DNA of 64,000 nt from Celeribacter baekdonensis (lineage in GTDB: Bacteria; Pseudomonadota; Alphaproteobacteria; Rhodobacterales; Rhodobacteraceae). Where the stretch lies: positions 2,480,001-2,544,000 of the forward strand of contig NZ_CP028475.1 of the NCBI RefSeq assembly GCF_003047105.1. The letters run 5' to 3'. The position numbers and the translations under genes were made by a program. How positions within the stretch are numbered: position 1 is the stretch's first letter; every line of letters begins with the position of its first letter. Positions 1-64,000 of this stretch are shown in pieces. Below the pieces are notes generated by a model. The model saw only the letters and a program-made list of their open reading frames with translations. It had not been told where the DNA came from and searched no databases.

Positions 1-92
1 CACAGCACCTTCATCAACAGCACCGGATAAAACAGCAGCGGCGCGACCAGCAACAGGGTGAGAAGGAGTGCATAAGCCAAATATTTCTTCAT
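1..92 (-). CDS. livM: Branched-chain amino acid ABC transporter permease LivM, N-terminal part (cut by window edge)
   Basis: Only about the first 30 codons are present. They read MKKYLAYALLLTLLLVAPLL and then more hydrophobic residues, which fits the first membrane segment of a LivM-type inner-membrane permease. The gene lies 11 bases downstream of livH on the same strand, the usual order in Liv operons. LivM pairs with LivH to form the transmembrane channel. The identity rests mainly on position and hydrophobicity because the body of the protein lies outside the window. Confidence 0.75.
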   Translation of the reverse strand, partial: MKKYLAYALLLTLLLVAPLLFYPVLLMKVL

Positions 93-103
93 GTTCCCAG
101 CTT

Positions 104-994
104 TCAGTTGGTGCGACCGAACAGTCCGGCAGGGCGCAGGACAAGCACGACGGCCATCACGATGAAAATGATTGTGGAGGACGCTTCGGGCCAAAACACT
201 TTGGTCAGACCTTCGACCACGCCCATGGACAGGCCGGTGACGATGGCCCCCATAATGGACCCCATGCCGCCGATCACCACCACGGCAAAGACCACGATGA
301 TCAGGTTCGATCCCATCAAGGGATTGACCTGTGTGATCGGAGCGGCCAGCACCCCGGCAAAGGCCGCCAAAGCAACGCCATAGCCATAGGCCAACGTGGT
401 CAAAAGCGGCACGTTGACACCGAAAGCCTGCAACAGTTTCGGGTTTTCCGTACCTGCGCGCAGGTAGGCCCCGATTTTGGTGCGTTCAAACAAATACCAC
501 GTAAAGGCACAGACCACCAAAGAGGCCACAACCACCCAAGCCCGGTAATAGGGCAGGAACATGAACCCAAGGTTCACCCCCCCATTGAGGGCTTTTGGGG
601 CGGCGAAAGGTTGACCCGATGCGCCAAACATTTTGACGAAAAGGCCTTCGATCAACATTGCCAAGCCAAAGGTCAACAGCAAGCCATAGAGGTGATCTAC
701 CCCGGCCAAGCGGCGCAGCAAAAATCGGTCAAGCACCACGCCGATAAACCCGACGATCAGCGGGGCGAGTATCAGCGCGCCCCAGTAGTCGATATGCAGG
801 TATTTCCCAAGCAACCAAGCGGCAAAGGCCCCCAACATATAAAGCGCACCATGCGCAAAATTCACGATGTTCAGCAGCCCGAAAATCACCGCCAGACCCA
901 AGGACAAAACGGCATAAAACGACCCGTTGATCAGGCCCAGCAACAGCTGGCCAAACAGGACTTGGGGCGCGATGCCCAGCAGGTCGGAAAACAT
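104..994 (-). CDS. livH: Branched-chain amino acid ABC transporter permease LivH
   Basis: This 296-residue inner-membrane permease is almost entirely hydrophobic, with about eight membrane segments. It carries the typical LivH stretch GLLNIVNFAHGALYMLGAF near residues 39-57 and the C-terminal GGMGSIMGAIVTGL region around residues 243-256. The length is normal for the family (about 290). It should form the translocation pore with LivM and be energised by LivG and LivF encoded upstream. The operon order is synthetase, livG, livF, binding protein, livH, livM. The substrate cannot be read from the permease: family members carry branched-chain amino acids, amides, urea or aromatic acids. Confidence 0.9.
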   Translation of the reverse strand: MFSDLLGIAPQVLFGQLLLGLINGSFYAVLSLGLAVIFGLLNIVNFAHGALYMLGAFAAWLLGKYLHIDYWGALILAPLIVGFIGVVLDRFLLRRLAGVDHLYGLLLTFGLAMLIEGLFVKMFGASGQPFAAPKALNGGVNLGFMFLPYYRAWVVVASLVVCAFTWYLFERTKIGAYLRAGTENPKLLQAFGVNVPLLTTLAYGYGVALAAFAGVLAAPITQVNPLMGSNLIIVVFAVVVIGGMGSIMGAIVTGLSMGVVEGLTKVFWPEASSTIIFIVMAVVLVLRPAGLFGRTN

Positions 995-1023
995 TGAGTG
1001 ATCCCATTTCTTTAATGCGTGAC

Positions 1024-1051
1024 CCCCGCCAGAGCCGTGACCCCGGCGGGG
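1024..1051 (-). terminator. Hairpin between the binding-protein gene and livH (possible attenuator)
   Basis: CCCCGCC at 1024-1030 pairs with GGCGGGG at 1045-1051 around a 14-base loop. It sits in the 77-base gap between the binding-protein gene and livH. No clear T-tract follows on the minus strand, so it more likely acts as partial attenuation or as an mRNA 3'-end stabiliser than as a full terminator. Confidence 0.4.
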
Positions 1052-1071
1052 AAGTGGACCTTATCTTGGGC

Positions 1072-2277
1072 TTATTTTGTCGGGCAGGTGCTCTCGGACA
1101 GCGGCCCATAAGCCTCTTCGCCCGGAATGACGCGCACGATCTTCAAATAGTCCCACGGACCCGTAGATTCTTCGGGGGATTTGACCTCAGCGAGATACAT
1201 GTCATGCACCATCCGCCCATCGGAACGCAGCACACCGTTTTGGGCGAAAAAGTCGTTTACGGGCATCTCGCGCATTTTGGCCACAACCGTATCAGTGTCG
1301 TCCGAGCCGGTGGCTTCGATGGCTTTGAGGTAATGCGTGACCGACGAGTAGACCCCGGCCTGAACGCCCGTGGGCATCTTGCCCGTGCGCTCATAAAACC
1401 GCTGCGACCACGCGCGGGTTTCGTCGTTCAAATCCCAATAAAAGCTGGTGGTCATCAACAGACCCTGTGCCGTCTCAAGCCCAAGTGCGTGGACGTCTGA
1501 GAGGAACACCAAAAGCCCGGCAATTTTTTGGCCTGCGCTGACGATACCGAATTCATTGGCGGCTTTGATCGCGTTGATCGTGTCGCCACCGGCATTGGCA
1601 AGGCCAATGATCTTGGCGCCAGAGGCCTGTGCCTGAAGCACAAAGGACGAGAAATCGGAGGCCGGGAACGGGTGCTTGGACGCGCCCAAAACTTTGCCGC
1701 CGCCCGCTTCGACCACCGCGGTCACATCCCGTTGCAAGGATTCGCCAAAGGCGTAATCCGCGGTCAGAAAATACCAGCTATCGCCGCCTTCTTTGACAAT
1801 CGCGGAGCCTGTGCCAACCGCCAAAGCGCGGGTGTTATAGGTCCAATGCAGGCCGCTTGGGATGCAGGCGTCATTGGTCAGCGGCGACGAGGCCGCCCCA
1901 GACACCAAAGCAACTTTGTTCTGTTGTTTGGCCACTTCGAACACGGCCATAGCAACCGATGTGGTCACCAGTTCGGCAAAGGCGTCCACCTGTTGGGTGT
2001 CGCCCCATTCACGCGCTTTATTGGCGGCGACGTCGGCTTTGTTTTGGTGATCAGCGGACACCAATTCGATCGGCGCGCCCGCAACTGTGCCACCGAAATC
2101 TTCAACTGCCATCTCAGCGGCAGTCACGGTGCCCGGACCCGCCACGTCGGAATAGGTGCCCGACATATCGGTCAACACGCCGATTTTCACGACACCATCG
2201 CTGATGTCGGCCTGCGCCGCACCCGCACTCAGAGCCAGCGCAGATACGCCCACCATAAAGTTTTTCAGAAATTTCAT
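1072..2277 (-). CDS. Periplasmic substrate-binding protein of the Liv-type ABC transporter
   Basis: 401 residues. The start at 2277 is chosen because GGGAGGAGAC lies just upstream and the protein then opens with a signal peptide (MKFLKNFMVGVSALALSAGA, cleavage after AQA). An in-frame upstream start at 2310 would ruin the signal peptide. The mature protein begins ISDGVVKIGVLTDMSGTYSD, the hallmark of the peripheral-binding-protein type 1 (LivJ/LivK, Peripla_BP_6) family. It delivers a ligand in the periplasm to LivHM. Homologues bind leucine, amides, or aromatic acids such as benzoate. The neighbouring acyl-CoA synthetase favours a carboxylic-acid substrate, but this is inference. Confidence 0.88.
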   Translation of the reverse strand: MKFLKNFMVGVSALALSAGAAQADISDGVVKIGVLTDMSGTYSDVAGPGTVTAAEMAVEDFGGTVAGAPIELVSADHQNKADVAANKAREWGDTQQVDAFAELVTTSVAMAVFEVAKQQNKVALVSGAASSPLTNDACIPSGLHWTYNTRALAVGTGSAIVKEGGDSWYFLTADYAFGESLQRDVTAVVEAGGGKVLGASKHPFPASDFSSFVLQAQASGAKIIGLANAGGDTINAIKAANEFGIVSAGQKIAGLLVFLSDVHALGLETAQGLLMTTSFYWDLNDETRAWSQRFYERTGKMPTGVQAGVYSSVTHYLKAIEATGSDDTDTVVAKMREMPVNDFFAQNGVLRSDGRMVHDMYLAEVKSPEESTGPWDYLKIVRVIPGEEAYGPLSESTCPTK

Positions 2278-2302
2278 TGGGTCTCCTCCCTTTTGAAACA
2301 TG

Positions 2303-3063
2303 TCAAACACTCAAATATTCATCAAAGACGGCTTGTTTTTCTTGCAGCTCGCTTTGCAGGACACAGTCGACGATATGCCCGTGGTCCATGATGAAATGTC
2401 GGTCGGCCAAGGGGCCGCGAATTGGAAATTTTGCTCGACCAGAACGATGGTAAAGCCGCGCTCTTTGAGCAAGGTCAGCACATCACCGAGCTTATCGACG
2501 ATCACCGGGGCCAGACCTTCGGTGATTTCATCGAGCAACAACAGCGTCGCACCCGTGCGCAGAATGCGCGCCATCGCCAGCATCTGTTGTTCACCACCCG
2601 ACAAGCGCATGCCGGGGCTGGTACGCCGTTCGGCAAGGTTCGGGAAAATCTCGTAGAGTTCCTCGACGCTCATGCCTCCGGGGGCGACATGCGGCGGCAA
2701 CAACAGGTTTTCTTCCACTGAAAGGCTGGCGAAAATGCCGCGTTCTTCGGGGCAATAGCCAACACCCAGCCGCGCGATTTCATGCGCATTGGCTTTGATC
2801 ACCTCTTTGCCCTTCAACATGATTGACCCGGACCGAGACCCGATCAGCCCCATCATCGCCCGCAGTGTGGTGGTCCGCCCAGCGCCGTTGCGCCCAAGCA
2901 AGGTGACCAACTCGCCTTGATAGACCGTCATGTCGATCCCGTGCAGCGCGTGGCTTTCGCCATAAAACGCATGCAAGTCGGTGATGCGCAGATCTTCGAT
3001 CTTTTCGCTGCTGTGTTCGCCGCCAATCTCAATCCCGGCGCTGTATTTTCCTGCCGCGCTCAT
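2303..3063 (-). pseudogene. livF: Branched-chain amino acid ABC transporter ATPase LivF, C-terminus frameshifted
   Basis: This is an ABC ATPase with signature LSGGEQQMLAMARIL and Walker B TLLLLDEITEGL. The frame opened at 3063 runs to 2311, but after EQNFQFAAP it becomes nonsense. In the adjacent frame the expected LivF tail continues (LADRHFIMDHGHIVD, ending EYLSV) to a TGA at 2303-2305. One base is missing near 2409-2411. The Walker A motif reads GRNGAGRTTT, with arginine where lysine is usual; I recall arginine in some LivF homologues, so this alone may not inactivate it. The start overlaps the livG stop (ATGA). Without the natural tail the ATPase may still fold. The break is either a sequencing error or a real mutation. 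Confidence 0.85.
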
Positions 3064-3821
3064 GCTACCGATTTCCCCATATAGGCTTCTTTGACCCGAG
3101 GGTCGGACGAGACTTCGGCGTAAGCGCCTTCGGTCAAAATCGCGCCGCGCTGAAGCACCGTGATGCGGTCACACAGGGTCGAAACAACCCCGAGATTGTG
3201 CTCCACCATCAAAATCGTGCGGCCTTTGGCGACGCGGCGGATCAGCTCGGTGATCCGGTCCACATCTTCGCGGCCCATGCCTTGGGTCGGTTCGTCCAAC
3301 AGCATCAGTTTCGGTTCCATCGCCAAGGTCGTGGCAATCTCAAGCGCGCGTTTGCGGCCATAGGACATGTCGGCCACCTCATCATTGGCAAACCGCAACA
3401 GACCGACCAAATCCAACAGCTCATCGGCGCGCTCATTGAGGACGCTCAAAGAGCTTTCCGAACGCCAAAAATGAAAGGACGTGCCAAGCTGACGCTGAAG
3501 CGCGACGCGCACGTTTTCACGCACAGTCAAATGCGGAAACACCGCCGAAATCTGAAACGACCGGATCACGCCTTTGCGTGCAATCTGAGTTGGCCGCGCC
3601 GAAGTGATGTCCTCGCCATCCAGCAAGATTGTGCCACTGCTGGGCGTTAAAAATTTAGTCAACAGATTGAAAACAGTGGTTTTCCCAGCACCATTTGGTC
3701 CGATCAGCGCATGGATCGTATGGCGTTCGACATTCAGGTCCACCGAGTCCACGGCAATAAAGCCAAGAAAGCCTTTGGTCAGCTTCTGCGTTTGCAGAAT
3801 GAAATCTCCCGACGCGTTCAT
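3060..3821 (-). CDS. livG: Branched-chain amino acid ABC transporter ATPase LivG
   Basis: This 253-residue cytoplasmic ATPase has Walker A IGPNGAGKTTVFN (residues about 39-51), Walker B PKLMLLDEPTQGM, and the C-terminal family box DRITVLQRGAILTEG. The signature region reads MSYGRKRALEIATTLA, a slightly divergent form of the LivG signature (usually SYGQQR). It partners LivF to drive LivHM. It is translationally coupled to livF by an ATGA overlap and preceded by a good ribosome site. Length and ending (ADPRVKEAYMG-like) are normal. Confidence 0.9.
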   Translation of the reverse strand: MNASGDFILQTQKLTKGFLGFIAVDSVDLNVERHTIHALIGPNGAGKTTVFNLLTKFLTPSSGTILLDGEDITSARPTQIARKGVIRSFQISAVFPHLTVRENVRVALQRQLGTSFHFWRSESSLSVLNERADELLDLVGLLRFANDEVADMSYGRKRALEIATTLAMEPKLMLLDEPTQGMGREDVDRITELIRRVAKGRTILMVEHNLGVVSTLCDRITVLQRGAILTEGAYAEVSSDPRVKEAYMGKSVA

Positions 3822-3908
3822 CTGCGATCCTCCCTTGATCTGGCCTTAATCTGGCTTGTGTGGCGCAGGCGAGGGACCCCCGCCCGCGCATCCGATGTCG
3901 GACCGTGT

Positions 3909-5570
3909 TTATTCAGAGGTGCTTTCGACCTCTGCCTGAGCCATTGCGCGGGCTTGATCCCGCAGGACGAATTTTTGGATTTTGCCGGTCGATGTTTTAG
4001 GCAACGTGGTGAAGACCACCGTTTTGACCGCCTTGAACCGCGCCATATTCGCACGACAAAACTCGATGATCTCGGCTTCGGTTGTGGTCGCGCCCGCCCT
4101 TAATTCGATAAAGGCACAAGGCGTTTCGCCCCATTTCTCATCCGGCTTGGCCACCACGGCCGCCAACATGACGGCGGGATGTTTGTACAACACATCTTCG
4201 ACCTCGATCGACGAGATGTTTTCGCCGCCAGAGATGATGATGTCCTTCGAGCGATCCTTGATTTCGATGTAGCCATCGGGATGGCGCACGGCGAGATCGC
4301 CGGAGGCAAACCATCCGCCACGGAACGCCGCATCGGTGGCCGTGATGTTTTTCAAATACCCCTTCATCACGTTGTTGCCGCGCACAAACACTTCGCCGAC
4401 GGTTTCACCATCGCTTGGAACGGGCGCCATCGTGTCAGGCTCCGCGACCATCAAATCGTCAAGCGCCATGTTTTTAACGCCTTGCCGCGCTTTGATCCGC
4501 GCCCGCTCGGACAGGGGGAGGTCATCCCATTCAGAATGCCACGAACAGAACACAGAGGCGCCGTAGGTTTCGGTCAACCCATAGCCGTGGGTCACGTCAA
4601 ACCCGGCGTTTTCCATTTTTTCGATCACGATTGCAGGGGGTGGAGCACCGCCGGTCAACACTTTGACCTCATGCTCAATGCCCTCTTTCATCTCGTCAGG
4701 GGCGTTGCCCAAAAGTCCCAACACAATCGCCGCGCCACAGAAATGTGTCACTTTTTGCGATTTGATCAGCTCATAGACTGTGCTGTCGCGCACCGCGCGC
4801 AAACAGACCGACGTTCCCGCATGCGCCGCGACCGACCATGGAAAACACCAGCCGTTGCAATGGAACATCGGCAAGGTCCAAAGATAGGTGAAATGGCGCG
4901 GCACATCCCATGTGTTGATGTTGGAGAGAGCGTTCAGATAGGCACCGCGGTGATGGTAAACCACCCCTTTGGGGTTGCCCGTTGTGCCGGAGGTATAATT
5001 TAGGCTGATGGCGTCCCATTCGTTGGCGGGCAAAGACCAGTCATCGTCTTCGTCCCCCTCGGCGAGCAACGCCTCATAGGTCAAGGCACCGACTTTTTGT
5101 CCGCCCTCAAAACTTGGATCTTCGATGTCGATCACCAAACGATCCCCACCGGCCATGTGGAGCGCGCGCTCCATGACCTCTGAAAACTCGGGGTCGACGA
5201 TCACAACCTTGGCTTCGGCATGGTTCAAGATGAAAGCAATGGCTTCGGCATCAAGGCGGGTGTTGATCGCATTCAACACTGCCCCCGACATCGGCACACC
5301 AAAATGAGCTTCGAACATCTCAGGGATATTGGCCGCGATAATAGACACCGTGTCACCCTTTTCGATGCCACGTTTGGCCAATGCGGACGCAAGCTTGCGG
5401 CACCGCCGATAGGTCTCTTCCCAGTCACGCCGCAAGTCATTATAAATGACAGCAGTCTTTTTAGGATAAATAGCAGCCGTGCGCTCAATAAAACTGAGCG
5501 GTGACAGCTGCGTAAAGTTCGCTGCGGTCACATCCAAGCCATGGTCATAGATATTATGAGATTTCACCAT
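3909..5570 (-). CDS. AMP-binding acyl-CoA synthetase (DmdB-like fatty/aryl acid-CoA ligase)
   Basis: This 553-residue adenylate-forming enzyme should convert a carboxylic acid, ATP and CoA to an acyl-CoA. Visible motifs are the P-loop-like YTSGTTGNPKGVVYHH (about residue 193), YGLTETYG, the hinge region SGDLAVRHPDGYIEIKDR, SGGENISSIEVEDVL, and the C-terminal catalytic lysine segment PKTSTGKIQKF. The N-terminus (LSPLSFIERTAAIYP) resembles the medium-chain/methylmercaptopropionate CoA ligase family common in roseobacters. It is the first gene of the Liv operon, 87 bases before livG, suggesting it activates the acid imported by this transporter. The exact substrate cannot be decided from sequence. 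Confidence 0.85.
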   Translation of the reverse strand: MVKSHNIYDHGLDVTAANFTQLSPLSFIERTAAIYPKKTAVIYNDLRRDWEETYRRCRKLASALAKRGIEKGDTVSIIAANIPEMFEAHFGVPMSGAVLNAINTRLDAEAIAFILNHAEAKVVIVDPEFSEVMERALHMAGGDRLVIDIEDPSFEGGQKVGALTYEALLAEGDEDDDWSLPANEWDAISLNYTSGTTGNPKGVVYHHRGAYLNALSNINTWDVPRHFTYLWTLPMFHCNGWCFPWSVAAHAGTSVCLRAVRDSTVYELIKSQKVTHFCGAAIVLGLLGNAPDEMKEGIEHEVKVLTGGAPPPAIVIEKMENAGFDVTHGYGLTETYGASVFCSWHSEWDDLPLSERARIKARQGVKNMALDDLMVAEPDTMAPVPSDGETVGEVFVRGNNVMKGYLKNITATDAAFRGGWFASGDLAVRHPDGYIEIKDRSKDIIISGGENISSIEVEDVLYKHPAVMLAAVVAKPDEKWGETPCAFIELRAGATTTEAEIIEFCRANMARFKAVKTVVFTTLPKTSTGKIQKFVLRDQARAMAQAEVESTSE

Positions 5571-5729
5571 CGGTCTCCTCCAAAACGCGATTTCGGATTC
5601 ACTATCGTGTTATGTTTTCCGAAAGATTTCTGAATTGATACGAATTGTAACAGTGGCACGACTTGGCCTTTCGAAGTCACGCAAAATCGCGCACACACTT
5701 GGCTAAGGCGTCTTTATCCGAGGTGATCT
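5571..5729. promoter_or_regulatory. Divergent intergenic region between the synthetase and the histidine kinase
   Basis: A 159-base AT-richer gap separates two divergently transcribed operons, so it must carry both promoters. The synthetase has a strong site GGAGGAGACC (as its complement) just before its ATG. A clear operator could not be singled out. Confidence 0.5.
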
Positions 5730-7694
5730 GTGACAACGACATGGCCCGACCAACCGCCACACGACAGCCTGACACAGGCAGCCCTTGATCATATGTCAGA
5801 GGGGTTGGGTGTCTTTGACGCTCAGTTGCGGCTGGTGTCGTGGAACAGAAAGTTTCAGGACTTCATAGGCTTGGGGGATGTCGCGCTTCAGGCGGGGACG
5901 CCGCACGAAACCTTGTTCACCCATGCTTTGACCCCGAAAGACACATCGCTGAGTAGGATTTTGGCCAGAGTGCGGACCACTATCGAAGCGGCGAGCAATG
6001 GCGAAAGCCACTCCATCAATTGTGAATTGCCCGATGGTCGCGCCATCCGTTTTAGCGCAGCCCCCCTGCTCGGCGGTGGCGTCGCAGCCGTCTATTCCAA
6101 TATCACCGAGCAAAATCAGCGCGAAACCGATCTGGCCCGACGTGTCCATGAACGCACGGCCGCACTGCAACTGAGCGAGAACCGCCTGAACATCATCGCC
6201 AATGAAGTCTCCGCTGGGATCGCCCATGTCGATAAAAACATGCAGTTCTCCTATGTGAACACCCGGTTCGCGCGTGCGTATGGCCTACGGCCAGAGGATT
6301 TCATCGGCAAACCCTGTAGTGCCATTCTTGCGCCTGAGACCCTTGGCAAATCCAACCATTTCTTTGAACAAACCCGGCGCGGTGCGGCGGTGGATTTTGC
6401 CATGACCGTTCGCCTACCTGATGGCCGCGACAAGGAAATCAGGACGTTTTTGCGACCCGAGCAACCGTCGCGCGGCGAGGTGATCGGGTTCTTCCTGTTG
6501 TCGATCGACATGACCCGGCAAAAGGCCGCAAATGCCGCGCTATTGCAAAGCCAAAAGATGGATGCGCTGGGACGTCTCTCAAGCGGCATTTCGCATGATT
6601 TCAACAATTTGCTAACGGTCATTTTGGGCAATCTCACGCCCTTGGCGGATCGACTGGACCAACCCGATCTCAATGAGGAATTTTTGGCCCCGGCCATTGC
6701 CGCCGCCCGGCGCGGCTCGGATTTGACCCGGCGTCTGTTATCCTTGGCCCGCAAGCAACCGATTGATCCCCAGCCGGTTACGACAGACGACATCCTCGAT
6801 GGGCTGGTCAAACTGTTGCGGCCCACCATTCCCGAAACCATCGAGATTTCGGCCCAAAGCGCAACAGATCTACCGCTTGTCTTTGTGGATCTGGCACAGC
6901 TTGAGATGGCGCTGTTCAATCTTGCGGTGAACGCCCGCGATGCGATCGGGGCCAGCGGAACGATTGAGCTGCGCCAGGACGTTGTGTTTCTCTCCCCGAC
7001 CGAAGCCGAGCCGGACCGGCTTGCCAGTGGGCATTTCCTTCGACTTCAAGTCATCGACAGTGGCGAAGGCATGACAGAGGACAGCCGCGAGCGTATTTTC
7101 GAACCGTTTTATACGTCAAAAGATGATGGGGCTGGATACGGGCTTGGGCTGTCCATGGTCTATATGTTCGTCAAACAATCCAATGGTGCCATTCGTGTCG
7201 AAAGTAAGCGCGGTTTTGGCAGCACCTTCACCATCCTCATCCCTGCGGTTGACGCCTCCGACCTACCAGAAGCCGATACAGGCGAAAGTCCGGGCACCCA
7301 GCTTTTGTCCGCACAAGAAAGACCCGTGACGTTGCTGGTTGATGATGATGCCGATGTGCGGCGGGTTTTGCGCCGGCAACTTGTGGACGAAGGATATCCC
7401 GTGATCGAAGCGGCCAACGCCCAGGACGCGCTGGATTTGTTGCAACACATGTCTGAGATTCGCCTGTTGATCAGCGACATTGCCATGCCCGGCGGAATGT
7501 CCGGTCTTGATCTGGCCTGCGAGGTTCTCAAAGGCCCCAGCCGCGTTGGTATTTTGCTGATGACGGGACAGGCCACTCCACCCGATCAAAGTTGTCTTGG
7601 CGTTAAACTGCCCATTCTACGCAAACCTTTTGATCCGGCGCTCTTACAGCAGGCCATCAAACAAGTTTTAAAAATCAGCGGGGAGGACACATGA
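5730..7694 (+). CDS. Hybrid PAS-domain histidine kinase with C-terminal receiver
   Basis: 654 residues with no membrane segment or signal peptide, so probably cytoplasmic. Order: PAS (PAS_7-like) about residues 20-125, a short linker helix, a second PAS about 150-265, HisKA dimerisation domain with phospho-acceptor His289 in SSGISHDFNNLLTVILGN, HATPase with N-box NLAVNARDAIG (about 397-407), G1 DSGEGM and G2 GYGLGLSMV, then a receiver domain with Asp583 in ISDIAMPGG. It starts with GTG at 5730 behind AGGTG; no better start is available. It overlaps the response-regulator gene by four bases, so the two form one system. The signal is unknown. It lies between two transporter operons and may control either one. 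Confidence 0.9.
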   Translation: MTTTWPDQPPHDSLTQAALDHMSEGLGVFDAQLRLVSWNRKFQDFIGLGDVALQAGTPHETLFTHALTPKDTSLSRILARVRTTIEAASNGESHSINCELPDGRAIRFSAAPLLGGGVAAVYSNITEQNQRETDLARRVHERTAALQLSENRLNIIANEVSAGIAHVDKNMQFSYVNTRFARAYGLRPEDFIGKPCSAILAPETLGKSNHFFEQTRRGAAVDFAMTVRLPDGRDKEIRTFLRPEQPSRGEVIGFFLLSIDMTRQKAANAALLQSQKMDALGRLSSGISHDFNNLLTVILGNLTPLADRLDQPDLNEEFLAPAIAAARRGSDLTRRLLSLARKQPIDPQPVTTDDILDGLVKLLRPTIPETIEISAQSATDLPLVFVDLAQLEMALFNLAVNARDAIGASGTIELRQDVVFLSPTEAEPDRLASGHFLRLQVIDSGEGMTEDSRERIFEPFYTSKDDGAGYGLGLSMVYMFVKQSNGAIRVESKRGFGSTFTILIPAVDASDLPEADTGESPGTQLLSAQERPVTLLVDDDADVRRVLRRQLVDEGYPVIEAANAQDALDLLQHMSEIRLLISDIAMPGGMSGLDLACEVLKGPSRVGILLMTGQATPPDQSCLGVKLPILRKPFDPALLQQAIKQVLKISGEDT

Positions 7695-8434
7695 GCAAAA
7701 CCGTCTATCTGCTTGAAGATGACCCCGGCGTCGCCGCTGTCATCGAACGTGTTTTGGTCAACAACGGATTCACCGTCCAGTGGTTTCAATCTCGCGTCAC
7801 AGTGCTTGCGGCGCTAAGGCAGGCTAAACCTGACGTTTTTCTCGTGGATTTGGGTCTGCCGGATGCGGATGGGTTGAACTTAATCCGCGAAGAGATTGGC
7901 CAAAGCGGCACGCCGATCATTATTGTCAGCGGCAGAGGTGATATCATGGACCGGATTGTGGGTCTCGAACTGGGCGCTGATGACTATATCGTCAAACCCT
8001 TCGAACCACGCGAGCTTGTCGCCCGAGTGCGTGCCGTTCTGCGGCGCAGTCAGAGCCACTCACCCGCCACCGAAGGCATACAGGACATCGCCAAATTCGC
8101 CGGATGGACCGCCTATTTTGCCTCCTCCCTTTTGGTCTCCGATACGGGCGATGAAATCCATTTGAGCACAGCCGAAAACACGCTTTTGCGTATTTTTGTA
8201 CAGGCCACGGGTCGCATTTTAAGTCGTGAAGCCCTTTTGAATCTTACGGCAGGCGACCGTCTTGAGAACTTTGATCGCAGTGTTGACGTCCGGGTGTCCC
8301 GGCTGCGTCGCAAATTGAAACATTGCGACAATCAGCAAGAGATCATCAGAACGATCTATGGGGCTGGATACGTGTTCGTCGCGCACGTGGAATGGTGCTC
8401 AACGAACACATTGGATCATACGCGCCCGGAGTAA
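7691..8434 (+). CDS. OmpR-type response regulator
   Basis: 247 residues. An N-terminal receiver carries acidic residues in LLEDDPG, phosphorylation site Asp53 in FLVDLGLPDADG, and the conserved KPF near residue 102. A C-terminal winged-helix DNA-binding domain follows (LSTAENTLLRIFVQATGRIL, then VDVRVSRLRRKL and IRTIYGAGYVF). Its ATG overlaps the kinase stop (ATGA), showing translational coupling with the hybrid kinase. It is expected to act as a transcription factor. Phosphate may come from the kinase His directly or via the kinase receiver, which would make the system branched. Confidence 0.92.
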   Translation: MSKTVYLLEDDPGVAAVIERVLVNNGFTVQWFQSRVTVLAALRQAKPDVFLVDLGLPDADGLNLIREEIGQSGTPIIIVSGRGDIMDRIVGLELGADDYIVKPFEPRELVARVRAVLRRSQSHSPATEGIQDIAKFAGWTAYFASSLLVSDTGDEIHLSTAENTLLRIFVQATGRILSREALLNLTAGDRLENFDRSVDVRVSRLRRKLKHCDNQQEIIRTIYGAGYVFVAHVEWCSTNTLDHTRPE

Positions 8435-8503
8435 GGGCGACTGATCTTTGCGAAACAAGAGATGCGGCCCTCACATCCTTCGCCCGGCTTCGGCGTATAT
8501 TGG

Positions 8504-8536
8504 GAAAGGGCCGATCCCTCTGGGACCGCCCCTTTC
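8504..8536. terminator. Bidirectional terminator hairpin between convergent genes
   Basis: A 15-base near-perfect inverted repeat (8504-8518 with 8522-8536, one mismatch and one G-T pair) with a 3-base loop lies between the response-regulator stop at 8434 and the binding-protein stop at 8548. Both transcription units run toward it. Confidence 0.65.
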
Positions 8537-8547
8537 ATCTGCCTGTC

Positions 8548-9582
8548 TTATTTCTGAATTTCGGTCCAGATCCGGGTATACAGTTCCTGCGTTTCCGGCG
8601 CGCAAAGTTCGGTGAAATACCCCGCATCCTCAAGCCCTTCAGGGATCACCAATTCAGGCGCACCGATCAAATCCGGGTCCATAAACGGTTCGGACCCGAT
8701 CGTCCCATTGGCATAGCGGCCAAAGTTCGAAATCAAAGCCGCATTTTCCGGGTCCATGACGAAGTTTTGGAACAGCTTGGCATTCTCCGGATTGCGCGCA
8801 TCTTTGAGCACGGCAATGGTGTCTTGCCAGACCGGATAGCCCTCTTTCGGGTAGCCATAGGCGAAGTTGGGATTGTCCGCCCGGATGCGCATCGACGCCC
8901 CGTTCCAGAACACGGACCCCAAAATATCTTCGTTGATGAACTTCTCAAAGGCTGGATAGTCGATCCCAATCCAGTCCTTTTTGGCTTCCAACATCCCGTC
9001 ACGCACTTTTTTCAAAAGCGTCAGATCGTCAGTGCACATCTCGCCGCCATAGTAAAAGATGGCAAGGTTCATCACATCCTGCATTTCCGGCACAACGTTG
9101 ATCTGGCCTTTCAACTCTTCTGGCGGATCAAGGAAGACCGCGGACGTGTTGATGTCGCCGTCATACGTACCGGTGTGAACCAACACACCCGTCGTGCCCC
9201 ATTGATACGGCACAGTGTAATGGCGGCCCGGATCCCAATCGACATCCACCCAGCGCGGGTCCACGTTGGAAAAATTTTCCATCTGATCCGGGCGCGTTTC
9301 CAACAACAGGCCCTCGCTGATGAAAACAGGAACAAAGCTGTGGGTCGGCACAACAATGTCAAACCCGTGACCGCCGGCTTTGACTTTCGCAAGCGCCGCA
9401 TCATTGCTGTCGTATTCGGTCAGGGTCACCTTGACATCATAGGTGGACTCAAACTTTTCGATCAATTCAGGTGAGGTGTAGTTGCCCCATGTGAAAATGT
9501 TGAGCTCGCCCTCGGCAAGAGCGGATTGAGCGGTCAGAGTGAGAGCGATCACACTGGTCTTAAGAAGCATTGTAGAGCGCAT
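8548..9582 (-). CDS. Polyamine-type ABC transporter substrate-binding protein (PotD/PotF-like)
   Basis: 344 residues with a signal peptide (MRSTMLLKTSVIALTLTAQS, cleavage after ALA). The mature protein begins with the family motif ELNIFTWGNYTSPELIEKFE. Tryptophans and acidic residues typical of spermidine/putrescine binders are present (TWGNY, YQWGTTG, FWNGASMR). It is the last gene of the operon ATPase - permease - permease - binding protein. Family members also bind agmatine, opines and other cationic amines, so polyamine is the best general call. Length is normal. Confidence 0.87.
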   Translation of the reverse strand: MRSTMLLKTSVIALTLTAQSALAEGELNIFTWGNYTSPELIEKFESTYDVKVTLTEYDSNDAALAKVKAGGHGFDIVVPTHSFVPVFISEGLLLETRPDQMENFSNVDPRWVDVDWDPGRHYTVPYQWGTTGVLVHTGTYDGDINTSAVFLDPPEELKGQINVVPEMQDVMNLAIFYYGGEMCTDDLTLLKKVRDGMLEAKKDWIGIDYPAFEKFINEDILGSVFWNGASMRIRADNPNFAYGYPKEGYPVWQDTIAVLKDARNPENAKLFQNFVMDPENAALISNFGRYANGTIGSEPFMDPDLIGAPELVIPEGLEDAGYFTELCAPETQELYTRIWTEIQK

Positions 9583-9608
9583 AATAGGGTGGTCCTCTGT
9601 TGGTCTTA

Positions 9609-10418
9609 TCAGTCTTGTTTTTTGCTGAGTAGGAAGATGCTGGTCACGATGACGACACTCAAAGCGAGCATCATCGCGGAGACCGCATAGACTTCCGGGG
9701 ATGTGCCACGGCGCAATTGGCCGAGCATAAAGGTGGGCAATGTTTCCTGCCCTGCCGATTTCACAAATTGAGAGATCACCACGTCATCCAAAGAGATGAC
9801 AAAGGCGAGCATGAAGCCACTGACAATGCCGGGCAACAAAAGCGGCAAGGTCACGCGGCGAAAGGTCAGCAAAGCCCCAGCATAGAGATCCGCCGCGGCC
9901 GCTTCCAAATTGCTGTCCATGCCCTCAAGCCGCGCCCGGATCGGCATATAGGCGAAGGGGATACAAAAGGTGGTGTGCGCCGCGATGATATACCCGAGGC
10001 CGCTCCACCCTGTCGCCCCTCGGATCAGGGCAAAGAGGATCAAAAGCGCAACCGCCAAGACAATTTCTGGCACCATCAAAGGTTGGCTGATGATCAGATA
10101 AATCCCTTTGCGCGCTTTGAACGTGGTCGAGCGTGTCGTGGCAAGACCCGCCATCGTCGCCACAATGGTTGCAATGCTGGCCGCCACCGAAGCGATCAGC
10201 AAGGAGCGCAAAGCGGCGTCGATGATCGCCTCATCATGTAACGCGCCAGAATACCAACGCCACGAAAACCCTTCCCACCGACCAAGCACATCGCCCGCAC
10301 TAAAGGAGTAAAAGATCAACACCGACAAAGGCAGGTAGAGAAAGAGGAACCCCGCCAGTGCAATCGGGGTGATGCCCGGCATGTAACGCACATTGAAACG
10401 CGTGGGAGCCTTACTCAT
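9609..10418 (-). CDS. Polyamine-type ABC transporter permease (PotC-like)
   Basis: This 269-residue inner-membrane permease has about six membrane segments. The EAA loop that contacts the ATPase reads DLYAGALLTFRRVTLPLLLPGI (residues about 169-190), typical of the BPD_transp_1 family. The region FVISLDDVVISQFVKSAG matches PotC. Its start overlaps the end of the upstream permease by eight bases, consistent with coupled translation. It works with the PotB-like partner encoded immediately upstream. Confidence 0.88.
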   Translation of the reverse strand: MSKAPTRFNVRYMPGITPIALAGFLFLYLPLSVLIFYSFSAGDVLGRWEGFSWRWYSGALHDEAIIDAALRSLLIASVAASIATIVATMAGLATTRSTTFKARKGIYLIISQPLMVPEIVLAVALLILFALIRGATGWSGLGYIIAAHTTFCIPFAYMPIRARLEGMDSNLEAAAADLYAGALLTFRRVTLPLLLPGIVSGFMLAFVISLDDVVISQFVKSAGQETLPTFMLGQLRRGTSPEVYAVSAMMLALSVVIVTSIFLLSKKQD

Positions 10419-11376
10419 GGGATGTCTCCTCCTTGCCTGTCACCGCAACATAGTAAAACAGAATACCGATAATCATGAGCATCAGGGTCAGCGACAACGC
10501 AGCCCCCAAAGGCCAATTGCGGCCTTGGCCAAATTGCAGCTCAATCAAGTTTCCGATCATCAGATTGCCGCCCCCGCCAAGAATGCGCGGGGTCACGTAA
10601 TCACCAAGAGAGGGCACAAAGACCAGAATGGCGCCCGCAATTACACCGGGTTTGATCATCGGCAAAACGACGCGACGAAACGCGGTCCAACGGGTGGCGT
10701 AGAGGTCGTAGCACGCCTCCAAAAGGTTGAAATCCAACCGCTCAACCGAGGCATAGACCGGCAATACCATCAGCGGCAAATAGACATAGGTCATGCCCAT
10801 CCCAATGGCGAAATCCGTGAACAGGATCTGGACCGGTTCATGGATGATACCGATTTTCATCAAGGTCGCATTGATGATGCCATCTTTGCGAATGATCTCC
10901 ATAATCGCGATGGTGCGGATCAACAGGCTGGTCCAAAACGGGATGGTGATCAGAAACAGCCACAGGTTACGGATGCGCCGGGGTCGGGTTGCAATGAAAT
11001 AGGCGATCGGCACACCAACCATAAGCGTGAGAGTGGTGGTGATGAGCGACAGTTTGATTGAGCGCCAAAAAATCGACAGATGCGCATCGGCAAGGCTCAG
11101 AGTGCCATCGAAAATATCGCGCTGTGCGATCACTTCCAACCATGCTGCGCCAGAAAAATGCCACACGACACCACCGTAGGTGTCTTTTTCAAGAAGTGAA
11201 AAAGCCAACACCACGCCCAAAGGCACAAGCGATAAAAGCGTGACGATGATCAAAGCCGGGGCGGACAAAAGCCACCGGCGGCGGTGATCCGTCTTTTCGT
11301 GTTCTGCCTCAGCACGCGACAGACGACGTCTTGCGCCTTTTGCGGGGGAGGACAGTTCGGCTGCAATATCGCTCAT
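10411..11376 (-). CDS. Polyamine-type ABC transporter permease (PotB-like)
   Basis: This 321-residue permease has a long cytoplasmic N-terminus (about 30 charged residues) and six membrane segments. The EAA loop reads [22 protein letters not shown], and the motif [11 protein letters not shown] is characteristic of PotB/PotH. The ATG overlaps the stop of the ATPase gene (ATGA). It forms the heterodimeric channel with the downstream PotC-like protein. The C-terminus ends in a short charged tail. Confidence 0.88.
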
Positions 11377-12452
11377 CCGTGTACGAGCCTCACGGCTTGA
11401 CGCGGCACACTCAGTTGCGTGCGATCCCCCTGCGCAAGCGTGGTCAACAACGGGTTGGCGTTTTGCAACCGCGCCACCATCGGGAAACCATCATCAAGTT
11501 TCACATGCACCTGCGTGTCCGTGCCGATGTAGACAATATTCTCGACCGTGCCGTCAAAACACATGCAATCGCTGCCCTCAATCGGACTCCCAAGACAGAT
11601 TTTTTCGGGCCGGATCAAGACTGACAGATCACCGGTCTCATGGCTGGAAATCGTCTGTTGCATGCGGTGCCTACCTGCAATCAGCAACTCCGCATTGTCG
11701 CCCGTTTGGGTGACGATTTTGGCGTCCAAATAGTTGCTTTCCCCGATAAAATCGGCAACAAAGCGATCTTCGGGGGCTTCATACAAAGTGCGCGGAGCCG
11801 CGATTTGATGGATATGCCCGGCTTTCATCACCGCGATCCGATCCGACATTGTCAGGGCTTCTTCTTGGTCATGGGTCACAAAAACAAAGGTGATCCCCGT
11901 CTCGACCTGCAACCGTTTCAATTCGATCTGCATCTCTTTGCGCAGCTTGAGATCCAAGGCTGACAGCGGTTCGTCGAGCAATAAAATACGCGGGTGCGGC
12001 GCCAAAGCGCGGGCCAGGGCCACACGTTGCTGTTGCCCGCCAGAGAGGGCCGAAATTTTGCGATGACGCAGATGATCCATCTGCACCAACTCCAACATCC
12101 GATCGACCGTCTCGGTGATTTCTTTGCGCGGCTTATGGAGAGTCTCAAGGCCAAAGGCGATGTTTTCCGCCACGGTCATGTGCGGGAAGAGAGCATAGTT
12201 TTGAAAGACAGTGTTGATCGGACGCTTGTTCGGCGGAAGATGACTGATGTCCATTCCGTCCAAAATGATCTCACCACCGCTGGGTGCTTCAAACCCCGCG
12301 ATCAAACGCAACAAGGTTGTTTTACCACAGCCCGATGGACCTAGAAGCGTAAAGAACTCCCCCTCGCCAATCGTGAGATCTGTATTCTGTAGGGCCTGAT
12401 AAGCCCCCGGTCCCGTTCCGTAGACTTTGGAAACCGTCTTGAGTTCAATCAT
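11373..12452 (-). CDS. Polyamine-type ABC transporter ATPase (PotA-like)
   Basis: 359 residues. The N-terminal ATPase has Walker [17 protein letters not shown] (about residues 36-51), Q-loop [11 protein letters not shown], signature [15 protein letters not shown] and Walker [12 protein letters not shown], followed by the switch histidine in [10 protein letters not shown]. The C-terminal part (about 240-359) is a TOBE-type regulatory domain. It is the first gene of the operon and powers the permeases downstream. The promoter lies in the shared gap with the divergent TetR gene, which probably regulates it. Confidence 0.9.
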
Positions 12453-12503
12453 TTTTATACCCGTGAACCTTACGGTCCCCTTTTTCCCTGTGTTGAAAAT
12501 TCG

Positions 12504-12530
12504 TATTGACGCAAATGTTTTTAGTCAATA
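12504..12530. promoter_or_regulatory. Candidate operator for the TetR regulator, with overlapping promoter
   Basis: TATTGAC at 12504-12510 and GTCAATA at 12524-12530 form a 7-base-arm inverted repeat with a 13-base spacer in the 112-base gap between the divergent potA-like and tetR genes. TTGACG at 12506 followed after 17 bases by TAAAAA fits -35/-10 elements for the TetR gene, so a bound repressor would block it. The assignment is by position and symmetry only. Confidence 0.45.
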
Positions 12531-12564
12531 AAAAATTTTATATGATAAACAAATTGGACAAAAC

Positions 12565-13275
12565 ATGACGCCGGTCACGCCGCAGAATGCTGAAAATATA
12601 AGCGCCGAAAAACCGCACGCGCCCGGCTTGCGGGATCGTAAAAAGGCAATGCGTCGTGAAGAAATTCTCTCTCACGCCAAACACCTGTTTGCGGAACAGG
12701 GCATCAATGCCACGACGATGGGAGACATTGCCGAAGCCGCAAACGTCTCGCCGCCCACTGTGTTCAACTATTTCGGCAACAAAGACGGCATCCTGATCGC
12801 ACTGATCACCGAAGGCTCGCGAAAAGCCATTGCACATGACATCTCGATGGTGCCACGCACGGACGCGGATTTTGCATCCATTGTCATGGACACGTTGGTG
12901 ACGGTCTCCACCGGCACATTGGGCATCGCTGGCAAACGCGTTTGGCGCTATTCCGAAGCCGCCACGATCCGCCACCCAAACACTGAACTCGCACGCGAAT
13001 ACACCCGTGTTGACAACAAACTTCTACACGCTCTGAAACAGTTTATCGGCTATTATGACATCACCCTGCGTGCCGGGACGCCTGCAGACACGGACTTCCT
13101 CGCCGAATTGATTTTTGGCGTCTGGAACGCTGAATTCTTTGCCCTCATCAAAGACGAAGAGATGGATATCGCCACCCACAAAGAGCGACTGTCCGCCCGC
13201 ATCCGCCCCCTCATTCAACTGCTGTTCGACGATGCGTTTCTCGCCTCGCCGGTTCTCAAACCAATAAGGCTCTGA
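12565..13275 (+). CDS. TetR-family transcriptional regulator
   Basis: 236 residues. The N-terminal helix-turn-helix (about residues 33-80) contains the family pattern ILSHAKHLFAEQGINATTMG and PTVFNYFGNKDGIL. The C-terminal ligand-binding domain is all-helical and not recognisable to a subfamily. It lies 3 bases before an amidohydrolase gene, so the two are co-transcribed, and is divergent from the polyamine-type transporter. It probably senses a substrate or product of that transporter/amidohydrolase pair. Confidence 0.88.
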   Translation: MTPVTPQNAENISAEKPHAPGLRDRKKAMRREEILSHAKHLFAEQGINATTMGDIAEAANVSPPTVFNYFGNKDGILIALITEGSRKAIAHDISMVPRTDADFASIVMDTLVTVSTGTLGIAGKRVWRYSEAATIRHPNTELAREYTRVDNKLLHALKQFIGYYDITLRAGTPADTDFLAELIFGVWNAEFFALIKDEEMDIATHKERLSARIRPLIQLLFDDAFLASPVLKPIRL

Positions 13276-13278
13276 CAC

Positions 13279-14943
13279 ATGGCCACCGCCGACCTAATCC
13301 TTTGCAACGCCCGCGTTTTGACCATGGATTCTGACATGCCCCACGCGGAAGCTGTGGCCCTCTCTGGACATAAAATCCTTGCCGTTGGCACAACATCTGA
13401 GATCGAAGCCCTGGCTGGGCCAAGCACGCGCCGCATCGACGGCATGGGCAACACGCTTTTGCCCGGTTTTGTTGAATCTCATCTACATGTCTTTAGTGGC
13501 GCTTATGGTCGAAAGTTGCTTCAACTTGCCCCTATTACGGGCCGCGACGCGTTGCACAAAGCCGTGCGGCAATTCTCCGATGCCAACCCTGACGAAGGCC
13601 TGTTGATCGGACAGGGCACCCCCTACGGCATCCTCGAAGAGGACGGGCCCATCACCCGTCAAAAACTCGACGAAATGGAGCCGGTGCGCCCCCTTATCCT
13701 TATGGCGTTCGATTTCCACACTGCTTGGGCCAACACGCCCGCATTAAAAGCGGCCGGCCTCTTTAACGGTCGCGATGTGGGCCCAGGCAATGAAGTTGTC
13801 GTCGACCAAGAGGGGCTTGCCACCGGAGAATTGCGCGAAAAAAACGCCTATTTGCCTGTGCTCAACTTGCGCACCTCTGGTGGGCGCGAAATGTTGGGCA
13901 TGTCGGGGGATGAACCCGAAACGCCGCCCTCCGCGCAAGAGCGTGCCGATGACATCGCCGTCCTCAAAGAAGGTCTGCGCTATTGCGCCGCCCAAGGCAT
14001 CACTGCCGTCCACAATATGGATGGCAATCGCTATATGATGGAGCTTTTGCGCGAGATTGAGCTTGAGGGTGAAATGGCCTGCCGGGTCGAAGTGCCCTAC
14101 CACTTCACCGAAGGCAAACCGCTTCCCATCCTCGAAGAGGCCAGCCGCATGAGCGCGGATTTCAACAGCGACATGCTCAAATCCGGGCGCGTTAAAATCT
14201 TTGTCGATGGGGTTTTGGAAAGCGGCACGGCCTATATGCTTGACGATTACGCCAATGCCCCCGGATGGAAAGGCGATCCGATTTTTGACACCGAGGCCTT
14301 CGCCAAGGCGGCGATCGAGATTGATCGGCGCGGCTTGCAAATCTCCGTTCACGCGATTGGCGATGGCGCGGTGCGGATCGTGCTTGATGGCTATGAGGCC
14401 GCACAAAAGGCCAATGGTGCGCGCGACAGCCGTCACCGGATTGAGCACATCGAGGTCTATCATCCCGATGATCTGCCACGTTTCGCAGAGTTGGGCGTCA
14501 TCGCCTCCATGCAGCCGCAACACCCGCCGGGCACCTTGGGCTTGCCGTTGGAACCCGGCATCTCCGCCATCGGGCGGGCGCGCTGGCCCTATGCCTATGC
14601 GTGGCGCGATATTGTCGACACCGGCACGGCCTATTGTTTTTCTTCGGATTGGCCGATTGTCGCCGTCGAACCGCTCATCGGCCTTCAGGCGACGCAGATC
14701 CGCACCCCTTGGGCCGACGACATGCCAGATCAACGCGTAAGCTTGCACGAGGCGCTCGAGGGCTACACATGGCGTGGCGCCTATGCCAGTTTCATGGAGG
14801 ATCGCACCGGGCGCATTCGTCCCGGCATGCTGGCCGATCTGGTGCTTCTGGGTGGGGATATTGAGGCGGTTGTGCCCGATGCCTTCCCCGCGCTTGGTCC
14901 GGTGCTGACCATCTGCGACGGTAAAATCACCTTTGAGGCGTAA
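13279..14943 (+). CDS. YtcJ-type metal-dependent amidohydrolase (Amidohydro_3)
   Basis: 554 residues. It belongs to the amidohydrolase superfamily, subgroup 3: metal-site HxH in GFVESHLHVFSGA (about residues 66-72), a further histidine in ISVHAIGDGAVR, HRIEHIEVYHPDD, the substrate-loop MQPQHP, and the late aspartate in SSDWPIV. There is no signal peptide, so it is cytoplasmic. Such enzymes hydrolyse amide or ester bonds of small molecules (N-substituted formamide deformylase is one characterised member). Its partnership with the TetR gene and the adjacent transporter suggests it opens an imported N-acyl or amide compound. The true substrate is unknown. Confidence 0.85.
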   Translation: MATADLILCNARVLTMDSDMPHAEAVALSGHKILAVGTTSEIEALAGPSTRRIDGMGNTLLPGFVESHLHVFSGAYGRKLLQLAPITGRDALHKAVRQFSDANPDEGLLIGQGTPYGILEEDGPITRQKLDEMEPVRPLILMAFDFHTAWANTPALKAAGLFNGRDVGPGNEVVVDQEGLATGELREKNAYLPVLNLRTSGGREMLGMSGDEPETPPSAQERADDIAVLKEGLRYCAAQGITAVHNMDGNRYMMELLREIELEGEMACRVEVPYHFTEGKPLPILEEASRMSADFNSDMLKSGRVKIFVDGVLESGTAYMLDDYANAPGWKGDPIFDTEAFAKAAIEIDRRGLQISVHAIGDGAVRIVLDGYEAAQKANGARDSRHRIEHIEVYHPDDLPRFAELGVIASMQPQHPPGTLGLPLEPGISAIGRARWPYAYAWRDIVDTGTAYCFSSDWPIVAVEPLIGLQATQIRTPWADDMPDQRVSLHEALEGYTWRGAYASFMEDRTGRIRPGMLADLVLLGGDIEAVVPDAFPALGPVLTICDGKITFEA

Positions 14944-14979
14944 GCCGCAAATAAGGCCAAACACAAAAATGGGACGCGA

Positions 14980-15444
14980 TCAAATGACCGCTTCCCACAA
15001 TTCGATATAGACATGCTCATCGTCGCCGGGTTCCGCCATCGCCGTGCCGAAAAACACCGCTTTGCCAAGCCACTCATGCGGACCTTTGGGCACTTCAAAC
15101 GAAGCACGCGTGCGTCCCAAAAAGGCACCGTCTTCTTGCTCGACCATTCGGCCAGCGTTCAGGATCGACACCACCGTACCATCGCGCAACCGGATCAGAT
15201 AGCGCGCCTCAACGGCGTAGGAGCCATCCGGCAATCCAATCGCCCAATCCGCCCCGCCTGAGATGATCTCTCCTTCAAGACCGTCCCCCTTCAAAACACC
15301 CCCTGTGATCGGGAAAAACGCGCGTTTGGTGCCGTGGCTGGTTTCGAATTCTTCCGCCGGACCAAGATCCGCGCGAATGGCCGCGCGGAACACCATCTCT
15401 GGCTTGGTCAATGGACGATCAGCTCCCAGATCAACACAGCTCAT
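14980..15444 (-). CDS. DUF3237 family protein
   Basis: 154 residues matching the DUF3237 pattern by eye: a beta-rich protein with PITGGVLKGDGLEGEIISGGADW in the centre (quoted in part) and RARYLI/IRLRDGTVV-like strands. No catalytic role is established for the family. It is found in amine, aromatic and fatty-acid catabolic operons. Its ATG overlaps the stop of the glutamine amidotransferase gene, so it is the last gene of the five-gene minus-strand operon. A calycin-like ligand-binding role is possible but unproven. Confidence 0.8.
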   Translation of the reverse strand: MSCVDLGADRPLTKPEMVFRAAIRADLGPAEEFETSHGTKRAFFPITGGVLKGDGLEGEIISGGADWAIGLPDGSYAVEARYLIRLRDGTVVSILNAGRMVEQEDGAFLGRTRASFEVPKGPHEWLGKAVFFGTAMAEPGDDEHVYIELWEAVI

Positions 15445-16139
15445 GAGGCTTTTTTGCTCACAGCCTGCCGCGGCCGTTTGAAAAACTCGGTGAACATATC
15501 CGCCAACTCAGTTGTCGCCAAATCAGAAGACAGCCTATCCTTGGCCGCTTGCGCCACCTCAGGCGGCAACACCTCGCCGCGAGAGGCCAAAAGAGCGGCC
15601 ATGAAAGGGGCGTTAAACTCGGGATGTGGCTGCACGGTCAGGGCCTTGTCTCCATAGGCCAACATCGCATTGGCACAGAAATCGGTTTTCCCGATCACCT
15701 GCGCCTCTGTCGGAGCGACTGTCACCTGATCTTGGTGCCATGCCATCAGACGCTTTGGCCCTGCGTCGCTGTTATAGGTTTCAGTCCCAACGGACCAGCC
15801 GCCATCAAACTTTTCGACTTTGCCACCAAGCGCCTGCGCCAAGATCTGATGACCGAAACACACGCCAACAATCGGACGGCCCGCCGCATAGGCCGCGCGC
15901 AAAAACTCTTCGAGCGGGGCGATCCACGGGTGATCTTCATAGGCGCCAAAGCGCGACCCGGTGATCAACCAGCCATCGGCATCATCAATCGAGTTCGGAA
16001 ACACCCCGTCCAACACAGGATAGGTTTCAAAGGTAAACCCCCGCCCGGCCAAAAGCGTGCGAAACATACCGTCATAATCGCCATGTTCTGCGATAAGATC
16101 ATCCGGGGCACGACCAGTCTGCAGGATGCCTATTTTCAT
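15441..16139 (-). CDS. Class I glutamine amidotransferase-like hydrolase
   Basis: 232 residues. The nucleophile elbow GVCFGHQ holds Cys94; the rest of the triad is His172 and Glu174 in VQPHPEF. This is the GMP-synthase-type GATase fold without a synthetase partner domain. In putrescine catabolism a related enzyme (PuuD) hydrolyses gamma-glutamyl amides, and here the gene sits beside a class III aminotransferase and opposite a glutamine-synthetase-like ligase and aldehyde dehydrogenase. I therefore infer a gamma-glutamyl hydrolase role. The overlaps with both neighbours (ATGA each side) show tight coupling. Confidence 0.85.
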   Translation of the reverse strand: MKIGILQTGRAPDDLIAEHGDYDGMFRTLLAGRGFTFETYPVLDGVFPNSIDDADGWLITGSRFGAYEDHPWIAPLEEFLRAAYAAGRPIVGVCFGHQILAQALGGKVEKFDGGWSVGTETYNSDAGPKRLMAWHQDQVTVAPTEAQVIGKTDFCANAMLAYGDKALTVQPHPEFNAPFMAALLASRGEVLPPEVAQAAKDRLSSDLATTELADMFTEFFKRPRQAVSKKAS

Positions 16140-17521
16140 GTCATCAAAGCCTCTAATTCAGGGGTGGCAGCGTCAAGCGCGCGGGCATAGCGATCCGCCG
16201 CTTCGATGATTTCCTGTTCTGTCACACAGAGCGGCGGAGAAAAGGATGTCACCGGCAAGAACGGCAAAGCCCGCGTCAACACGCCCATTTTGGCTGCATG
16301 TTTGGCAACGATTTTATGCGGGGCAGCGCCCTCTGGGAAGCCGGAGAATTCAACCGCGATCATAAGACCCACACCGCGAATATCACCCACAAACGGGCTA
16401 TCGCCCACGCGAGATCGCAGCGCCTCAAGCAACACCGGACCTAAGGTGGCGGAGCGGTCGACCATGTTCTCTTTTTCCAACACATCAAGGTTGGCCAAAG
16501 CAATCGCCGCCCCGACCGGATGGCCCGAATAGGTGAACCCGTGCATGAGGACACCCATTTCCTCAGAGGCGCCTTCGAACACCTCCCACATCCGGTTCGA
16601 GATGATCGAGGCAGACATCGGGAAATAGGCGCTGGTCAGGCCTTTGGCGAGGGACACAATGTCCGGGCGCATGCCGCAGGTTTCTGAGCCGAACCATTTG
16701 CCCGTGCGGCCAAAGCCGGTGATCACCTCGTCGGCAATCAACAGAATATCGTGTTTGTCCAACACCGCTTGGAGCTTCTCGAAATACCCCTCCGGCGGCA
16801 GGAACACACCCCCCGTGCCCATGACAGGCTCGGCGATGAACGCACCGATGGTATCGGCCCCTTCCGCGGCAATCATCGCTTCGAGATCTGCAATCAAACG
16901 GTCGGTATATGCGACCTCGCTTTCACCCTCTTTGCCGTATTTGAAATAATGCGCACAGCTGGTGTGGCGCACCGTGTCGAGCGGCATGTCAAAAGCAGTG
17001 TGATAAGATTTGATCCCGGTCAAACTGCCCGAGGCCAAGGTCAGACCATGATAGGCCCCTTCACGGGCAATGATCTTTTTCTTACTCGGTTTGCCGCGCA
17101 GATTGTTGTAATAGTTCACCAATTTGACCGCAGTATCATTGGCGTCTGAGCCGGACGTGCCAAAGAACACGCGGGCCATATCGGACCCCGGCACAGTGTC
17201 GCGATAGAGGTTCAAAAGTCGATCCGCCAAACGAATGGTCGGTTCCGCCGACGCCCCGGCAAAGAAGTGCTGAAAACTCAGATTTTGCAGGGCTTCGGCA
17301 CCGGCCTCAACCAATTCTTTGCGCCCGTAACCCACATTGACGCACCACAGACCCGCCCCCATATCAAGCTGGGTTTCGCCGGTGTCACGCGTCACCGTCA
17401 CGCCCTTGGCGGAGGTGTAAATCGTTGGGCCGTTCTTTTGCAGATCGCTGATCGAACTGACCGGATGGAAAAAGCTCATCTGGTCCATTTGGATCAAAGA
17501 AAGATTTGCGCGTTCAGTCAT
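16136..17521 (-). CDS. Class III PLP-dependent aminotransferase
   Basis: 461 residues, standard length for the omega-amino acid/polyamine aminotransferase group. Visible features are GTSGSDANDTAVKL (phosphate binding), GAYHGLTLASGSLTG, the PLP-ring aspartate Asp264 in LIADEVITGFGRTG, and the Schiff-base lysine Lys293 in SLAKGLTSAYFP. It transfers an amino group, typically from an omega-amino acid or diamine to pyruvate or 2-oxoglutarate. It stands between the racemase-like gene (12-base gap) and the amidotransferase (overlap), so it likely acts on an amine or amino acid of the same pathway. The donor is not determined. Confidence 0.9.
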   Translation of the reverse strand: MTERANLSLIQMDQMSFFHPVSSISDLQKNGPTIYTSAKGVTVTRDTGETQLDMGAGLWCVNVGYGRKELVEAGAEALQNLSFQHFFAGASAEPTIRLADRLLNLYRDTVPGSDMARVFFGTSGSDANDTAVKLVNYYNNLRGKPSKKKIIAREGAYHGLTLASGSLTGIKSYHTAFDMPLDTVRHTSCAHYFKYGKEGESEVAYTDRLIADLEAMIAAEGADTIGAFIAEPVMGTGGVFLPPEGYFEKLQAVLDKHDILLIADEVITGFGRTGKWFGSETCGMRPDIVSLAKGLTSAYFPMSASIISNRMWEVFEGASEEMGVLMHGFTYSGHPVGAAIALANLDVLEKENMVDRSATLGPVLLEALRSRVGDSPFVGDIRGVGLMIAVEFSGFPEGAAPHKIVAKHAAKMGVLTRALPFLPVTSFSPPLCVTEQEIIEAADRYARALDAATPELEALMT

Positions 17522-17533
17522 ACTGCGGTCCTT

Positions 17534-18232
17534 TCAGGGCAAAGAGACCAGCCGGCGCAAAGCACGCACAGCACTGTCGGGGGTTGTGATCACGGGACAA
17601 TCGACCTGCGATTGCAAAAGGGGTGCGGCGCGGGCCAGACTGAATTGCCCAAGCAAGATAACATCTTGCGTGCCAAGATCGCGGCAGGCCGCAAGGACAG
17701 TGGCGTCATGCCCAGCCCCATCACCCGCCTTGAGCGCGGCCAATGCGCCCTCAGCCAAAATCGGCGTTATGTCGATGGTCTTACCCTGTGTTGCTGCCAT
17801 TTCCTCAAGCTCACGCGACAATGCGGGCAGCGAGGGCGGAAAGGTCACGACCAAGGCGATGCGCGTGCCGATGCCGAGCGCCTCAGCAAAGGCCGCCTCA
17901 TTGGGGCGGAACACAGGAATGTCGAGGTCGGATTTCACCGCCTCAATTGCCGGACCAAAAGCCGAACAGGTGAACAGAATTGCTTGGGTGTCATTGGGTC
18001 CAGTGCCCGCAGCGGCATAGCGGCCAAGGGTCAAAAACCGATCCATCATGGCCTGATCCAACTGACCCGCCTCGGCCAAATCCCCGGACAGAGACGCGTC
18101 CAACAGATCGGCGGGCTTGGCCTCAGGCCAGAGCCGCGCAAACGCATCGCGGATCGGCAAGACCGATTCTTCGAGCGCATGGATCAACCCGATCCGGGGG
18201 CCAGATGGAGAGGGCGTTGTGACATCAGACAT
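17534..18232 (-). CDS. Asp/Glu racemase-superfamily protein with only one catalytic cysteine
   Basis: 232 residues of the aspartate/glutamate/hydantoin racemase fold. The first-half cysteine is present (Cys89 in ILFTCSAFGP). The position where two-cysteine racemases have the second is glutamine in VILLGQFSLARAA (Gln196). Loss of one cysteine is known in decarboxylase or isomerase members of the superfamily, so a true racemase activity is doubtful. The gene overlaps the dehydrogenase upstream by eight bases. It could instead be a maleate-isomerase- or arylmalonate-decarboxylase-like enzyme, but no family-specific residues settle this. Confidence 0.8.
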   Translation of the reverse strand: MSDVTTPSPSGPRIGLIHALEESVLPIRDAFARLWPEAKPADLLDASLSGDLAEAGQLDQAMMDRFLTLGRYAAAGTGPNDTQAILFTCSAFGPAIEAVKSDLDIPVFRPNEAAFAEALGIGTRIALVVTFPPSLPALSRELEEMAATQGKTIDITPILAEGALAALKAGDGAGHDATVLAACRDLGTQDVILLGQFSLARAAPLLQSQVDCPVITTPDSAVRALRRLVSLP

Positions 18233-19157
18233 GCGGTGCCTCCTTGCGGGTTTGGAGTGTGGCTATCAACGCCTTGTCGCGCATAGCTTCCAACTCTGCA
18301 ATACTGCGCCCCGCGGTTTCACGATCCACACCCGCGACCAAATCGGCCTGCACCTTGGCACTCAATGTTGGTGCACCAAGCGCAGACCAGCGGCGTTCTT
18401 GGCTTGGGCCGAGATGGGACAGATAGCCCGCCATACCGCCCGCGCCGCCACCCAAATGATAGGTCATATGCGCGCCCAGCACCGACCAGCGCAGGCCCGG
18501 ACCGTTGACCAAAGCCGCATCAATGGCCTCAACATCAGCGATACCCTCTTGCACCATATAGACCGCTTCACGCCACAGCGCAGAGGCCAACCGATTGGCG
18601 ATATGTCCGGTTGCGTCCTTTTTCAGGCGCACCGGCACGCGCTCTGCCCGGCGATAGATGGCTTTGGCGCGGGCCACGCGGGCCTCGTCCGTACCATAGA
18701 TTTCCACCAAAGGCACAAGATGCGGCGGGTTGAACGGGTGCGCCGTGATCAGTTTTGATGGGTCTTTGAGACCGGGGCTTAAATCAGACCAAGTGAGCGC
18801 CGAAGTCGACGAGGCCAATATGGCATCGCGCGCCATCAAGGCCTCGACTTCGGCATAAAGCTCATGTTTCACCGCGATGTTTTCCGGTGCGTTCTCTTGG
18901 ATGAGATCAGCCCCTGTCACCGCCTCCGCCAACTCAGTGCACAGCGTCAGCGTCCCGCGCGGCCCCGCATCCGGGGCCAATTCAGCCAAGTGCGCAAACG
19001 GGCCAGTCATTCGCGCCTCGACCTCGTCCAACGCTTGCGCACGCGGGTCCCACACGCGCACATCCGCGCCGTGGTGCAAAAAAAGAGCCGCCCAGCCTAC
19101 GCCAATAAGGCCAGCGCCAAGAACTGCGACTTGATCTGCGTGCGTGGGGGACATCAT
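18225..19157 (-). CDS. 3-hydroxyacyl-CoA dehydrogenase / L-carnitine dehydrogenase-like protein
   Basis: 310 residues from the chosen ATG at 19157, which has AGGA eight bases upstream; the in-frame start at 19184 lacks a site. The N-terminal Rossmann domain shows VAVLGAGLIGVGWAALFL. The catalytic region has ENAPENIAVK, SSTSALTWSDL and AHPFNPPHLVPLVEI with the conserved histidine. The C-terminal helical domain follows. Single-domain proteins of this size include carnitine dehydrogenase and lambda-crystallin-type enzymes, which oxidise a beta-hydroxy acid with NAD. It is the first gene of the minus-strand operon and divergent from the SDR operon. Confidence 0.82.
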   Translation of the reverse strand: MMSPTHADQVAVLGAGLIGVGWAALFLHHGADVRVWDPRAQALDEVEARMTGPFAHLAELAPDAGPRGTLTLCTELAEAVTGADLIQENAPENIAVKHELYAEVEALMARDAILASSTSALTWSDLSPGLKDPSKLITAHPFNPPHLVPLVEIYGTDEARVARAKAIYRRAERVPVRLKKDATGHIANRLASALWREAVYMVQEGIADVEAIDAALVNGPGLRWSVLGAHMTYHLGGGAGGMAGYLSHLGPSQERRWSALGAPTLSAKVQADLVAGVDRETAGRSIAELEAMRDKALIATLQTRKEAPHV

Positions 19158-19170
19158 TGGATTTCCTATG

Positions 19171-19306
19171 TTTTGCGATCGCATTTTTTCACAATCAATG
19201 TCTTTTGTAAAAGTAAATTTATTTTCATTAAAATAAGTATGTTAGTTCATTTTTTAAAGAAAACGATGCTTTTTAATCTCCATAATTGACTTATGAGATC
19301 GCAAAA
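19171..19306. promoter_or_regulatory. Divergent promoter region flanked by an inverted pair of 10-base sites
   Basis: TTTTGCGATC at 19171-19180 has its exact complement GATCGCAAAA at 19297-19306, and the first copy is part of a palindrome TGCGATCGCA at 19174-19183. Between them lies a very AT-rich stretch of about 115 bases that must contain both promoters. The arrangement suits one regulator binding at both edges of the region. No regulator gene is adjacent, though the TetR and GntR genes a few kb away are candidates. Confidence 0.45.
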
Positions 19307-19352
19307 GTTAGCCATATCAAACGCCAACACCAAGGATCGAAGGACACGTGAC

Positions 19353-20111
19353 ATGATGAACCCGACACAAACATGCGCGATCGTAACCGGCGCTACCTCT
19401 GGCATCGGCACGGAAATTGCCCGCGAACTTGGAGCACAGGGTCACACGTTGCTTTTGGTGGGGCGTCGTAAAGCCGCCGGAACTGCGATTGTTGAGACCC
19501 TCAAAGCCGACGGGATTGTCGCCAAATTCCATGCCGCTGACCTGTCCGAAGACAACGCGCCAGCGGCGGTTGTTCAGGCGGCGCTCGACACGTTTGGGCG
19601 CATCGACATTTTGATCAACAACGCCGGACTTTTGACCAAAGGCACCGCCGAAGAAACCACAGACGCGACGTGGGACCAGATGATGGACGTCAATCTGCGC
19701 GCGCTCTTCCGTCTCTCACGCGCCGTCCTTCCGGCCTTGCGCGCCTCGCGTGGCGCGATTGTCAACATCGCCTCGGATTGGGCCCTTGTCGGGGCCAAAG
19801 GCTATTTGGCCTATGCGGTCTCCAAAGCCGCCGTAGCCCAATTGACCCGCTGCATGGCCCTGGATCACGCCCCCGAAGGCATCCGCGTCAACGCGGTCTG
19901 CCCCGGCGACACAGACACCCCAATGTTGGCCCCGGGCCTCACCGGGTCGGAGCGCGCCGCACGGCTGGCCGAATATGGTGCCGATGTGCCCTTGGGGCGC
20001 GTGGCAACCCCGCAAGACATCGCGCGCGTCACGGCCTTTTTGGTCTCTGAGGGCGCGGCATACATGACCGGGACTTTGATCCCGGTAGACGGCGGCATGA
20101 CCGCAGACTGA
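19353..20111 (+). CDS. Short-chain dehydrogenase/reductase
   Basis: 252 residues from the ATG at 19353 (AAGGA upstream); an upstream in-frame start at 19293 would add an unconserved tail. It shows the classical SDR pattern: TGATSGIG cofactor loop near the N-terminus, NNAG around residue 87, catalytic Tyr/Lys in YLAYAVSKAA, and a C-terminal TGTLIPVDGGMT. It should oxidise or reduce an alcohol/carbonyl with NAD(P). It is the first gene of a plus-strand operon with an aldehyde dehydrogenase (19 bases downstream) and a glutamine-synthetase-like ligase. Confidence 0.88.
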   Translation: MMNPTQTCAIVTGATSGIGTEIARELGAQGHTLLLVGRRKAAGTAIVETLKADGIVAKFHAADLSEDNAPAAVVQAALDTFGRIDILINNAGLLTKGTAEETTDATWDQMMDVNLRALFRLSRAVLPALRASRGAIVNIASDWALVGAKGYLAYAVSKAAVAQLTRCMALDHAPEGIRVNAVCPGDTDTPMLAPGLTGSERAARLAEYGADVPLGRVATPQDIARVTAFLVSEGAAYMTGTLIPVDGGMTAD

Positions 20112-20130
20112 GTGAGCTGGAGAGAGACCT

Positions 20131-21569
20131 ATGGGCGAGATTTACCAAAACTTGATCGGTGGCACCTGGCGCAAAGCCGACGATGCCTCTGAGAACCGCA
20201 GCCCGTCTGACATCACGGACCTGATCGGCATGTATGCCCGTGGCGGCGCGAAAGATGTGACCGAGGCCACAGATGCCGCCGAGCTCGCCTTTCCGGCGTG
20301 GTCGCGCTCCAATCCGCAGGTGCGGGCCGATCTGTTGGATCGGATTGCGACGGAAATCACCCGTCGTGAGGCCGAAATCGCCCTGATGCTGGCCCGCGAA
20401 GAGGGCAAAGTGCTACCCGAAGCGTTGGGCGAAACCCGCCGCGCCGCGCATGTGTTCCGCTTTTTTGCCGGGGAAACATTGCGCCTCAAAGGTGATGCGG
20501 TCGCCTCTGTGCGGCCCGATGTGGATGTCGAGGTCACCCGCGAGCCTTTGGGCATCGTCGGCCTGATCACGCCTTGGAACTTTCCGATCGCCATTCCAGC
20601 ATGGAAAATCGCGCCCGCTCTGGCCTATGGCAACTGCGTGATCTTCAAACCCGCCGAACAAACTCCCGGCTCTGCACATCTCTTGGCACAGATCATTCAT
20701 GAGGCAGGCTGTCCGGCCGGGGTGTTCAACCTCGTCATGGGCCGCGGTTCTGTCGTCGGCGAAGCGATGACCTCTGATCCACGCATTTCCGGCATTTCCT
20801 TTACCGGCTCCGTGCCTGTGGGACGTCATTTGGCCGGGGCCTGTGCCGCCAATATGAAAAGCTTCAGATAGAAATGGGCGGCAAAAACCCGATGATCGTG
20901 ATGGATGATGCGGATTTGCAAACGGCGGTCTCCGTGTGCCTGAACGGCGCGTTCTATCAAACCGGGCAACGCTGTACCGCCTCCTCGCGGCTCATCGTGC
21001 AATCCGGCATCCATGACGCCTTTGTTGCGGAAGTGGAAAAGCAACTTAAAGCGCTCAAAATCGGCCACGCCCTGACCGAAGATATGCAGATTGGCCCGGT
21101 GGCCTCCGAAAGCCAACTGAACAGCAACCTGTCCTATGTCGCCTTGGCCGCTGAAGAGGGCTGTGAGGTCTTGGGTGGTGAGCGCCTGAACCGCGACACC
21201 AACGGCTTTTTCCAAGCGCCGGCTCTGTTCTTGGGGTCCAAGAACAGCATGCGCAGTGCGCGCGAAGAAATCTTTGGCCCCTGCGCCAGCGTCATCCGCG
21301 TCGAGGGTTTCGAAGAGGCCGTCTCCGTGGCAAATGACACGCAATTTGGCCTGTCCTCGGGTATCTGCACCACCAACCTGCGCAATGCACGCGAGTTCAA
21401 ACGCCGCTCTGCCGCAGGGATGGTGATGGTGAACCTGCCCACGGCGGGCGTGGATTACCATGTGCCCTTTGGTGGCCGCAAAGCCTCAAGCTATGGCTCA
21501 CGCGAACAAGGCAGCTACGCAGCTGAGTTCTACACATCGGTGAAAACCTCCTATACATTCGCCGGATAA
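20131..21569 (+). pseudogene. NAD(P)-dependent aldehyde dehydrogenase, split by a single-base frameshift
   Basis: The two halves read as one 479-residue aldehyde dehydrogenase. The first half (20131-20871) contains GLITPWNFPIAIPAWKIAPA and SFTGSVPVGRH. The second (from about 20866) resumes with EMGGKNPMIVMDDADLQ and holds the catalytic cysteine in QTGQRCTASSR and the C-terminal FGGRKASSYG. At 20863-20868 the sequence TTCAGA would need one extra C (TTCCAG) to stay in frame and give the usual Phe-Gln-x-Glu-Met-Gly-Gly. Its place between SDR and ligase genes suggests it oxidises an aminoaldehyde or gamma-glutamyl aldehyde. The break is either a real mutation or a base-calling error. Confidence 0.88.
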
Positions 21570-21587
21570 TTCCGCAAGGGCTCCCCC

Positions 21588-22973
21588 ATGACATCGACAC
21601 CCTATCCACCTGCGCCGCTTCAAAAAGCGCCCCTTTCTGAGGCGCAGGCCTTTCTTGCCGCCTATCCCGATGTTCAGGCGATCGACATCGTGCTGAGCGA
21701 TCTGCATGGTGTCGGACGCGGTAAAATCATCCGGCGACATGAGTTGGAAAGCTTGTTCACATCTGGACGTGGAATGCCTGCCTCGCTTTTTGCTCAGGAC
21801 GTCTCTGGCCATGATGTGGAGGACGCGATTGCGTGCATGAACGATGGCGGCGGCGATAGCCGGTGCTGGCCTGTGCCGCACACGCTTGGGTTTCAAACCG
21901 CCACCGGGCGCGGCATGGTGTTGTTGCACATGGAAACGCCCAATGGCGCGCCAACCCCCACCGATCCGCGCAACGCGATGATGACACAAATTGCACGGGC
22001 CAAAGCGATGGGTCTGACCCCGATGGGGGCGCTTGAACTTGAATTCTACCTTGTCGACCAAGAGCGTGATGCAGAGGGCAAACCCCAACCCGCCCGCGCA
22101 CCAATGACCGGGCGTCGCCTGTCTGGCACCAACTGCATGTCGGTGGACGAGCTGGACGAAATGGCACCATTCTTTGATGCGGTCTATGAGGGCGCTGCGG
22201 CCCTTGATCTCCCCATGGAAAGCCTGATTTCGGAATATGCTGAGGGTCAATTCGAATTAACCCTGCGCTACCGCGATCTGGCGCGGGCCGCGGACGACAT
22301 CGTGCGCTCCAAACGCCTGCTGCGCACCACGGCGCGCCGCTTTGGTATGGAAGCCTGTTTTATGTCGAAACCTTTTGCGCAAAGCTCCGGCTCCGGTATG
22401 CATTTGCACCTGTCGATGATGGATGAGAGCGGCGCGAATATCTTTGCGGACCCGTCTGAAAACACATTGGCCCCTCGGATGCTCACTGCCATCGGCGGGA
22501 TTCGCGCAAGCATGGCGGACTCGATGTTGATCCTCGCCCCGGTGCTGAACAGTTGGCGGCGCTTTGCCGGAACGATCTATTCCCCCGCCACCAATTCTTG
22601 GGGCTCAGAAGACCGCAATGTGGCCCTGCGCATCCCATCAGGCGCGCCAAAAACGCGCCACTTCGAACACCGTGTCGCTGGCGTTGATGCGAACCCGTAT
22701 CTGGTTGCCGCCCTTGTGTTGGGGGCCGCACTGGATGGGATGGACGCAGGCACCGCTCCGGGCGCGGAAGGTGTCGCAGGCGAGGCGGACTATCCGCCCA
22801 TGCCCGTCGGCTGGCTGGACGCCATCGACCGGTTCGAAGCCTCTGAGGCAATGAAAACCATTCTTGGCGCACCATTGCACCAGATATTTGCCGCCGTGAA
22901 GCGCGGCGAATATAACGCCCTTGCGGTAGAAGTCACTGAGCTGGAATGGAAGCTGTACGGGACCACACTCTGA
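21588..22973 (+). CDS. Glutamine-synthetase-family gamma-glutamyl-amine ligase (PuuA-like)
   Basis: 461 residues of the glutamine synthetase superfamily. The metal-binding strand reads GALELEFYLVDQ, followed by SEYAEGQFELTLRYRD, the nucleotide-site GSGMHLHLSMMD, and NSWGSEDRNVALRIPSG. The N-terminal beta-grasp region is short, as in PuuA/GlnA3-type enzymes, and the adenylylation-loop tyrosine of GSI is not evident. Such enzymes join glutamate to an amine (putrescine, ethanolamine, isopropylamine and others) at ATP cost. With the nearby aldehyde dehydrogenase, amidotransferase and aminotransferase it completes a plausible gamma-glutamylated amine pathway. The amine is unknown. Confidence 0.87.
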   Translation: MTSTPYPPAPLQKAPLSEAQAFLAAYPDVQAIDIVLSDLHGVGRGKIIRRHELESLFTSGRGMPASLFAQDVSGHDVEDAIACMNDGGGDSRCWPVPHTLGFQTATGRGMVLLHMETPNGAPTPTDPRNAMMTQIARAKAMGLTPMGALELEFYLVDQERDAEGKPQPARAPMTGRRLSGTNCMSVDELDEMAPFFDAVYEGAAALDLPMESLISEYAEGQFELTLRYRDLARAADDIVRSKRLLRTTARRFGMEACFMSKPFAQSSGSGMHLHLSMMDESGANIFADPSENTLAPRMLTAIGGIRASMADSMLILAPVLNSWRRFAGTIYSPATNSWGSEDRNVALRIPSGAPKTRHFEHRVAGVDANPYLVAALVLGAALDGMDAGTAPGAEGVAGEADYPPMPVGWLDAIDRFEASEAMKTILGAPLHQIFAAVKRGEYNALAVEVTELEWKLYGTTL

Positions 22974-23073
22974 CATCGCGGGGGCACTTTAAACTCCGCA
23001 GGCAGGTCTCTCGCGACATTTTGAGGCCGACGTGCCTTGTTGAAATATGGGTCAGTCGAAGCGGGCATTCAGC

Positions 23074-23790
23074 TCAGGTCATTGCCTCTTGAAGTGCTTT
23101 CTTGCCGGCCAAAACCAAACCCTCTTGGATGTCCGCCACAAGCCCTGTGCTCAAAGCATCGGCATCACGGGTCTTCAATGCAGTCAAAATTTCTTGGTGC
23201 CGGTCAATGCGATAGTAATCTTGATGGTTGAGCACCACTTGGCGTTGAAAGGGACCGAGTTGAAGCCAGAGACTTTCAATCAACGGCATCACCGCTTGGT
23301 CTGGATTGAGACAATAGAGCGCGCGATGAAAGGCGTGGTTGAGCCGGGTCATCTCCACCGGATCGTTTTCCTCAACAGCGATGTCAAGCATCCTGTCGAT
23401 CTCTGCCATTTGGTCGATCACGATGTCGGACACATAGGGCAAACTGCGCAACGCGGCATGCAACTCCAAAGCCGTGCGCAACCGCACCAGCTCCTCAAAG
23501 CGGCCCGACGTCATCACCGGTATGCGCAAACGGCGATTGCCAAGCACCTCGATCGCACTCTCAGAACTCAGCCGACGCACCGCCTCGCGGATCGGAGTTT
23601 GGGACAGATCTAAATCATGTGCCAAACCCCGGATCGTCAATTTATGACCGGGGGGAAACGCCCCGACCATAATTGCGCGGCGCAATCTCAAATAGGCATA
23701 TTCTTGCGTGGTCATATCCGGCGTGCGGACAACCTCAGGAATGCGACAGTCTATTTGATCCATTGATGGCCTTTTCAAATCTTCGCTCAA
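23074..23790 (-). CDS. GntR-family regulator (FadR/FCD type)
   Basis: 238 residues. The N-terminal winged helix runs from YAYLRLRRAIMVGAFPPG through LTIRGLAHDLDLSQTPIREA (about residues 28-70). The C-terminal all-helical FCD domain carries acidic and histidine residues for a metal/ligand site. It is convergent with the ligase gene and divergent, across about 500 bases, from the second polyamine-type transporter. It may regulate either; the divergent position favours the transporter. Confidence 0.88.
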   Translation of the reverse strand: MSEDLKRPSMDQIDCRIPEVVRTPDMTTQEYAYLRLRRAIMVGAFPPGHKLTIRGLAHDLDLSQTPIREAVRRLSSESAIEVLGNRRLRIPVMTSGRFEELVRLRTALELHAALRSLPYVSDIVIDQMAEIDRMLDIAVEENDPVEMTRLNHAFHRALYCLNPDQAVMPLIESLWLQLGPFQRQVVLNHQDYYRIDRHQEILTALKTRDADALSTGLVADIQEGLVLAGKKALQEAMT

Positions 23791-24297
23791 TCATAGCGCA
23801 GCAAGCACCTGACACAACGCCCTAATGCCGTGCCGTAAACGCAAATGCTATTCAAGAATGGATTGGCCTACACGGATCAAAATAGGATACAAATACCGCA
23901 TAAAAAACCGCATGGCATTATCCGCGCAGGCCTTTAGGCCCGTCTGGCGACAAGCGGTTTTGGCAACAGCTGCATCCTCTTTGAGGCGATTTACGGTGTC
24001 CTCAAATGCTTTGACACCAATTCCAACCGACCTTGGGACCCATGCCTGAGCCGACGCTCCTTTCGCGCGCCAACCCTGCGATCAGGCCGTGGTGGCATGA
24101 CCCGCACAACACACTTGGCCTGCAGTCAGATCGCATTTGCCGGAGTGTGTCACCTTGACTCGCCTCCGACATTCTGTATCGTTATGGAAAATAGTATCAC
24201 AAAATGAGATTTGGCATCAAATATCGCACCCCACCTCAACAGGCTGCGTGGTTTGAGGCAAAGCCAATCCGTCCAACCAACAACAGTGGAGATCCCT
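23791..24297. other. Long intergenic region (507 bases) between GntR and the transporter
   Basis: No convincing gene. The part near the transporter (about 24160-24210) is AT-rich and contains two direct copies of GTATC (24176 and 24194), so a promoter and operator are likely there. A stop-free minus-strand stretch at about 23880-24060 was examined and not accepted as a gene. Confidence 0.5.
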
Positions 24298-25383
24298 ATG
24301 AAACTTGGACTGACCGCCGCAGTGGCAGCCTGTGCTTTGGCGCAAAGCGCTGCGGCACAAAGCACCGAATTGAACGTCTACAATTGGTCTGACTATATCG
24401 CCGAAGACACGATCGCGAATTTTGAGGCCGAAACGGGCATCTCCGTGAACTACGACGTGTTCGACTCCAACGAAGTTCTTGAGGCCAAATTGCTCACCGG
24501 CACCACCGGATATGATGTGGTTGTGCCCTCGATCGAATTCATGGCACGCCAGATCCAAGCCGGTGTGTTTGCCCCAATCCCGAAAGACCAGCTTGAGAAT
24601 TACGGCAATCTTGATCCAACGATCATGAAAGTGCTGGAGGTCAACGACCCCAATAACACCTACGGCATACCTTACATGATGTTCACCACCGGCATCGGCT
24701 ACAACGTCACCGAAGTGGCTGCGCGCATTGACGCCGACAAAATCGGCAGTTGGGACATGATCTTTGATCCAGAAACGACGGCAAAACTTGCGGATTGTGG
24801 TATTGCCCTGCTTGATTCCCCAACCGAAGTGCTGGCACCTGCACTCAATTACCTTGGCCTTGATCCGAACACAGAGGATTCTGGCGACCTGAAAAAAGCC
24901 GAAGATTTGATGCTCTCCATTCGGCCTTATGTCCGCTATTTTCACTCATCGCAGTACATCAACGACATTGCGAATGGCGAAATTTGCGTCGCCTTGGGGT
25001 ATTCTGGTGACATCCTTCAGGCACGGGACCGCGCATCAGAGGCCGGTCAAGGCGTAGACGTCGCCTATGTCATTCCGCGCGAAGGCGCACAGATCGGCTT
25101 TGACATGTTGACCATCCCCGATGATGCGCCGAACAAAGACAACGCCGTAAAATTTCTTGACTACATCCTGCGCCCGGAAGTGGTCTCCACCATCACCAAC
25201 TATGTGTATTACGCCAACCCGAACACAGCAGCGACCGCGTTTGTGGATGACACGGTGCGCAATGATCCGGGCATCTACCCGCCGCAAGAGGTCAAGGAAA
25301 AACTCTTTTCCCTGCGCCCACACACGCAGCGATTTGATCGGACTTTGACACGCGCCTGGACCACGATCAAAACCGGGCAATAA
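24298..25383 (+). CDS. Polyamine-type ABC transporter substrate-binding protein (PotF-like)
   Basis: 361 residues. The ATG at 24298 is chosen because it follows GTGGAGA and opens a signal peptide MKLGLTAAVAACALAQSAAA; an upstream frame start at 24211 is not credible. The mature protein begins ELNVYNWSDYIAEDTIANFE, the signature of the PotD/PotF family, and contains YDVVVPS and IPYMMFTTGIGYN. It binds a polyamine or similar cationic amine in the periplasm. It is the first gene of an operon with ATPase and two permeases, and a hairpin after it probably sets it at a higher level than the rest. Confidence 0.9.
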   Translation: MKLGLTAAVAACALAQSAAAQSTELNVYNWSDYIAEDTIANFEAETGISVNYDVFDSNEVLEAKLLTGTTGYDVVVPSIEFMARQIQAGVFAPIPKDQLENYGNLDPTIMKVLEVNDPNNTYGIPYMMFTTGIGYNVTEVAARIDADKIGSWDMIFDPETTAKLADCGIALLDSPTEVLAPALNYLGLDPNTEDSGDLKKAEDLMLSIRPYVRYFHSSQYINDIANGEICVALGYSGDILQARDRASEAGQGVDVAYVIPREGAQIGFDMLTIPDDAPNKDNAVKFLDYILRPEVVSTITNYVYYANPNTAATAFVDDTVRNDPGIYPPQEVKEKLFSLRPHTQRFDRTLTRAWTTIKTGQ

Positions 25384-25394
25384 CCCTCTTTCCT

Positions 25395-25424
25395 CGGCAC
25401 GTTGCACAAGCAGCGTGCCGTTTT
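25395..25424 (+). terminator. Hairpin after the binding-protein gene (attenuating terminator)
   Basis: CGGCACG at 25395-25401 pairs with CGTGCCG at 25414-25420, followed by TTTT. It lies in the 71-base gap between the binding-protein stop and the ATPase start, so it likely ends part of the transcripts and leaves the binding protein in excess. Confidence 0.65.
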
Positions 25425-25454
25425 CGTATCCAGATCAACACACGGGACTCCCCT

Positions 25455-26594
25455 ATGACACAGGCTGCCACACCGGCTCATGCCGAGCCTTGGGCCGACG
25501 CAGATGCGACCCCTTTCCTGAGAATCCAAAACGTAACCAAAAAGTTTGGCGACTTCGTTGCGGTGGAAAATGTCTCTCTCGACATTTACCGCGGTGAATT
25601 GTTCTGCCTCTTGGGCGGGTCGGGTTGCGGGAAATCCACGCTCTTGCGGATGCTCTCCGGGTTTGAAACGCCCACAAGCGGAAAGATCATCATTGACGGT
25701 CAGGACCAGACCGGCGTCTCCCCACACCAACGCCAAACCAATATGATGTTCCAATCCTACGCACTTTTCCCGCATATGACGGTCGAAAAGAACATCGCAT
25801 ACGGGTTGAAACGTGATAGGGTGGCCAAGGATGAAATCCGCCAACGGGTTGCGGATATTTTGGCGCTTGTGCAAATGTCGAAATTCGCCACCCGCAAACC
25901 GCACCAACTTTCCGGCGGCCAACGTCAACGCGTTGCTCTGGCGCGTGCCTTGGTGAAAAAACCTAAACTGCTGTTGCTCGACGAGCCTCTTGGCGCATTG
26001 GATAAAAAGCTGCGCGAAGAGACCCAATTTGAACTGATCAAAATTCAGGAAAGCCTTGGCATCACCTTTGTCGTCGTGACCCACGACCAAGAAGAGGCCA
26101 TGACCCTCTCAAGCCGCATCGGCGTGATGACGGACGGCGAAATCGTCCAAGTTGGCACCCCGCGCGAAGTATATGAATACCCGCAAAACCGCTTTGTTGC
26201 TGATTTTATCGGCTCGGTGAACACCTTTGAAGGCCGGATCATCGAGGACGAGGTAGATCATGTTGTCATCGCCTCACCTGAAACGGGAACAGAGATTTTT
26301 GTGGATCATGGTGTGAGTTGCACCCTGGGACAAAAGGTGGCCATCGCTCTACGACCTGAGAAAATTCAAATGCGTCGCCAACCTTTGGGCGACCTGCGCA
26401 ATCTGACCACAGGGACAGTCAAAGAGATCGGCTATCTCGGCAATCAATCCATCTATCATGTTGCACTAGAGAGTGGTAAAATTGTCCGTGTGGCGCGGCC
26501 AAACCTGACCCGTTATGCAGGCGACTCGCCGACATGGGGCGACAAAGTGTACCTTGGCTGGGGCGGCGCATCTGGCGTTGTGCTTGTGTCATGA
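25455..26594 (+). CDS. Polyamine-type ABC transporter ATPase (PotG/PotA-like)
   Basis: 379 residues. Walker A GGSGCGKSTLLRMLSGF (about residues 54-70), Q-loop MFQSYALFPHM, signature [15 protein letters not shown], Walker B LLLDEPLGALD, switch histidine in [10 protein letters not shown], and a C-terminal TOBE-like region from about residue 260. The N-terminal 20 residues before the ATPase core are an unconserved extension. Its stop overlaps the start of the first permease gene (ATGA). It energises the permeases for the PotF-like binding protein. Confidence 0.9.
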   Translation: MTQAATPAHAEPWADADATPFLRIQNVTKKFGDFVAVENVSLDIYRGELFCLLGGSGCGKSTLLRMLSGFETPTSGKIIIDGQDQTGVSPHQRQTNMMFQSYALFPHMTVEKNIAYGLKRDRVAKDEIRQRVADILALVQMSKFATRKPHQLSGGQRQRVALARALVKKPKLLLLDEPLGALDKKLREETQFELIKIQESLGITFVVVTHDQEEAMTLSSRIGVMTDGEIVQVGTPREVYEYPQNRFVADFIGSVNTFEGRIIEDEVDHVVIASPETGTEIFVDHGVSCTLGQKVAIALRPEKIQMRRQPLGDLRNLTTGTVKEIGYLGNQSIYHVALESGKIVRVARPNLTRYAGDSPTWGDKVYLGWGGASGVVLVS

Positions 26595-27544
26595 CCATAG
26601 CCCCCGCCTCACGTAAAACCATGCCGCTTGTGGCCCCCATCCGCCGGTTGTGCCTACGTCTGGGGCTCACGGGTCGCGGCCTTGTCATCGCCGTTCCCAC
26701 CCTGTGGCTGCTGGTTTTTTTCTTGATCCCATTTTTGGTGGTCGCGAAAATCTCTCTCTCGGAACCGGCGATTGCGCGCCCGCCTTATCTACCGGTTTGG
26801 GAGTGGATGGATGGGATCTTGTCGATCCATCTGAACTTTAACAACTATCTGTTTCTGTTCGAAGATCCGCTCTACTTCGCCGCCTATTTCGAATCTGTAA
26901 AAATCGCGGCCGGTTCGACATTCCTCACGTTGCTCATCGGCTATCCGATGGCCTATCTCATCGCCCGCTCCAGCCCAAGCCAGCGGAACTTGCTTTTGAT
27001 GGCGGTGATTTTGCCCTTTTGGACATCGTTCCTATTGCGGGTCTACGCATGGATTGGATTCTTGGGCACCAACGGCATCATCAACAACATCTTACTCAAA
27101 ACCGGCCTGATCAGCGATCCGATCGTGATGCTTCAAACGGATTTCGCGGTCTATGTCGGCATCGTTTACACCTACCTGCCGTTCATGATCCTGCCACTCT
27201 ACGCCAATCTGGTGAAACTCGATCAATCCTATATCGAAGCCGCCTCTGATCTGGGCGCTCGTCCGGCAACGATCTTTTTCACCGTCACCCTGCCCCTGTC
27301 GCTCAGCGGCATTTTGGCGGGCTCAATGTTGGTGTTCATTCCTGCCGTGGGCGAGTTCGTGATCCCCTCCCTGCTTGGTGGACCGGACACGTTGATGATC
27401 GGCAAAGTGCTTTGGAACGAATTTTTCTCCAACCGTGACTGGCCGGTGGCCTCAGCGGTGGCGATTGTCATGCTCTTCGTTCTTGTGATCCCCATCATGT
27501 TGCTGCGCAAAGCGCAGGCGGCCGACGCGGAGGCAAATTCATGA
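26591..27544 (+). CDS. Polyamine-type ABC transporter permease (PotH/PotB-like)
   Basis: 317 residues from the ATG at 26591, which overlaps the ATPase stop; a longer frame from 26534 would overlap coding by 60 bases and is rejected. Six membrane segments, IPFLVVAKISLSEPAIA near the N-terminus, LPFWTSFLLRVYAWIG, and EAA loop EAASDLGARPATIFFTVTLP. It pairs with the next permease, again through an ATGA overlap at 27541-27544. Confidence 0.9.
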   Translation: MTIAPASRKTMPLVAPIRRLCLRLGLTGRGLVIAVPTLWLLVFFLIPFLVVAKISLSEPAIARPPYLPVWEWMDGILSIHLNFNNYLFLFEDPLYFAAYFESVKIAAGSTFLTLLIGYPMAYLIARSSPSQRNLLLMAVILPFWTSFLLRVYAWIGFLGTNGIINNILLKTGLISDPIVMLQTDFAVYVGIVYTYLPFMILPLYANLVKLDQSYIEAASDLGARPATIFFTVTLPLSLSGILAGSMLVFIPAVGEFVIPSLLGGPDTLMIGKVLWNEFFSNRDWPVASAVAIVMLFVLVIPIMLLRKAQAADAEANS

Positions 27545-28344
27545 AAAAACGATCCTATTTCCTCATGATCACCGGCTTTGCGGGCTTCTTTTTCCTCTAT
27601 GCTCCGATCGTGTCCTTGGTGATCTATAGCTTTAACAAATCCAAACTGGTGACGGTGTGGGGCGGCTTTTCGACCAAATGGTACGGCGAGCTGTTCCGTG
27701 ATCCGCAGATTTTGGACGCAGCCTGGCTCAGCCTCAAAGTCGCCTTCACAAGTGCCACCATCGCGATCTTTATCGGCACTTTGGCGGCCTTTGTGCTCAC
27801 GCGGTTCACCAAGTTTCGGGTCAAAACTCTACTCAGCGCCATGATCACCGCGCCGCTTGTGATGCCCGAAGTGATCATCGGCCTGTCGCTTTTGTTGCTC
27901 TTTGTCGCCCTACAGGGCCTCACCGGCTGGCCCGGTCAGCGCGGGGTGATGACCATCATCATCGCCCATGCCACCTTTGGCGCGGCCTATTCAGCGGTGG
28001 TGATCCAATCGCGGCTCACCGATATGGACCTCTCGCTAGAAGAAGCGGCTCAGGACTTGGGCGCGCGTCCGGTTCAGGTGTTTTTTGACGTCACCTTGCC
28101 CGTCATCGCACCGGCCTTGGTCTCAGGCTGGCTTCTGGCCTTTACGCTGAGCCTTGATGATCTGGTGGTCGCCAGTTTTGTCTCTGGTCCAGGGGCCTCG
28201 ACACTGCCGATGGTGATCTTTTCCAAAGTGCGCCTTGGCGTCAGCCCCGACGTCAACGCCTTGGCCACCATCATCATATTGATCGTGTCGGTCGGCATTG
28301 CCGCCGCCGCAATCAATATGCAGCGCGCCAACACACGTCGCTAA
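27541..28344 (+). CDS. Polyamine-type ABC transporter permease (PotI/PotC-like)
   Basis: 267 residues with six membrane segments. N-terminal FLYAPIVSLVIYSFNKSKLV, EAA loop EEAAQDLGARPVQVFFDVTLP, and the PotC-type FTLSLDDLVVASFVSGPGAS. Last gene of the second polyamine-type transport operon; a strong hairpin follows at 28366-28396. Length and motif order match PotI/PotC. Confidence 0.9.
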   Translation: MKKRSYFLMITGFAGFFFLYAPIVSLVIYSFNKSKLVTVWGGFSTKWYGELFRDPQILDAAWLSLKVAFTSATIAIFIGTLAAFVLTRFTKFRVKTLLSAMITAPLVMPEVIIGLSLLLLFVALQGLTGWPGQRGVMTIIIAHATFGAAYSAVVIQSRLTDMDLSLEEAAQDLGARPVQVFFDVTLPVIAPALVSGWLLAFTLSLDDLVVASFVSGPGASTLPMVIFSKVRLGVSPDVNALATIIILIVSVGIAAAAINMQRANTRR

Positions 28345-28365
28345 CCTCCCCCCAAGTCCACCCCC

Positions 28366-28396
28366 CGCTGCGCCCCTTGAAAAATGGGGCGCAGCG
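28366..28396 (+). terminator. Strong hairpin after the transporter operon
   Basis: An 11-base perfect stem (28366-28376 with 28386-28396) with a 9-base loop TTGAAAAAT lies 21 bases after the permease stop. No T-run follows, so termination may be incomplete, and the GntR gene downstream could be partly co-transcribed. Confidence 0.6.
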
Positions 28397-28436
28397 GCGC
28401 ATTGTGCACCACCAAGTGGACGGGTGGGAGCATCAG

Positions 28437-29129
28437 ATGTCAGGCAAGACGAGTTTTGGGTTGGATGCCATTGAGACCGTGCCCTTGCATGAGATCGTGT
28501 TCAACCGCATCACCCGCGCTTTGATGTCTGGGCAAATCCAACAGGGCGTGAAACTCACCTCCCGGAAACTGGCCAAAGAGCTGGGCACATCGGACATGCC
28601 CGTGCGCTCAGCCCTCACGCGATTGCAGGCTTTGCGGGCATTGGAACAGCTTCCGAACGGGTCGATGATCGTGCCCGCAATGACCAAAGATCGGTTCTCT
28701 GATCTGATGTCCACGCGCGTCCTTGTCGAGACCCGCGCCGCCGAACTGGCCGCTGATCGCATGTCAAAACAAGCGCTGCGCGCGCTGCGTGTGGCCTCAC
28801 ACAACCTCACACAGGCTGCTATAGACCACGACATTGACGCCTATCTGGCCCAAAACTACGAATTCAAATTTCAAATTTATAAAATCTGCGGCTCTGACAG
28901 TCTTTTGTTTTTGATTGAAACACTCTGGCTCCAAGTCGGCCCGTTTTTGCGTCAATTTGGTGAGCAATTTGATGGGAAACTGTCAGGGATTTTAGCGCTC
29001 GATTTCCACGCGGAAATTGTGGATGCCCTTGAAGCTGGGGATGGAAAAGCCGCCGCGGACTTGATCCGCCGGGACATCTCGGCAGGTGCCCAGCACCTTC
29101 TCAAAGAGGCGTCTTTTTCCGACGCATAA
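28437..29129 (+). CDS. GntR-family regulator (FCD type)
   Basis: 230 residues from the ATG at 28437, which has GGGAG nine bases upstream; the frame start at 28377 falls inside the preceding hairpin and is rejected. The winged helix is VPLHEIVFNRITRALMSGQI with LTSRKLAKELGTSDMPVRSA. An FCD effector domain follows. It is convergent with the FAD oxidoreductase operon and directly downstream of the second polyamine-type transporter, which it probably controls together with the other GntR protein at 23074. Confidence 0.87.
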   Translation: MSGKTSFGLDAIETVPLHEIVFNRITRALMSGQIQQGVKLTSRKLAKELGTSDMPVRSALTRLQALRALEQLPNGSMIVPAMTKDRFSDLMSTRVLVETRAAELAADRMSKQALRALRVASHNLTQAAIDHDIDAYLAQNYEFKFQIYKICGSDSLLFLIETLWLQVGPFLRQFGEQFDGKLSGILALDFHAEIVDALEAGDGKAAADLIRRDISAGAQHLLKEASFSDA

Positions 29130-29153
29130 GCCCGATATCCGCAAAATCTGCGG

Positions 29154-29303
29154 TCATATAGACGCGGCAGAATTTGAAGCCGGTTTGCCCGGTTTGTCTG
29201 GGTGAACACTTTTGACATAGGTGGCAGCAAAGCCATCAGGGTTGATGCCAAACAGTTTGGCAATGCCCGTACCGTGGTGGAACGGGATCAAGAGAGATAT
29301 CAC
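29154..29303 (-). CDS. Candidate small ORF coupled to the FAD oxidoreductase
   Basis: A 49-codon frame begins with GTG at 29303, overlapping the TGA stop of the FAD oxidoreductase (GTGA arrangement), and ends at 29154. It reads LLIPFHHGTGIAKLFGINP and then PDGFAATYVKSVHPDKPG. Codon choice looks like that of the neighbours. I recognise no family. It could be a small accessory protein of the oxidoreductase, or the decayed end of a longer gene. There is no strong ribosome site, so coupling would be needed for expression. Confidence 0.35.
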   Translation of the reverse strand: MISLLIPFHHGTGIAKLFGINPDGFAATYVKSVHPDKPGKPASNSAASI

Positions 29304-30591
29304 CACCGATCAAACCGATACGGGCTTGGATCAACAATCGGCGCCTCCCCCATCACCAAATCTGCGGCCAACTGACCCGCCGCCGGAGAGGTGCCAAAGC
29401 CATGGCCCGAGAACCCGGTGGCAAGGGTCAACCCATCAATGCCATCGACGCCGCCAATGACAGGTAGGGAATCCGGCGTGATATCCATCGTACCGCCCCA
29501 TTCTTCCTCGGATGTGATGTCCGAGAAAGCGGGCCAATAGGTTTTAATATTGGCCATCGCTTCGGCATTGATCCTGGCATTCACCCGTGGGTCCATGGTG
29601 CGCACTTTCTCAAATGGCGACATGCGATCCGGCGACCAGCGCCGCGCAAGTTTGAGATCTTCGATGAACTCTCGACCCAAAGAGATGCGCAACATGCTGC
29701 GGCCATGTTTGAACATCGGCAAGTATTTCATCCCCAAAAGCGCGTGATCAAGAACCAAGGGCGACCCCACCGCACCACGTTGACAGACCGTAAATCCCCC
29801 GTCCATGCGCTTGCGAAACGACATATCAGGCGTCCCAACAGCGATAGGTGTCGGCCCCTCCATCGGCGCGGTGCGAATGGCGTAACAGACCAAGGGCAAG
29901 GTCGGAAAAGAGACCCCCATATTGCCCAAGAATTTGCGCGACCAAATCCCCGCTGCGAGGATGACATGATGACAGGAGATTTCGCCCCTTTCCGTCACCA
30001 CACCACTGACTTTCCCGGCAGAGCGCACCAGCGCGCGCACCGCACAGTTATCGACGATCACCGCACCTTTGGCGACCGCGGCATTGGCAATGGCGATCGG
30101 GGCAATCGTCGGTTCGGCGTAGCCATCCGAGGGCGTGTAAATCCCCCCGGCCCAAGATGTCCCTCCCCCGGAACCAGTTCCGCGATCTCTTGATCCGTCA
30201 CCATCCGACTGTCGAGGTTGTACTCCGCCACCGAGGCAAGCCATGCGCGATGCATGTCCAGTTCCACCTCGGTTTTGGCGGCGAACAAAATACCTTCTTG
30301 CCGATAGCCGACATCCACGCCCGTGCGCTGTGCCATCGTCGCCCAAAGCGCGTCCGAGGCCAAAGACATGGGCACATCTTGCGGCGCGCGGGATGTTTTA
30401 CGAATCCAGCCCAAATTGCGCGAGGATTGTTCGCCCGCAACCCGGCCCTTTTCCAGAACCGTGACGGAAATCCCGCGCTCAGCGAGGGTCAACGCCGCCG
30501 TCAACCCGACAATTCCACCGCCAATGATGATGACAGAGGTGGATTTCGGCGCTTCAGCAGCCGTTTGGACAGGGGCGGTTTTGGGGGCCAT
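29300..30591 (-). pseudogene. FAD-dependent amine/amino-acid oxidoreductase (DAO family), split by a frameshift
   Basis: Two overlapping frames make one DAO-family protein of about 430 residues. The N-terminal frame from 30591 has the FAD-binding loop SVIIIGGGIVGLTAALTLAE and EQSSRNLGWIRK. It runs out of register at LVPGEGHLGPGG, while the other frame continues with SWAGGIYTPSDGYAEP, CHHVILAAGIWSRKF and the C-terminal VIGGVDGIDGLTLATGFSG. One extra G in the G-run complementary to 30165-30169 would join them. Family members oxidise D-amino acids, gamma-glutamyl-putrescine or opines. It is followed upstream by RidA and ornithine-cyclodeaminase-like genes. Real decay or a base-calling error are both possible. 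Confidence 0.85.
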
Positions 30592-30624
30592 GGGGCAGTC
30601 CTTAAAGGAGGCGCAGTGGGGCGA

Positions 30625-31047
30625 TCAAAGCGAGGTGTCGATGTATTCGATCTCGGCTTTTGACGCGCCGCGATAGGCGCTGACCTCGATCTCAACTTTG
30701 TAGACGGAGGAGCCAAGCGGCGGACAGGTCACCGTGGTGGTTGGATCAACGCCGCGAAATTTTTCTCCGAAAATCTCCATCACGGCTGGGGTGTCACCGG
30801 GCGTTTGGATAAACACGCGGGTAGAGATCACATCCTCAAGTCCCGATCCCACGGCTTTGAGCGCATTTTCGATAGTCTCAAACACCTGAAGCGTCTGTTC
30901 GCGCAGGTCTTCGGGAATCTCTTTCGTCTGCGGATTGCGCCCGGCGGTGTTCGACACCGAAATCCAGTTGTCGACCATCACGATGCGAGAATAGCTGCTG
31001 AGCTGTTCCAGCTTGGCGCCGGTTTTGACTTTGACAATTTTTGTCAT
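30625..31047 (-). CDS. RidA family (YjgF/UK114) protein
   Basis: 140 residues with the RidA fold pattern: ISVSNTAGRNPQT, EQTLQVFETIENALKAVGSG, DVISTRVFIQTP and the C-terminal VYKVEIEVSAY. RidA proteins hydrolyse reactive enamine/imine intermediates released by PLP or flavin enzymes. The conserved arginine of RidA is plausibly that in STRVFIQ. Located between an FAD oxidoreductase and an ornithine-cyclodeaminase-like protein, it would deal with the imine produced by amine oxidation. The start is the first ATG and length is close to typical (about 130). Confidence 0.87.
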   Translation of the reverse strand: MTKIVKVKTGAKLEQLSSYSRIVMVDNWISVSNTAGRNPQTKEIPEDLREQTLQVFETIENALKAVGSGLEDVISTRVFIQTPGDTPAVMEIFGEKFRGVDPTTTVTCPPLGSSVYKVEIEVSAYRGASKAEIEYIDTSL

Positions 31048-31080
31048 GTTTTTTCTTTCTATTTCAAATAGATATTTAAA

Positions 31081-32220
31081 TCAACGCAGCACAGGTTCGT
31101 CCCACAGGTTGAGCTTGGTGCCGATGCCTTTCGCGATCGCCGTGCGGTACACGGTTGTGCCCCAAGCCACATCTTCGACCGGCATCCCGCCAACGGACAG
31201 CATGATGATCTCCTCATCATTTTGCCGACCCGGAGTGGCCCCGGCACAGATCCCGCCGAGGTCTTCGAGATCATCATGGGTCATTTTACCCTCATGGATC
31301 ATGTCCATGAACCGCACACCGATGACCGGAACGTGGACGTGGGCGGGTTTCGGCAGTTCTTCGAACCACGCCTCATAGAGACCGATGTTGTCCATCACCT
31401 TGCGCACGTCTTTTTGCTCCATACCCTCGTCAATCTCACAGGACGCGGGCATCGACAGGAACGCGCCGGGTTTGAGCCAGTCGCGTTTCACAATCGGGTA
31501 TTTCGACACGTCACCCGTCTCACCAGAGGCGCAATAGGTCACGATGTCAGCGTCGCGCACGAGGGTTTCGATGTCGGTGACAATCTCGATGTTGGTGATC
31601 TGCGGATAGGTCTCTTTGGTCCAAGAGATGAAGCTGTCGAGGCTCTTTTGGCCCCGGCCCTGAATTTTCAAAGTGTCGATGCCCGGGCACGCCACCATGA
31701 AAGCCGCAAGGGAGGTCTTGCCCATCACGCCGGGACCATAGACCGCCACCACCTTCGAGTCTTTGCGCGCCAGGTGACGGGCACCAACGCCGGGCACCGC
31801 GCCTGTGCGGTAAGCAGACAACAGGTTTGCAGACATGATCGCAAGCGGCGCACCCGTATCGGTATCGTTGAGCGTGAACATCAAAATGGACCGCGGCAGG
31901 CCCTTGTCCCGGTTTGCAATGTTAGAGCCATACCATTTCACCCCAGTGGTGCCATATGCGCCACCAAGATAGGCAGGCATCGCCATGAAACGGCGGTCTG
32001 CCGTGGGTTTTGGCATGTTCGGAAAGGGCGAGTTTTCGGGGAAAACCACCATTGCACCGTGGCTGTCATTGTTCGCGCCCGCCATGCGATAATCGCCTTT
32101 GTGCAGCAGGACAAACATATCCTCCATGGCATCCACGCAACCGGCCATATCGGTCACGCCTGCTTTGATCATGTCTTGTTCATTGAGGTAGATGAAATCA
32201 ATTTTGGGCAAGTTTGTCAT
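31081..32220 (-). CDS. Ornithine cyclodeaminase/mu-crystallin family protein (tyramine-oxidase-subunit-B-like)
   Basis: 379 residues from the ATG at 32220, which follows AAGAGAG; the frame extends to 32337 but without a ribosome site. Rossmann-type motif VVAVYGPGVMGKTSLAAFM, plus LSAYRTGAVPGVGARHLARK and LPRSILMFTLNDTDTGAPLA. It resembles the group that public annotation often names tyramine oxidase subunit B, longer than ordinary ornithine cyclodeaminase (about 330). I cannot confirm that activity from sequence. The enzyme may reduce an imine or deaminate an amino acid with NAD. Operon order is this gene, RidA, FAD oxidoreductase. Confidence 0.8.
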   Translation of the reverse strand: MTNLPKIDFIYLNEQDMIKAGVTDMAGCVDAMEDMFVLLHKGDYRMAGANNDSHGAMVVFPENSPFPNMPKPTADRRFMAMPAYLGGAYGTTGVKWYGSNIANRDKGLPRSILMFTLNDTDTGAPLAIMSANLLSAYRTGAVPGVGARHLARKDSKVVAVYGPGVMGKTSLAAFMVACPGIDTLKIQGRGQKSLDSFISWTKETYPQITNIEIVTDIETLVRDADIVTYCASGETGDVSKYPIVKRDWLKPGAFLSMPASCEIDEGMEQKDVRKVMDNIGLYEAWFEELPKPAHVHVPVIGVRFMDMIHEGKMTHDDLEDLGGICAGATPGRQNDEEIIMLSVGGMPVEDVAWGTTVYRTAIAKGIGTKLNLWDEPVLR

Positions 32221-32570
32221 GGGGCTCTCTTTGGTCGCTGTGTCATGGGCCGCCACGGTCCCGAATAGAACACGGGCGGCGATCTGATGACCAGAAACGA
32301 GATTGCAGACGGGTTTGCCCATTGCGCGGCGCGTCATTTTTCCGATATTTTACGCCATCCGAGCGTTATCCACACACTGCAATGGTGTTTTCAATTTAGA
32401 CGCAGCCATTGCGAAAACCCTTTATCTGCAAGGCTTCTAATCTCTGTGCGGGTTTTTTGGGGGTGTGAGCGAAATTTAAGCAGTTTGATGTCGTGTCGCA
32501 TTTTCCATGCTGACCCACGGCGAATCCTCCCGCGACGCGCATGCTCAGACGTCTCGCTACGCACTCTTGA
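32221..32570. promoter_or_regulatory. 350-base gap upstream of the cyclodeaminase-like gene
   Basis: No gene is supported here. It should hold the promoter of the cyclodeaminase/RidA/oxidoreductase operon. GCAATGG at 32379-32385 and CCATTGC at 32406-32412 form a 7-base inverted repeat with a 20-base spacer, a possible regulator site, next to an AT-rich stretch. A single TTATCCACA at 32366-32374 is probably chance. Confidence 0.4.
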
Positions 32571-33599
32571 TTACAGCGATGATCCCGCTGCCTTCACTTG
32601 GCGCGGCGAATGTTCGGACCATCTTTTATGGGCGCGCCAAAAGGCTGTGCCATCGGCGTAGCCCAATGCCGTCGCAATGCGACCAACACTTTGTGTGCCC
32701 TCCTGTAAGAGCATTTCGGCCCGCGTCCGCCGGATCTCATCAAGTAAAATCCGCACGCTTGTGCCCTCCTCCGCCAGCTTGCGCTGAAGGTTACGTGAGG
32801 ACAGGCCCAAGGTTTCTGCCACCCTCTCAACCGACACGGGCCGCAATCCGAGAGACGAAGACACGATGGAACGCGTCGCTTCCGTGAGCGTGGAGCGTCG
32901 CGGTGTTTTCTCAATCAAATCCGCGATGTGACGTTCCAACATAGACACCAACGCAGTGTCTTCCGCACGGTAAATCTCCAACATCGGGCCACGATCCATC
33001 ACCAACCGATTTGTCGCCTGACCGTACAGCACCGGACAGCCAAAATACCGACGCAAGAACTGCGCATTCTCCGGCTCAACATGTTCGAAATGAACCTGTT
33101 GTGGTGCCCAGCGCCCAATAAAATTGTCTCGGATCACTTGGGTGGTTGCGACAAGGGTGAATTCGGCATCTTGCCGCCGTGGCCAGATGTGGCCGTCGAC
33201 CAAACGGTAGGACCAAAACACGTCCTCGCCATTTTCAATGAGCGCCACTTCGGTGCCCGTTTGTAACGACCGCGTGGATCTCACAATCCGATCAAGTCCG
33301 ACATAAATTGACCGTGAGAGCGACAAGAGAATGCCCATTGGGCCAAGATCTCCGGCACGAATGTCGCTTCCGATCCGGGCCCCAATGTGCTCATCCCCTG
33401 ACAAAGCGGCGGCACTTTCCATAAATCCCGCATATTCCATCATCGAAAGTCGGGCATAGGGATCTTTCAATATATCAAGGCTCATCCCGTGCTTTGACAA
33501 AAGCGGCTGAGTCGAAACGCCCCGCGCAATCAACCGGTCGAGAACGGATCCAAGCACCGTACTGCGAATTGCTGCATGGCCGTGCGTCGCATCTGCCAT
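32571..33599 (-). CDS. AraC-family transcriptional regulator
   Basis: 342 residues. An N-terminal arabinose-binding-like domain of the OruR/ArgR/MmsR-type group (LDRLIARGVSTQPLLSKHGM, MEYAGFMESAAALSGDEHIG) is followed by a C-terminal double helix-turn-helix (VERVAETLGLSSRNLQRKLA and VGRIATALGYADGTAFWRAH). It lies upstream of the cyclodeaminase-like operon on the same strand and is divergent from the TctCBA operon. It probably activates one or both. A direct repeat at its start codon (33596-33621) suggests autoregulation. Confidence 0.88.
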   Translation of the reverse strand: MADATHGHAAIRSTVLGSVLDRLIARGVSTQPLLSKHGMSLDILKDPYARLSMMEYAGFMESAAALSGDEHIGARIGSDIRAGDLGPMGILLSLSRSIYVGLDRIVRSTRSLQTGTEVALIENGEDVFWSYRLVDGHIWPRRQDAEFTLVATTQVIRDNFIGRWAPQQVHFEHVEPENAQFLRRYFGCPVLYGQATNRLVMDRGPMLEIYRAEDTALVSMLERHIADLIEKTPRRSTLTEATRSIVSSSLGLRPVSVERVAETLGLSSRNLQRKLAEEGTSVRILLDEIRRTRAEMLLQEGTQSVGRIATALGYADGTAFWRAHKRWSEHSPRQVKAAGSSL

Positions 33600-33621
33600 C
33601 TGTTTAAATTTCCATCTGTTT
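33596..33621. promoter_or_regulatory. Direct repeat at the araC-type gene start, candidate binding site
   Basis: CCATCTGTTT occurs at 33596-33605 and again at 33612-33621, a 16-base period. The first copy spans the start codon of the AraC-type gene. AraC proteins bind direct repeats with similar spacing, so this may be an autoregulatory site or control the divergent tctC gene. Confidence 0.4.
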
Positions 33622-33798
33622 GGAAAAGGGACTTGCGCAAATTATCGCTTTTTTGGCGCGTTTTGCAATGGCGGAAAATTGGGTGGATGACATGTTTAGC
33701 GGGCAAAGCGAAACTGCCCCCATATCGTTGGAGGGCAGCGACGCGCAAAAACAAACGTCGGCCGCACAAAGTCGCCGATACGCCCGACAGGAGACAAA

Positions 33799-34734
33799 AT
33801 GACCACGCTTTTGAAAATAGGCGCCGCCGCCATGCTGGCCGCCGTACCTTTGGCCGCCGCTGCAGAGTATCCCGAAAAGCCCGTTGAATTCGTCGTTCCC
33901 TTCCCGCCCGGCGATTTGGAAGACATCCTGACCCGCATGATCGCAGACGAATTTCAGGCCACTTACGGCGTGCCCGCAGCCGTGGTGAACAAACCTGGCG
34001 GCGGCGGCGGCCCCTTCCCCGGTGCGGTTGACGTGGCGCTGGCTCCGGCGGATGGCTACACTGTCGGCTCCTTCGTGATCGACGTCCCCATGGTCGGCCC
34101 CTACATCGGCATCGGCCCGCTTGACCCCAATCCATTCGAGCCGGTTGGCATTTTCTTAAGCTATCCGTTTGTCGTCGCAGCGGCAGGGGACGCGCCCTAT
34201 TCGACCATGGCAGAGCTTGCCGCCTACGCCCAAGATCACGACGTCGCTTTGGGCCATTTCGGCTCTGAAACAAGCCCCGCGCGTCACACACTTGCCCTCG
34301 CCAAAGAGCTTGGCTTTTCCTACGCTTCTGATGCGGCCTTTGATGCGCTTGATTGCAACACGCTCGCCTCAGGCGACGCCGATGTGATCAACACCACGCT
34401 GCAACTGATCCGCCCCTGTATGGACGATCTCAACATTCTAATGTCAGTGACCAACAATCGCATCCCGCTTTTGCCGGACGTCCCAACAGCCGGAGAGATC
34501 GCCCCTGATCTGCCATTCTCAACCTGGAATGGTCTGTTCGTTCACAAAGACACACCGCAAGACGCGCGCGACAAAATCGCAGCTATTGCTGAGAAAGTGA
34601 TCCATTCCGATACCGCACAACAAATTGCCGCAGACACAGGTGCTGAAATCTACTGGCTCGACATTGAGGCGTCTGAAGCACAGATGCTCAAAGATACCGA
34701 AACGCTTCAACGGATCAGCGACTACATCGACTGA
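33799..34734 (+). CDS. tctC: Tripartite tricarboxylate transporter substrate-binding protein TctC
   Basis: 311 residues with a signal peptide (MTTLLKIGAAAMLAAVPLAA, cleavage after AAA). The mature protein starts EYPEKPVEFVVPFPPGD and has VVNKPGGGGG, the usual Bug/TctC pattern. It binds a carboxylate ligand in the periplasm for the TctAB membrane complex encoded downstream. AGGAGA precedes the ATG. Such proteins bind citrate, terephthalate, nicotinate, amino acids and more, so the ligand is open. Confidence 0.88.
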   Translation: MTTLLKIGAAAMLAAVPLAAAAEYPEKPVEFVVPFPPGDLEDILTRMIADEFQATYGVPAAVVNKPGGGGGPFPGAVDVALAPADGYTVGSFVIDVPMVGPYIGIGPLDPNPFEPVGIFLSYPFVVAAAGDAPYSTMAELAAYAQDHDVALGHFGSETSPARHTLALAKELGFSYASDAAFDALDCNTLASGDADVINTTLQLIRPCMDDLNILMSVTNNRIPLLPDVPTAGEIAPDLPFSTWNGLFVHKDTPQDARDKIAAIAEKVIHSDTAQQIAADTGAEIYWLDIEASEAQMLKDTETLQRISDYID

Positions 34735-34774
34735 TCCCTCGCCTGCGATGACATCACTGCTTTAACAGACGGAC

Positions 34775-34797
34775 GACGGGGCTGTTCGGGCCCCGTC
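34775..34797 (+). terminator. Hairpin between tctC and tctB (attenuating terminator)
   Basis: GACGGGGC at 34775-34782 pairs with GCCCCGTC at 34790-34797, followed by a pyrimidine-rich TCTTCTTC. It lies in the 90-base gap after tctC and probably lowers tctBA expression relative to the binding protein. Confidence 0.6.
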
Positions 34798-34824
34798 TCT
34801 TCTTCATGCCTCAGGAGCAATGCC

Positions 34825-35364
34825 ATGGAGCGCCTTAAAACCTTTGTTGAGCTGTTTCAGCGCCAACGTCGCCCCGGCGATTTCGTATTTGCCACGGCTT
34901 TTATGGTCTTCGCCGTCGTGAGTTTGATGCTTTTGCCGCAAGAAACCCGCTGGGTCGAAAAAACCCCGCTGTTTGCCCAGCCGGCGTTTTGGCCCGCCAT
35001 TGGTATTTTTATGATGGTTGGGTTCGGCGCGGTGCATTTGATCGGCTCAATCGCGTCTGAACGTAGTCCCGGGCGCGGCAAAGAAGTGCTCTACTGGGCG
35101 CAATCTCTGGAATTCGTGGCGTGGTTTTTGGCCTATGTCCTCGCCGTTCCCGTGATCGGATACCTGCCCGCCTCAATACTCTTCTCCGTGCTGTTGGTCT
35201 GGCGTCTTGGCTATCGCAGCCCTCAAAGTTTCGCCATTGCCGCCATCTTCGGCTTCGCAGTCGTTGCCGTGTTTAAGGCCGGCCTCAATGTCAAAGTGCC
35301 CTCAGGCGCGCTGTATGCCTATCTTCCCGACAGCATCCGCACCTTCATGATGGTCAATTTCTAA
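34825..35364 (+). CDS. tctB: Tripartite tricarboxylate transporter small membrane subunit TctB
   Basis: 179 residues with four predicted membrane segments: about residues 18-38, 52-72, 95-115 (EFVAWFLAYVLAVPVIGYLP) and 125-150. The pattern and size match TctB. It assembles with TctA in the inner membrane and precedes tctA by 11 bases. Sequence is poorly conserved in this family, so the call leans on position, topology and length. Confidence 0.85.
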   Translation: MERLKTFVELFQRQRRPGDFVFATAFMVFAVVSLMLLPQETRWVEKTPLFAQPAFWPAIGIFMMVGFGAVHLIGSIASERSPGRGKEVLYWAQSLEFVAWFLAYVLAVPVIGYLPASILFSVLLVWRLGYRSPQSFAIAAIFGFAVVAVFKAGLNVKVPSGALYAYLPDSIRTFMMVNF

Positions 35365-35375
35365 AGGTTTCCGAA

Positions 35376-36860
35376 ATGGATGCGCTTCTTTCCGGTCTCT
35401 CCCTCTTGATGAGTTTCGACGTCTTGGTGGCCCTCATGATTGGCTCCATTGGCGGCGTGATCATTGGTGCCATTCCGGGCGTTGGTCCCGCGGTGGCGAT
35501 CGCAATCTTGCTCCCCGCCACCTTTGCCTTGCCGCCCTTGGTTGGGTTGGTGATGCTGTTGGGGATTTACGGGTCTTCGATGTTTGGCGGCTCTCTGCCC
35601 GCCGTGTTGATCAACACACCGGGCACGGCGGTGAATGCGCTGACCACCTATGATGGCTACCCGATGACCCAACGCGGCGAAGCAACCAAAGCGCTCGGCC
35701 TTGCCTATGGCGCGTCGTTTTTCAGCGGCATCCTGTCGATCCTTGCCTTGATCCTGTTGTCGCCGCTCTTGGCCAAAATCGCACCGATGTTTGGCGCGCG
35801 CGAAATCTTCCTTGCGGCCTTGCTTGGCATCGTTTTGGTCATCGTCGCTCACCGGGGCCAAATCGCGGCGGCGGGCATGATGGCAGGTCTGGGGATTTTG
35901 TTGCAATCCGTTGGCATGGAGCCGGTGAAATACACCATGCGCTTTACCTTTGGCCAAGACTGGTTGACCTCTGGTCTTGACCTGATTGTGGTGGTTTTGG
36001 GTCTGTTTGCGATCTCTCAGGCGTTCTCCTTATTGGTCGATCCCGAAAGCGCCCCGGACGCCGCCCCGGTCAAAGGCGGCATGGGCAAAGAGATGCTTGG
36101 CGTGCTCAAATACAAACGTGTGGCGGCCACGGGGTCATTTTTTGGCGTGGTCATGGGCATGATCCCCGGCGTCGGCGAATTCACCGCGCAATTCATGAGC
36201 TACACCCTTGCGCGCAAACGCTCCAAAACGCCTGAAAAATTCGGGAACGGCTCAGAAGAAGGCCTCGTCGCCTCCGAGTCCGCCAACAACGCCGTGCCCG
36301 CCGCCGCGATGATCCCGCTTTTGGCGCTTGGTATCCCCGGCGAGGCGTTGACCGCGATGATGTTGTCGGTGTTCTACGTCCACAACGTGGTGCCCGGCCC
36401 GGCGCTGTTCCGCGATCATATCGACTTTATCTATGCGCTCTACATCGCGCTTTTGGCCCTCAATGTGATCGTCATCTTGTTTATGTTGATCTCGTCCAAC
36501 TGGCTCATTCGGCTGATCCGTATTCCCACTCGGTTCTTGGGGATGATGATCCTGATGTTGAGTTTTGTCGGCGTCTATTCGCTGCGCAATTCCGCCGTGG
36601 ATTGTGCCATTGCCGCCGCCTTCGGGGTGCTTGGGTTGATCCTCAAACGGCTTAACCTTCCGGTGGTTCCAATCATCCTTGGGATGGTTTTGGGCAATAT
36701 CATGGAGGTCAAACTCCGCGCCGCCATGGCCCGTGTGACCAGCCCTCTCGACTTTGTGGATCGTCCGATTGCGGCGTTCCTTGCCATCGTCATCGTGGTG
36801 ATCATCGCCTCCTCAATGCGCGCGGCGATCCAAAACCACCGCCTGAAAATGACGCATTAA
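35376..36860 (+). CDS. tctA: Tripartite tricarboxylate transporter large permease TctA
   Basis: 494 residues with about 12 membrane segments. The family hallmark GIYGSSMFGGSLPAVLINTP (about residues 63-82) and the repeat GVVMGMIPGVGEFTAQFMSY are present, as is ESANNAVPAAAMIPLLALG. TctA forms the transport pathway driven by an ion gradient. It is the last gene of tctCBA and ends before a bidirectional terminator. Length is typical (about 500). Confidence 0.93.
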   Translation: MDALLSGLSLLMSFDVLVALMIGSIGGVIIGAIPGVGPAVAIAILLPATFALPPLVGLVMLLGIYGSSMFGGSLPAVLINTPGTAVNALTTYDGYPMTQRGEATKALGLAYGASFFSGILSILALILLSPLLAKIAPMFGAREIFLAALLGIVLVIVAHRGQIAAAGMMAGLGILLQSVGMEPVKYTMRFTFGQDWLTSGLDLIVVVLGLFAISQAFSLLVDPESAPDAAPVKGGMGKEMLGVLKYKRVAATGSFFGVVMGMIPGVGEFTAQFMSYTLARKRSKTPEKFGNGSEEGLVASESANNAVPAAAMIPLLALGIPGEALTAMMLSVFYVHNVVPGPALFRDHIDFIYALYIALLALNVIVILFMLISSNWLIRLIRIPTRFLGMMILMLSFVGVYSLRNSAVDCAIAAAFGVLGLILKRLNLPVVPIILGMVLGNIMEVKLRAAMARVTSPLDFVDRPIAAFLAIVIVVIIASSMRAAIQNHRLKMTH

Positions 36861-36875
36861 AGACTGAACTGAAAT

Positions 36876-36907
36876 ACAAAAGGGGCGCCTCACGGTGCCC
36901 CTTTTGT
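36876..36907. terminator. Bidirectional terminator between tctA and the dioxygenase gene
   Basis: ACAAAAGGGGC at 36876-36886 pairs exactly with GCCCCTTTTGT at 36897-36907. A/T-runs inside the stem give a T-tract in both directions. It separates two convergent operons. Confidence 0.8.
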
Positions 36908-36928
36908 CGTGGAAACTGTCGCTCAGGA

Positions 36929-37768
36929 TCAGACCAGAACAAAATCAAAGAGCGCCGTCCACTCCCCGGTCCGTTCACCTGCATCCTCTTGGATAAAATC
37001 AACAATCAGATCGCTCTTCACGCCAAAAACCGTGTCGCCCTCAAGATAGGGATCCCCCGCCACAAACGTGTGGGTGATCAGTGGCTTATAGCCTTCTGCG
37101 ACGACGCGAAAATGAGTGTGTGCCGGACGGAACGGATGACGCCCGATATGGCCCAGCATTTGCCCAACAGGGCCATCATCGGGGATCGGATAGGACACCG
37201 GCTTGATCCCGTAGAACCAGTAGCGCCCGTCAGGCCCAGTTTTAAACACCCCGCGATTGTTCCATTTGGGTTGAATATCGGGCTGTTGCACATCGTAAAA
37301 GCCCTCCGCATTGTCGGACCACACGTCCATCACAGCGCCCTCAATCGGATTGCCGTCGATGTCCAGAATTCGTCCTTCAAACAGGCATCGTTCCCCTTTT
37401 CCGTCCAGTGAAATGTCAAAGCCCATCGGACGCTCCGGCGCACCTTCGACGTGAAACGGACCGAACACGGTGGAGGGCGTCGCGCCCTTTGGTTTGCGGT
37501 TCTGGATTGCGTCAACCAACATCGACACGCCTAAAACATCCGACAGCAGGATGAATTCCTGACGTTCCCCGGAACAAATTTGGCCGGTGGCGGTGAGAAA
37601 TTCAATCGCTTTGCCCCATTCCTCCTCGGTCAACTCCACGTCTTTGACAAACGCGTGGAGATGCGCAACCAGCGCACGCATCACTGTGGCCAGCCGCTCC
37701 GGCACATCCGCCCCCATGCGAGCATTCACCACCTCGATGGATTTGCTCTCTTCAAAATAAGCACTCAT
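36929..37768 (-). CDS. Intradiol ring-cleavage dioxygenase, hydroxyquinol 1,2-dioxygenase type
   Basis: 279 residues from the ATG at 37768, directly behind GGAGGAGGA; the frame start at 37786 would lie on that site and is rejected. The Fe(III) ligands are visible: Tyr158 (GFYDVQ), Tyr193 (VSYPIPDDGPVG), His217 and His219 (RPAHTHF). The N-terminal helical dimerisation domain is present (QEFILLSDVLGVSMLVDAI). The enzyme opens a catechol-type ring between the hydroxyls. The adjacent maleylacetate reductase (24-base gap) points to hydroxyquinol as substrate, giving maleylacetate. Catechol 1,2-dioxygenase is the alternative. Confidence 0.85.
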   Translation of the reverse strand: MSAYFEESKSIEVVNARMGADVPERLATVMRALVAHLHAFVKDVELTEEEWGKAIEFLTATGQICSGERQEFILLSDVLGVSMLVDAIQNRKPKGATPSTVFGPFHVEGAPERPMGFDISLDGKGERCLFEGRILDIDGNPIEGAVMDVWSDNAEGFYDVQQPDIQPKWNNRGVFKTGPDGRYWFYGIKPVSYPIPDDGPVGQMLGHIGRHPFRPAHTHFRVVAEGYKPLITHTFVAGDPYLEGDTVFGVKSDLIVDFIQEDAGERTGEWTALFDFVLV

Positions 37769-37792
37769 GCCTGCTCCTCCTCCCAAATATGT

Positions 37793-38851
37793 TTACGACT
37801 GCGGTGCCTCTCCGCGCCACGCACGGGTCAACATCGCGCTCAGAGCGGCCTCTTCGAGCGGACGTGGATTGGCATAAGGGCTTTTCAGCGCCATCTGCGC
37901 TGCTTTGGCGATCCCACCTTCGGGCATCCCCAGATCGGACAGCGCACGCGGTGCCCGCAACCGACCGGACAGATCAAAGATCGCCTGCGCCGGATCGGCC
38001 CCAAGCACGGATGTCAAACGCGCCATCACCGGTGCAATCGCGGGTGCGTTATAGGCAAGCGAATGCGGCAACATGACCGTATGCGTTTCGGCATGGGGCA
38101 AATCAAAACTGCCACCCAATGTGTGACAAATTTTGTGATGCAGAGACATCGCCGCGCCATCAAGACAGAGGCCGCAGAGCCACGAGCCGTAGAAAAGTTT
38201 GGCGCGGATATCGACATCCTCCGGCGCATCCGCGAGCTTTGGCAAAGCCAAAGCCAAAACACCAATAGCCTCCAGCGCCATGAGGTCGCTGACCGGATTG
38301 GCGTTCGGAGCATAGAGCGCCTCGACCGCATGAGCCATGGCGTTCATCCCCGAAAGACCCGATAGTCCGACCGGCAGCCCCAACGTCAAATCGACATCAT
38401 AAATCACTGTATCGGGACGGATTTTCGCGTCGCGACGGGTCACTTTCTGACCACCTTCGGTTTCACCCAAAATGTCGGTCATCTCAGACCCCGAATAGGT
38501 CGTCGGCAAGCTAATGTGTGCACAGTCTTGACGCACCGCAAGCGCCTTGCCCAAACCGATGGTCGACCCGCCGCCGATGGAGACAACCCCATCCGCGCCG
38601 CTCTTTTCATAGCTGCACATCGCCTCAGCAGTGACCTCTACTGGCGTGTGCATGGCAGCACCGGAAAACTGCGACCAGTTCCGCCCCATGAGCCCATCAG
38701 CCAGGTCCTCAACGGCGTTTTCTTGATGTGGCGTGGTCAAAATCAGCGGGTGCGTGATGCCCAACCGATCCAGTTCTCCCCCAAGAGACCGACGTGCCCC
38801 TGACGCAAACAGGACACGGCGCGGGTGAGACAGATAGGTAAACTCTTTCAT
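37793..38851 (-). CDS. Maleylacetate reductase (iron-containing alcohol dehydrogenase family)
   Basis: 352 residues. Cofactor loop VVSIGGGSTIGLGKALA, the family motif LPTTYSGSEMTDILGETEGG, and histidine-rich metal region GMNAMAHAVEALYAP plus SLHHKICHTLGGSFDLPHAETH. The short length and TYSGSE segment match maleylacetate reductases rather than butanol-type dehydrogenases. It reduces maleylacetate to 3-oxoadipate with NAD(P)H, the step after hydroxyquinol cleavage. It is encoded with the intradiol dioxygenase, downstream of the DctPQM operon but separated from it by a terminator. Confidence 0.88.
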   Translation of the reverse strand: MKEFTYLSHPRRVLFASGARRSLGGELDRLGITHPLILTTPHQENAVEDLADGLMGRNWSQFSGAAMHTPVEVTAEAMCSYEKSGADGVVSIGGGSTIGLGKALAVRQDCAHISLPTTYSGSEMTDILGETEGGQKVTRRDAKIRPDTVIYDVDLTLGLPVGLSGLSGMNAMAHAVEALYAPNANPVSDLMALEAIGVLALALPKLADAPEDVDIRAKLFYGSWLCGLCLDGAAMSLHHKICHTLGGSFDLPHAETHTVMLPHSLAYNAPAIAPVMARLTSVLGADPAQAIFDLSGRLRAPRALSDLGMPEGGIAKAAQMALKSPYANPRPLEEAALSAMLTRAWRGEAPQS

Positions 38852-38891
38852 GGATTTTCAAGCTCTTAAGGCGGCAAGGGCAAAGAAAAAT

Positions 38892-38922
38892 GCGACGGGT
38901 CTCTTGCCGGACGACCCGCCGC
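38892..38922 (-). terminator. Terminator after dctM
   Basis: On the minus strand GCGGCGGGTC (38922-38913) pairs with GACCCGTCGC (38901-38892, one mismatch), followed by ATTTTTCTTT. It lies just after the dctM stop at 38939 and before the maleylacetate reductase gene. Confidence 0.75.
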
Positions 38923-38938
38923 AGTTGGTGCGAATGCG

Positions 38939-40243
38939 CTACATCATGTTGGGAACGAACAAGACGAGCGCCGGAAACGCGAGAATTAAGATCACGCGCA
39001 ACACATCCACCAAAAGAAAGGGCCCAAGACCGCGGAAGATCGTGCTGAGCTGCACGTCTTTGACCACGGATTTGAGCACGAAAGCGTTTAGACCAACGGG
39101 CGGTGTGATATAGCTCACCTCGGTGACGATCACGACATAGATGCCAAACCAAATTAGATCGAACCCTTGCGCCGCGACGATAGGATAAAAGATCGGCACG
39201 GTGAGTGTGATCATCGACAGACCCTCAAGGACGCAGCCAAGGATCAGGTAAATCACCGTGATGATCCCGATCACCGCCAAAGGATGATCGCCCACGGAGG
39301 TGACCAAGACTTGAATGTCGCGGCTCATCCCAGACAGGTTGACGTAGTTGGCAAAGGTCAGTGCACCGAACAGGATAAAAAACATCATCGCTGTGGTTTT
39401 GGCCGTTTCATAGAGGGTGACAAGCGTTTTGGTCACGGTCAGACGCCCTTGCAACAGCACCAAAAGGAACGCGCCCCCGGCCCCCATACCGGCACTTTCC
39501 GTCGGGGTGAACACACCAAAATAAATGCCGCCCATGACAAAGGCAAAAAGCCCAAGCGCCCCAGCGACCCCTTTGAGGGCGATGATGCGATCCTTGAGCG
39601 GAAGCTTGGCCTCAGTCGGCAACTCAAACTTGCCAAAATGCACCGAAATCCGAACCGCAAGCGCATATAGGATCACCCCCAAAATGCCCGGAAGGATGCC
39701 CGCGAGGAACAGCTTGCCGATGTCTTGTTGGGTCATGATGCCGTAAAACACCAAGATCACGGAGGGCGGAATCAGAATGCCCAAAGTCCCGCCTGCCGCG
39801 ATGGAGGCGGTCGAAAGGCTATCCGGGTAGCCAAATTTGCGCATGTTCGGCAGGGCGATTTTCGCCATGGTCGATGCGGTCGCCAAGGACGATCCGCAGA
39901 CCGAAGAAAACCCGCCACAGGCCACAACAGTCGCCACGGCCAGCCCACCTTTACGATGCCGAAGCCACGCATAAGCGGCAGAATAGAGATCGCGCGCGAT
40001 GCCCGATTGCACCACGAAATTCCCCATCATCAAAAACAGCGGCAGGATCGACAGCGAATAACTGCGGCTGTGTTCGAAATAGGTTTGCCCCAAAAGCGAA
40101 AAGGACGGGGACCACCCGATGATGGCCGCCGTGCCCGCCGTGCCGATCAGGGCCAAGGCAAAGGAAATCGGAACACCAAGAAACAACAGGATAAAGAGGA
40201 CAAGCGTCCCGAATTCCCAATGGGTCATGAGTTGAGCCATCAT
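38939..40243 (-). CDS. dctM: TRAP transporter large permease DctM
   Basis: 434 residues from the ATG at 40243, which overlaps the dctQ stop by one base; the frame stays open to 40474 but that would overlap dctQ and is rejected. About 12 membrane segments, with the TRAP-specific VACGGFSSVCGSSLATASTM and GGTLGILIPPSVILVFYGIM regions and the late SYITPPVGLNAFVLKSV. It is the ion-coupled channel of the transporter. It works with DctQ and the periplasmic DctP. Neighbouring aromatic-degradation genes on both sides suggest an aromatic or indole acid as cargo. Confidence 0.92.
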   Translation of the reverse strand: MMAQLMTHWEFGTLVLFILLFLGVPISFALALIGTAGTAAIIGWSPSFSLLGQTYFEHSRSYSLSILPLFLMMGNFVVQSGIARDLYSAAYAWLRHRKGGLAVATVVACGGFSSVCGSSLATASTMAKIALPNMRKFGYPDSLSTASIAAGGTLGILIPPSVILVFYGIMTQQDIGKLFLAGILPGILGVILYALAVRISVHFGKFELPTEAKLPLKDRIIALKGVAGALGLFAFVMGGIYFGVFTPTESAGMGAGGAFLLVLLQGRLTVTKTLVTLYETAKTTAMMFFILFGALTFANYVNLSGMSRDIQVLVTSVGDHPLAVIGIITVIYLILGCVLEGLSMITLTVPIFYPIVAAQGFDLIWFGIYVVIVTEVSYITPPVGLNAFVLKSVVKDVQLSTIFRGLGPFLLVDVLRVILILAFPALVLFVPNMM

Positions 40244-40764
40244 CAGGCCTCCTTTTTCGGGCGGTAAAAGACTTCGGCCAAGGTGAGTGCCACCGCGACC
40301 CAAGTCAGGGAAGAGGCCAGATACCCGATGGGCGCCACGGGCAGTTCCAATGTCGCTGTGGTGCCACCATAGCCAGCGACCTGAGCGGCGGTGATCCAAA
40401 GACGCCACGCAATCACGCCAAGCACACCTGCCGACATCAGCAAAACCACGGGCTCGCGCAGCCGATTGATCCAATCCGGCAGGCGGTCAATAAAGAGATC
40501 GACCGTCACATGTTCCCGGTCCAGGCTCGCCGCCGGGAGCCCCAAAAAGATGATCGCAGCCAAAAGCATTTCGGTCAGCTCGGTCGAGCCCGGCACCGGC
40601 GCATTCATCAAATAGCGCCCCAACACATCGACGACGGTCAAGCCCATCATCAAGATCAAAAGCACCGCGCAAAGCCAGGCGATCACATGGTGGAAAGGTC
40701 GGGCCACCGCGCGCGGCAGCCCATCCTCGTGATGTCCGGCAACAAGTTCGGACAGGTTCATCAT
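40243..40764 (-). CDS. dctQ: TRAP transporter small permease DctQ
   Basis: 173 residues with four membrane segments. Typical DctQ pattern: LTVVDVLGRYLMNAPVPGSTELTEMLL, a conserved region around residues 40-70 (quoted in part), LPAASLDREHVTVDLFIDRL, then two more helices. It overlaps dctP (ATGA at 40761-40764) and dctM. It is the membrane partner that stabilises DctM. Confidence 0.9.
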   Translation of the reverse strand: MMNLSELVAGHHEDGLPRAVARPFHHVIAWLCAVLLILMMGLTVVDVLGRYLMNAPVPGSTELTEMLLAAIIFLGLPAASLDREHVTVDLFIDRLPDWINRLREPVVLLMSAGVLGVIAWRLWITAAQVAGYGGTTATLELPVAPIGYLASSLTWVAVALTLAEVFYRPKKEA

Positions 40765-41783
40765 TTTTCGGACTCGATTTTAGCGATCTCGGACAGCATC
40801 ATGTCATAGGCCGCCTGCCCATCGACACCCGCTTCTGTGATCTGCGCGATCCGCTCATCCACGATCGGCGCAAGACGCGTCTTGAGCGCGGCAACTTCTT
40901 CGTCGGAGGCGGCTTTGATGGTGATTTTTCCCTCCATCTCAGCCCGCCCCTTGGCATCGGCAGCGTTCCACATTTCACCCGCGCGGCGCGCAAAGGCTTC
41001 GCCCAAAAGCGGTTCGATGAGGGCCTGATCCTCCGCCGAAATGCTGTTCCATTTGGCCTCATTCATGACCACGAACATGGCGGAATTATAAAGTCCACCT
41101 TTGACGGTGTAGCCATAGTCCAAGATGTCTTCGAGGCTAAAAAAGGTCACCGTTTCAAAGGGAAAGAAGATCCCGTCAGCAACGCCTTGGCTCAAAAGCT
41201 CATAGGCCTTGGACGACGGCCCTTCGACTGGAACGGCACCCAAATTTGTCGCAATGTCATGCGCCATGGTCGACCCGATGCGGATTTTTTGACCGGACAC
41301 ATCTTCTGCGGTTTCAATCGGTTTGCGCGAAAAAATCTCGCCGGGACCATGGGTGAAGACGGTCAAAACCTTGACGCCGTCATATTCGCCCGCGTCTTTC
41401 AACATCGCGTCTTGAACCCGCCAAAAGGCCACAGACGTGGCCACGGCATCATCGGAAAGGAACGGCATTTCCCCCAAGACGGAGGTTTTAAACCGGCCCG
41501 GCGTATAGCCGTGAACCGAATACGTGATGTCGGCGATGCCGTTTTTGGCCAAATCAAACGCCGCGGGGGGCGGGCCAAGCGGGGCGGGCAGAATGTTGAT
41601 TTTAACGCGACCTTCGGTGACTTTTTCGATGTCTGCGGCCCATGGCACGAACAACTCGGCCACTTGCGGATGGGTCGGGGGCAGCCAACTGTTCATGGTG
41701 AGAACGGTGTCGGCAAATGCCGCGCCGGAGAAGAGTGCAATGGCCGTCGCCGTGGCGGCGATCTTTTTAAGTTTCATGTTCAT
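40761..41783 (-). CDS. dctP: TRAP transporter periplasmic binding protein DctP
   Basis: 340 residues. The ATG at 41783 is chosen because AGGGA lies eight bases upstream; the GTG at 41789 is too close to it. Signal peptide (MNMKLKKIAATATAIALFSG, cleavage after AFA). Mature start DTVLTMNSWLPPTHPQVAEL is typical of DctP. The ligand-carboxylate arginine is expected in SGQKIRIGSTMAH. Ligands of the family are organic acids. The gene is divergent from the MarR gene of the iac cluster, and a palindrome in between could co-regulate both. Confidence 0.9.
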   Translation of the reverse strand: MNMKLKKIAATATAIALFSGAAFADTVLTMNSWLPPTHPQVAELFVPWAADIEKVTEGRVKINILPAPLGPPPAAFDLAKNGIADITYSVHGYTPGRFKTSVLGEMPFLSDDAVATSVAFWRVQDAMLKDAGEYDGVKVLTVFTHGPGEIFSRKPIETAEDVSGQKIRIGSTMAHDIATNLGAVPVEGPSSKAYELLSQGVADGIFFPFETVTFFSLEDILDYGYTVKGGLYNSAMFVVMNEAKWNSISAEDQALIEPLLGEAFARRAGEMWNAADAKGRAEMEGKITIKAASDEEVAALKTRLAPIVDERIAQITEAGVDGQAAYDMMLSEIAKIESEK

Positions 41784-41858
41784 TTTCACATTCCCTATTG
41801 GTGCATTTTGATGGTATGACGCCCTTTGTGGGTGTTCTTTATTTGTTGGAAAGTCACC

Positions 41859-41873
41859 GTATCACACTGATAC
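41859..41873. promoter_or_regulatory. 15-base palindrome between dctP and the MarR gene
   Basis: GTATCA at 41859-41864 and TGATAC at 41868-41873 are a perfect inverted repeat with a 3-base spacer, next to a TATATATTATT tract suited to a -10 element. This is the typical look of a MarR-family operator, and it sits between two divergent genes, one of which encodes a MarR protein. Confidence 0.5.
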
Positions 41874-41905
41874 ATATATATTATTCCCTAGGCCACGCGA
41901 CGAGC

Positions 41906-42397
41906 ATGGGACTTGGAGAGACCGATCATGACCAAAATAGAGACCCCGAAGAGTCCCAAAAACCCGATCATTTCCGTGATACGTGGCCCTATTTTTGGAT
42001 CAACCGGGTCAACGCCTTTTACACGCGCGCGCTTGAAAAGCGGCTCAAACCCTTGGGTGTCGATGCGCCCCGTTGGCGCGTTCTGATCTCGCTGTACCAA
42101 CAGGACTACATGTCGGTCTCCGAGGTTGCGGATTTTTCCACTCTCAAACTCAACACCACCACCAAGATCGTTCAGCGCATGATCGCCGATGGTTTGGTGG
42201 AGACTCGCGTGCGCCCCACGGACGGGCGCGTGACCGAAGTCTGCCTGACCGAAAAGGGCGACGATTTGCGCGCCAAAGCGCTCAATGAGGTCTACCGCAT
42301 TCGCGACGAAAGTTTTCACAACGTCACGCCCGCGGAGATCAAAACTCTGAACGCCATCCTTGGAAAGATCACAACGGATCTTGGTCGGATTATCTGA
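41906..42397 (+). CDS. MarR-family regulator (IacR-like)
   Basis: 163 residues from 41906. The winged-helix core is clear: APRWRVLISLYQQDYMSVSE, VADFSTLKLNTTTKIVQRMI, DGLVETRVRPTDGRVTEVCL. In iac clusters a MarR protein (IacR) represses indole-acetate catabolism until the ligand is present, and this gene is convergent with iacG. The 5' end is uncertain: 41906 has no ribosome site, whereas ATG at 41928 behind GGAGAG would give a natural N-terminus (MTKIETPKSPKNP) if one C were added in the CCC at 41963-41965. A very early start at 41798 would lie before the likely promoter. Confidence 0.85.
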   Translation: MGLGETDHDQNRDPEESQKPDHFRDTWPYFWINRVNAFYTRALEKRLKPLGVDAPRWRVLISLYQQDYMSVSEVADFSTLKLNTTTKIVQRMIADGLVETRVRPTDGRVTEVCLTEKGDDLRAKALNEVYRIRDESFHNVTPAEIKTLNAILGKITTDLGRII

Positions 42398-42411
42398 GTT
42401 CAGCGTCACGC

Positions 42412-42918
42412 TCACGCCTGATCCTCCGTCACAAGATGATGGAAATCCCGGCTAAACCACACCAACCCATGACGCGCTTTGGCGCTCATGCGGACCTTTT
42501 CGACCTGACAGAAAAACACCGAATGCGTGCCCTCTTCCTGGCGACCTGTGATGCGGCAATCAAACGCGACATTGGCATCTGTGAGCATCGGCGCGCCGGT
42601 TGGACCCGCCTCCCAGTCACCAAATGAAAACCGATCCACGCCCTCGACAAAGCGGGCAAAAATGCCAGAGAGCTCCTGATGCTCGGCAGCCAAAACATTG
42701 ACCGCAAGCACACCGTTTTCCACGAATTTATCATGCGCAAACGCGCGGGTATTGATGCAGACCAACAGCGTCGGCGGGTTGTCCGTGACGGAGCAGACAG
42801 CCGAAGCGGTGATGCCATGCTTACCCGCAGGGCCGTCGGTGGTGATCAGGTTCACAGCGGCACCGAGGCGGCTCATGCCTTCGCGAAAGTCCTGTTGGGT
42901 TTGAGTCAGATCCATCAT
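42412..42918 (-). CDS. iacG: Flavin reductase (IacG-like)
   Basis: 168 residues of the DIM6/NTAB (HpaC-type) flavin reductase family: FREGMSRLGAAVNLITTDGP, GITASAVCSVTDNPPTLLVC and AVNVLAAEHQELSGIFA. It reduces free flavin with NAD(P)H and hands it to a partner monooxygenase, here IacA encoded upstream in the same operon. It is the last gene of the iac operon as seen here, seven bases after iacF, and is convergent with the MarR gene. Length is typical. Confidence 0.85.
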   Translation of the reverse strand: MMDLTQTQQDFREGMSRLGAAVNLITTDGPAGKHGITASAVCSVTDNPPTLLVCINTRAFAHDKFVENGVLAVNVLAAEHQELSGIFARFVEGVDRFSFGDWEAGPTGAPMLTDANVAFDCRITGRQEEGTHSVFFCQVEKVRMSAKARHGLVWFSRDFHHLVTEDQA

Positions 42919-42925
42919 CGTCCCC

Positions 42926-43891
42926 TTAAATATCCAACACGAGTTTTGGACCTTTGGCCCGCGAACAACAGACGCACATCACGTCGCCATCTTCGCGTTC
43001 CTCTTCGGTCAAAAACTGATCCCGATGATCAATCTCGCCCTCAAGAACGTCGGTCAAACAGGTGCCGCAAACACCCTCTTCGCATTTGACTTCGACCTTG
43101 ATGCCGGCACGCGCCAAAGCTTTGGCAATGGTGTCATCGCCCCCGACCGTCAGCGTCACACCACTTTCACGGCATTCGATTTCAAAGCTGTCGCCGGAGA
43201 GGTCCACATCCGCCGAGAAATATTCGCGGTGGACGTTGGCATTGGCATGGCCTGCCGCTTCCGCCGTCTCGATAACCCAATCCATGAACCCTTGCGGACC
43301 ACAGACATAAAGATGAGTGGCCCCAGAAGGGGCAGGCAAATCACGTTTGAGATCAAGCCGTTGTGCGGGGTCTTGGTCGTCATAGTGGAACACCACCTTA
43401 TCGGCAAACCCACAGCTCTCAAGCGTGTCGCGAAAGGCCGTCACATCCGCCGAGCGGGTGCAATAATGCAAGGTGAAATCTTTGCCGATGGCGTGCAACC
43501 GCTTGGCCATTGCGATCATCGGCGTGATGCCAATGCCGCCGCCCAAAAGCACAGTGGTCTCAGCGGTTTCATCCAGCGGGAAGTGATTGCGCGGGCCTTC
43601 GACGGTGAACACAGCACCCTCAACGGCCGTTTCATGAACCTTAAGCGAGCCACCGCGACTGTTCGGATCTTTGAGCACCCCGATTTCGTAAAAGTCGGTT
43701 TCCGCAGGATCAGAGCAGAGCGAATATTGCCGCCACATGTCGAGGTCAGGCAGGTAGAGATCAAGGTGTGCGCCCGCCTCGAACGGGACGATATTCTCGC
43801 CGCTTTCTGGCACGAACCGAATGCGAGAAATCCCGCCACGATCATCCATACGTGCGCTGACCTTTAGCTTTTGTGCGTTGTCTTTGGTCAT
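42926..43891 (-). CDS. iacF: Oxygenase reductase component with plant-type ferredoxin (IacF-like)
   Basis: 321 residues from the ATG at 43891 (GAGGTAATC upstream); the frame start at 43927 overlaps iacE. It has an FMN/NAD-binding reductase part (FEAGAHLDLYLPDLDMWRQY, VLLGGGIGITPMIAMA, LYVCGPQGFMDWV) and a C-terminal 2Fe-2S domain (CEEGVCGTCLTDVLEGE and CVCCSRA). This is the phthalate/vanillate oxygenase reductase type. It passes electrons from NAD(P)H to the Rieske oxygenase IacCD. It follows iacE with a two-base gap. Confidence 0.87.
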   Translation of the reverse strand: MTKDNAQKLKVSARMDDRGGISRIRFVPESGENIVPFEAGAHLDLYLPDLDMWRQYSLCSDPAETDFYEIGVLKDPNSRGGSLKVHETAVEGAVFTVEGPRNHFPLDETAETTVLLGGGIGITPMIAMAKRLHAIGKDFTLHYCTRSADVTAFRDTLESCGFADKVVFHYDDQDPAQRLDLKRDLPAPSGATHLYVCGPQGFMDWVIETAEAAGHANANVHREYFSADVDLSGDSFEIECRESGVTLTVGGDDTIAKALARAGIKVEVKCEEGVCGTCLTDVLEGEIDHRDQFLTEEEREDGDVMCVCCSRAKGPKLVLDI

Positions 43892-43893
43892 GA

Positions 43894-44655
43894 TTACCTC
43901 ACATACAACCCGCCGTTGACGTCCCAACAGGCACCGTTGACAAAACCCGCGTCAGGACCCGCCAACATGACAACCATCTTGGCCACAAAATCGGGATCGC
44001 CGAGTTTTTTGACCGGGATGCCCGCAATCGCGTTGCCGATATTGTCGCCCAAGACGTCACGCACCATCGGCGTGTCCATCGGACCCGGTGCGATAGCATT
44101 ACAGGTCACACCAAACGGTGCGAGATCGCGGGCAAAAATTTTAGTCAGCGTCAGGATCGCACCTTTTGAGGCGGCATAATGCGCCCCTGTCGCGGTGCCG
44201 CCGTTTTGACCGGCCAAAGAGGCCATATTGATCAAACGGCCATAGCCCTGCGCCTTGAAATAGCGGCCAAAAACCTGACACCCGGCAAAGGTGCCACCGG
44301 CGTTTGTCGCCATGACCTCGTTGAAAAACGCGGGATCAATGTCGAGCACGTTTTGCACAGCAGTGCGCGCGGCGTTGTTGACCAAAACCTCGACCGAACC
44401 ATAGCGGTCGACACATTTGTCGAGCACCGTTTGGAAATCCTCAGGCTTGGAGACATCCAATGTGGCGGTGATCGCAGTGTCCCCCGCGAGGTCCAATTCG
44501 GTGGCCAAGGCTTTGGCCTCCTCACCCGGATTCACGTCGGTGATGATCACTCGGTAGCCCGCTTTGTGCAGTGCCCGGACAGCCTGCGCGCCAAAACCGC
44601 GCGCACCGCCCGTGACCACTGCGGTCGGGATGTGTTCTGGAAGCGGCGCGCTCAT
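43894..44655 (-). CDS. iacE: Short-chain dehydrogenase (IacE-like)
   Basis: 253 residues with SDR motifs: VTGGARGFGAQAVRAL at the N-terminus, NNAA around residue 93, catalytic YAASKGAILTL, and a C-terminal GACWDVNGGLYV. In the characterised iac pathway IacE acts on 2-hydroxy-indole-acetate to give dioxindole-3-acetate. The start shares one base with the iacD stop (TGATG). Assignment is by operon position as well as by family. Confidence 0.85.
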   Translation of the reverse strand: MSAPLPEHIPTAVVTGGARGFGAQAVRALHKAGYRVIITDVNPGEEAKALATELDLAGDTAITATLDVSKPEDFQTVLDKCVDRYGSVEVLVNNAARTAVQNVLDIDPAFFNEVMATNAGGTFAGCQVFGRYFKAQGYGRLINMASLAGQNGGTATGAHYAASKGAILTLTKIFARDLAPFGVTCNAIAPGPMDTPMVRDVLGDNIGNAIAGIPVKKLGDPDFVAKMVVMLAGPDAGFVNGACWDVNGGLYVR

Positions 44656-45149
44656 CAGAACAAGTAGCTGAACGAATTCAGCATCCCATCAGAGTTCAAA
44701 AGACGGATGATCTTTTGGTGCAGTTTGAACCCGCCCTCGGTGGATTGGAGGGTGTATGCGACATTGCCTGCCCAGGTGCGTTGACGGCCAAATTTATCCT
44801 CGATGACATGTTCGGCGCAGGTCACGGTGACCAAATCGCCGTCTGTGGCCTCAATCCGAAACCGCGACAGCGTGCGCACCGTCAAAGCGGGCGGCGCGGA
44901 CGAGATGGAAAAGCCTTGGTGGAAACGCCCAATGCGATCTTTGCGCATTTTGGCGTTGTCATAACACAGGTTGACGCTGTTTTTGAAATCCACCGTGTCG
45001 CCGATCGGCATGATGTAAAGACCGTCATCGGTCCACAGATCGAGCCACTCGTCATATTCCTTGGCATCCAGCATTGCGCTTTCGGCCCAGATGAAAGCTG
45101 TGACATCAGCCAATAGGGATTTGGTGTCGATTTTGCTCATTTCAGTCAT
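44655..45149 (-). CDS. iacD: Ring-hydroxylating dioxygenase small subunit (IacD-like)
   Basis: 164 residues of the NTF2-fold beta-subunit family: EYDEWLDLWTDDGLYIMPIG, MRKDRIGRFHQGFSISSAPP and a C-terminal FKLHQKIIRLLNSDG. It pairs with the Rieske alpha subunit IacC. The ATG at 45149 overlaps the iacC stop (ATGA), which is why it is preferred over 45170. It has a structural role and binds no metal. Confidence 0.88.
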   Translation of the reverse strand: MTEMSKIDTKSLLADVTAFIWAESAMLDAKEYDEWLDLWTDDGLYIMPIGDTVDFKNSVNLCYDNAKMRKDRIGRFHQGFSISSAPPALTVRTLSRFRIEATDGDLVTVTCAEHVIEDKFGRQRTWAGNVAYTLQSTEGGFKLHQKIIRLLNSDGMLNSFSYLF

Positions 45150-46423
45150 TTTGCCATCAAGCCTTTCCACATTTTGTAAGCGGCACGCATGCCGGTCTCA
45201 GCGGAGATGTGACCACGCGGACCATTCGGTCCGTCGACCTCATCGACCATGCCGCGGTTCACGAGGATCTTGAGCTCTTCGCCCCCTTTGGTGCCGCGCT
45301 GAATGCGTTCCCAGACTTCGGCGTCATCCGGCGAGCCAAAGCCCATCGGCCCTTGGAAATGCTCATGTAAACGAATGCGCGCTTGGTTGGCGGCATCCGG
45401 GCCACCGTCCATGCCGATGGCGATATGGCGGATGTCGGTTTGCTCCACGGAAATTGGCGTGAGCACACGAAAGAACGCCAAGGAGAAGGACACGTTGGGG
45501 AAGAGGTTGAGGTTGAACCCCGCCCCGCCCACGGCACGCACGATTTTCTTGACCTGATCTTCGGGATAGCCCTCATCACGGATTTCTTGTGCCAGCTCTT
45601 CGAAACGGGCCGGGATCGGCGCATCAAGGTTGGCGTCGAGGTCTTCGAGCTCCGGGATCATCATCATGATCGAGTGACCGTTGCCCAGATCCTCAACCCA
45701 GCCTTTGCCCTTGTCGAGGAAATCGAACATCTCTTCGGTCTGACCGTCGAGCGTTTGCATAAAGCTCTTGTGCACGACCGGGAAATGGTAGGCGTCGGTG
45801 GTGTTTTCCAACTGCACTTTCCAGTTCATCGGCACGGTGAACTGATGCTCGCCCAACACTTTGACCGGGAAGCCACCGCCCTGTTTCATGAACAGGTCAA
45901 TGTAACGACACACGGCCTCACCCAAGAACTCTTCGAGCGGCTCCATGTCCTCTTTAAAGGTCGCAAACACCATACCGTTGTAGGACTCGGTGCGCAGCTT
46001 CAACAGACCATGCTGAGCCTTGTCGAAATCATCGCCGTACTGTTCCGGGTAAGGCAGTGCGCGCAAAGAACCGTCAAGCCCGTAGCCCCAGCCGTGATAG
46101 GGGCATTGGAACGACGAGGTCTTGCCCTTTTTGACTTCACAGACGGTGGCAGCGCGGTGACGGCACCGATTGACCATGCAATGGATTTTGCCCTTGCGGT
46201 CGCGGACCACGATCACCGGTTCAAGACCGACGTTGGACAGTTTGAACGAGCCTTTGTCAGGGAATTCGCTTTCATGTGCGATCCAGACCCAGGTGTTTTT
46301 GAAAATCTTTTCCATCTCTTCGTCAAAGAGATCGGGATCTTCGTACATGGCGGTTCCGACCAGCGCATTCTCTTCGTCGTAGAGTGCGTCAAGGTCACTG
46401 AACTTTGGCATATCAAGAGACAT
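45146..46423 (-). CDS. iacC: Rieske ring-hydroxylating dioxygenase large subunit (IacC-like)
   Basis: 425 residues. Rieske cluster ligands are Cys87, His89, Cys107 and His110 (NRCRHRAATVCE and FQCPYHGWGYG). The mononuclear iron site includes His213 and His218 in TTDAYHFPVVHKSF. In the iac pathway IacC with IacD and reductase IacF attacks the oxidised indole-acetate intermediate on the way to catechol. AGGAGCC precedes the ATG. The protein is full length. Confidence 0.9.
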   Translation of the reverse strand: MSLDMPKFSDLDALYDEENALVGTAMYEDPDLFDEEMEKIFKNTWVWIAHESEFPDKGSFKLSNVGLEPVIVVRDRKGKIHCMVNRCRHRAATVCEVKKGKTSSFQCPYHGWGYGLDGSLRALPYPEQYGDDFDKAQHGLLKLRTESYNGMVFATFKEDMEPLEEFLGEAVCRYIDLFMKQGGGFPVKVLGEHQFTVPMNWKVQLENTTDAYHFPVVHKSFMQTLDGQTEEMFDFLDKGKGWVEDLGNGHSIMMMIPELEDLDANLDAPIPARFEELAQEIRDEGYPEDQVKKIVRAVGGAGFNLNLFPNVSFSLAFFRVLTPISVEQTDIRHIAIGMDGGPDAANQARIRLHEHFQGPMGFGSPDDAEVWERIQRGTKGGEELKILVNRGMVDEVDGPNGPRGHISAETGMRAAYKMWKGLMAK

Positions 46424-46478
46424 GTTGGCTCCTTCTCAGTGGCATCAGGATGGCGTCGAAACCGCGCACCCCGGAAAA

Positions 46479-46841
46479 TTAAAGTTGCGGGATTTCCAAA
46501 GCGCGACCCATACGCGCCTCGACGGTCATGTATTTCCAAAGCCGGTCATTGCCCTCGCCCACCACGATGGTGCGCAGCAAGTTACAGGCGGCCATAACGT
46601 CTTCGCGGGTCGGGAAATCACAGAGCATGTACCATGTGAACGGAAAGCCCGAGGAGGCCCCGACCATGGTCTGATCGTCATCAAACGTCCCGACGATTTC
46701 GACGCCTTCCATCTGGTCAATGCCGGACATCAACTCTTGGGTGGCTTTCCAAACCGGGCCGATTTGGTCAAACGGCAGGCTGAAAAACGTCGGATGGTTG
46801 TTAAAGCACAGCAGGGTGCGGATCGGCTTTTGGTCGCTCAT
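46479..46841 (-). CDS. iacB: IacB-like protein of unknown function
   Basis: 120 residues from the ATG at 46841, behind GAGGACGAG. No known catalytic motif. It has one repeated-looking alpha/beta pattern (LCFNNHPTFFSLPFDQIGPV; FPFTWYMLCDFPTREDVMAA) that suggests a dimeric alpha-beta barrel. The position between iacA and iacC is that of iacB in known clusters. IacB has no established activity but is co-conserved with the pathway. Confidence 0.75.
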   Translation of the reverse strand: MSDQKPIRTLLCFNNHPTFFSLPFDQIGPVWKATQELMSGIDQMEGVEIVGTFDDDQTMVGASSGFPFTWYMLCDFPTREDVMAACNLLRTIVVGEGNDRLWKYMTVEARMGRALEIPQL

Positions 46842-46886
46842 AGACTCGTCCTCTTTCGGAATATTTCGTGCAATCAATCGGGTGTC

Positions 46887-48038
46887 TTAGGGGTATCCGG
46901 GCATAGTCGGTTGGTCGAAAAAGCCAGCACCTGCGGCAGTCCACGTGCCCTCGCCCATAAAAGCGTGTTGCGCGACACACGCCGCGTCCACCATGCAACG
47001 CCCCAAGGTATGGCCGGTTTCCATCACGCCAGACCCGCCGATGACAAAGGCGATGCGGGCCGCCTCTGCACCATCGCGGGCGGCTTTGGTCGCCACCAAA
47101 CGCAGGCGAATTTTCATGTCCTGAGACACATCGCCGGTGGACTTGAGTTGCTCCCAAGCCGCCTCAATCATGTCGTAAAACGCCGCGCGCGCCCCCATCA
47201 AGATGCCCTGCGCCTTGGCGAATTCGGACTGCACGTAGGGGCGGGCGCCCGGATTTGGTGCGCCGGTGATCGAAGCGCGATCAGCCGCGTCTTTCACCAA
47301 GAAATCAAGTGCTTCACGTGCCGCGCCCAAGGCCACGACAGCCAAAACCTGTGATGCCAAAGCCATCGCCGGATATTTGAAAATCAGATCATCCATCTCG
47401 GGTCTGCCGCCGCGGATAAAGGTCCACTCAGGGGCCACCACGACATCTTCGACCACCGCGTCGTGCGAGCCGGTCGCAGACAAGCCGATGGTGTTCCACG
47501 TCTCATCGACAAAGACCCTGTCGCGCGGCAACACCGCCACACGTGGCAACGGCGTGTCATCGCCTTCGACCTTGATGCCCGCACCAACCAGGGACGACCC
47601 CATGATACCAGAGCACCACGGCCAGCGGCCTTTGACCTTAAACCCACCATCAACCTTGTCGGCCTTTTGCGGCGGGAACATTGCCCCCGCAAACACGGTG
47701 TTCGGATCTTTGCCGTAGATTTGCGCATAAGTGTCCGACGGCAGTGCCGCCAAATAGGTGGCGGAGACGCCAAAACTTGCGACCCAACCGGTGGAGGCAT
47801 CCGCCGCAGAGATGTCTTCAATCAGACGGCAGAACTCAGCGGGGGTTTTCTCATCGCCACCAAAACGAGTGGGCACAAAAGAGCGATAAACGCCAATGTG
47901 TTGCAGCCGCTCCACCACATCCAACGGCACATGGCGCAACTGAGTAAACTCGGCCCGACGAGCACGGATTTCATCTAAGACGGAGATGTAGAGCGCATCA
48001 TTTGCTTGGTCTGCGGAGAGTTTGGACAGTGAGGTCAT
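46887..48038 (-). CDS. iacA: Acyl-CoA-dehydrogenase-fold flavin monooxygenase (IacA-like)
   Basis: 383 residues from the ATG at 48038, overlapping the amidase stop. The fold is that of acyl-CoA dehydrogenases, but it resembles the reduced-flavin-dependent monooxygenase branch (HsaA-like): VPTRFGGDEKTPAEFCRLIE, ASTGWVASFGVSATYLAALP, and FKVKGRWPWCSGI. It lacks the usual catalytic glutamate context of true dehydrogenases. In known iac systems IacA hydroxylates indole-3-acetate at C2 using flavin from IacG. It is central to the pathway assignment. Confidence 0.85.
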   Translation of the reverse strand: MTSLSKLSADQANDALYISVLDEIRARRAEFTQLRHVPLDVVERLQHIGVYRSFVPTRFGGDEKTPAEFCRLIEDISAADASTGWVASFGVSATYLAALPSDTYAQIYGKDPNTVFAGAMFPPQKADKVDGGFKVKGRWPWCSGIMGSSLVGAGIKVEGDDTPLPRVAVLPRDRVFVDETWNTIGLSATGSHDAVVEDVVVAPEWTFIRGGRPEMDDLIFKYPAMALASQVLAVVALGAAREALDFLVKDAADRASITGAPNPGARPYVQSEFAKAQGILMGARAAFYDMIEAAWEQLKSTGDVSQDMKIRLRLVATKAARDGAEAARIAFVIGGSGVMETGHTLGRCMVDAACVAQHAFMGEGTWTAAGAGFFDQPTMPGYP

Positions 48039-49195
48039 TGGCTTTGGTCCTTTGACTGAAAATCGGGAACACAAGAGACGACCCAGCGCGCAATCGCGCA
48101 AAGTCGGGCCTCTTCGCCTTTACGCCCAACCAATTGCAGCCCGATGGGCAAGCCGGTGTTCGTGCGCGCGGGCAAGGTGATTGCGGGGTGGCCGCTGAGG
48201 TTAAACGGGCGCAAAAAGCGCGTCAGCGGCAGAATGGTTTGTGGGTCTTGCGCCTCAATCAGCGTTGGCGGGATCACCGGCAAGGCGGGCGTGACAAGCG
48301 CGTCATACTGTTCCAAAAGCACGTCCACTTCGGCAGTGAAGGCGGTACGCACCGCTTCGGCCTTGGCCAATTGCGCCTCGGTCACGTTGCGTGCCGCCGT
48401 CAGGCGTTTGTGAATATCCGCGCCAAGCGGTGCGCCTTCGTCGAGCAAATGCCCAAATGCGGCGGCGGTCTCATAGGAAATCACCGTCATTCCGGCCTGA
48501 AACGCCGCTTCAAAATGGGTGAGGCGTTCATAGCCCATGCCCGGATAGGCATCCATCAAAGCATAGACCAAAGGATCGCCCACTTCGGCCACAGGATCAG
48601 ATTTGATCCGGGTCAATTTGGGCGCGTGGATGAGGGTTTCAGGAACAAAACTCGGGTCCATGGACGCCATAGCAGTCTCGATCATATCCATGTCACGGGC
48701 AAAGGCCCCGACACAATCAAGCGAGCTGTTTCTAGGCGACAGGCCCTTACGGCTGATCCGGCCATAGGTTGGCTTGATCCCGATCACGCCACAACAGATC
48801 GCCGGCTGACGCACCGATCCGCCAGTGTCGGTGCCAATGGCAAAATCACATAACCCTGCGGCCACGGCGACGGCAGACCCGGACGACGAGCCGCCCGGAA
48901 TGCGGTCCGGCCAGTTGGGGTTCACAGGAGTCCCGTGAAATCCATTCACGCCCGTCATCCCAAACGCCAGTTCGTGCATATTGGCTTTGCCGATGATCCG
49001 GCATCCGGCCATCAGAAGCGCGTCAACCACCACGGCATTTTCGGTTGCGGGCGCGGCAGAGGCGAAGGCTTCTGAGCCACAGCCCGTCACGGTACCGACA
49101 ATGTCGATACAATCTTTGACCACGACAGTTGGCCCAGCGCCGCCCAAAGACAGCTCTTGGACCAGCGCGTGAGAGCTGGTGACGTGTGCGTTCAT
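48035..49195 (-). CDS. iacH: Amidase signature family hydrolase (IacH-like)
   Basis: 386 residues. The Ser-cisSer-Lys triad is visible: lysine in TVVVKDCIDIVG, serine in GTDTGGSVRQPA and nucleophile in RIPGGSSSGSAVAVAAG. The family usually has 400-500 residues, so this one is compact. In iac clusters the amidase IacH is conserved; it may hydrolyse an amide intermediate or indole-acetamide. Here it is the first gene of the operon, directly behind the divergent promoter region. Confidence 0.85.
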   Translation of the reverse strand: MNAHVTSSHALVQELSLGGAGPTVVVKDCIDIVGTVTGCGSEAFASAAPATENAVVVDALLMAGCRIIGKANMHELAFGMTGVNGFHGTPVNPNWPDRIPGGSSSGSAVAVAAGLCDFAIGTDTGGSVRQPAICCGVIGIKPTYGRISRKGLSPRNSSLDCVGAFARDMDMIETAMASMDPSFVPETLIHAPKLTRIKSDPVAEVGDPLVYALMDAYPGMGYERLTHFEAAFQAGMTVISYETAAAFGHLLDEGAPLGADIHKRLTAARNVTEAQLAKAEAVRTAFTAEVDVLLEQYDALVTPALPVIPPTLIEAQDPQTILPLTRFLRPFNLSGHPAITLPARTNTGLPIGLQLVGRKGEEARLCAIARWVVSCVPDFQSKDQSQ

Positions 49196-49445
49196 TTTCT
49201 GGTCCCTGTTTGGGCTTTGGCGTCATCTGGCGTGACGCTGTTACAGTAATCTTCACGTATTTACGTCACAGGTCAAGTGAAAGATGAAACAATTTCTTTG
49301 CGCATTCACGCAGAGTGTCGTAAACCCTGTTTACGGTAATTTTACTGCTTCATCCGCAGGCAACACTCCTCCGCAAGCTCAATTTTTGCCCGAGGTTTGT
49401 CTCAAAATCTAAGGTGCGACACAGCGCCGAACCGAAAGGACGCAC
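49196..49445. promoter_or_regulatory. Divergent iacH/iacI promoter region with several palindromes
   Basis: This 250-base gap contains a perfect CGTAAAC-CCT-GTTTACG palindrome at 49319-49335, two copies of TTACnGTAA (TTACAGTAA at 49241-49249 and TTACGGTAA at 49331-49339, 90 bases apart) and CGTATTTACG at 49256-49265. All share the TTAC/GTAA core. They look like sites for one regulator controlling both iacH-G and iacI. Confidence 0.6.
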
Positions 49446-50012
49446 ATGACTGACTCCGACACCATCGCCGCCCTCACCAAACGCCTTGAGCTGCTCGAAG
49501 CAGAGGCCGAGGTCCGCCGCGTACAATCCCGCTACATGTTCCTTTGCGACACACCGATGCCCGAATATGGCGTCAAAGATGATGCAGAACGCATTGATTT
49601 AATTATGGAACTCTTCTCAGAAGAGGCTGTTTGGGAAGGCGTAGGTGAGTATTACACCGGACAGTTTGGCCGCGCCGAAGGCAAAGCCGCCGTGCGCAAA
49701 CACTTCGAAGGGTTCTGGGGCGGCAAAACCGATCCGGCGCTGATTCTCAACTGTCACTACCTGACCTCAGAGCAAATCAACGTGGCCCCTGACGGGCTGA
49801 CGGCAACGGGTCAATGGGTCCATATGCAGCCGTGGTTGTTCTCCGATGGCAAAGCGCTTTTGCGTTCTTCGCGCCTGTTTAATGCGTTCAAAAAATGTGA
49901 CGACGGCACTTGGCGTTACACCCGCAATCGCACGGAAAACGTGTTTGTTGCGCCGCTTCCCGCCACTTGGGCCTCGGATTATCCCTCTGCCTCGGTTTTG
50001 ATGAAACCGTAA
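49446..50012 (+). CDS. iacI: SnoaL/NTF2-like protein (IacI-like)
   Basis: 188 residues. An N-terminal helix (TKRLELLEAEAEVRRVQSRY) is followed by an NTF2-like cone fold (LFSEEAVWEGVGEYYTGQFG, ILNCHYLTSEQINV, RYTRNRTENVFV). AAAGGACG precedes the ATG. In other iac clusters IacI is a conserved small protein without an established reaction. It is transcribed away from the main operon but shares its regulatory region. SnoaL-like proteins often act as isomerases, hydratases or cyclases. Confidence 0.8.
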   Translation: MTDSDTIAALTKRLELLEAEAEVRRVQSRYMFLCDTPMPEYGVKDDAERIDLIMELFSEEAVWEGVGEYYTGQFGRAEGKAAVRKHFEGFWGGKTDPALILNCHYLTSEQINVAPDGLTATGQWVHMQPWLFSDGKALLRSSRLFNAFKKCDDGTWRYTRNRTENVFVAPLPATWASDYPSASVLMKP

Positions 50013-50032
50013 AATTGCAGCGACTCACACGC

Positions 50033-50060
50033 AAAAGGGCGCCCTAAGAGGCGCCCTTTT
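50033..50060. terminator. Bidirectional terminator between iacI and dctM
   Basis: AAAAGGGCGCC at 50033-50043 pairs with GGCGCCCTTTT at 50050-50060 around a 6-base loop, with T/A runs at the two ends. It separates two convergent genes. Confidence 0.82.
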
Positions 50061-50074
50061 TCAATCGGATCGTC

Positions 50075-51400
50075 TCACCAAAGTGCAATTTTTGGCACCA
50101 AAAGCGTGAGCACCAAAATCCCAATTTGCATCGCCACAAAGGGTAGAACCGCCCGATAGATTTGGGTGATCTCCACATCCGGCACCGCATTTTTGAGGTA
50201 AAACAACGCCATTCCCACCGGAGGTGTCAAAAACGAGGTTTGCAGGCAAATCGCCATCAGAATGGCCACCCACGCCGGGTCATGTCCCAAAGCGGTCAAA
50301 ACCGGCAAAACCAAAGGGGCTACGATCAGGATGATTTCCATCCAATCAAGAAAGAATCCCAAGAGAAACACGATGAACAGGATCAGAATCAGTGTTCCGG
50401 TTGGCGGCAAAGGGATGGCGTGAAGCGCAGTTTCGATCAATTCATCTCCGCCATACCCGCGCAAGACGACAGAGAAACAGGACGCGCCAAAAATCAACGC
50501 AAAGAGAAACGCGGTGGTCGTGCCTGTGCTTTCACACACCTCACGAAACCCGGACCACGTGAGCCGTTTCGACATCAATGCAATCAACGTCGCCCCTGCT
50601 GCACCGACGCCAGAGGCCTCGGTCGGCGTGGCAATCCCAAAGACAATGGACCCCAAAACCGCAATGACCAAAAGCAACGGCGCGACCAGTGAGCCGATCA
50701 AATCAAGCACGACCTCGCGCACCTCACGCCCCGCTTCAATCGGCTTGGCCGGAGCGCGATCTGGAAAGCGCAGCGCGATAAACACGGCATAGGCCACATA
50801 GGCCAGCGCCAACAACAGCCCCGGCACCATCGCGCCACGAAACAAATCTCCAACAGGGATTTGCAACTGATCCCCCATAACGATGAGCATAATCGACGGC
50901 GGGATGAGAATGCCCAAACACCCGGTCGCCCCGACAACACCAAGGCCGAGCCGGTCATCATAGCCCGCACCGCGCATCGCCGGCATCGCGATCGTCGCGA
51001 GCAAAACGACAGAGGCACCAATGATCCCGGTGGAGGCAGCAAGCACCACGCCGATCAACACGACAGAGACCGCCATACCCCCCGGAACCACCCGCAACAC
51101 CTGGTGCATCCGGGTCAAAAGCCGCTCGGCAACGCCGGATTTGTCCAACATCATGCCCATGAAGACGAACATGGAGATTGGGATGAGAGAATAGCTTGAG
51201 AGCGTGTCAAAAATCCGATTGGCAACAAAGCCGATCATCCGCAACGAGGCCATATCGGCATCAACGTTAAACGCATCGAGGAACGTGCCTAAAGCCGCGA
51301 ACAGAACCGCGACACCGCCCAAAACGAACGCAATCGGAAAGCCCGAGAACATCACCACCATGAAGGAGGCGAAAAGAAGGAAAACAAAGAGAATGTCCAT
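50075..51400 (-). CDS. dctM: TRAP transporter large permease DctM (second system)
   Basis: 441 residues, about 12 membrane segments. TRAP motifs: VGATGCLGILIPPSIMLIVM, GIATPTEASGVGAAGATLIA and SFLTPPVGMALFYLKNAV. It shares an operon with dctQ (nine-base gap) and dctP upstream. Located directly beside the iac cluster, it is a candidate carrier for indole or aromatic acids, but the ligand is not shown by sequence. Confidence 0.92.
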   Translation of the reverse strand: MDILFVFLLFASFMVVMFSGFPIAFVLGGVAVLFAALGTFLDAFNVDADMASLRMIGFVANRIFDTLSSYSLIPISMFVFMGMMLDKSGVAERLLTRMHQVLRVVPGGMAVSVVLIGVVLAASTGIIGASVVLLATIAMPAMRGAGYDDRLGLGVVGATGCLGILIPPSIMLIVMGDQLQIPVGDLFRGAMVPGLLLALAYVAYAVFIALRFPDRAPAKPIEAGREVREVVLDLIGSLVAPLLLVIAVLGSIVFGIATPTEASGVGAAGATLIALMSKRLTWSGFREVCESTGTTTAFLFALIFGASCFSVVLRGYGGDELIETALHAIPLPPTGTLILILFIVFLLGFFLDWMEIILIVAPLVLPVLTALGHDPAWVAILMAICLQTSFLTPPVGMALFYLKNAVPDVEITQIYRAVLPFVAMQIGILVLTLLVPKIALW

Positions 51401-51409
51401 GATTGCGCC

Positions 51410-51922
51410 TTAGTCTTTGTAGGTCTTGGGACCAAACAGAAAGAGGATGGATTTCAGAGCAATGGCCACGGCTTGCAGCGCCAAAAGACTGAGCCCGGCG
51501 GCCATCACGAATTTGATGATGTAGCGCGCGGGCAAGCCCGATGGCATGGGCGAGCCTTCTTTGAGGCGCCACGAATAGCCAAAAATCGTCCATGCGCTAT
51601 CTGTCACGAACCACAGGAATGGCAGCAACAAAAACACCACGCCGCACAGTTCGACGATGGCCTTTTGCGTGGCCGACATTTTGACGTGAAACGCATCAAC
51701 CCGCACATGGGCGTCTTTTTGATAGGTCCATGCCAGACAGGACATCACCGCCACGGCATTGAGATGCCATTGCAGTTCTTCCAACTCGATCGAACCGATG
51801 CCAAAGACATAACGTGAGGTGACATTGACCAGAATGGTGAGCATCAAGAGCGGCAAAAACAACGCGCCGATTTTACCAACCCGGATGATGAACCCCTCAA
51901 TGAACGCGATAACGATTTGCAT
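51410..51922 (-). CDS. dctQ: TRAP transporter small permease DctQ (second system)
   Basis: 170 residues from the ATG at 51922; the longer frame to 51991 would overlap dctP and lacks a site. Four membrane segments, with LVNVTSRYVFGIGSIELEEL and YQKDAHVRVDAFHVKM typical of DctQ. It assembles with DctM. Confidence 0.87.
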   Translation of the reverse strand: MQIVIAFIEGFIIRVGKIGALFLPLLMLTILVNVTSRYVFGIGSIELEELQWHLNAVAVMSCLAWTYQKDAHVRVDAFHVKMSATQKAIVELCGVVFLLLPFLWFVTDSAWTIFGYSWRLKEGSPMPSGLPARYIIKFVMAAGLSLLALQAVAIALKSILFLFGPKTYKD

Positions 51923-51972
51923 GATGTGTTTCCCCGCAAATGCGCGCCGGAGAGGCCCCCGGCGCAGATGGC

Positions 51973-53007
51973 TTAACGACGTTCGGCCCAAGGCGCGACA
52001 GAGGCGCGATAGGCGGTCAGCGAATCCCAGACCCGTTTGAAATCGGCGTCTTTGGCAGTTTGTTCTGCGATCACCTCGTCAAAAGCGGCATGGAGATGCT
52101 CCAAGACTTCCGGCGGAAAGGATTTGATCTCAACACCGGCGGCTTCAAACTCGGCCACGGCTTTGGCATTCAACGCCATGGTCGAGGTGATGGATTCAAG
52201 GTTCACGGCCTTACAGCTCTCTTCGATCAAAGCCTGTTGGCTTGCATCCAAACTGTCCCATTTCGCCTGATTGACGATCAACTCATTCATCGCAGCGGGT
52301 TGGTGCCAACCGGGGAGGTAATAGTATTTGCCCACTTGCTGAAGACCCAGAGTGATGTCGATGGCGGGCATGGACAATTCGGTGCCATCAATCAGACCTT
52401 TTTCAAGACCCGGATAGATCTCGCCACCCGGCAAAAGCACGATGGACGCACCGACCTTGGCCATGGCTTCACCTGCCAGACCGGCAAACCGAACTTTCTT
52501 GCCTTTGAGGTCGTCGATGGTGTTGATTTCGAAATTGTACCACCCGCCGGCTTCGCTATCCATCAGACCGCAGGGAATGGTCACAACGCCCTGTTTGGCA
52601 TAGATTTCGGACCAGATTTCGCGGCCTCCGCCGTCATACAGCCAGGCGGTGTGAGTGATCGCATCGGGGCCAAAGGGGATGCCGCCAAACAATTGCACCG
52701 CCGGGAAACGACCCGCGACATAAAGCGGCGAGGTGATACCGGCATCCAGCGAGCCCTGTTGCACCGCGTCGAAAATCTGCAGCGACGGCACTAATTTGCC
52801 CGCACCGTAAACGGTCACATCAAGCGAACCGCCGGAGGTTTCATTGAGCTTATCGCCCAAATAGGCTGCGTTGGCACCACTTGCGGGCATGGTCAAAGGC
52901 CATGCGCTTTGGATGTCAAGTTTTGTTCCCTTGGCCATAACCGGGGCGGCCACCAGTGCAGAAACCGTAGCGGCCACGGCGGCCAGAGATTTGATGTGCG
53001 TCTTCAT
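51973..53007 (-). CDS. dctP: TRAP transporter periplasmic binding protein DctP (second system)
   Basis: 344 residues with a signal peptide (MKTHIKSLAAVAATVSALVA, cleavage after VMA). The mature part starts KGTKLDIQSAWPLTMPASGA. The conserved ligand arginine is in GKKVRFAGLAGEAM. GGCEIYPGL-like loops (LLPGGEIYPGLEKGLIDGTE) and many tryptophans (LPGWHQPAAMNEL) are typical of the longer DctP branch that binds larger acids. It is followed by dctQ and dctM. Aromatic or indole acids fit the context, as inference. Confidence 0.88.
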   Translation of the reverse strand: MKTHIKSLAAVAATVSALVAAPVMAKGTKLDIQSAWPLTMPASGANAAYLGDKLNETSGGSLDVTVYGAGKLVPSLQIFDAVQQGSLDAGITSPLYVAGRFPAVQLFGGIPFGPDAITHTAWLYDGGGREIWSEIYAKQGVVTIPCGLMDSEAGGWYNFEINTIDDLKGKKVRFAGLAGEAMAKVGASIVLLPGGEIYPGLEKGLIDGTELSMPAIDITLGLQQVGKYYYLPGWHQPAAMNELIVNQAKWDSLDASQQALIEESCKAVNLESITSTMALNAKAVAEFEAAGVEIKSFPPEVLEHLHAAFDEVIAEQTAKDADFKRVWDSLTAYRASVAPWAERR

Positions 53008-53048
53008 TGTTTTCTCCTATTGGGTTAGTTCGACCTTTCCGGCCGGAT

Positions 53049-53833
53049 TCACGAGACGTGTCGTGGGTGACGCACCAAGGCCGCAATCTGTGCTGCGGCG
53101 GCCTCAGTGCTGGGTTGCTGTGCGATAAGCAAATCGAGGAAGGGGTCCTCAACTTCGGTACGCGCGCCCGAGAGTTCTTCGAGAACGGCAAGGGCGCAAA
53201 AAGGGACATAACTTTCGGCCTACCTTCGCTGATGTTGAACTGGATGCGCGAAATACCGTCTGTGGTCTCGCCGTTGTAATCTTGGTTATAGGGAATGCCA
53301 GCTTCGACACCGGCTTTGACCAAAGCCTCCATCACCGGGTGCGGCTCGTAGTCCTTGATCACACGAAGCGGCCCGCCGGTGGCACGGTAGTCATCCGTAC
53401 CTCCTTGAAAATCTTCGATTTTCTTGAAATACGGCAAGACAGATTGCCAATCCCAACCATAGTTGCCCTGAAGCGCCCACGCGTCATAATCGGCCTTGTG
53501 GCCACGCACATAGATCATGCCGTTCATCGACGAACAGCCGCCCATGACCTTACCGCGTGGCCAATAGACTTGGCGGTTTCCGGCATGTTTTTGCGGCACC
53601 GTCGAAAAGCCCCAATCGTAATCGGAAAACCAAATGTCGATCACCCGCAGCGGGGTGGAGACCATGTCGGGCGTGTCACCGTGACCTGCTTCAATCAGAA
53701 GGACGGACACTGCGGGATCTTCGGACAGGCGCGCAGCAATCACGCATCCGGCGGACCCGGCACCACAGATGATATAGTCAAATGTTTTGCCGTTCAGATC
53801 GGCGGTGAGCTGGGGATATGTATGGGCATTCAT
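53049..53833 (-). pseudogene. GMC oxidoreductase, truncated and fused to an unrelated tail
   Basis: From the ATG at 53833 about 200 residues are clear GMC flavin oxidoreductase: FDYIICGAGSAGCVIAARLS, YWPRGKVMGGCSSMNGMIYV, DYDAWALQGNYGWDWQSVLP and GISRIQFNISEGR. GMC enzymes have about 530 residues, so the substrate and C-terminal domains with the His-Asn/His pair are absent. After about 53225 the frame is lost. Another minus-strand frame from about 53215 to the stop at 53049 reads AVLEELSGARTEVEDPFLDL and ends QIAALVRHP, apparently the end of a different gene. An internal deletion is the simplest reading. Not expected to be active. Confidence 0.75.
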
Positions 53834-54075
53834 GGGGAGATGAGCCTCTTGGCAATGGACAAAGAAAGGGCGGTTCGTGCCAGCGGAGCCGACACGAGGA
53901 AGGGAACTTTGCAGTGACAAGGATGGCGTCCAACCGAGGGCATCTCTCGATCTTCAGTTCAATCCTCTCTGTTGTCGTGGCCCCTCTATGGCGGGGGCTT
54001 CACGGGTCAGCTGCGCGTCAAGTGCACAGCGTCATTAGGCCCCGCCCCTCGGGGAAAGGGACAGGGCCATGCAGT

Positions 54076-55587
54076 CTACGCGGGATACGCCACGCAAACC
54101 GATTTCGTTTCGAGATAATTCTCAAGCGCGCCTGCGCCGTGTTCACGCCCCACACCCGATTGTTTAAAGCCACCAAAGGGCATGTTTTGATCAGGGATGT
54201 TGTGGGCGTTGACCCAAACTGTTCCGGCTTTGAGTTTCGGAACATACCGCATGACTTTGTTGACATCCGAGGTCCAAATCGACGCGCCAAGGCCATAGAT
54301 CGTATCATTGGCCATGGTCATCGCCTCATCTGCATCATCAAAGGGCGTGACCGAGATCACCGGACCAAACACCTCTTGCTGCATGATCGCCATGTCTTGA
54401 GTGGTTTCGGTGAAAATCTGTGGCGCAACATAGTAGCCTTCATTCGGGGCAGCCCCGTTGAGAATTGGCTTTGCGCCTTGTTCGATTGCTTTGGAAATAC
54501 AGGCTTTAACATGAGCCTGATGTTTGGCGGAGACCAGAGGATTGATCATATTGCCCGGGTTCATCCCAGAGCCAATCGGCAGGCTCCCGGCAATGGCCGC
54601 GATGATGTCGAGCGCCTTTTCGTAGATGCCTTTTTGGATATAAAGCCGCGTGCCCGAGGTGCAGGTTTGGCCAGAATTGAACATCGTACCAATGCCGATT
54701 GCCGGGCCCAGCAGATCAAGATCCATATCGTCGAACATCACCATCGGGGCTTTCCCGCCCAGCTCCAATGTCACCGGCTTCATGTCTTTCATCGCCTGAA
54801 TGCCGATGAGCTTTCCGGTCGCGGTGGACCCTGTAAACGTAACCTTATCGACCCCATCATGCGCCACCAAAGGCGCGCCCACGTCCGAACCGGTGCCAGT
54901 GATGACATTGACCGTCCCCTCCGGGAACCCGGCCTCCAGACAGAGTTTCGCCAGATACATCGAGGTCAGCGGCGTTTCTTCGGCGGGCTTCAACACCACG
55001 GTACAGCCCGCCGCCAGTGCAGGCGCGATTTTCCAGACGGCCATGTTGAGCGGGAAATTCCATGGCGTCACCGCCGCGACCACGCCGACGGCTTCTTTGC
55101 GGGTCTGCGCTTGGTATTTTGTGCCCTCGGGGATGGCGATGGACACGTCAAAGGTCTGACCATAAATCTTGGTCGCCCAACCCGCCATATAGCGAATGTA
55201 TTCGGCGGAGGATTGCACCTCGATGAGACGTGAAATCATCACGTTCTTGCCGTTTTCCAAAGTCTCGATCTGGGCCAGCTCTTCACCATTCTCCTCAATG
55301 AGATCGGCGAGCTTGAGCATCAAGGACTGGCGCGCCATGGCGCTCATGTTGGACCAAGGGCCCTCAAAGGCCGCGCGGGCAACAGCCACTGCCGCATTGA
55401 CATCTTCGGCACCACCTGCGGGCACCTGAGCGATTTCTTCGCCGGTGGCCGGATCGAAGACGGCAAAGGTTCGGCCCGTGCTCGCCCCACATTCATTTTT
55501 GCCAATAACCATTTTGGGTGCGGCGAGAAATGCGGAAACAGACGGCAATACGACGTCTACCGCACTGTCAGGTGCAGAAAATTTCAT
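54076..55587 (-). CDS. NAD-dependent aldehyde dehydrogenase
   Basis: 503 residues from the ATG at 55587, with GGAGGTCCTC just upstream. Motifs: TPWNFPLNMAVWKIAPALAA, FTGSTATGKLIG, LELGGKAPMVMFDDMDLDLL, catalytic cysteine in NSGQTCTSGTRLYI, and MPFGGFKQSGVGREHG. The type resembles betaine/phenylacetaldehyde dehydrogenases. Because it stands beside the iac region, oxidation of indole-acetaldehyde or another aryl aldehyde to the acid is an attractive role. The upstream gene neighbour is the broken GMC oxidase, whose normal product would be an aldehyde. Confidence 0.9.
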   Translation of the reverse strand: MKFSAPDSAVDVVLPSVSAFLAAPKMVIGKNECGASTGRTFAVFDPATGEEIAQVPAGGAEDVNAAVAVARAAFEGPWSNMSAMARQSLMLKLADLIEENGEELAQIETLENGKNVMISRLIEVQSSAEYIRYMAGWATKIYGQTFDVSIAIPEGTKYQAQTRKEAVGVVAAVTPWNFPLNMAVWKIAPALAAGCTVVLKPAEETPLTSMYLAKLCLEAGFPEGTVNVITGTGSDVGAPLVAHDGVDKVTFTGSTATGKLIGIQAMKDMKPVTLELGGKAPMVMFDDMDLDLLGPAIGIGTMFNSGQTCTSGTRLYIQKGIYEKALDIIAAIAGSLPIGSGMNPGNMINPLVSAKHQAHVKACISKAIEQGAKPILNGAAPNEGYYVAPQIFTETTQDMAIMQQEVFGPVISVTPFDDADEAMTMANDTIYGLGASIWTSDVNKVMRYVPKLKAGTVWVNAHNIPDQNMPFGGFKQSGVGREHGAGALENYLETKSVCVAYPA

Positions 55588-56079
55588 GAGGACCTCCACT
55601 GGACCGATGTGCGACTTAGTGTGAACGCGTCGTTGCGCATTACATTATTATTACCGTGAAGAATGACGCATTAAACTTTGTTTTGTCAATCGTGATTTCA
55701 AATCAACGTCTCAAAGGCATTCTGGGATCAATATCAGAGCGCACTTGCCGCGCCGCGCCGCGCAATTCAGCACAATGGAAAAGCCATATGGCATTCTCCG
55801 CCTCGCCGGTCTCGGCAACGGCCATTGTGATGATCCATTGTGGAAGAGAGGGATGGCAAAGGTATCAACGCTCCAAAGACCGCAAAGCCGTCCGCTTCTG
55901 GCTGGGCGACGGCTGTGTTCCGATTTAAGAGCATAGGATGGATTGGAATGGCGACGATATGTGCGGGCCTTTCATCAGATCGACCCTGACCGCCCGCGCC
56001 CCAAACAGAGGCACGCCCCACAGACAAGGAAAAACGCGCCCGAAGGCGCGCTCTTTGTGTCACATCAATGTCGGACGAC
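55588..56079. other. 490-base region between the aldehyde dehydrogenase and rpsT
   Basis: No gene is supported. The part next to the aldehyde dehydrogenase (55600-55700) is AT-rich and should carry its promoter. The part near rpsT holds the rpsT terminator. A plus-strand frame at 55656-55928 shows no family and is not accepted. In related genomes I would expect dnaA next to rpsT on this side; it is not here. Confidence 0.6.
56029..56050 (-). terminator. rpsT terminator
   Basis: On the minus strand CGCGCC-TTCG-GGCGCG followed by TTTTTCC: a 6-base GC stem with a UUCG tetraloop and a T-run, about 30 bases after the rpsT stop. Classical intrinsic terminator. Confidence 0.9.
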
Positions 56080-56343
56080 TTAGTTGATGGCTTTGACGCG
56101 CGCCGCAAGGCGGGACATTTTGCGAGCAGCTGTGTTTTTGTGGATAACGCCTTTGGAGACGCCACGCATCATTTCCGGCTGAGCCGCGCGCAGGGCAGCC
56201 AAAGCAACAGCTTGATCACCGGTCAGGATGGCTTCTTCGACTTTACGGATGAAGGTACGGATGCGCGAACGACGTGCTTTGTTGACGTCTGTGCGGGCGA
56301 CGGCCTGACGGGCGCGTTTTTTGGACTGGGGCGAATTTGCCAT
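56080..56343 (-). CDS. rpsT: 30S ribosomal protein S20
   Basis: 87 residues from the ATG at 56343, with AGAGGGAAAC upstream; the frame start at 56385 would add an unconserved extension. The sequence [20 protein letters not shown], then [16 protein letters not shown] and [19 protein letters not shown], is unmistakable for S20, a basic helical protein of the small subunit that binds 16S rRNA. Single-gene unit with its own terminator. Confidence 0.97.
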
Positions 56344-56497
56344 GATCGTTTCCCTCTTTCGGGGTTGGTTGCATATATGTTGCACACGGCCCCCGACACC
56401 CCGTTAAGGGCAGGACAATCATAGCCTAAGCGGGCTCCACGCGCATGTGAGGCCTCCCTTAGAGCAGAATCACCCATAAGGGAAGCCAGAAATCTCT

Positions 56498-57274
56498 TTA
56501 TTTGTCGCGGAATTGCGGCGCGCGTTTTTCCAAAAAGGCGGCCATACCTTCCTTTTGGTCCTCTGTCGCAAAGAGCGCATAGAAAGACCGACGCTCAAAC
56601 AACACGCCCTCCGTTAGCGTGGTTTCATAAGACCGATTGACCGCCTCTTTCGCCGAAGCAACCGAAATCGTGCTTTTCTCAGCGATTTTGGCGGCGGTCG
56701 CCATCACATCCTCCAGCAGTTTTTTGGCCGGAACCACACGGGACACAAGACCAGAGCGCTCGGCCTCATCGGCATCCATGAACCGCCCTGTCAGATGCAT
56801 TTCCATCGCTTTGGATTTGCCGACAAACCGTGTCAGGCGCTGTGTGCCACCAAGGCCTGCGATGATGCCAAGGTTGATTTCGGGCTGACCAAATTTTGCC
56901 GTGTCAGACGCAATGATGAAATCGCACATCATGGCCAATTCACACCCACCGCCCAGCGCATAGCCAGACACCGCGGCGATGATCGGCTTACGTGCGGCCA
57001 AAATGGCATTGGAATCGTCTGTGAAAAAGTTCTCGGTCGCCATATCGGCGTAGGTTTTTTCCGACATTTCTTTAATGTCAGCCCCTGCGGCAAAGGCCTT
57101 TTCCGATCCGGTGACGACAATCACCCGCACCTTTGGGTCCTGATCTGCTTTGGTTACGGCATCGGCCAGCTCGGACAAAAGCTTTGAATTCAAAGCGTTT
57201 AGAGCATCAGGACGGTTCAGCCGGATCAGCTCCACGCCATCTTTGATTTCGGTAATAAGCGTTTTGTAGGCCAT
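56498..57274 (-). CDS. Enoyl-CoA hydratase (crotonase family)
   Basis: 258 residues from the ATG at 57274 (GGAGGGCAAT upstream). Both catalytic glutamates are in place: the first in [17 protein letters not shown] (oxyanion-hole loop) and the second in [19 protein letters not shown]. The CoA-binding [15 protein letters not shown] is typical. It hydrates 2-enoyl-CoA in beta-oxidation. The gene neighbours rpsT and mutM, a location conserved in Rhodobacterales as I recall. Confidence 0.93.
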
Positions 57275-57337
57275 ATTGCCCTCCATTATGTGGATCGCAG
57301 TTTGGGGAGTCCTAACACTTGGCCCAAAGGGATCAAG

Positions 57338-58189
57338 TCATCTCTGACAGACTGGGCAAAAGAAGGTCGAGCGCCCAGACTGAACGATCCTTTTGACCTC
57401 AGATGTGCACTCGGGTGTGACACAAGACGCACCTTCCCGGCCATAGACGCGAAAATTGTGTTGGAAATAGCCAAGTTCACCATCCGCCTGACGGAAATCT
57501 TTCAACGACGACCCGCCCGCCTCGATCGCCTCCAACAACACCTCGCGAATGATGGGCACAAGCGAGGCAACGCGAGCTTTGGCGATTTGACCCGCTTTGC
57601 GCGTCGGATGAATGCCCGCTCGAAACAACACTTCACACACATAGATATTGCCCAGCCCGGCAACGATATGTTGATCCAAGAGCGCGGTTTTGACGGGGGT
57701 ATTTTTGCCCGAGAACGCCGCGATCAGATGCGCCTCATCAAAGTGATTGCCCAAAGGTTCGGGACCGAGTTTGACCAAAAGCGAATGCGCCGTCTCGGCG
57801 CTCGTCTCCATCAAATCCATCGCTCCAAACCGACGCGGGTCGTTAAAGGTCACGCGCGCGCCATTTTCCATGTGAAAAACCACATGATCGTGCTTTTCCA
57901 ACTGCGGATGCTCATGGGCGAACTGGCCCAATGGGTCGCCCGACACAGTCATCCGCCCCGACATTCCCAAATGGATCAAAAGCGTCTCAGCGGTATCAAG
58001 ATCGGCTAAGATGTATTTTGACCGTCGCCTGAGCCGCTCGACGCGCGCCCCCGTCAATCGCTTCGCCATGTTTTCGGGAAAGGGCCAGCGCAAATCAGGT
58101 CGATTGACGTCGGCCCGCGCGATCACTGCCCCCACCATAGAGGGTTCCAGCCCGCGACGAACCGTCTCGACCTCTGGTAATTCCGGCAT
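57338..58189 (-). CDS. mutM: Formamidopyrimidine-DNA glycosylase (MutM/Fpg)
   Basis: 283 residues. The start at 58189 is forced by chemistry: after Met removal the protein must begin [13 protein letters not shown] with Pro as nucleophile and Glu next. The conserved lysine is in [15 protein letters not shown] loop and the C-terminal zinc finger is complete ([14 protein letters not shown] to CPVCQR). It excises 8-oxoguanine and ring-opened purines from DNA. Divergent from ubiE. Confidence 0.97.
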
Positions 58190-58275
58190 TTTGATCTCTC
58201 CGTTTTCCACATGCGATTGTCACGCCCGGTATGAGGCCTATAAGAAGGGTAAGTTTCGAGAAAGGTGCAAGCACG

Positions 58276-59028
58276 ATGACCAATACCGGCGAGAAGACGA
58301 CACATTTTGGTTTTAAAGATGTGGCCGAAGATCAAAAGGCCGGAATGGTCCATGGTGTCTTTACCTCCGTGGCCTCGAAATACGACATTATGAACGATGT
58401 GATGTCGATGGGCATTCACCGGGTTTGGAAAGACGCGCTGATGGATTGGTTGGCGCCGCGTCCGGGCCAACGGCTTTTGGATGTGGCTGGCGGCACAGGC
58501 GACGTGTCGTTTCGGTTCCTCAAACGTGCGCCAGGAGCAAGCGCCGTGGTGCTCGATATGACCGAGTCGATGTTGGTCGCCGGTCGTAAACGCGCCGAGG
58601 CCGAACAGATGGCCGAGAGCCTGAATTGGGTCACGGGCGATGCGATGGCCTTGCCGTTTGAAGACAACCAATTCGACGTTTACACGATCTCTTTTGGCAT
58701 CCGAAATGTGACCCGCATCCAAGATGCCCTGTCTGAGGCCTACCGTGTGTTAAGGCCCGGCGGACGTTTGATGGTGTTGGAATTCTCGCAACTGCCAAAT
58801 CCTGCGATGCAAAAGGCCTATGACCTGTACTCGTTCAACGTCATCCCGCGCATGGGTCAGATGATTGCCGGTGATCGTGACAGCTATCAATATCTTGTTG
58901 AGAGCATTCGCAAGTTCCCGGATCAGGATAGCTTTGCGCAGATGATCAAAACCGCAGGGTTTCACAACGTGAAGTACCGCAATTTGAGCCTCGGCATTGC
59001 GGCGCTTCATTCGGGGTGGAAAATCTAA
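58276..59028 (+). CDS. ubiE: Ubiquinone/menaquinone methyltransferase UbiE
   Basis: 250 residues from the ATG at 58276 (AAAGGTG upstream). SAM-binding motif [16 protein letters not shown], then [35 protein letters not shown] with GIRNV, and the C-terminal [20 protein letters not shown]. It performs the C-methylation step in ubiquinone synthesis. Its stop overlaps the ubiB start (TAATG), so the two are coupled. Confidence 0.96.
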
Positions 59029-60563
59029 TGCGCGGTCCCCACAACATTTGGCGGCTGATCCGCACCGGCGCAACGATGGAGCGCACCGGCGCGATGAAAC
59101 AGGCGATGGATGCGATGGAGGCCCCGCGTGCCTTTCGTATCTTCGCCAGAACCGTGGTTTGGCCGTTTCGTTGGCTCGGCTATCGCGGCGACGAGACCTT
59201 GCCGCCAGTAACCCGTGCGATCACGGCGCTTGGGCCCGCCTATATCAAATTCGGACAAATCCTATCGACCCGACCCGATGTGGTGGGTGTTGATCTGGCC
59301 AAGCAATTGCAAGTGCTCCAAGACGACCTACCGCCCTTCCCGCGCGATGTGGCGATCAAAATGGTCGAGGCTGAACTCCAACAGCCCATCTCAGAACTGT
59401 TTTCCGAGTTTTCCGAACCTGTGGCGGCGGCCTCCATCGCCCAGGTCCACAAAGCCGTGCGTGCCGATACCGGACAGTCTGTTGCGGTGAAGGTACTGCG
59501 TCCCGGTATTGAAAAAGCGTTTCGCAAAGACGTGGATGCGTTTTATTTTGCCGCCTCCCTGATCGAAAAGCTTTCCCCCGCCTCCCGCCGCCTGCGCCCC
59601 ACCGAAGTGATCGCGCATTTTGAGGGCGTGGTAAAAGGTGAGCTGGACCTTCGACTGGAAAGCTCCTCGGCCTCTGAATTTGCCGCCAATACCGCACATG
59701 ATGAAGGCTTCTCGGTGCCTGCTGTGGATTGGGCGCTGTCCGCGCGTCGGGTGATGACGCTTGAGTGGGTCGACGGGATCACGGCCTCCGACATCGACCA
59801 AATTATCGCCGCCGGACATGATCGCGCTGCCCTCGGCAGCAAAGTGTTACAGATGTTCCTGAGCCACGCGTTGCGCGATGGTTTTTTTCACGCAGACATG
59901 CATCACGGCAACCTCAAGATCGCCGCAAACGGTGATATTATCGCACTCGATTTTGGCATCATGGGCGTTCTGGATGAATATACCCGACGCGTTTATGCAG
60001 AGATTATCTACGGATTTATCAAAAAAGACTACAAACGCGTGGCAGAGGTCCATTTCGAAGCGGGCTATGTTCCCGCTGACCGGGATGTTGATGAATTCGC
60101 CCGTGCGCTTCGTGCCGTGGGCGATCCGATTTTTGGTATGGACGCGAGCCGGATTTCGATGGCACGGCTCTTGTCCTATCTGTTTGAGGTGACGGAACGG
60201 TTCGGCATGGAAACGCGCACCGAGCTGATTTTGTTGCAGCGCACGATGGTGGTCGTCGAGGGCGTATCGCGCTCGCTTGATCCGCATATCAACATTTGGG
60301 AAGTTTCCCGTCCTGTGGTCGAGAACTATATCAAATCCAACATCGGCCCACGCGCGTTGACACGCGATCTCTGGCGTACGGCAACTGTTTTGGCGCGATT
60401 TGGCCCGAAATTACCGCAGTTGGCAGAGGCCCTATTGATCGCACAAACGCAGAACGCCCCTTCTATGGAGCCGCCTTCGAACAGAAAGCAGGCGCTTTGG
60501 CTGGCTCTGGGCGGCGCGGTTGCAGCCGGGGTTGGCGCGGTTATAGCGCTGGCTCTAAGCTGA
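59028..60563 (+). CDS. ubiB: UbiB atypical kinase for ubiquinone synthesis
   Basis: 511 residues. ABC1/ADCK kinase-like motifs: AYIKFGQILSTRPDVVG (KxGQ), ASIAQVHKAVR, FFHADMHHGNLKIAANGDII with ALDFGIMG, and a C-terminal membrane anchor (WLALGGAVAAGVGAVIALAL). It is required for ubiquinone production, probably as an ATPase that helps extract lipid precursors. The last 23 bases overlap the convergent APH-family gene. Confidence 0.95.
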   Translation: MRGPHNIWRLIRTGATMERTGAMKQAMDAMEAPRAFRIFARTVVWPFRWLGYRGDETLPPVTRAITALGPAYIKFGQILSTRPDVVGVDLAKQLQVLQDDLPPFPRDVAIKMVEAELQQPISELFSEFSEPVAAASIAQVHKAVRADTGQSVAVKVLRPGIEKAFRKDVDAFYFAASLIEKLSPASRRLRPTEVIAHFEGVVKGELDLRLESSSASEFAANTAHDEGFSVPAVDWALSARRVMTLEWVDGITASDIDQIIAAGHDRAALGSKVLQMFLSHALRDGFFHADMHHGNLKIAANGDIIALDFGIMGVLDEYTRRVYAEIIYGFIKKDYKRVAEVHFEAGYVPADRDVDEFARALRAVGDPIFGMDASRISMARLLSYLFEVTERFGMETRTELILLQRTMVVVEGVSRSLDPHINIWEVSRPVVENYIKSNIGPRALTRDLWRTATVLARFGPKLPQLAEALLIAQTQNAPSMEPPSNRKQALWLALGGAVAAGVGAVIALALS

Positions 60564-61416
60564 GCTCTGCTTCGGCGGCATCCGCATAAACCGCTTCACC
60601 GATACTCGCTTTCCAGACGCAATAGGCCGCCATGCGCCACCTGAAAAAGGGGCGCAACGAGAGGTAGCGATCCACAATTTCCGGGTCTGGATATTGCGCG
60701 AGTGCGGACATCTCATCCGCGAGTGTCAGTTGGTTCTGACCGTAAACGTGGTGCATGGCCGGCGAGAGCGCGATGGCCAAATCTGCCGTTGGATCTCCGA
60801 ATGCGGGGCATTGCCAGTCAACAAACCGGACCATACCATCCTGAGACAGCGCATTTGCGGGCGTTGGATCGCCGTGAAGGAACACGGGCGACACCGACGG
60901 CATATCGCGTGGAGCGGGCCTATTGCGGCGCAATTGTTTAGCGAGGAGCGTCGTGTGGCCTTCAAGAAACCTGCTTCCTTCCGCCAAGAGCGTTGATGGG
61001 CTGACATCAACCTGCCGTATGCGAAGCGGCGCAGGCAGACAGTGTAAGTGCCTCAATGCACTCAACACTGAGCCGTCTGTTTTGGCCGCGGATGCACCGG
61101 GCAAGTAGGTATAGATCAGGCACGGCCCCTGTGATGTTTCAAACTGGGCGACACACTCAGGTGCGAGGTCATGCCCCTTCAGGGCATAGAGCGCGGCAAT
61201 TTCGGCCTTGGGATCGTTCGGAAACAGCGGGTTTGCGCGTGATACATCAAAGAGCTTGAAGACCCAGTCACTGCTTGGGCTGACGGCACGCCAAACTGCG
61301 TTGGTCCGGCCACCCGACAAACGCGACCAGACCATCGGCCCCGTCATCATTTGGCCCGCCTGAGCCAAAATCTCTTTTGGCGGCAGAACATCTGCGTCTT
61401 GGGCGGGGGATGTCAT
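60541..61416 (-). CDS. Aminoglycoside-phosphotransferase-family kinase (choline/thiamine kinase-like)
   Basis: 291 residues from the ATG at 61416 (GGAGACCGC upstream). The catalytic loop reads FLHGDPTPANALSQDGMVRF and the metal-binding aspartate is in FVDWQCPAFGDPTADLA. These fit the APH fold. Substrates in the family include choline, thiamine, homoserine and aminoglycosides; nothing here points to one. It is convergent with ubiB, overlapping its 3' end by 23 bases. Confidence 0.85.
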   Translation of the reverse strand: MTSPAQDADVLPPKEILAQAGQMMTGPMVWSRLSGGRTNAVWRAVSPSSDWVFKLFDVSRANPLFPNDPKAEIAALYALKGHDLAPECVAQFETSQGPCLIYTYLPGASAAKTDGSVLSALRHLHCLPAPLRIRQVDVSPSTLLAEGSRFLEGHTTLLAKQLRRNRPAPRDMPSVSPVFLHGDPTPANALSQDGMVRFVDWQCPAFGDPTADLAIALSPAMHHVYGQNQLTLADEMSALAQYPDPEIVDRYLSLRPFFRWRMAAYCVWKASIGEAVYADAAEAELSLEPAL

Positions 61417-61488
61417 CAATGCGGTCTCCGAGCGCGGGATCGCCGGAGTTTAACGGGGCGCGGGCAGGTGTCGCAACCCGCGAATGCT

Positions 61489-62166
61489 TCAACTTGGATC
61501 GCGCAGCGCCGTGACGGAATCGGAATCAATCTCATTGCCGCCTTCAAGCACCAAAATGGTCGACCCTCCATCAAACCGAGCTTCAACAATACGGGAGTAG
61601 GTTTCGACAGAACTGGTGGAGAGATAGGTTTCGCCGCTATAGTTTTCGAGCTCGAAACTATAGAGTCCTGACTTCAATGGATCGCCGTCCTCATCAACGC
61701 CCGCCCATTCCACGATATCCGATGTCGGGTCCATGGTGACCTTTTGGACAACATCTCCCTTCGAATCGCGTACGATTAAAATGGTTTTGTCGGCGGCTGT
61801 GGCCGGATCGGATTTGAGTGAAATCGGCGAGCCGTCGAAATAGGCGGCTTCTTCGCTCCGCGCCTCCATGCCGACCCAGCCTGACAATTGCGAAAACCCC
61901 ATAAGCCCAAGCTGAGCCGAGAGATCTTCTAGAAGATCATTGGTCAAAACCGCCTGTTCGACCGATGAGAATGTCGCGAGTTGTGTCGCGTAATCGGTAG
62001 AATCAATCGGGTTAAGCGGATCTTGGTTTTGCATTTGTACGGTCAGCATTTTGAGAAACGTATCAAAATCGGACCCGACGGCGCTTGACGTGTCATTGGC
62101 ATTCGAGGATTTCGAACCTGCGGAGCTTGAGGACGTGGTCGTCGCCGGTGCAATTGTGTTGGTCAT
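61489..62166 (-). CDS. flgD: Flagellar hook assembly protein FlgD
   Basis: 225 residues. The conserved N-terminal block is FDTFLKMLTVQMQNQDPLNP and DYATQLATFSSVEQAVLTND, followed by an FlgD Ig-like/tudor-like C-terminal part with DPLKSGLYSFELENYSG. FlgD is the scaffold cap for hook polymerisation. It sits 97 bases downstream of the fliK gene on the same strand, the start of a flagellar cluster beyond the window. Confidence 0.93.
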   Translation of the reverse strand: MTNTIAPATTTSSSSAGSKSSNANDTSSAVGSDFDTFLKMLTVQMQNQDPLNPIDSTDYATQLATFSSVEQAVLTNDLLEDLSAQLGLMGFSQLSGWVGMEARSEEAAYFDGSPISLKSDPATAADKTILIVRDSKGDVVQKVTMDPTSDIVEWAGVDEDGDPLKSGLYSFELENYSGETYLSTSSVETYSRIVEARFDGGSTILVLEGGNEIDSDSVTALRDPS

Positions 62167-62263
62167 CTGGTGCTCCTTTAGAGTCTAAGATCCATGCCGG
62201 AGGTCGCATCAAGCGAAAGGCGCACGGGCTGAATTTGTGGGCTGGTAACGGGTGGAGTGGCGG

Positions 62264-64000
62264 TCAAACTCTCCGCAGATGTTCCACCAAAACTGTCAAA
62301 TTTTTGTTGATCGCCCCCTGAGATCCTTGATCAAAACTCTGAAAAGAGAACCCACTGTTTTCATATCCAAGGTCACGGAATTCGCTCATCAGACTGTCGA
62401 TATTGCGCCGCAAAAGATCAAGCGTTTCACCCCGTTCCGCCGCAATCACCACATGCATCGCACCGCTTTCGGACAACTGAAAAGAAAGCCGAACCTTGCC
62501 CAATTCTTCAGGGGAGAGGGTGATTTCAACAGGACGATCCGGCAGTTGCCGTGCCGCATCAGCAAGCTGCATCGCGACCCGAGTGGGCAGATCCGCTTTT
62601 GTAACCATGCTCGCCGGTGAAGTCGCTTCATTCGCACGATCAGCGACAGACAAGACATGCGCATGTTCGCCAAGCCTCTCGGAGATACCTTCGACGCCCG
62701 CTTTAAGCTCTTCGGCTTCCGCGTTCGTCAAGGGCGTGATTGAAGACATCGCGAGAGGCGGAGGCGCAACAGAAGATGCGCCGGGTGTCGCTGTTATACG
62801 CGTTGTAGTGTCGGCCCCGCCGTCGTCCTGATGCGTTCTTTCTGGCGCGTCTACATCCCCATGACGCCCGACGCGTGTATTGCCACTGTTTTGTTGAGTG
62901 ACGATATTCGCAGCGACAGATTGGTCTATGCCCTCTGTCGCATGCAGCGTGTTTTGTTGGGCAATCGTTGACGTTGGTGTGGCGATCTTTGGCGCTTCAA
63001 TATGGCTCACACCCTCGGGTACGCCTTTCGACATCAGTGGCGTGAGTGTCGTCTTTTCTGAACCAGAAGGGGTAGCACTTCTTCCGGCTTGATCTGCCGT
63101 GCCTTTGAGAGCATCCGTGCCACCTTTTGGCCCGATCAAATCAGTCTCCAGCGCGACCTCGCCACCTTTCAACGTAAGGTTCCCGTTCGATTGGGCCTCG
63201 GATGTTTGATCAATTGTGGTGTCTGCCTGCAAAAGAACGGACGAGATCGCAAGTTTGACATGTGCATTGGCTGTGGTCTCAGGAGGGGTGCCTGGCTTTT
63301 CAACCGCTTTTGAAATCGTGGTTTGCTCTGCATTCGACACTGTATCATCTAACGCAAAATTCATGCCCAAAGGCGCTGTTTCATTACGGCTCATTGCAGC
63401 CGCACCACCCCAGGAGGACACTAGGCGTTGGATTTTAGCACTCTCAACAGTGGATTTTAGAGAATCATTTTTGTACGCAGCGACGTCAAAAGAGCGATCC
63501 TGTCCAACCATCTGTCCAGAGGAGATTGTGCCGATGTGGTTTAGTGAGGCCGTGACTTGAGGCATGCCATCTTGGCCGTCAGACTGGTTCGGATAACCCA
63601 GTCTCCCTGATCCATCTTGGGTTTTTTGATCCGCATTTAACCCATCCCCGATCTGATTTTCAGGAAAATCAGCTCCGGCCTCACCAACCGAAAGATCGGC
63701 AATTTCGTCAGTCGGTTTATGAGCAATACCGTCCTTTGCGTCCACCTCACCGTCGTTGATCAAGGGCAGGTTTTTACCCGGCTCAGCTGAAGGCCCGGAA
63801 AGTGCAATATTGGGTTGATCGCCCCCTTGTGCTACAGAGTGCATGTCAACAAATTTCACATCAAGGTTTTGAATAAGCGTGGTTTTGTTGGTTTGGATTG
63901 CATCAAATTGGCTCGCATCGGGCTCAATACTGTCGCCCGGTCCGTCATGCGCCTCACTGCTATCATCATTGGGCGTAACGCCCTCACTCGACACACCCGC
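62264..64000 (-). CDS. fliK: Flagellar hook-length control protein FliK (5' end outside window)
   Basis: At least 578 codons. The long N-terminal part is low-complexity, Ser/Thr/Gly/Asp-rich with no conserved residues, as is usual for the FliK ruler. The C-terminal FliK domain is clear: RQLPDRPVEITLSPEELGKV, RLSFQLSESGAMHVVIAAER and TLDLLRRNIDSLMSEFRDLG. The frame is open at the window edge; a GTG at 63994 could start it, but the true start is likely further on. FliK measures hook length and switches export specificity. Confidence 0.88.
   Translation of the reverse strand, partial: AGVSSEGVTPNDDSSEAHDGPGDSIEPDASQFDAIQTNKTTLIQNLDVKFVDMHSVAQGGDQPNIALSGPSAEPGKNLPLINDGEVDAKDGIAHKPTDEIADLSVGEAGADFPENQIGDGLNADQKTQDGSGRLGYPNQSDGQDGMPQVTASLNHIGTISSGQMVGQDRSFDVAAYKNDSLKSTVESAKIQRLVSSWGGAAAMSRNETAPLGMNFALDDTVSNAEQTTISKAVEKPGTPPETTANAHVKLAISSVLLQADTTIDQTSEAQSNGNLTLKGGEVALETDLIGPKGGTDALKGTADQAGRSATPSGSEKTTLTPLMSKGVPEGVSHIEAPKIATPTSTIAQQNTLHATEGIDQSVAANIVTQQNSGNTRVGRHGDVDAPERTHQDDGGADTTTRITATPGASSVAPPPLAMSSITPLTNAEAEELKAGVEGISERLGEHAHVLSVADRANEATSPASMVTKADLPTRVAMQLADAARQLPDRPVEITLSPEELGKVRLSFQLSESGAMHVVIAAERGETLDLLRRNIDSLMSEFRDLGYENSGFSFQSFDQGSQGAINKNLTVLVEHLRRV

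Follow-up and report, generated by a model that had tools for sequence, protein, structure and literature searches.

Gene content of the iac locus and its neighbourhood

The analysed window, a stretch of 64,000 nucleotides of Celeribacter baekdonensis, contains ten iac genes, iacA–iacI and a gene of a MarR regulator (Table 1). All ten genes of the original prediction were found at positions 41906–50012, in the places and on the strands given there, and the predicted gene order was reproduced: iacH leads the operon, followed on the minus strand by iacA, iacB, iacC, iacD, iacE, iacF and iacG, iacI is divergent, and the MarR gene is convergent at the end. The roseobacter host is corroborated by IacC, 99% identical to that of Celeribacter baekdonensis. 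The predicted region covered the iac genes exactly, but genes of a hydroxyquinol ring-cleavage pair, an aldehyde dehydrogenase and two TRAP transporters lie outside it. Gene starts are our choice, namely the first ATG inside the listed ORF compatible with the neighbouring gene; the ORF of iacA extends to 48101, and its chosen start overlaps the iacH stop.

Table 1. Genes and other features of the iac locus and neighbouring regions (window positions).
Feature	Position	Strand	Basis or remark
'Tyramine oxidase subunit B' (OCD/mu-crystallin protein), in neighbour module	31081..32220	-	NF004848
Inverted repeat with A and T runs, dioxygenase gene–tctA	36861..36928		terminator-like on both strands; read by eye
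Hydroxyquinol-type intradiol dioxygenase	36929..37768	-	PDB matches
Maleylacetate reductase	37793..38851	-	PDB matches; same strand as and downstream of TRAP 1
TRAP 1 large permease	38939–about 40243
TRAP 1 small permease	40243–40764
TRAP 1 binding protein	40761..41789	-	DctP
iacR, MarR regulator	41906..42397	+	Pfam MarR; PDB matches; 14 nt from iacG stop
iacG, flavin reductase	42412..42918	-	Pfam Flavin_Reduct, 126 bits
iacF, oxygenase reductase	42926..43891	-	Pfam Fer2 and NAD_binding_1
iacE, short-chain dehydrogenase	43894..44655	-	Pfam adh_short_C2, 174 bits
iacD, Rieske oxygenase small subunit	44655..45149	-	Pfam Ring_hydroxyl_B, 71 bits
iacC, Rieske oxygenase large subunit	45146..46423	-	Pfam Rieske and Ring_hydroxyl_A; alignment; tree
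iacB, small protein without known domain	46479..46841	-	place and conservation in iac loci only
iacA, flavin-dependent monooxygenase, acyl-CoA dehydrogenase fold	46887..48038	-	Pfam Acyl-CoA_dh_2
iacH, amidase	48035..49195	-	Pfam Amidase, 251 bits; gene order
Putative IacR operator 1, iacH–iacI intergenic	49235..49260		matrix score 29.8, partly circular (identical site of near relative L110 in training set)
Putative IacR operator 2	49325..49350		matrix score 24.9; exact pattern match TTACGGTAATTTTAC at 49331–49345
iacI, SnoaL-like	49446..50012	+	Pfam SnoaL_4, 50 bits
Inverted repeat with T run, iacI–TRAP 2	50013..50074		terminator-like; read by eye
TRAP 2 large permease	50075..51400	-	DctM
TRAP 2 small permease	51410–51991
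TRAP 2 binding protein	51973–53007
Aldehyde dehydrogenase, phenylacetaldehyde type	54076..55599	-	StyD model; PDB 4o5h
Putative IacR operator, upstream of aldehyde dehydrogenase gene	55640..55665		matrix score 18.3

The iac core, represented by adjacent iacC and iacD together with iacE and iacF, is accompanied by iacA, iacB, iacG, iacH and iacI. Homologues of all nine genes iacA–I were detected by tblastn in 70/80 public iacC-bearing loci (the best 80 of 491 candidate loci, covered to a few kb beyond the cluster), which excludes a chance assembly of the cluster. The expected separation of IacA and IacC from non-indole oxygenases was checked in part: for IacC, identity falls abruptly from 50.1% to 36.4% among the 40 matches listed of 940 plasmid records, and further iac homologues are present in 87/87 mapped loci, all found through iacC. 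IacC is set apart here by identity, and the comparison sequence from P. putida 1290 was that of IacR only. Solved relatives of IacA in PDB include Rv3094c, 3-HSA hydroxylase and HPA hydroxylase C2, and its identity among alphaproteobacterial iac loci outside Celeribacter is mostly 59–73%. For IacB, no Pfam or NCBIfam match was found at E 0.001. An Acinetobacter baumannii record, from a strain not known as a tested one, matches IacC at 63% and IacA at 42%.

The dioxygenase gene product is nearer by sequence to hydroxyquinol than to catechol enzymes: its PDB matches are 6-chlorohydroxyquinol dioxygenase 8r2x (433 bits), PnpC 3n9t (261) and hydroxyquinol dioxygenase 1tmx (248), while (chloro)catechol dioxygenases score at most 143 bits. 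Its VFGPF segment, which we take to play a role in specificity, is common to many relatives. The closest solved proteins to the reductase are the maleylacetate reductases 3hl0 (357 bits) and 3w5s (352), the fifth match scoring 110.

The aldehyde dehydrogenase matches the StyD model with 655 bits, under the cut-off of 850, and phenylacetaldehyde dehydrogenase 4o5h with 512 bits. Orthologues of TRAP 1 adjoin iac in 8 of the 10 further order-sample genomes that carry it; the TRAP 2 binding protein has SmoM (2hzk, 213 bits) and a protein that binds ketoacids (7ug8, 206 bits) as its nearest matches. The 'tyramine oxidase subunit B' (NF004848, 705 bits, cut-off 362) is encoded in 4/11 iac genomes versus 5/379 others. 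The label 'Rid?30', given to one ORF, was rejected; this ORF is the N-terminal part of an FAD oxidoreductase.

IacR-type regulator and putative operator sites

The best PDB matches of the regulator are 7kua (98 bits), 7l19 (83) and 7l1i (80), followed by 3cjn (41); the IadR structures 3cdh, 7kfo and 7kym score 33, 32 and 30 bits. The first three are IacR of P. putida, E. soli and A. baumannii (PMC11630574, PMC9613470). Since IacR proteins score 98/83/80 bits against at most 33 for IadR, the locus is iac-like and not of the iad type of Ruegeria pomeroyi; the predicted assignment of the MarR protein to IacR accordingly holds by bit scores. A pathway for another aromatic compound, or an iad-like route via isatin and anthranilate, is very improbable: family matches alone leave the substrate unfixed and no Iac-named NCBIfam model was among the matches listed, but the regulator is nearest to IacR, iacA, iacB, iacG, iacH and iacI are all present, and the identity gap of IacC from other Rieske proteins among the matches listed is wide. 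The locus is confirmed by its sequence as real and iac-like, with a predicted function in indole-3-acetate (IAA) catabolism.

Direct comparison of the iacH–iacI intergenic region with upstream regions elsewhere in the window (five in all) gave matches at chance level; a palindromic site emerged only from comparison across loci. The exact pattern TTACNGTAA was found in this intergenic region in 38/48 loci with divergent iacI, and the density of exact patterns was 47 sites in 17.2 kb of iacH–iacI intergenic sequence versus 12 in 1018 kb elsewhere. The conserved site marks iac promoters across loci; from its position and conservation we infer a putative IacR operator. The best matrix score in 20 control windows shuffled in two-base blocks was 14.4. 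Outside the iacH–iacI span, 47 matrix matches of at least 20 were detected in 1.51 Mb, versus none in 5.48 Mb of block-shuffled sequence, and each of the 47 has a mapped pathway gene at most 800 nt downstream: iacH or iacI for 13 (in loci with non-divergent iacI), reductase or dioxygenase genes for 15, TRAP genes for 10, aldehyde dehydrogenase genes for 4, MarR genes for 3 and AraC genes for 2.

An iac-type site scoring at least 20 is present upstream of the reductase–dioxygenase block in 15/27 testable loci (L146, L165 and L174, with too short a flank, were left out) and was not detected by the matrix scan in the other 12/27. Where it was found, random stretches of the same locus, which may contain the site itself, equalled the block score in 1–15% of draws. 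Within the window, the matrix scan found no operator before the TRAP 1–reductase–dioxygenase operon (best nearby score 6.6), and the three nearest dioxygenase-bearing relatives, L110, L111 and L149, have no match of at least 14 outside the iacH–iacI region; co-regulation of the dioxygenase operon with iac is therefore unsupported in the window.

Hydroxyquinol-type genes in other iac loci

The distribution of iac in Rhodobacterales is patchy (11/390 sampled genomes). Among the 80 public loci (best of 491), 26 contain a dioxygenase of at least 60% identity near iac, 25 of them with the reductase, and the arrangement of this pair relative to iac varies. In Halomonadaceae the pair directly follows iacI in 6/15 loci, and in L143, L151, L152 and L164 the tblastn match ends of iacI and the reductase are 23–28 nt apart, which is operon-like. 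The dioxygenase is absent from the covered stretch in 54/80 loci, including those of three other Celeribacter (L112–L114); the iac core therefore exists without it. Strong dioxygenase orthologues (>400 bits) are encoded in 16/390 genomes, namely, 3/11 with iac and 13/379 without (Fisher p 0.008), and all 3 of these iac genomes have a copy no more than 6 kb from iac.

On the dioxygenase tree, three changes of the iac label are needed, and the iac-linked sequences form sets apart: 25 alphaproteobacterial, 6 of Halomonadaceae and one of Acidocella. Window duplicates, the G205 and G255 copies and L123 (a match in pieces) were left out of it; both trees of this work are quick trees with SH-aLRT support only. 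In the interpretation we prefer, the linkage of dioxygenase and iac would have arisen in separate associations.

Aromatic catabolic genes often cluster, and the pair might serve an unrelated, for example resorcinol-like, compound and merely be co-located with a plain iac cluster in a catabolic island. Consistent with this, 13 of the 16 order-sample genomes with a strong orthologue lack iac, and the window pair has no operator. Such an explanation is rather unlikely in view of the linkage in 26 of those best 80 loci and in three separated dioxygenase groups, the position directly after iacI in Halomonadaceae and the iac-type site before the pair in over half of testable loci. Moreover, the window genome encodes another hydroxyquinol set of its own, located beside an FAD hydroxylase and outside the iac-linked dioxygenase clade.

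Genes for catechol degradation were searched for in the same genome. A muconate cycloisomerase gene (TIGR02534, 489 bits, over the cut-off) is located beside an intradiol dioxygenase gene elsewhere in the genome (L190), so the absence of a catechol route, considered because the profile search found no PF02426 muconolactone isomerase, was rejected. PF02426 was found in 1/11 iac genomes of the order. TIGR03211 catechol 2,3-dioxygenase has matches in 11/11 iac genomes, none over the cut-off (own best 289 bits versus 320). Lacking PF02426 and a TIGR03211 match over the cut-off, the catechol route of this genome is incomplete by annotation; the sub-cut-off matches may represent a meta route. Both tails, for catechol and hydroxyquinol, are present in 4/87 mapped loci. 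The best explanation treats the hydroxyquinol tail as a probable addition to the catechol tail rather than its replacement.

In established chemistry, maleylacetate reductase has no role after ortho-cleavage of catechol. Its gene beside the dioxygenase in 25 of the 26 public loci therefore argues against the pair cleaving the normal catechol product through a dioxygenase of relaxed specificity, with the reductase secondary, as do the muconate cycloisomerase/intradiol pair elsewhere in the genome and the loci with both tails. That reading has a low probability, although it would suit the absence of the PF02426 isomerase from 10/11 iac genomes and the end of the classical iac pathway in catechol (PMC9613470, PMC7225977).

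Predicted pathway and comparison with known systems

The usual reading of iac loci is a pathway from IAA to catechol, the steps after dioxindole-acetate being described as unresolved (PMC9613470, PMC7225977). By analogy with other iac loci, IacA/IacG and IacE/IacB would convert IAA via 2-hydroxy- (2-oxo-) IAA to dioxindole-acetate, and IacCDF, perhaps with IacI, would convert the latter to catechol, handled in this genome presumably by the intradiol dioxygenase and muconate cycloisomerase of L190. The dedicated hydroxyquinol tail beside iac suggests a ring-hydroxylated substrate, our guess being 5-hydroxyindole-3-acetate. A 5-hydroxyl (or 6-hydroxyl) group would lead to 1,2,4-benzenetriol, because the diol carbons derive from indole positions 3a and 7a. 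The same Iac enzymes would thus form hydroxyquinol from a ring-hydroxylated indole-acetate, and the adjacent dioxygenase and reductase would convert it via maleylacetate to 3-oxoadipate. The aldehyde dehydrogenase would supply acids from indole-acetaldehydes, and the TRAP systems would bring in the acids.

Alternatively, the Iac enzymes might make hydroxyquinol from IAA itself through one extra ring hydroxylation, by-passing catechol. IacA has phenol hydroxylases among its solved relatives, and the steps from dioxindole-acetate to catechol are described as unresolved (PMC9613470). It is nevertheless improbable, considering the same-genus iac relatives L112–L114 without such a dioxygenase in the covered stretch, genome G356 without one genome-wide at E 1e-80, and the coexistence of both tails. 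When ORF clusters occurring in at least 5 of the 31 dioxygenase-bearing loci were inspected, by label and by the N-terminal 60 residues of one member each, no shared ring hydroxylase was recognised; this negative result is weak, because ORF calling was greedy and overlooks genes (iacC was found in only 18/31 loci).

The preferred reading, an IacR-regulated iac locus opening the indole ring of indole-3-acetates within an island (about 37–56 kb of the window) with a hydroxyquinol-type tail, is probable. A broader scheme is advanced tentatively: two lower iac pathways, alternative or additive, a catechol tail serving IAA and a hydroxyquinol tail serving indole-acetates with a hydroxylated ring, the island possibly being a complete unit for degradation of serotonin/5-hydroxyindole-acetate (or tryptamine/IAA) in marine and plant-associated bacteria and part of the IacR regulon. 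The serotonin/tryptamine scheme draws on the aldehyde dehydrogenase and on the module resembling amine oxidases that is found close by in some cases.

The cluster iacABCDEFGRHI of P. putida 1290, with catechol as product (PMC11373566), shares with the window all ten gene families, the core order A-B-C-D-E-F-G and the IacR-type MarR protein; in the window, iacH is first, iacI divergent and iacR convergent, and the genes of the hydroxyquinol pair and of the TRAP transporters are neighbours. While catABC were described close to an iac cluster (PMC7225977), the muconate cycloisomerase/intradiol locus lies elsewhere in the window genome. The cluster of Marinomonas sp. MWYL1, called functional, is likewise marine, but the order in MWYL1/NFXS50 is iacR-aldolase-reductase-ABC transporter-iacABICDEFG-iacH, catechol genes are elsewhere, and the published table lists no hydroxyquinol pair (PMC11373566). 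The iad loci of Variovorax paradoxus CL14 and the roseobacter Ruegeria pomeroyi also provide IAA degradation under a MarR regulator and differ in the genes they contain, in regulator group and in product (PMC9613470). The ecological novelty claimed for auxin consumption by a roseobacter is weakened by the published R. pomeroyi iad-like locus (PMC9613470) and marine iac of Marinomonas (PMC11373566). The hydroxyquinol pathway, as in the rol and rhc operons of C. glutamicum, has the pair of activities, dioxygenase and maleylacetate reductase, that the window genes encode by sequence; the pair is tied there to resorcinol-type substrates (PMC7764795) and in the window to iac. A literature search, with subscription papers mostly beyond its reach, found no paper linking iac with hydroxyquinol or 5-hydroxyindole-acetate.

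The recurrent hydroxyquinol tail leads to a testable prediction on substrate range: besides the plant and algal hormone auxin, its hydroxylated relatives may be consumed. The tail is a marker by which types of iac locus can be told apart. The operator matrix provides a means to find genes of the IacR regulon, including those for transporters, aldehyde dehydrogenase and ring cleavage. Should indoles of the serotonin type be substrates, tail-bearing marine roseobacters, Rhizobium, Azospirillum and Halomonas would consume more algal and plant indole signals than IAA.

Gene content of the iac locus

The window occupies positions 2480001–2544000 of contig C4 in a genome of 4.44 Mb. The original prediction of a complete cluster of ten genes for the catabolism of indole-3-acetic acid (IAA) was borne out, all ten being found with the coordinates and strands it gave. 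IacC is 99% identical to IacC of Celeribacter baekdonensis B30 and DSM 27375, which makes a Celeribacter the most probable host.

Features of the iac locus and its flanks (positions in the window)
Feature	Position	Strand	Remarks
FAD-dependent oxidoreductase (DAO family), FAD subunit of the amine-oxidase-like module	29300-30591	-	beside 'tyramine oxidase subunit B' gene
Tripartite tricarboxylate transporter TctCBA	33799-36860	+	convergent with dioxygenase gene
Hydroxyquinol-type intradiol dioxygenase	37768-36929	-	24 nt past reductase
Maleylacetate reductase	38851-37793	-	after TRAP 1
TRAP transporter 1	41789-38939	-	beyond MarR gene
MarR gene	from 41906	+	convergent with iacG
iacHABCDEFG operon	49195 to 42412	-	neighbouring genes overlap or lie ≤55 nt apart
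Putative operator	49235		matrix score 29.8
Putative operator	49325		matrix score 24.9
iacI	starts 49446	+	divergent from iacH
GMC oxidoreductase, N-terminal fragment	52916-53920	-	stops where TRAP 2 genes start
Putative operator	55640		upstream of aldehyde dehydrogenase; matrix score 18.3 (best of 20 shuffles 14.4)

Two types of IAA locus, iac, leading to catechol, and iad, leading to anthranilate, are defined in PMC9613470, where R. pomeroyi is placed among iad loci. The best solved matches of the MarR protein are MarR proteins of iac loci (7kua, 98 bits; 7l19, 83; 7l1i, 80); the next-best solved match reaches only 41 bits, and MarR proteins of iad loci (3cdh, 7kfo, 7kym) score at most 33 bits. 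Judged by its sequence features, the window locus is of the iac kind.

Gene iacC was found in 11 of the 390 Rhodobacterales genomes of the order sample (E 1e-80) and is plasmid-borne in records of Sagittula, Gemmobacter, Martelella and Thioclava; IacC identity drops from 50.1% to 36.4% without intermediates among the 40 plasmid records listed (of 940). Homologues of all nine genes iacA–I were detected by tblastn in 70 of 80 iacC loci of public genomes, which are biased towards relatives of the window because they are the best-matching of 491 candidates. Operons of the Halomonadaceae loci L143, L151, L152 and L164 encode an alphaproteobacteria-like IacC, 80–84% identical to that of the window, together with IacA of ~50% and IacG of ~31% identity; these operons are mosaic, perhaps reflecting partial gene transfer or replacement.

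Hydroxyquinol tail beside iac

Among solved structures, those closest to the dioxygenase, whose gene is followed by a terminator-like inverted repeat, are of the hydroxyquinol type (433, 261 and 248 bits), (chloro)catechol enzymes scoring at most 143 bits; the reductase matches maleylacetate reductases best (357 and 352 bits). TctCBA adjoins the reductase–dioxygenase pair also in Sagittula E-37 (L003) and Phaeobacter HF9A (L174). The other flank of iac carries a second TRAP system, the GMC oxidoreductase fragment and a phenylacetaldehyde-type aldehyde dehydrogenase. Alongside the same dehydrogenase, Martelella AD-3 (L005) has a longer GMC oxidoreductase copy; in Gemmobacter fulvus (L004) the annotation shows two pieces.

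Loci were mapped by tblastn, 87 in all (80 public, the best of 491 candidates, and seven plasmid loci). The dioxygenase (≥60% identity) is present in 30, with the reductase in 28 of these, and recognisable catechol genes in 11; four loci contain both tails and 50 neither, absence from a locus being unproven because the stretch beyond the cluster is short (median ~7 kb per side in dioxygenase-less loci). For the public loci alone (best 80 of 491 candidates), the dioxygenase was found in 26, with the reductase in 25 of them, catechol genes in seven and both tails in two. Aldehyde dehydrogenase (≥65%) accompanies 21 of the 30 loci with the dioxygenase versus 5 of the 57 without (Fisher p 6e-9, kinship ignored).

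The reductase, dioxygenase and dehydrogenase genes precede iacI in Rhizobium, Ciceribacter and Pararhodobacter and are inverted in Azospirillum, while a Tct transporter lies between in Sagittula and Phaeobacter HF9A. The tail follows a TRAP system in Celeribacter, is downstream of MarR in Acidocella and Agrobacterium MEJ076, and lies directly 3' of iacI in 6 of 15 Halomonadaceae. A gene for a small protein, annotated as Dabb-family in L004 and L005, precedes the three genes in L137 (1924-2271), L004 (4187-4543) and L005 (660-1010); this ORF family is present in five dioxygenase-bearing loci.

On quick trees, tail presence requires 13 changes across 88 IacC proteins, and the iac-linked label three across 61 dioxygenases. 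The iac-linked enzymes of the dioxygenase tree comprise 25 alphaproteobacterial ones placed together (support 81), six from Halomonadaceae and one from Acidocella. Three origins are likely but not certain, since the starred branches by themselves force just one change. Strong dioxygenase orthologues occur in 16 genomes of the order sample, 13 of them having no iac.

Putative IacR operator sites

The exact sequence TTACNGTAA was found in the iacH–iacI intergenic region of 38 of the 48 loci with divergent iacI, with 47 sites in 17.2 kb of such DNA versus 12 in 1018 kb from other parts of these loci. Training a matrix on a single site from each of the 38 loci gave 47 places scoring at least 20 in 1.51 Mb outside the iacH–iacI span, and none in 5.48 Mb of sequence randomised by shuffling two-base blocks. 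Each of the 47 places precedes a mapped gene by no more than 800 nt. This gene is iacH or iacI in 13 cases, all in loci arranged otherwise, reductase/dioxygenase in 15, TRAP 1 in seven, TRAP 2 in three, aldehyde dehydrogenase in four, MarR in three and an AraC gene in two. We infer that IacR binds these palindromic sites.

A site scoring at least 20 lies within 1.3 kb of the reductase–dioxygenase block in 15 of 27 testable loci (of 30); the 12 blocks without one include three Celeribacter relatives and six Halomonadaceae. No matrix site was found at the TRAP 1–reductase–dioxygenase operon of the window, the best nearby score being 6.6.

Proposed routes through catechol and hydroxyquinol

According to PMC9613470, IacA with IacG and IacE with IacB convert IAA to dioxindole-acetate, and IacCDF, possibly with IacI, lead on to catechol; plain IAA would follow this known route in the present host. 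PMC7225977 places catABC near the iac cluster, whereas in the window's genome muconate cycloisomerase adjoins an intradiol dioxygenase in a locus away from iac, at C4 2.86 Mb. Muconolactone isomerase of family PF02426 is absent from 10 of the 11 order-sample genomes with iac, this one among them, though intradiol dioxygenases are present; muconate cycloisomerase occurs in at least the window's genome. Genomes with iac but lacking PF02426 may rely on a different isomerase.

The genome contains a second set near C4 1.0 Mb (L191, C4 990000-1008000), consisting of a hydroxyquinol-type dioxygenase (66%), maleylacetate reductase (50%) and an FAD aromatic hydroxylase; this dioxygenase is outside the iac-linked clade and groups with iac-unlinked enzymes on the dioxygenase tree.

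Hydroxyquinol is catechol with one additional hydroxyl. No further ring hydroxylase common to the dioxygenase-bearing loci was recognised in a weak test. The simplest source of the hydroxyl would be a substrate already bearing it, for example, 5-hydroxyindole-3-acetate, which on chemical grounds would yield 1,2,4-benzenetriol, the diol carbons being those at positions 3a and 7a of the indole. Aldehyde or amine precursors are suggested by the aldehyde dehydrogenase and, at some of the loci, also by the amine-oxidase-like module.

The marker gene of this module was found in 9 of the 390 order-sample genomes. Of the 11 with iac, 4 have it, compared with 5 of the 379 that lack iac (Fisher p 4e-5); in all four iac genomes it is on the iac contig, roughly 4–12 kb from iac. 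In the window, the FAD subunit of the module is broken over two overlapping frames, by either a true frameshift or an error in sequencing, and it has unbroken relatives in two C. baekdonensis genomes; this strain may therefore have a defective amine arm.

Marine iac (Marinomonas, PMC11373566), as well as iac loci and IAA degradation by roseobacters, have already been published, and a search of the accessible literature found no paper tying iac to hydroxyquinol. The window locus represents a variant of iac by virtue of its hydroxyquinol tail and its extended putative regulon.
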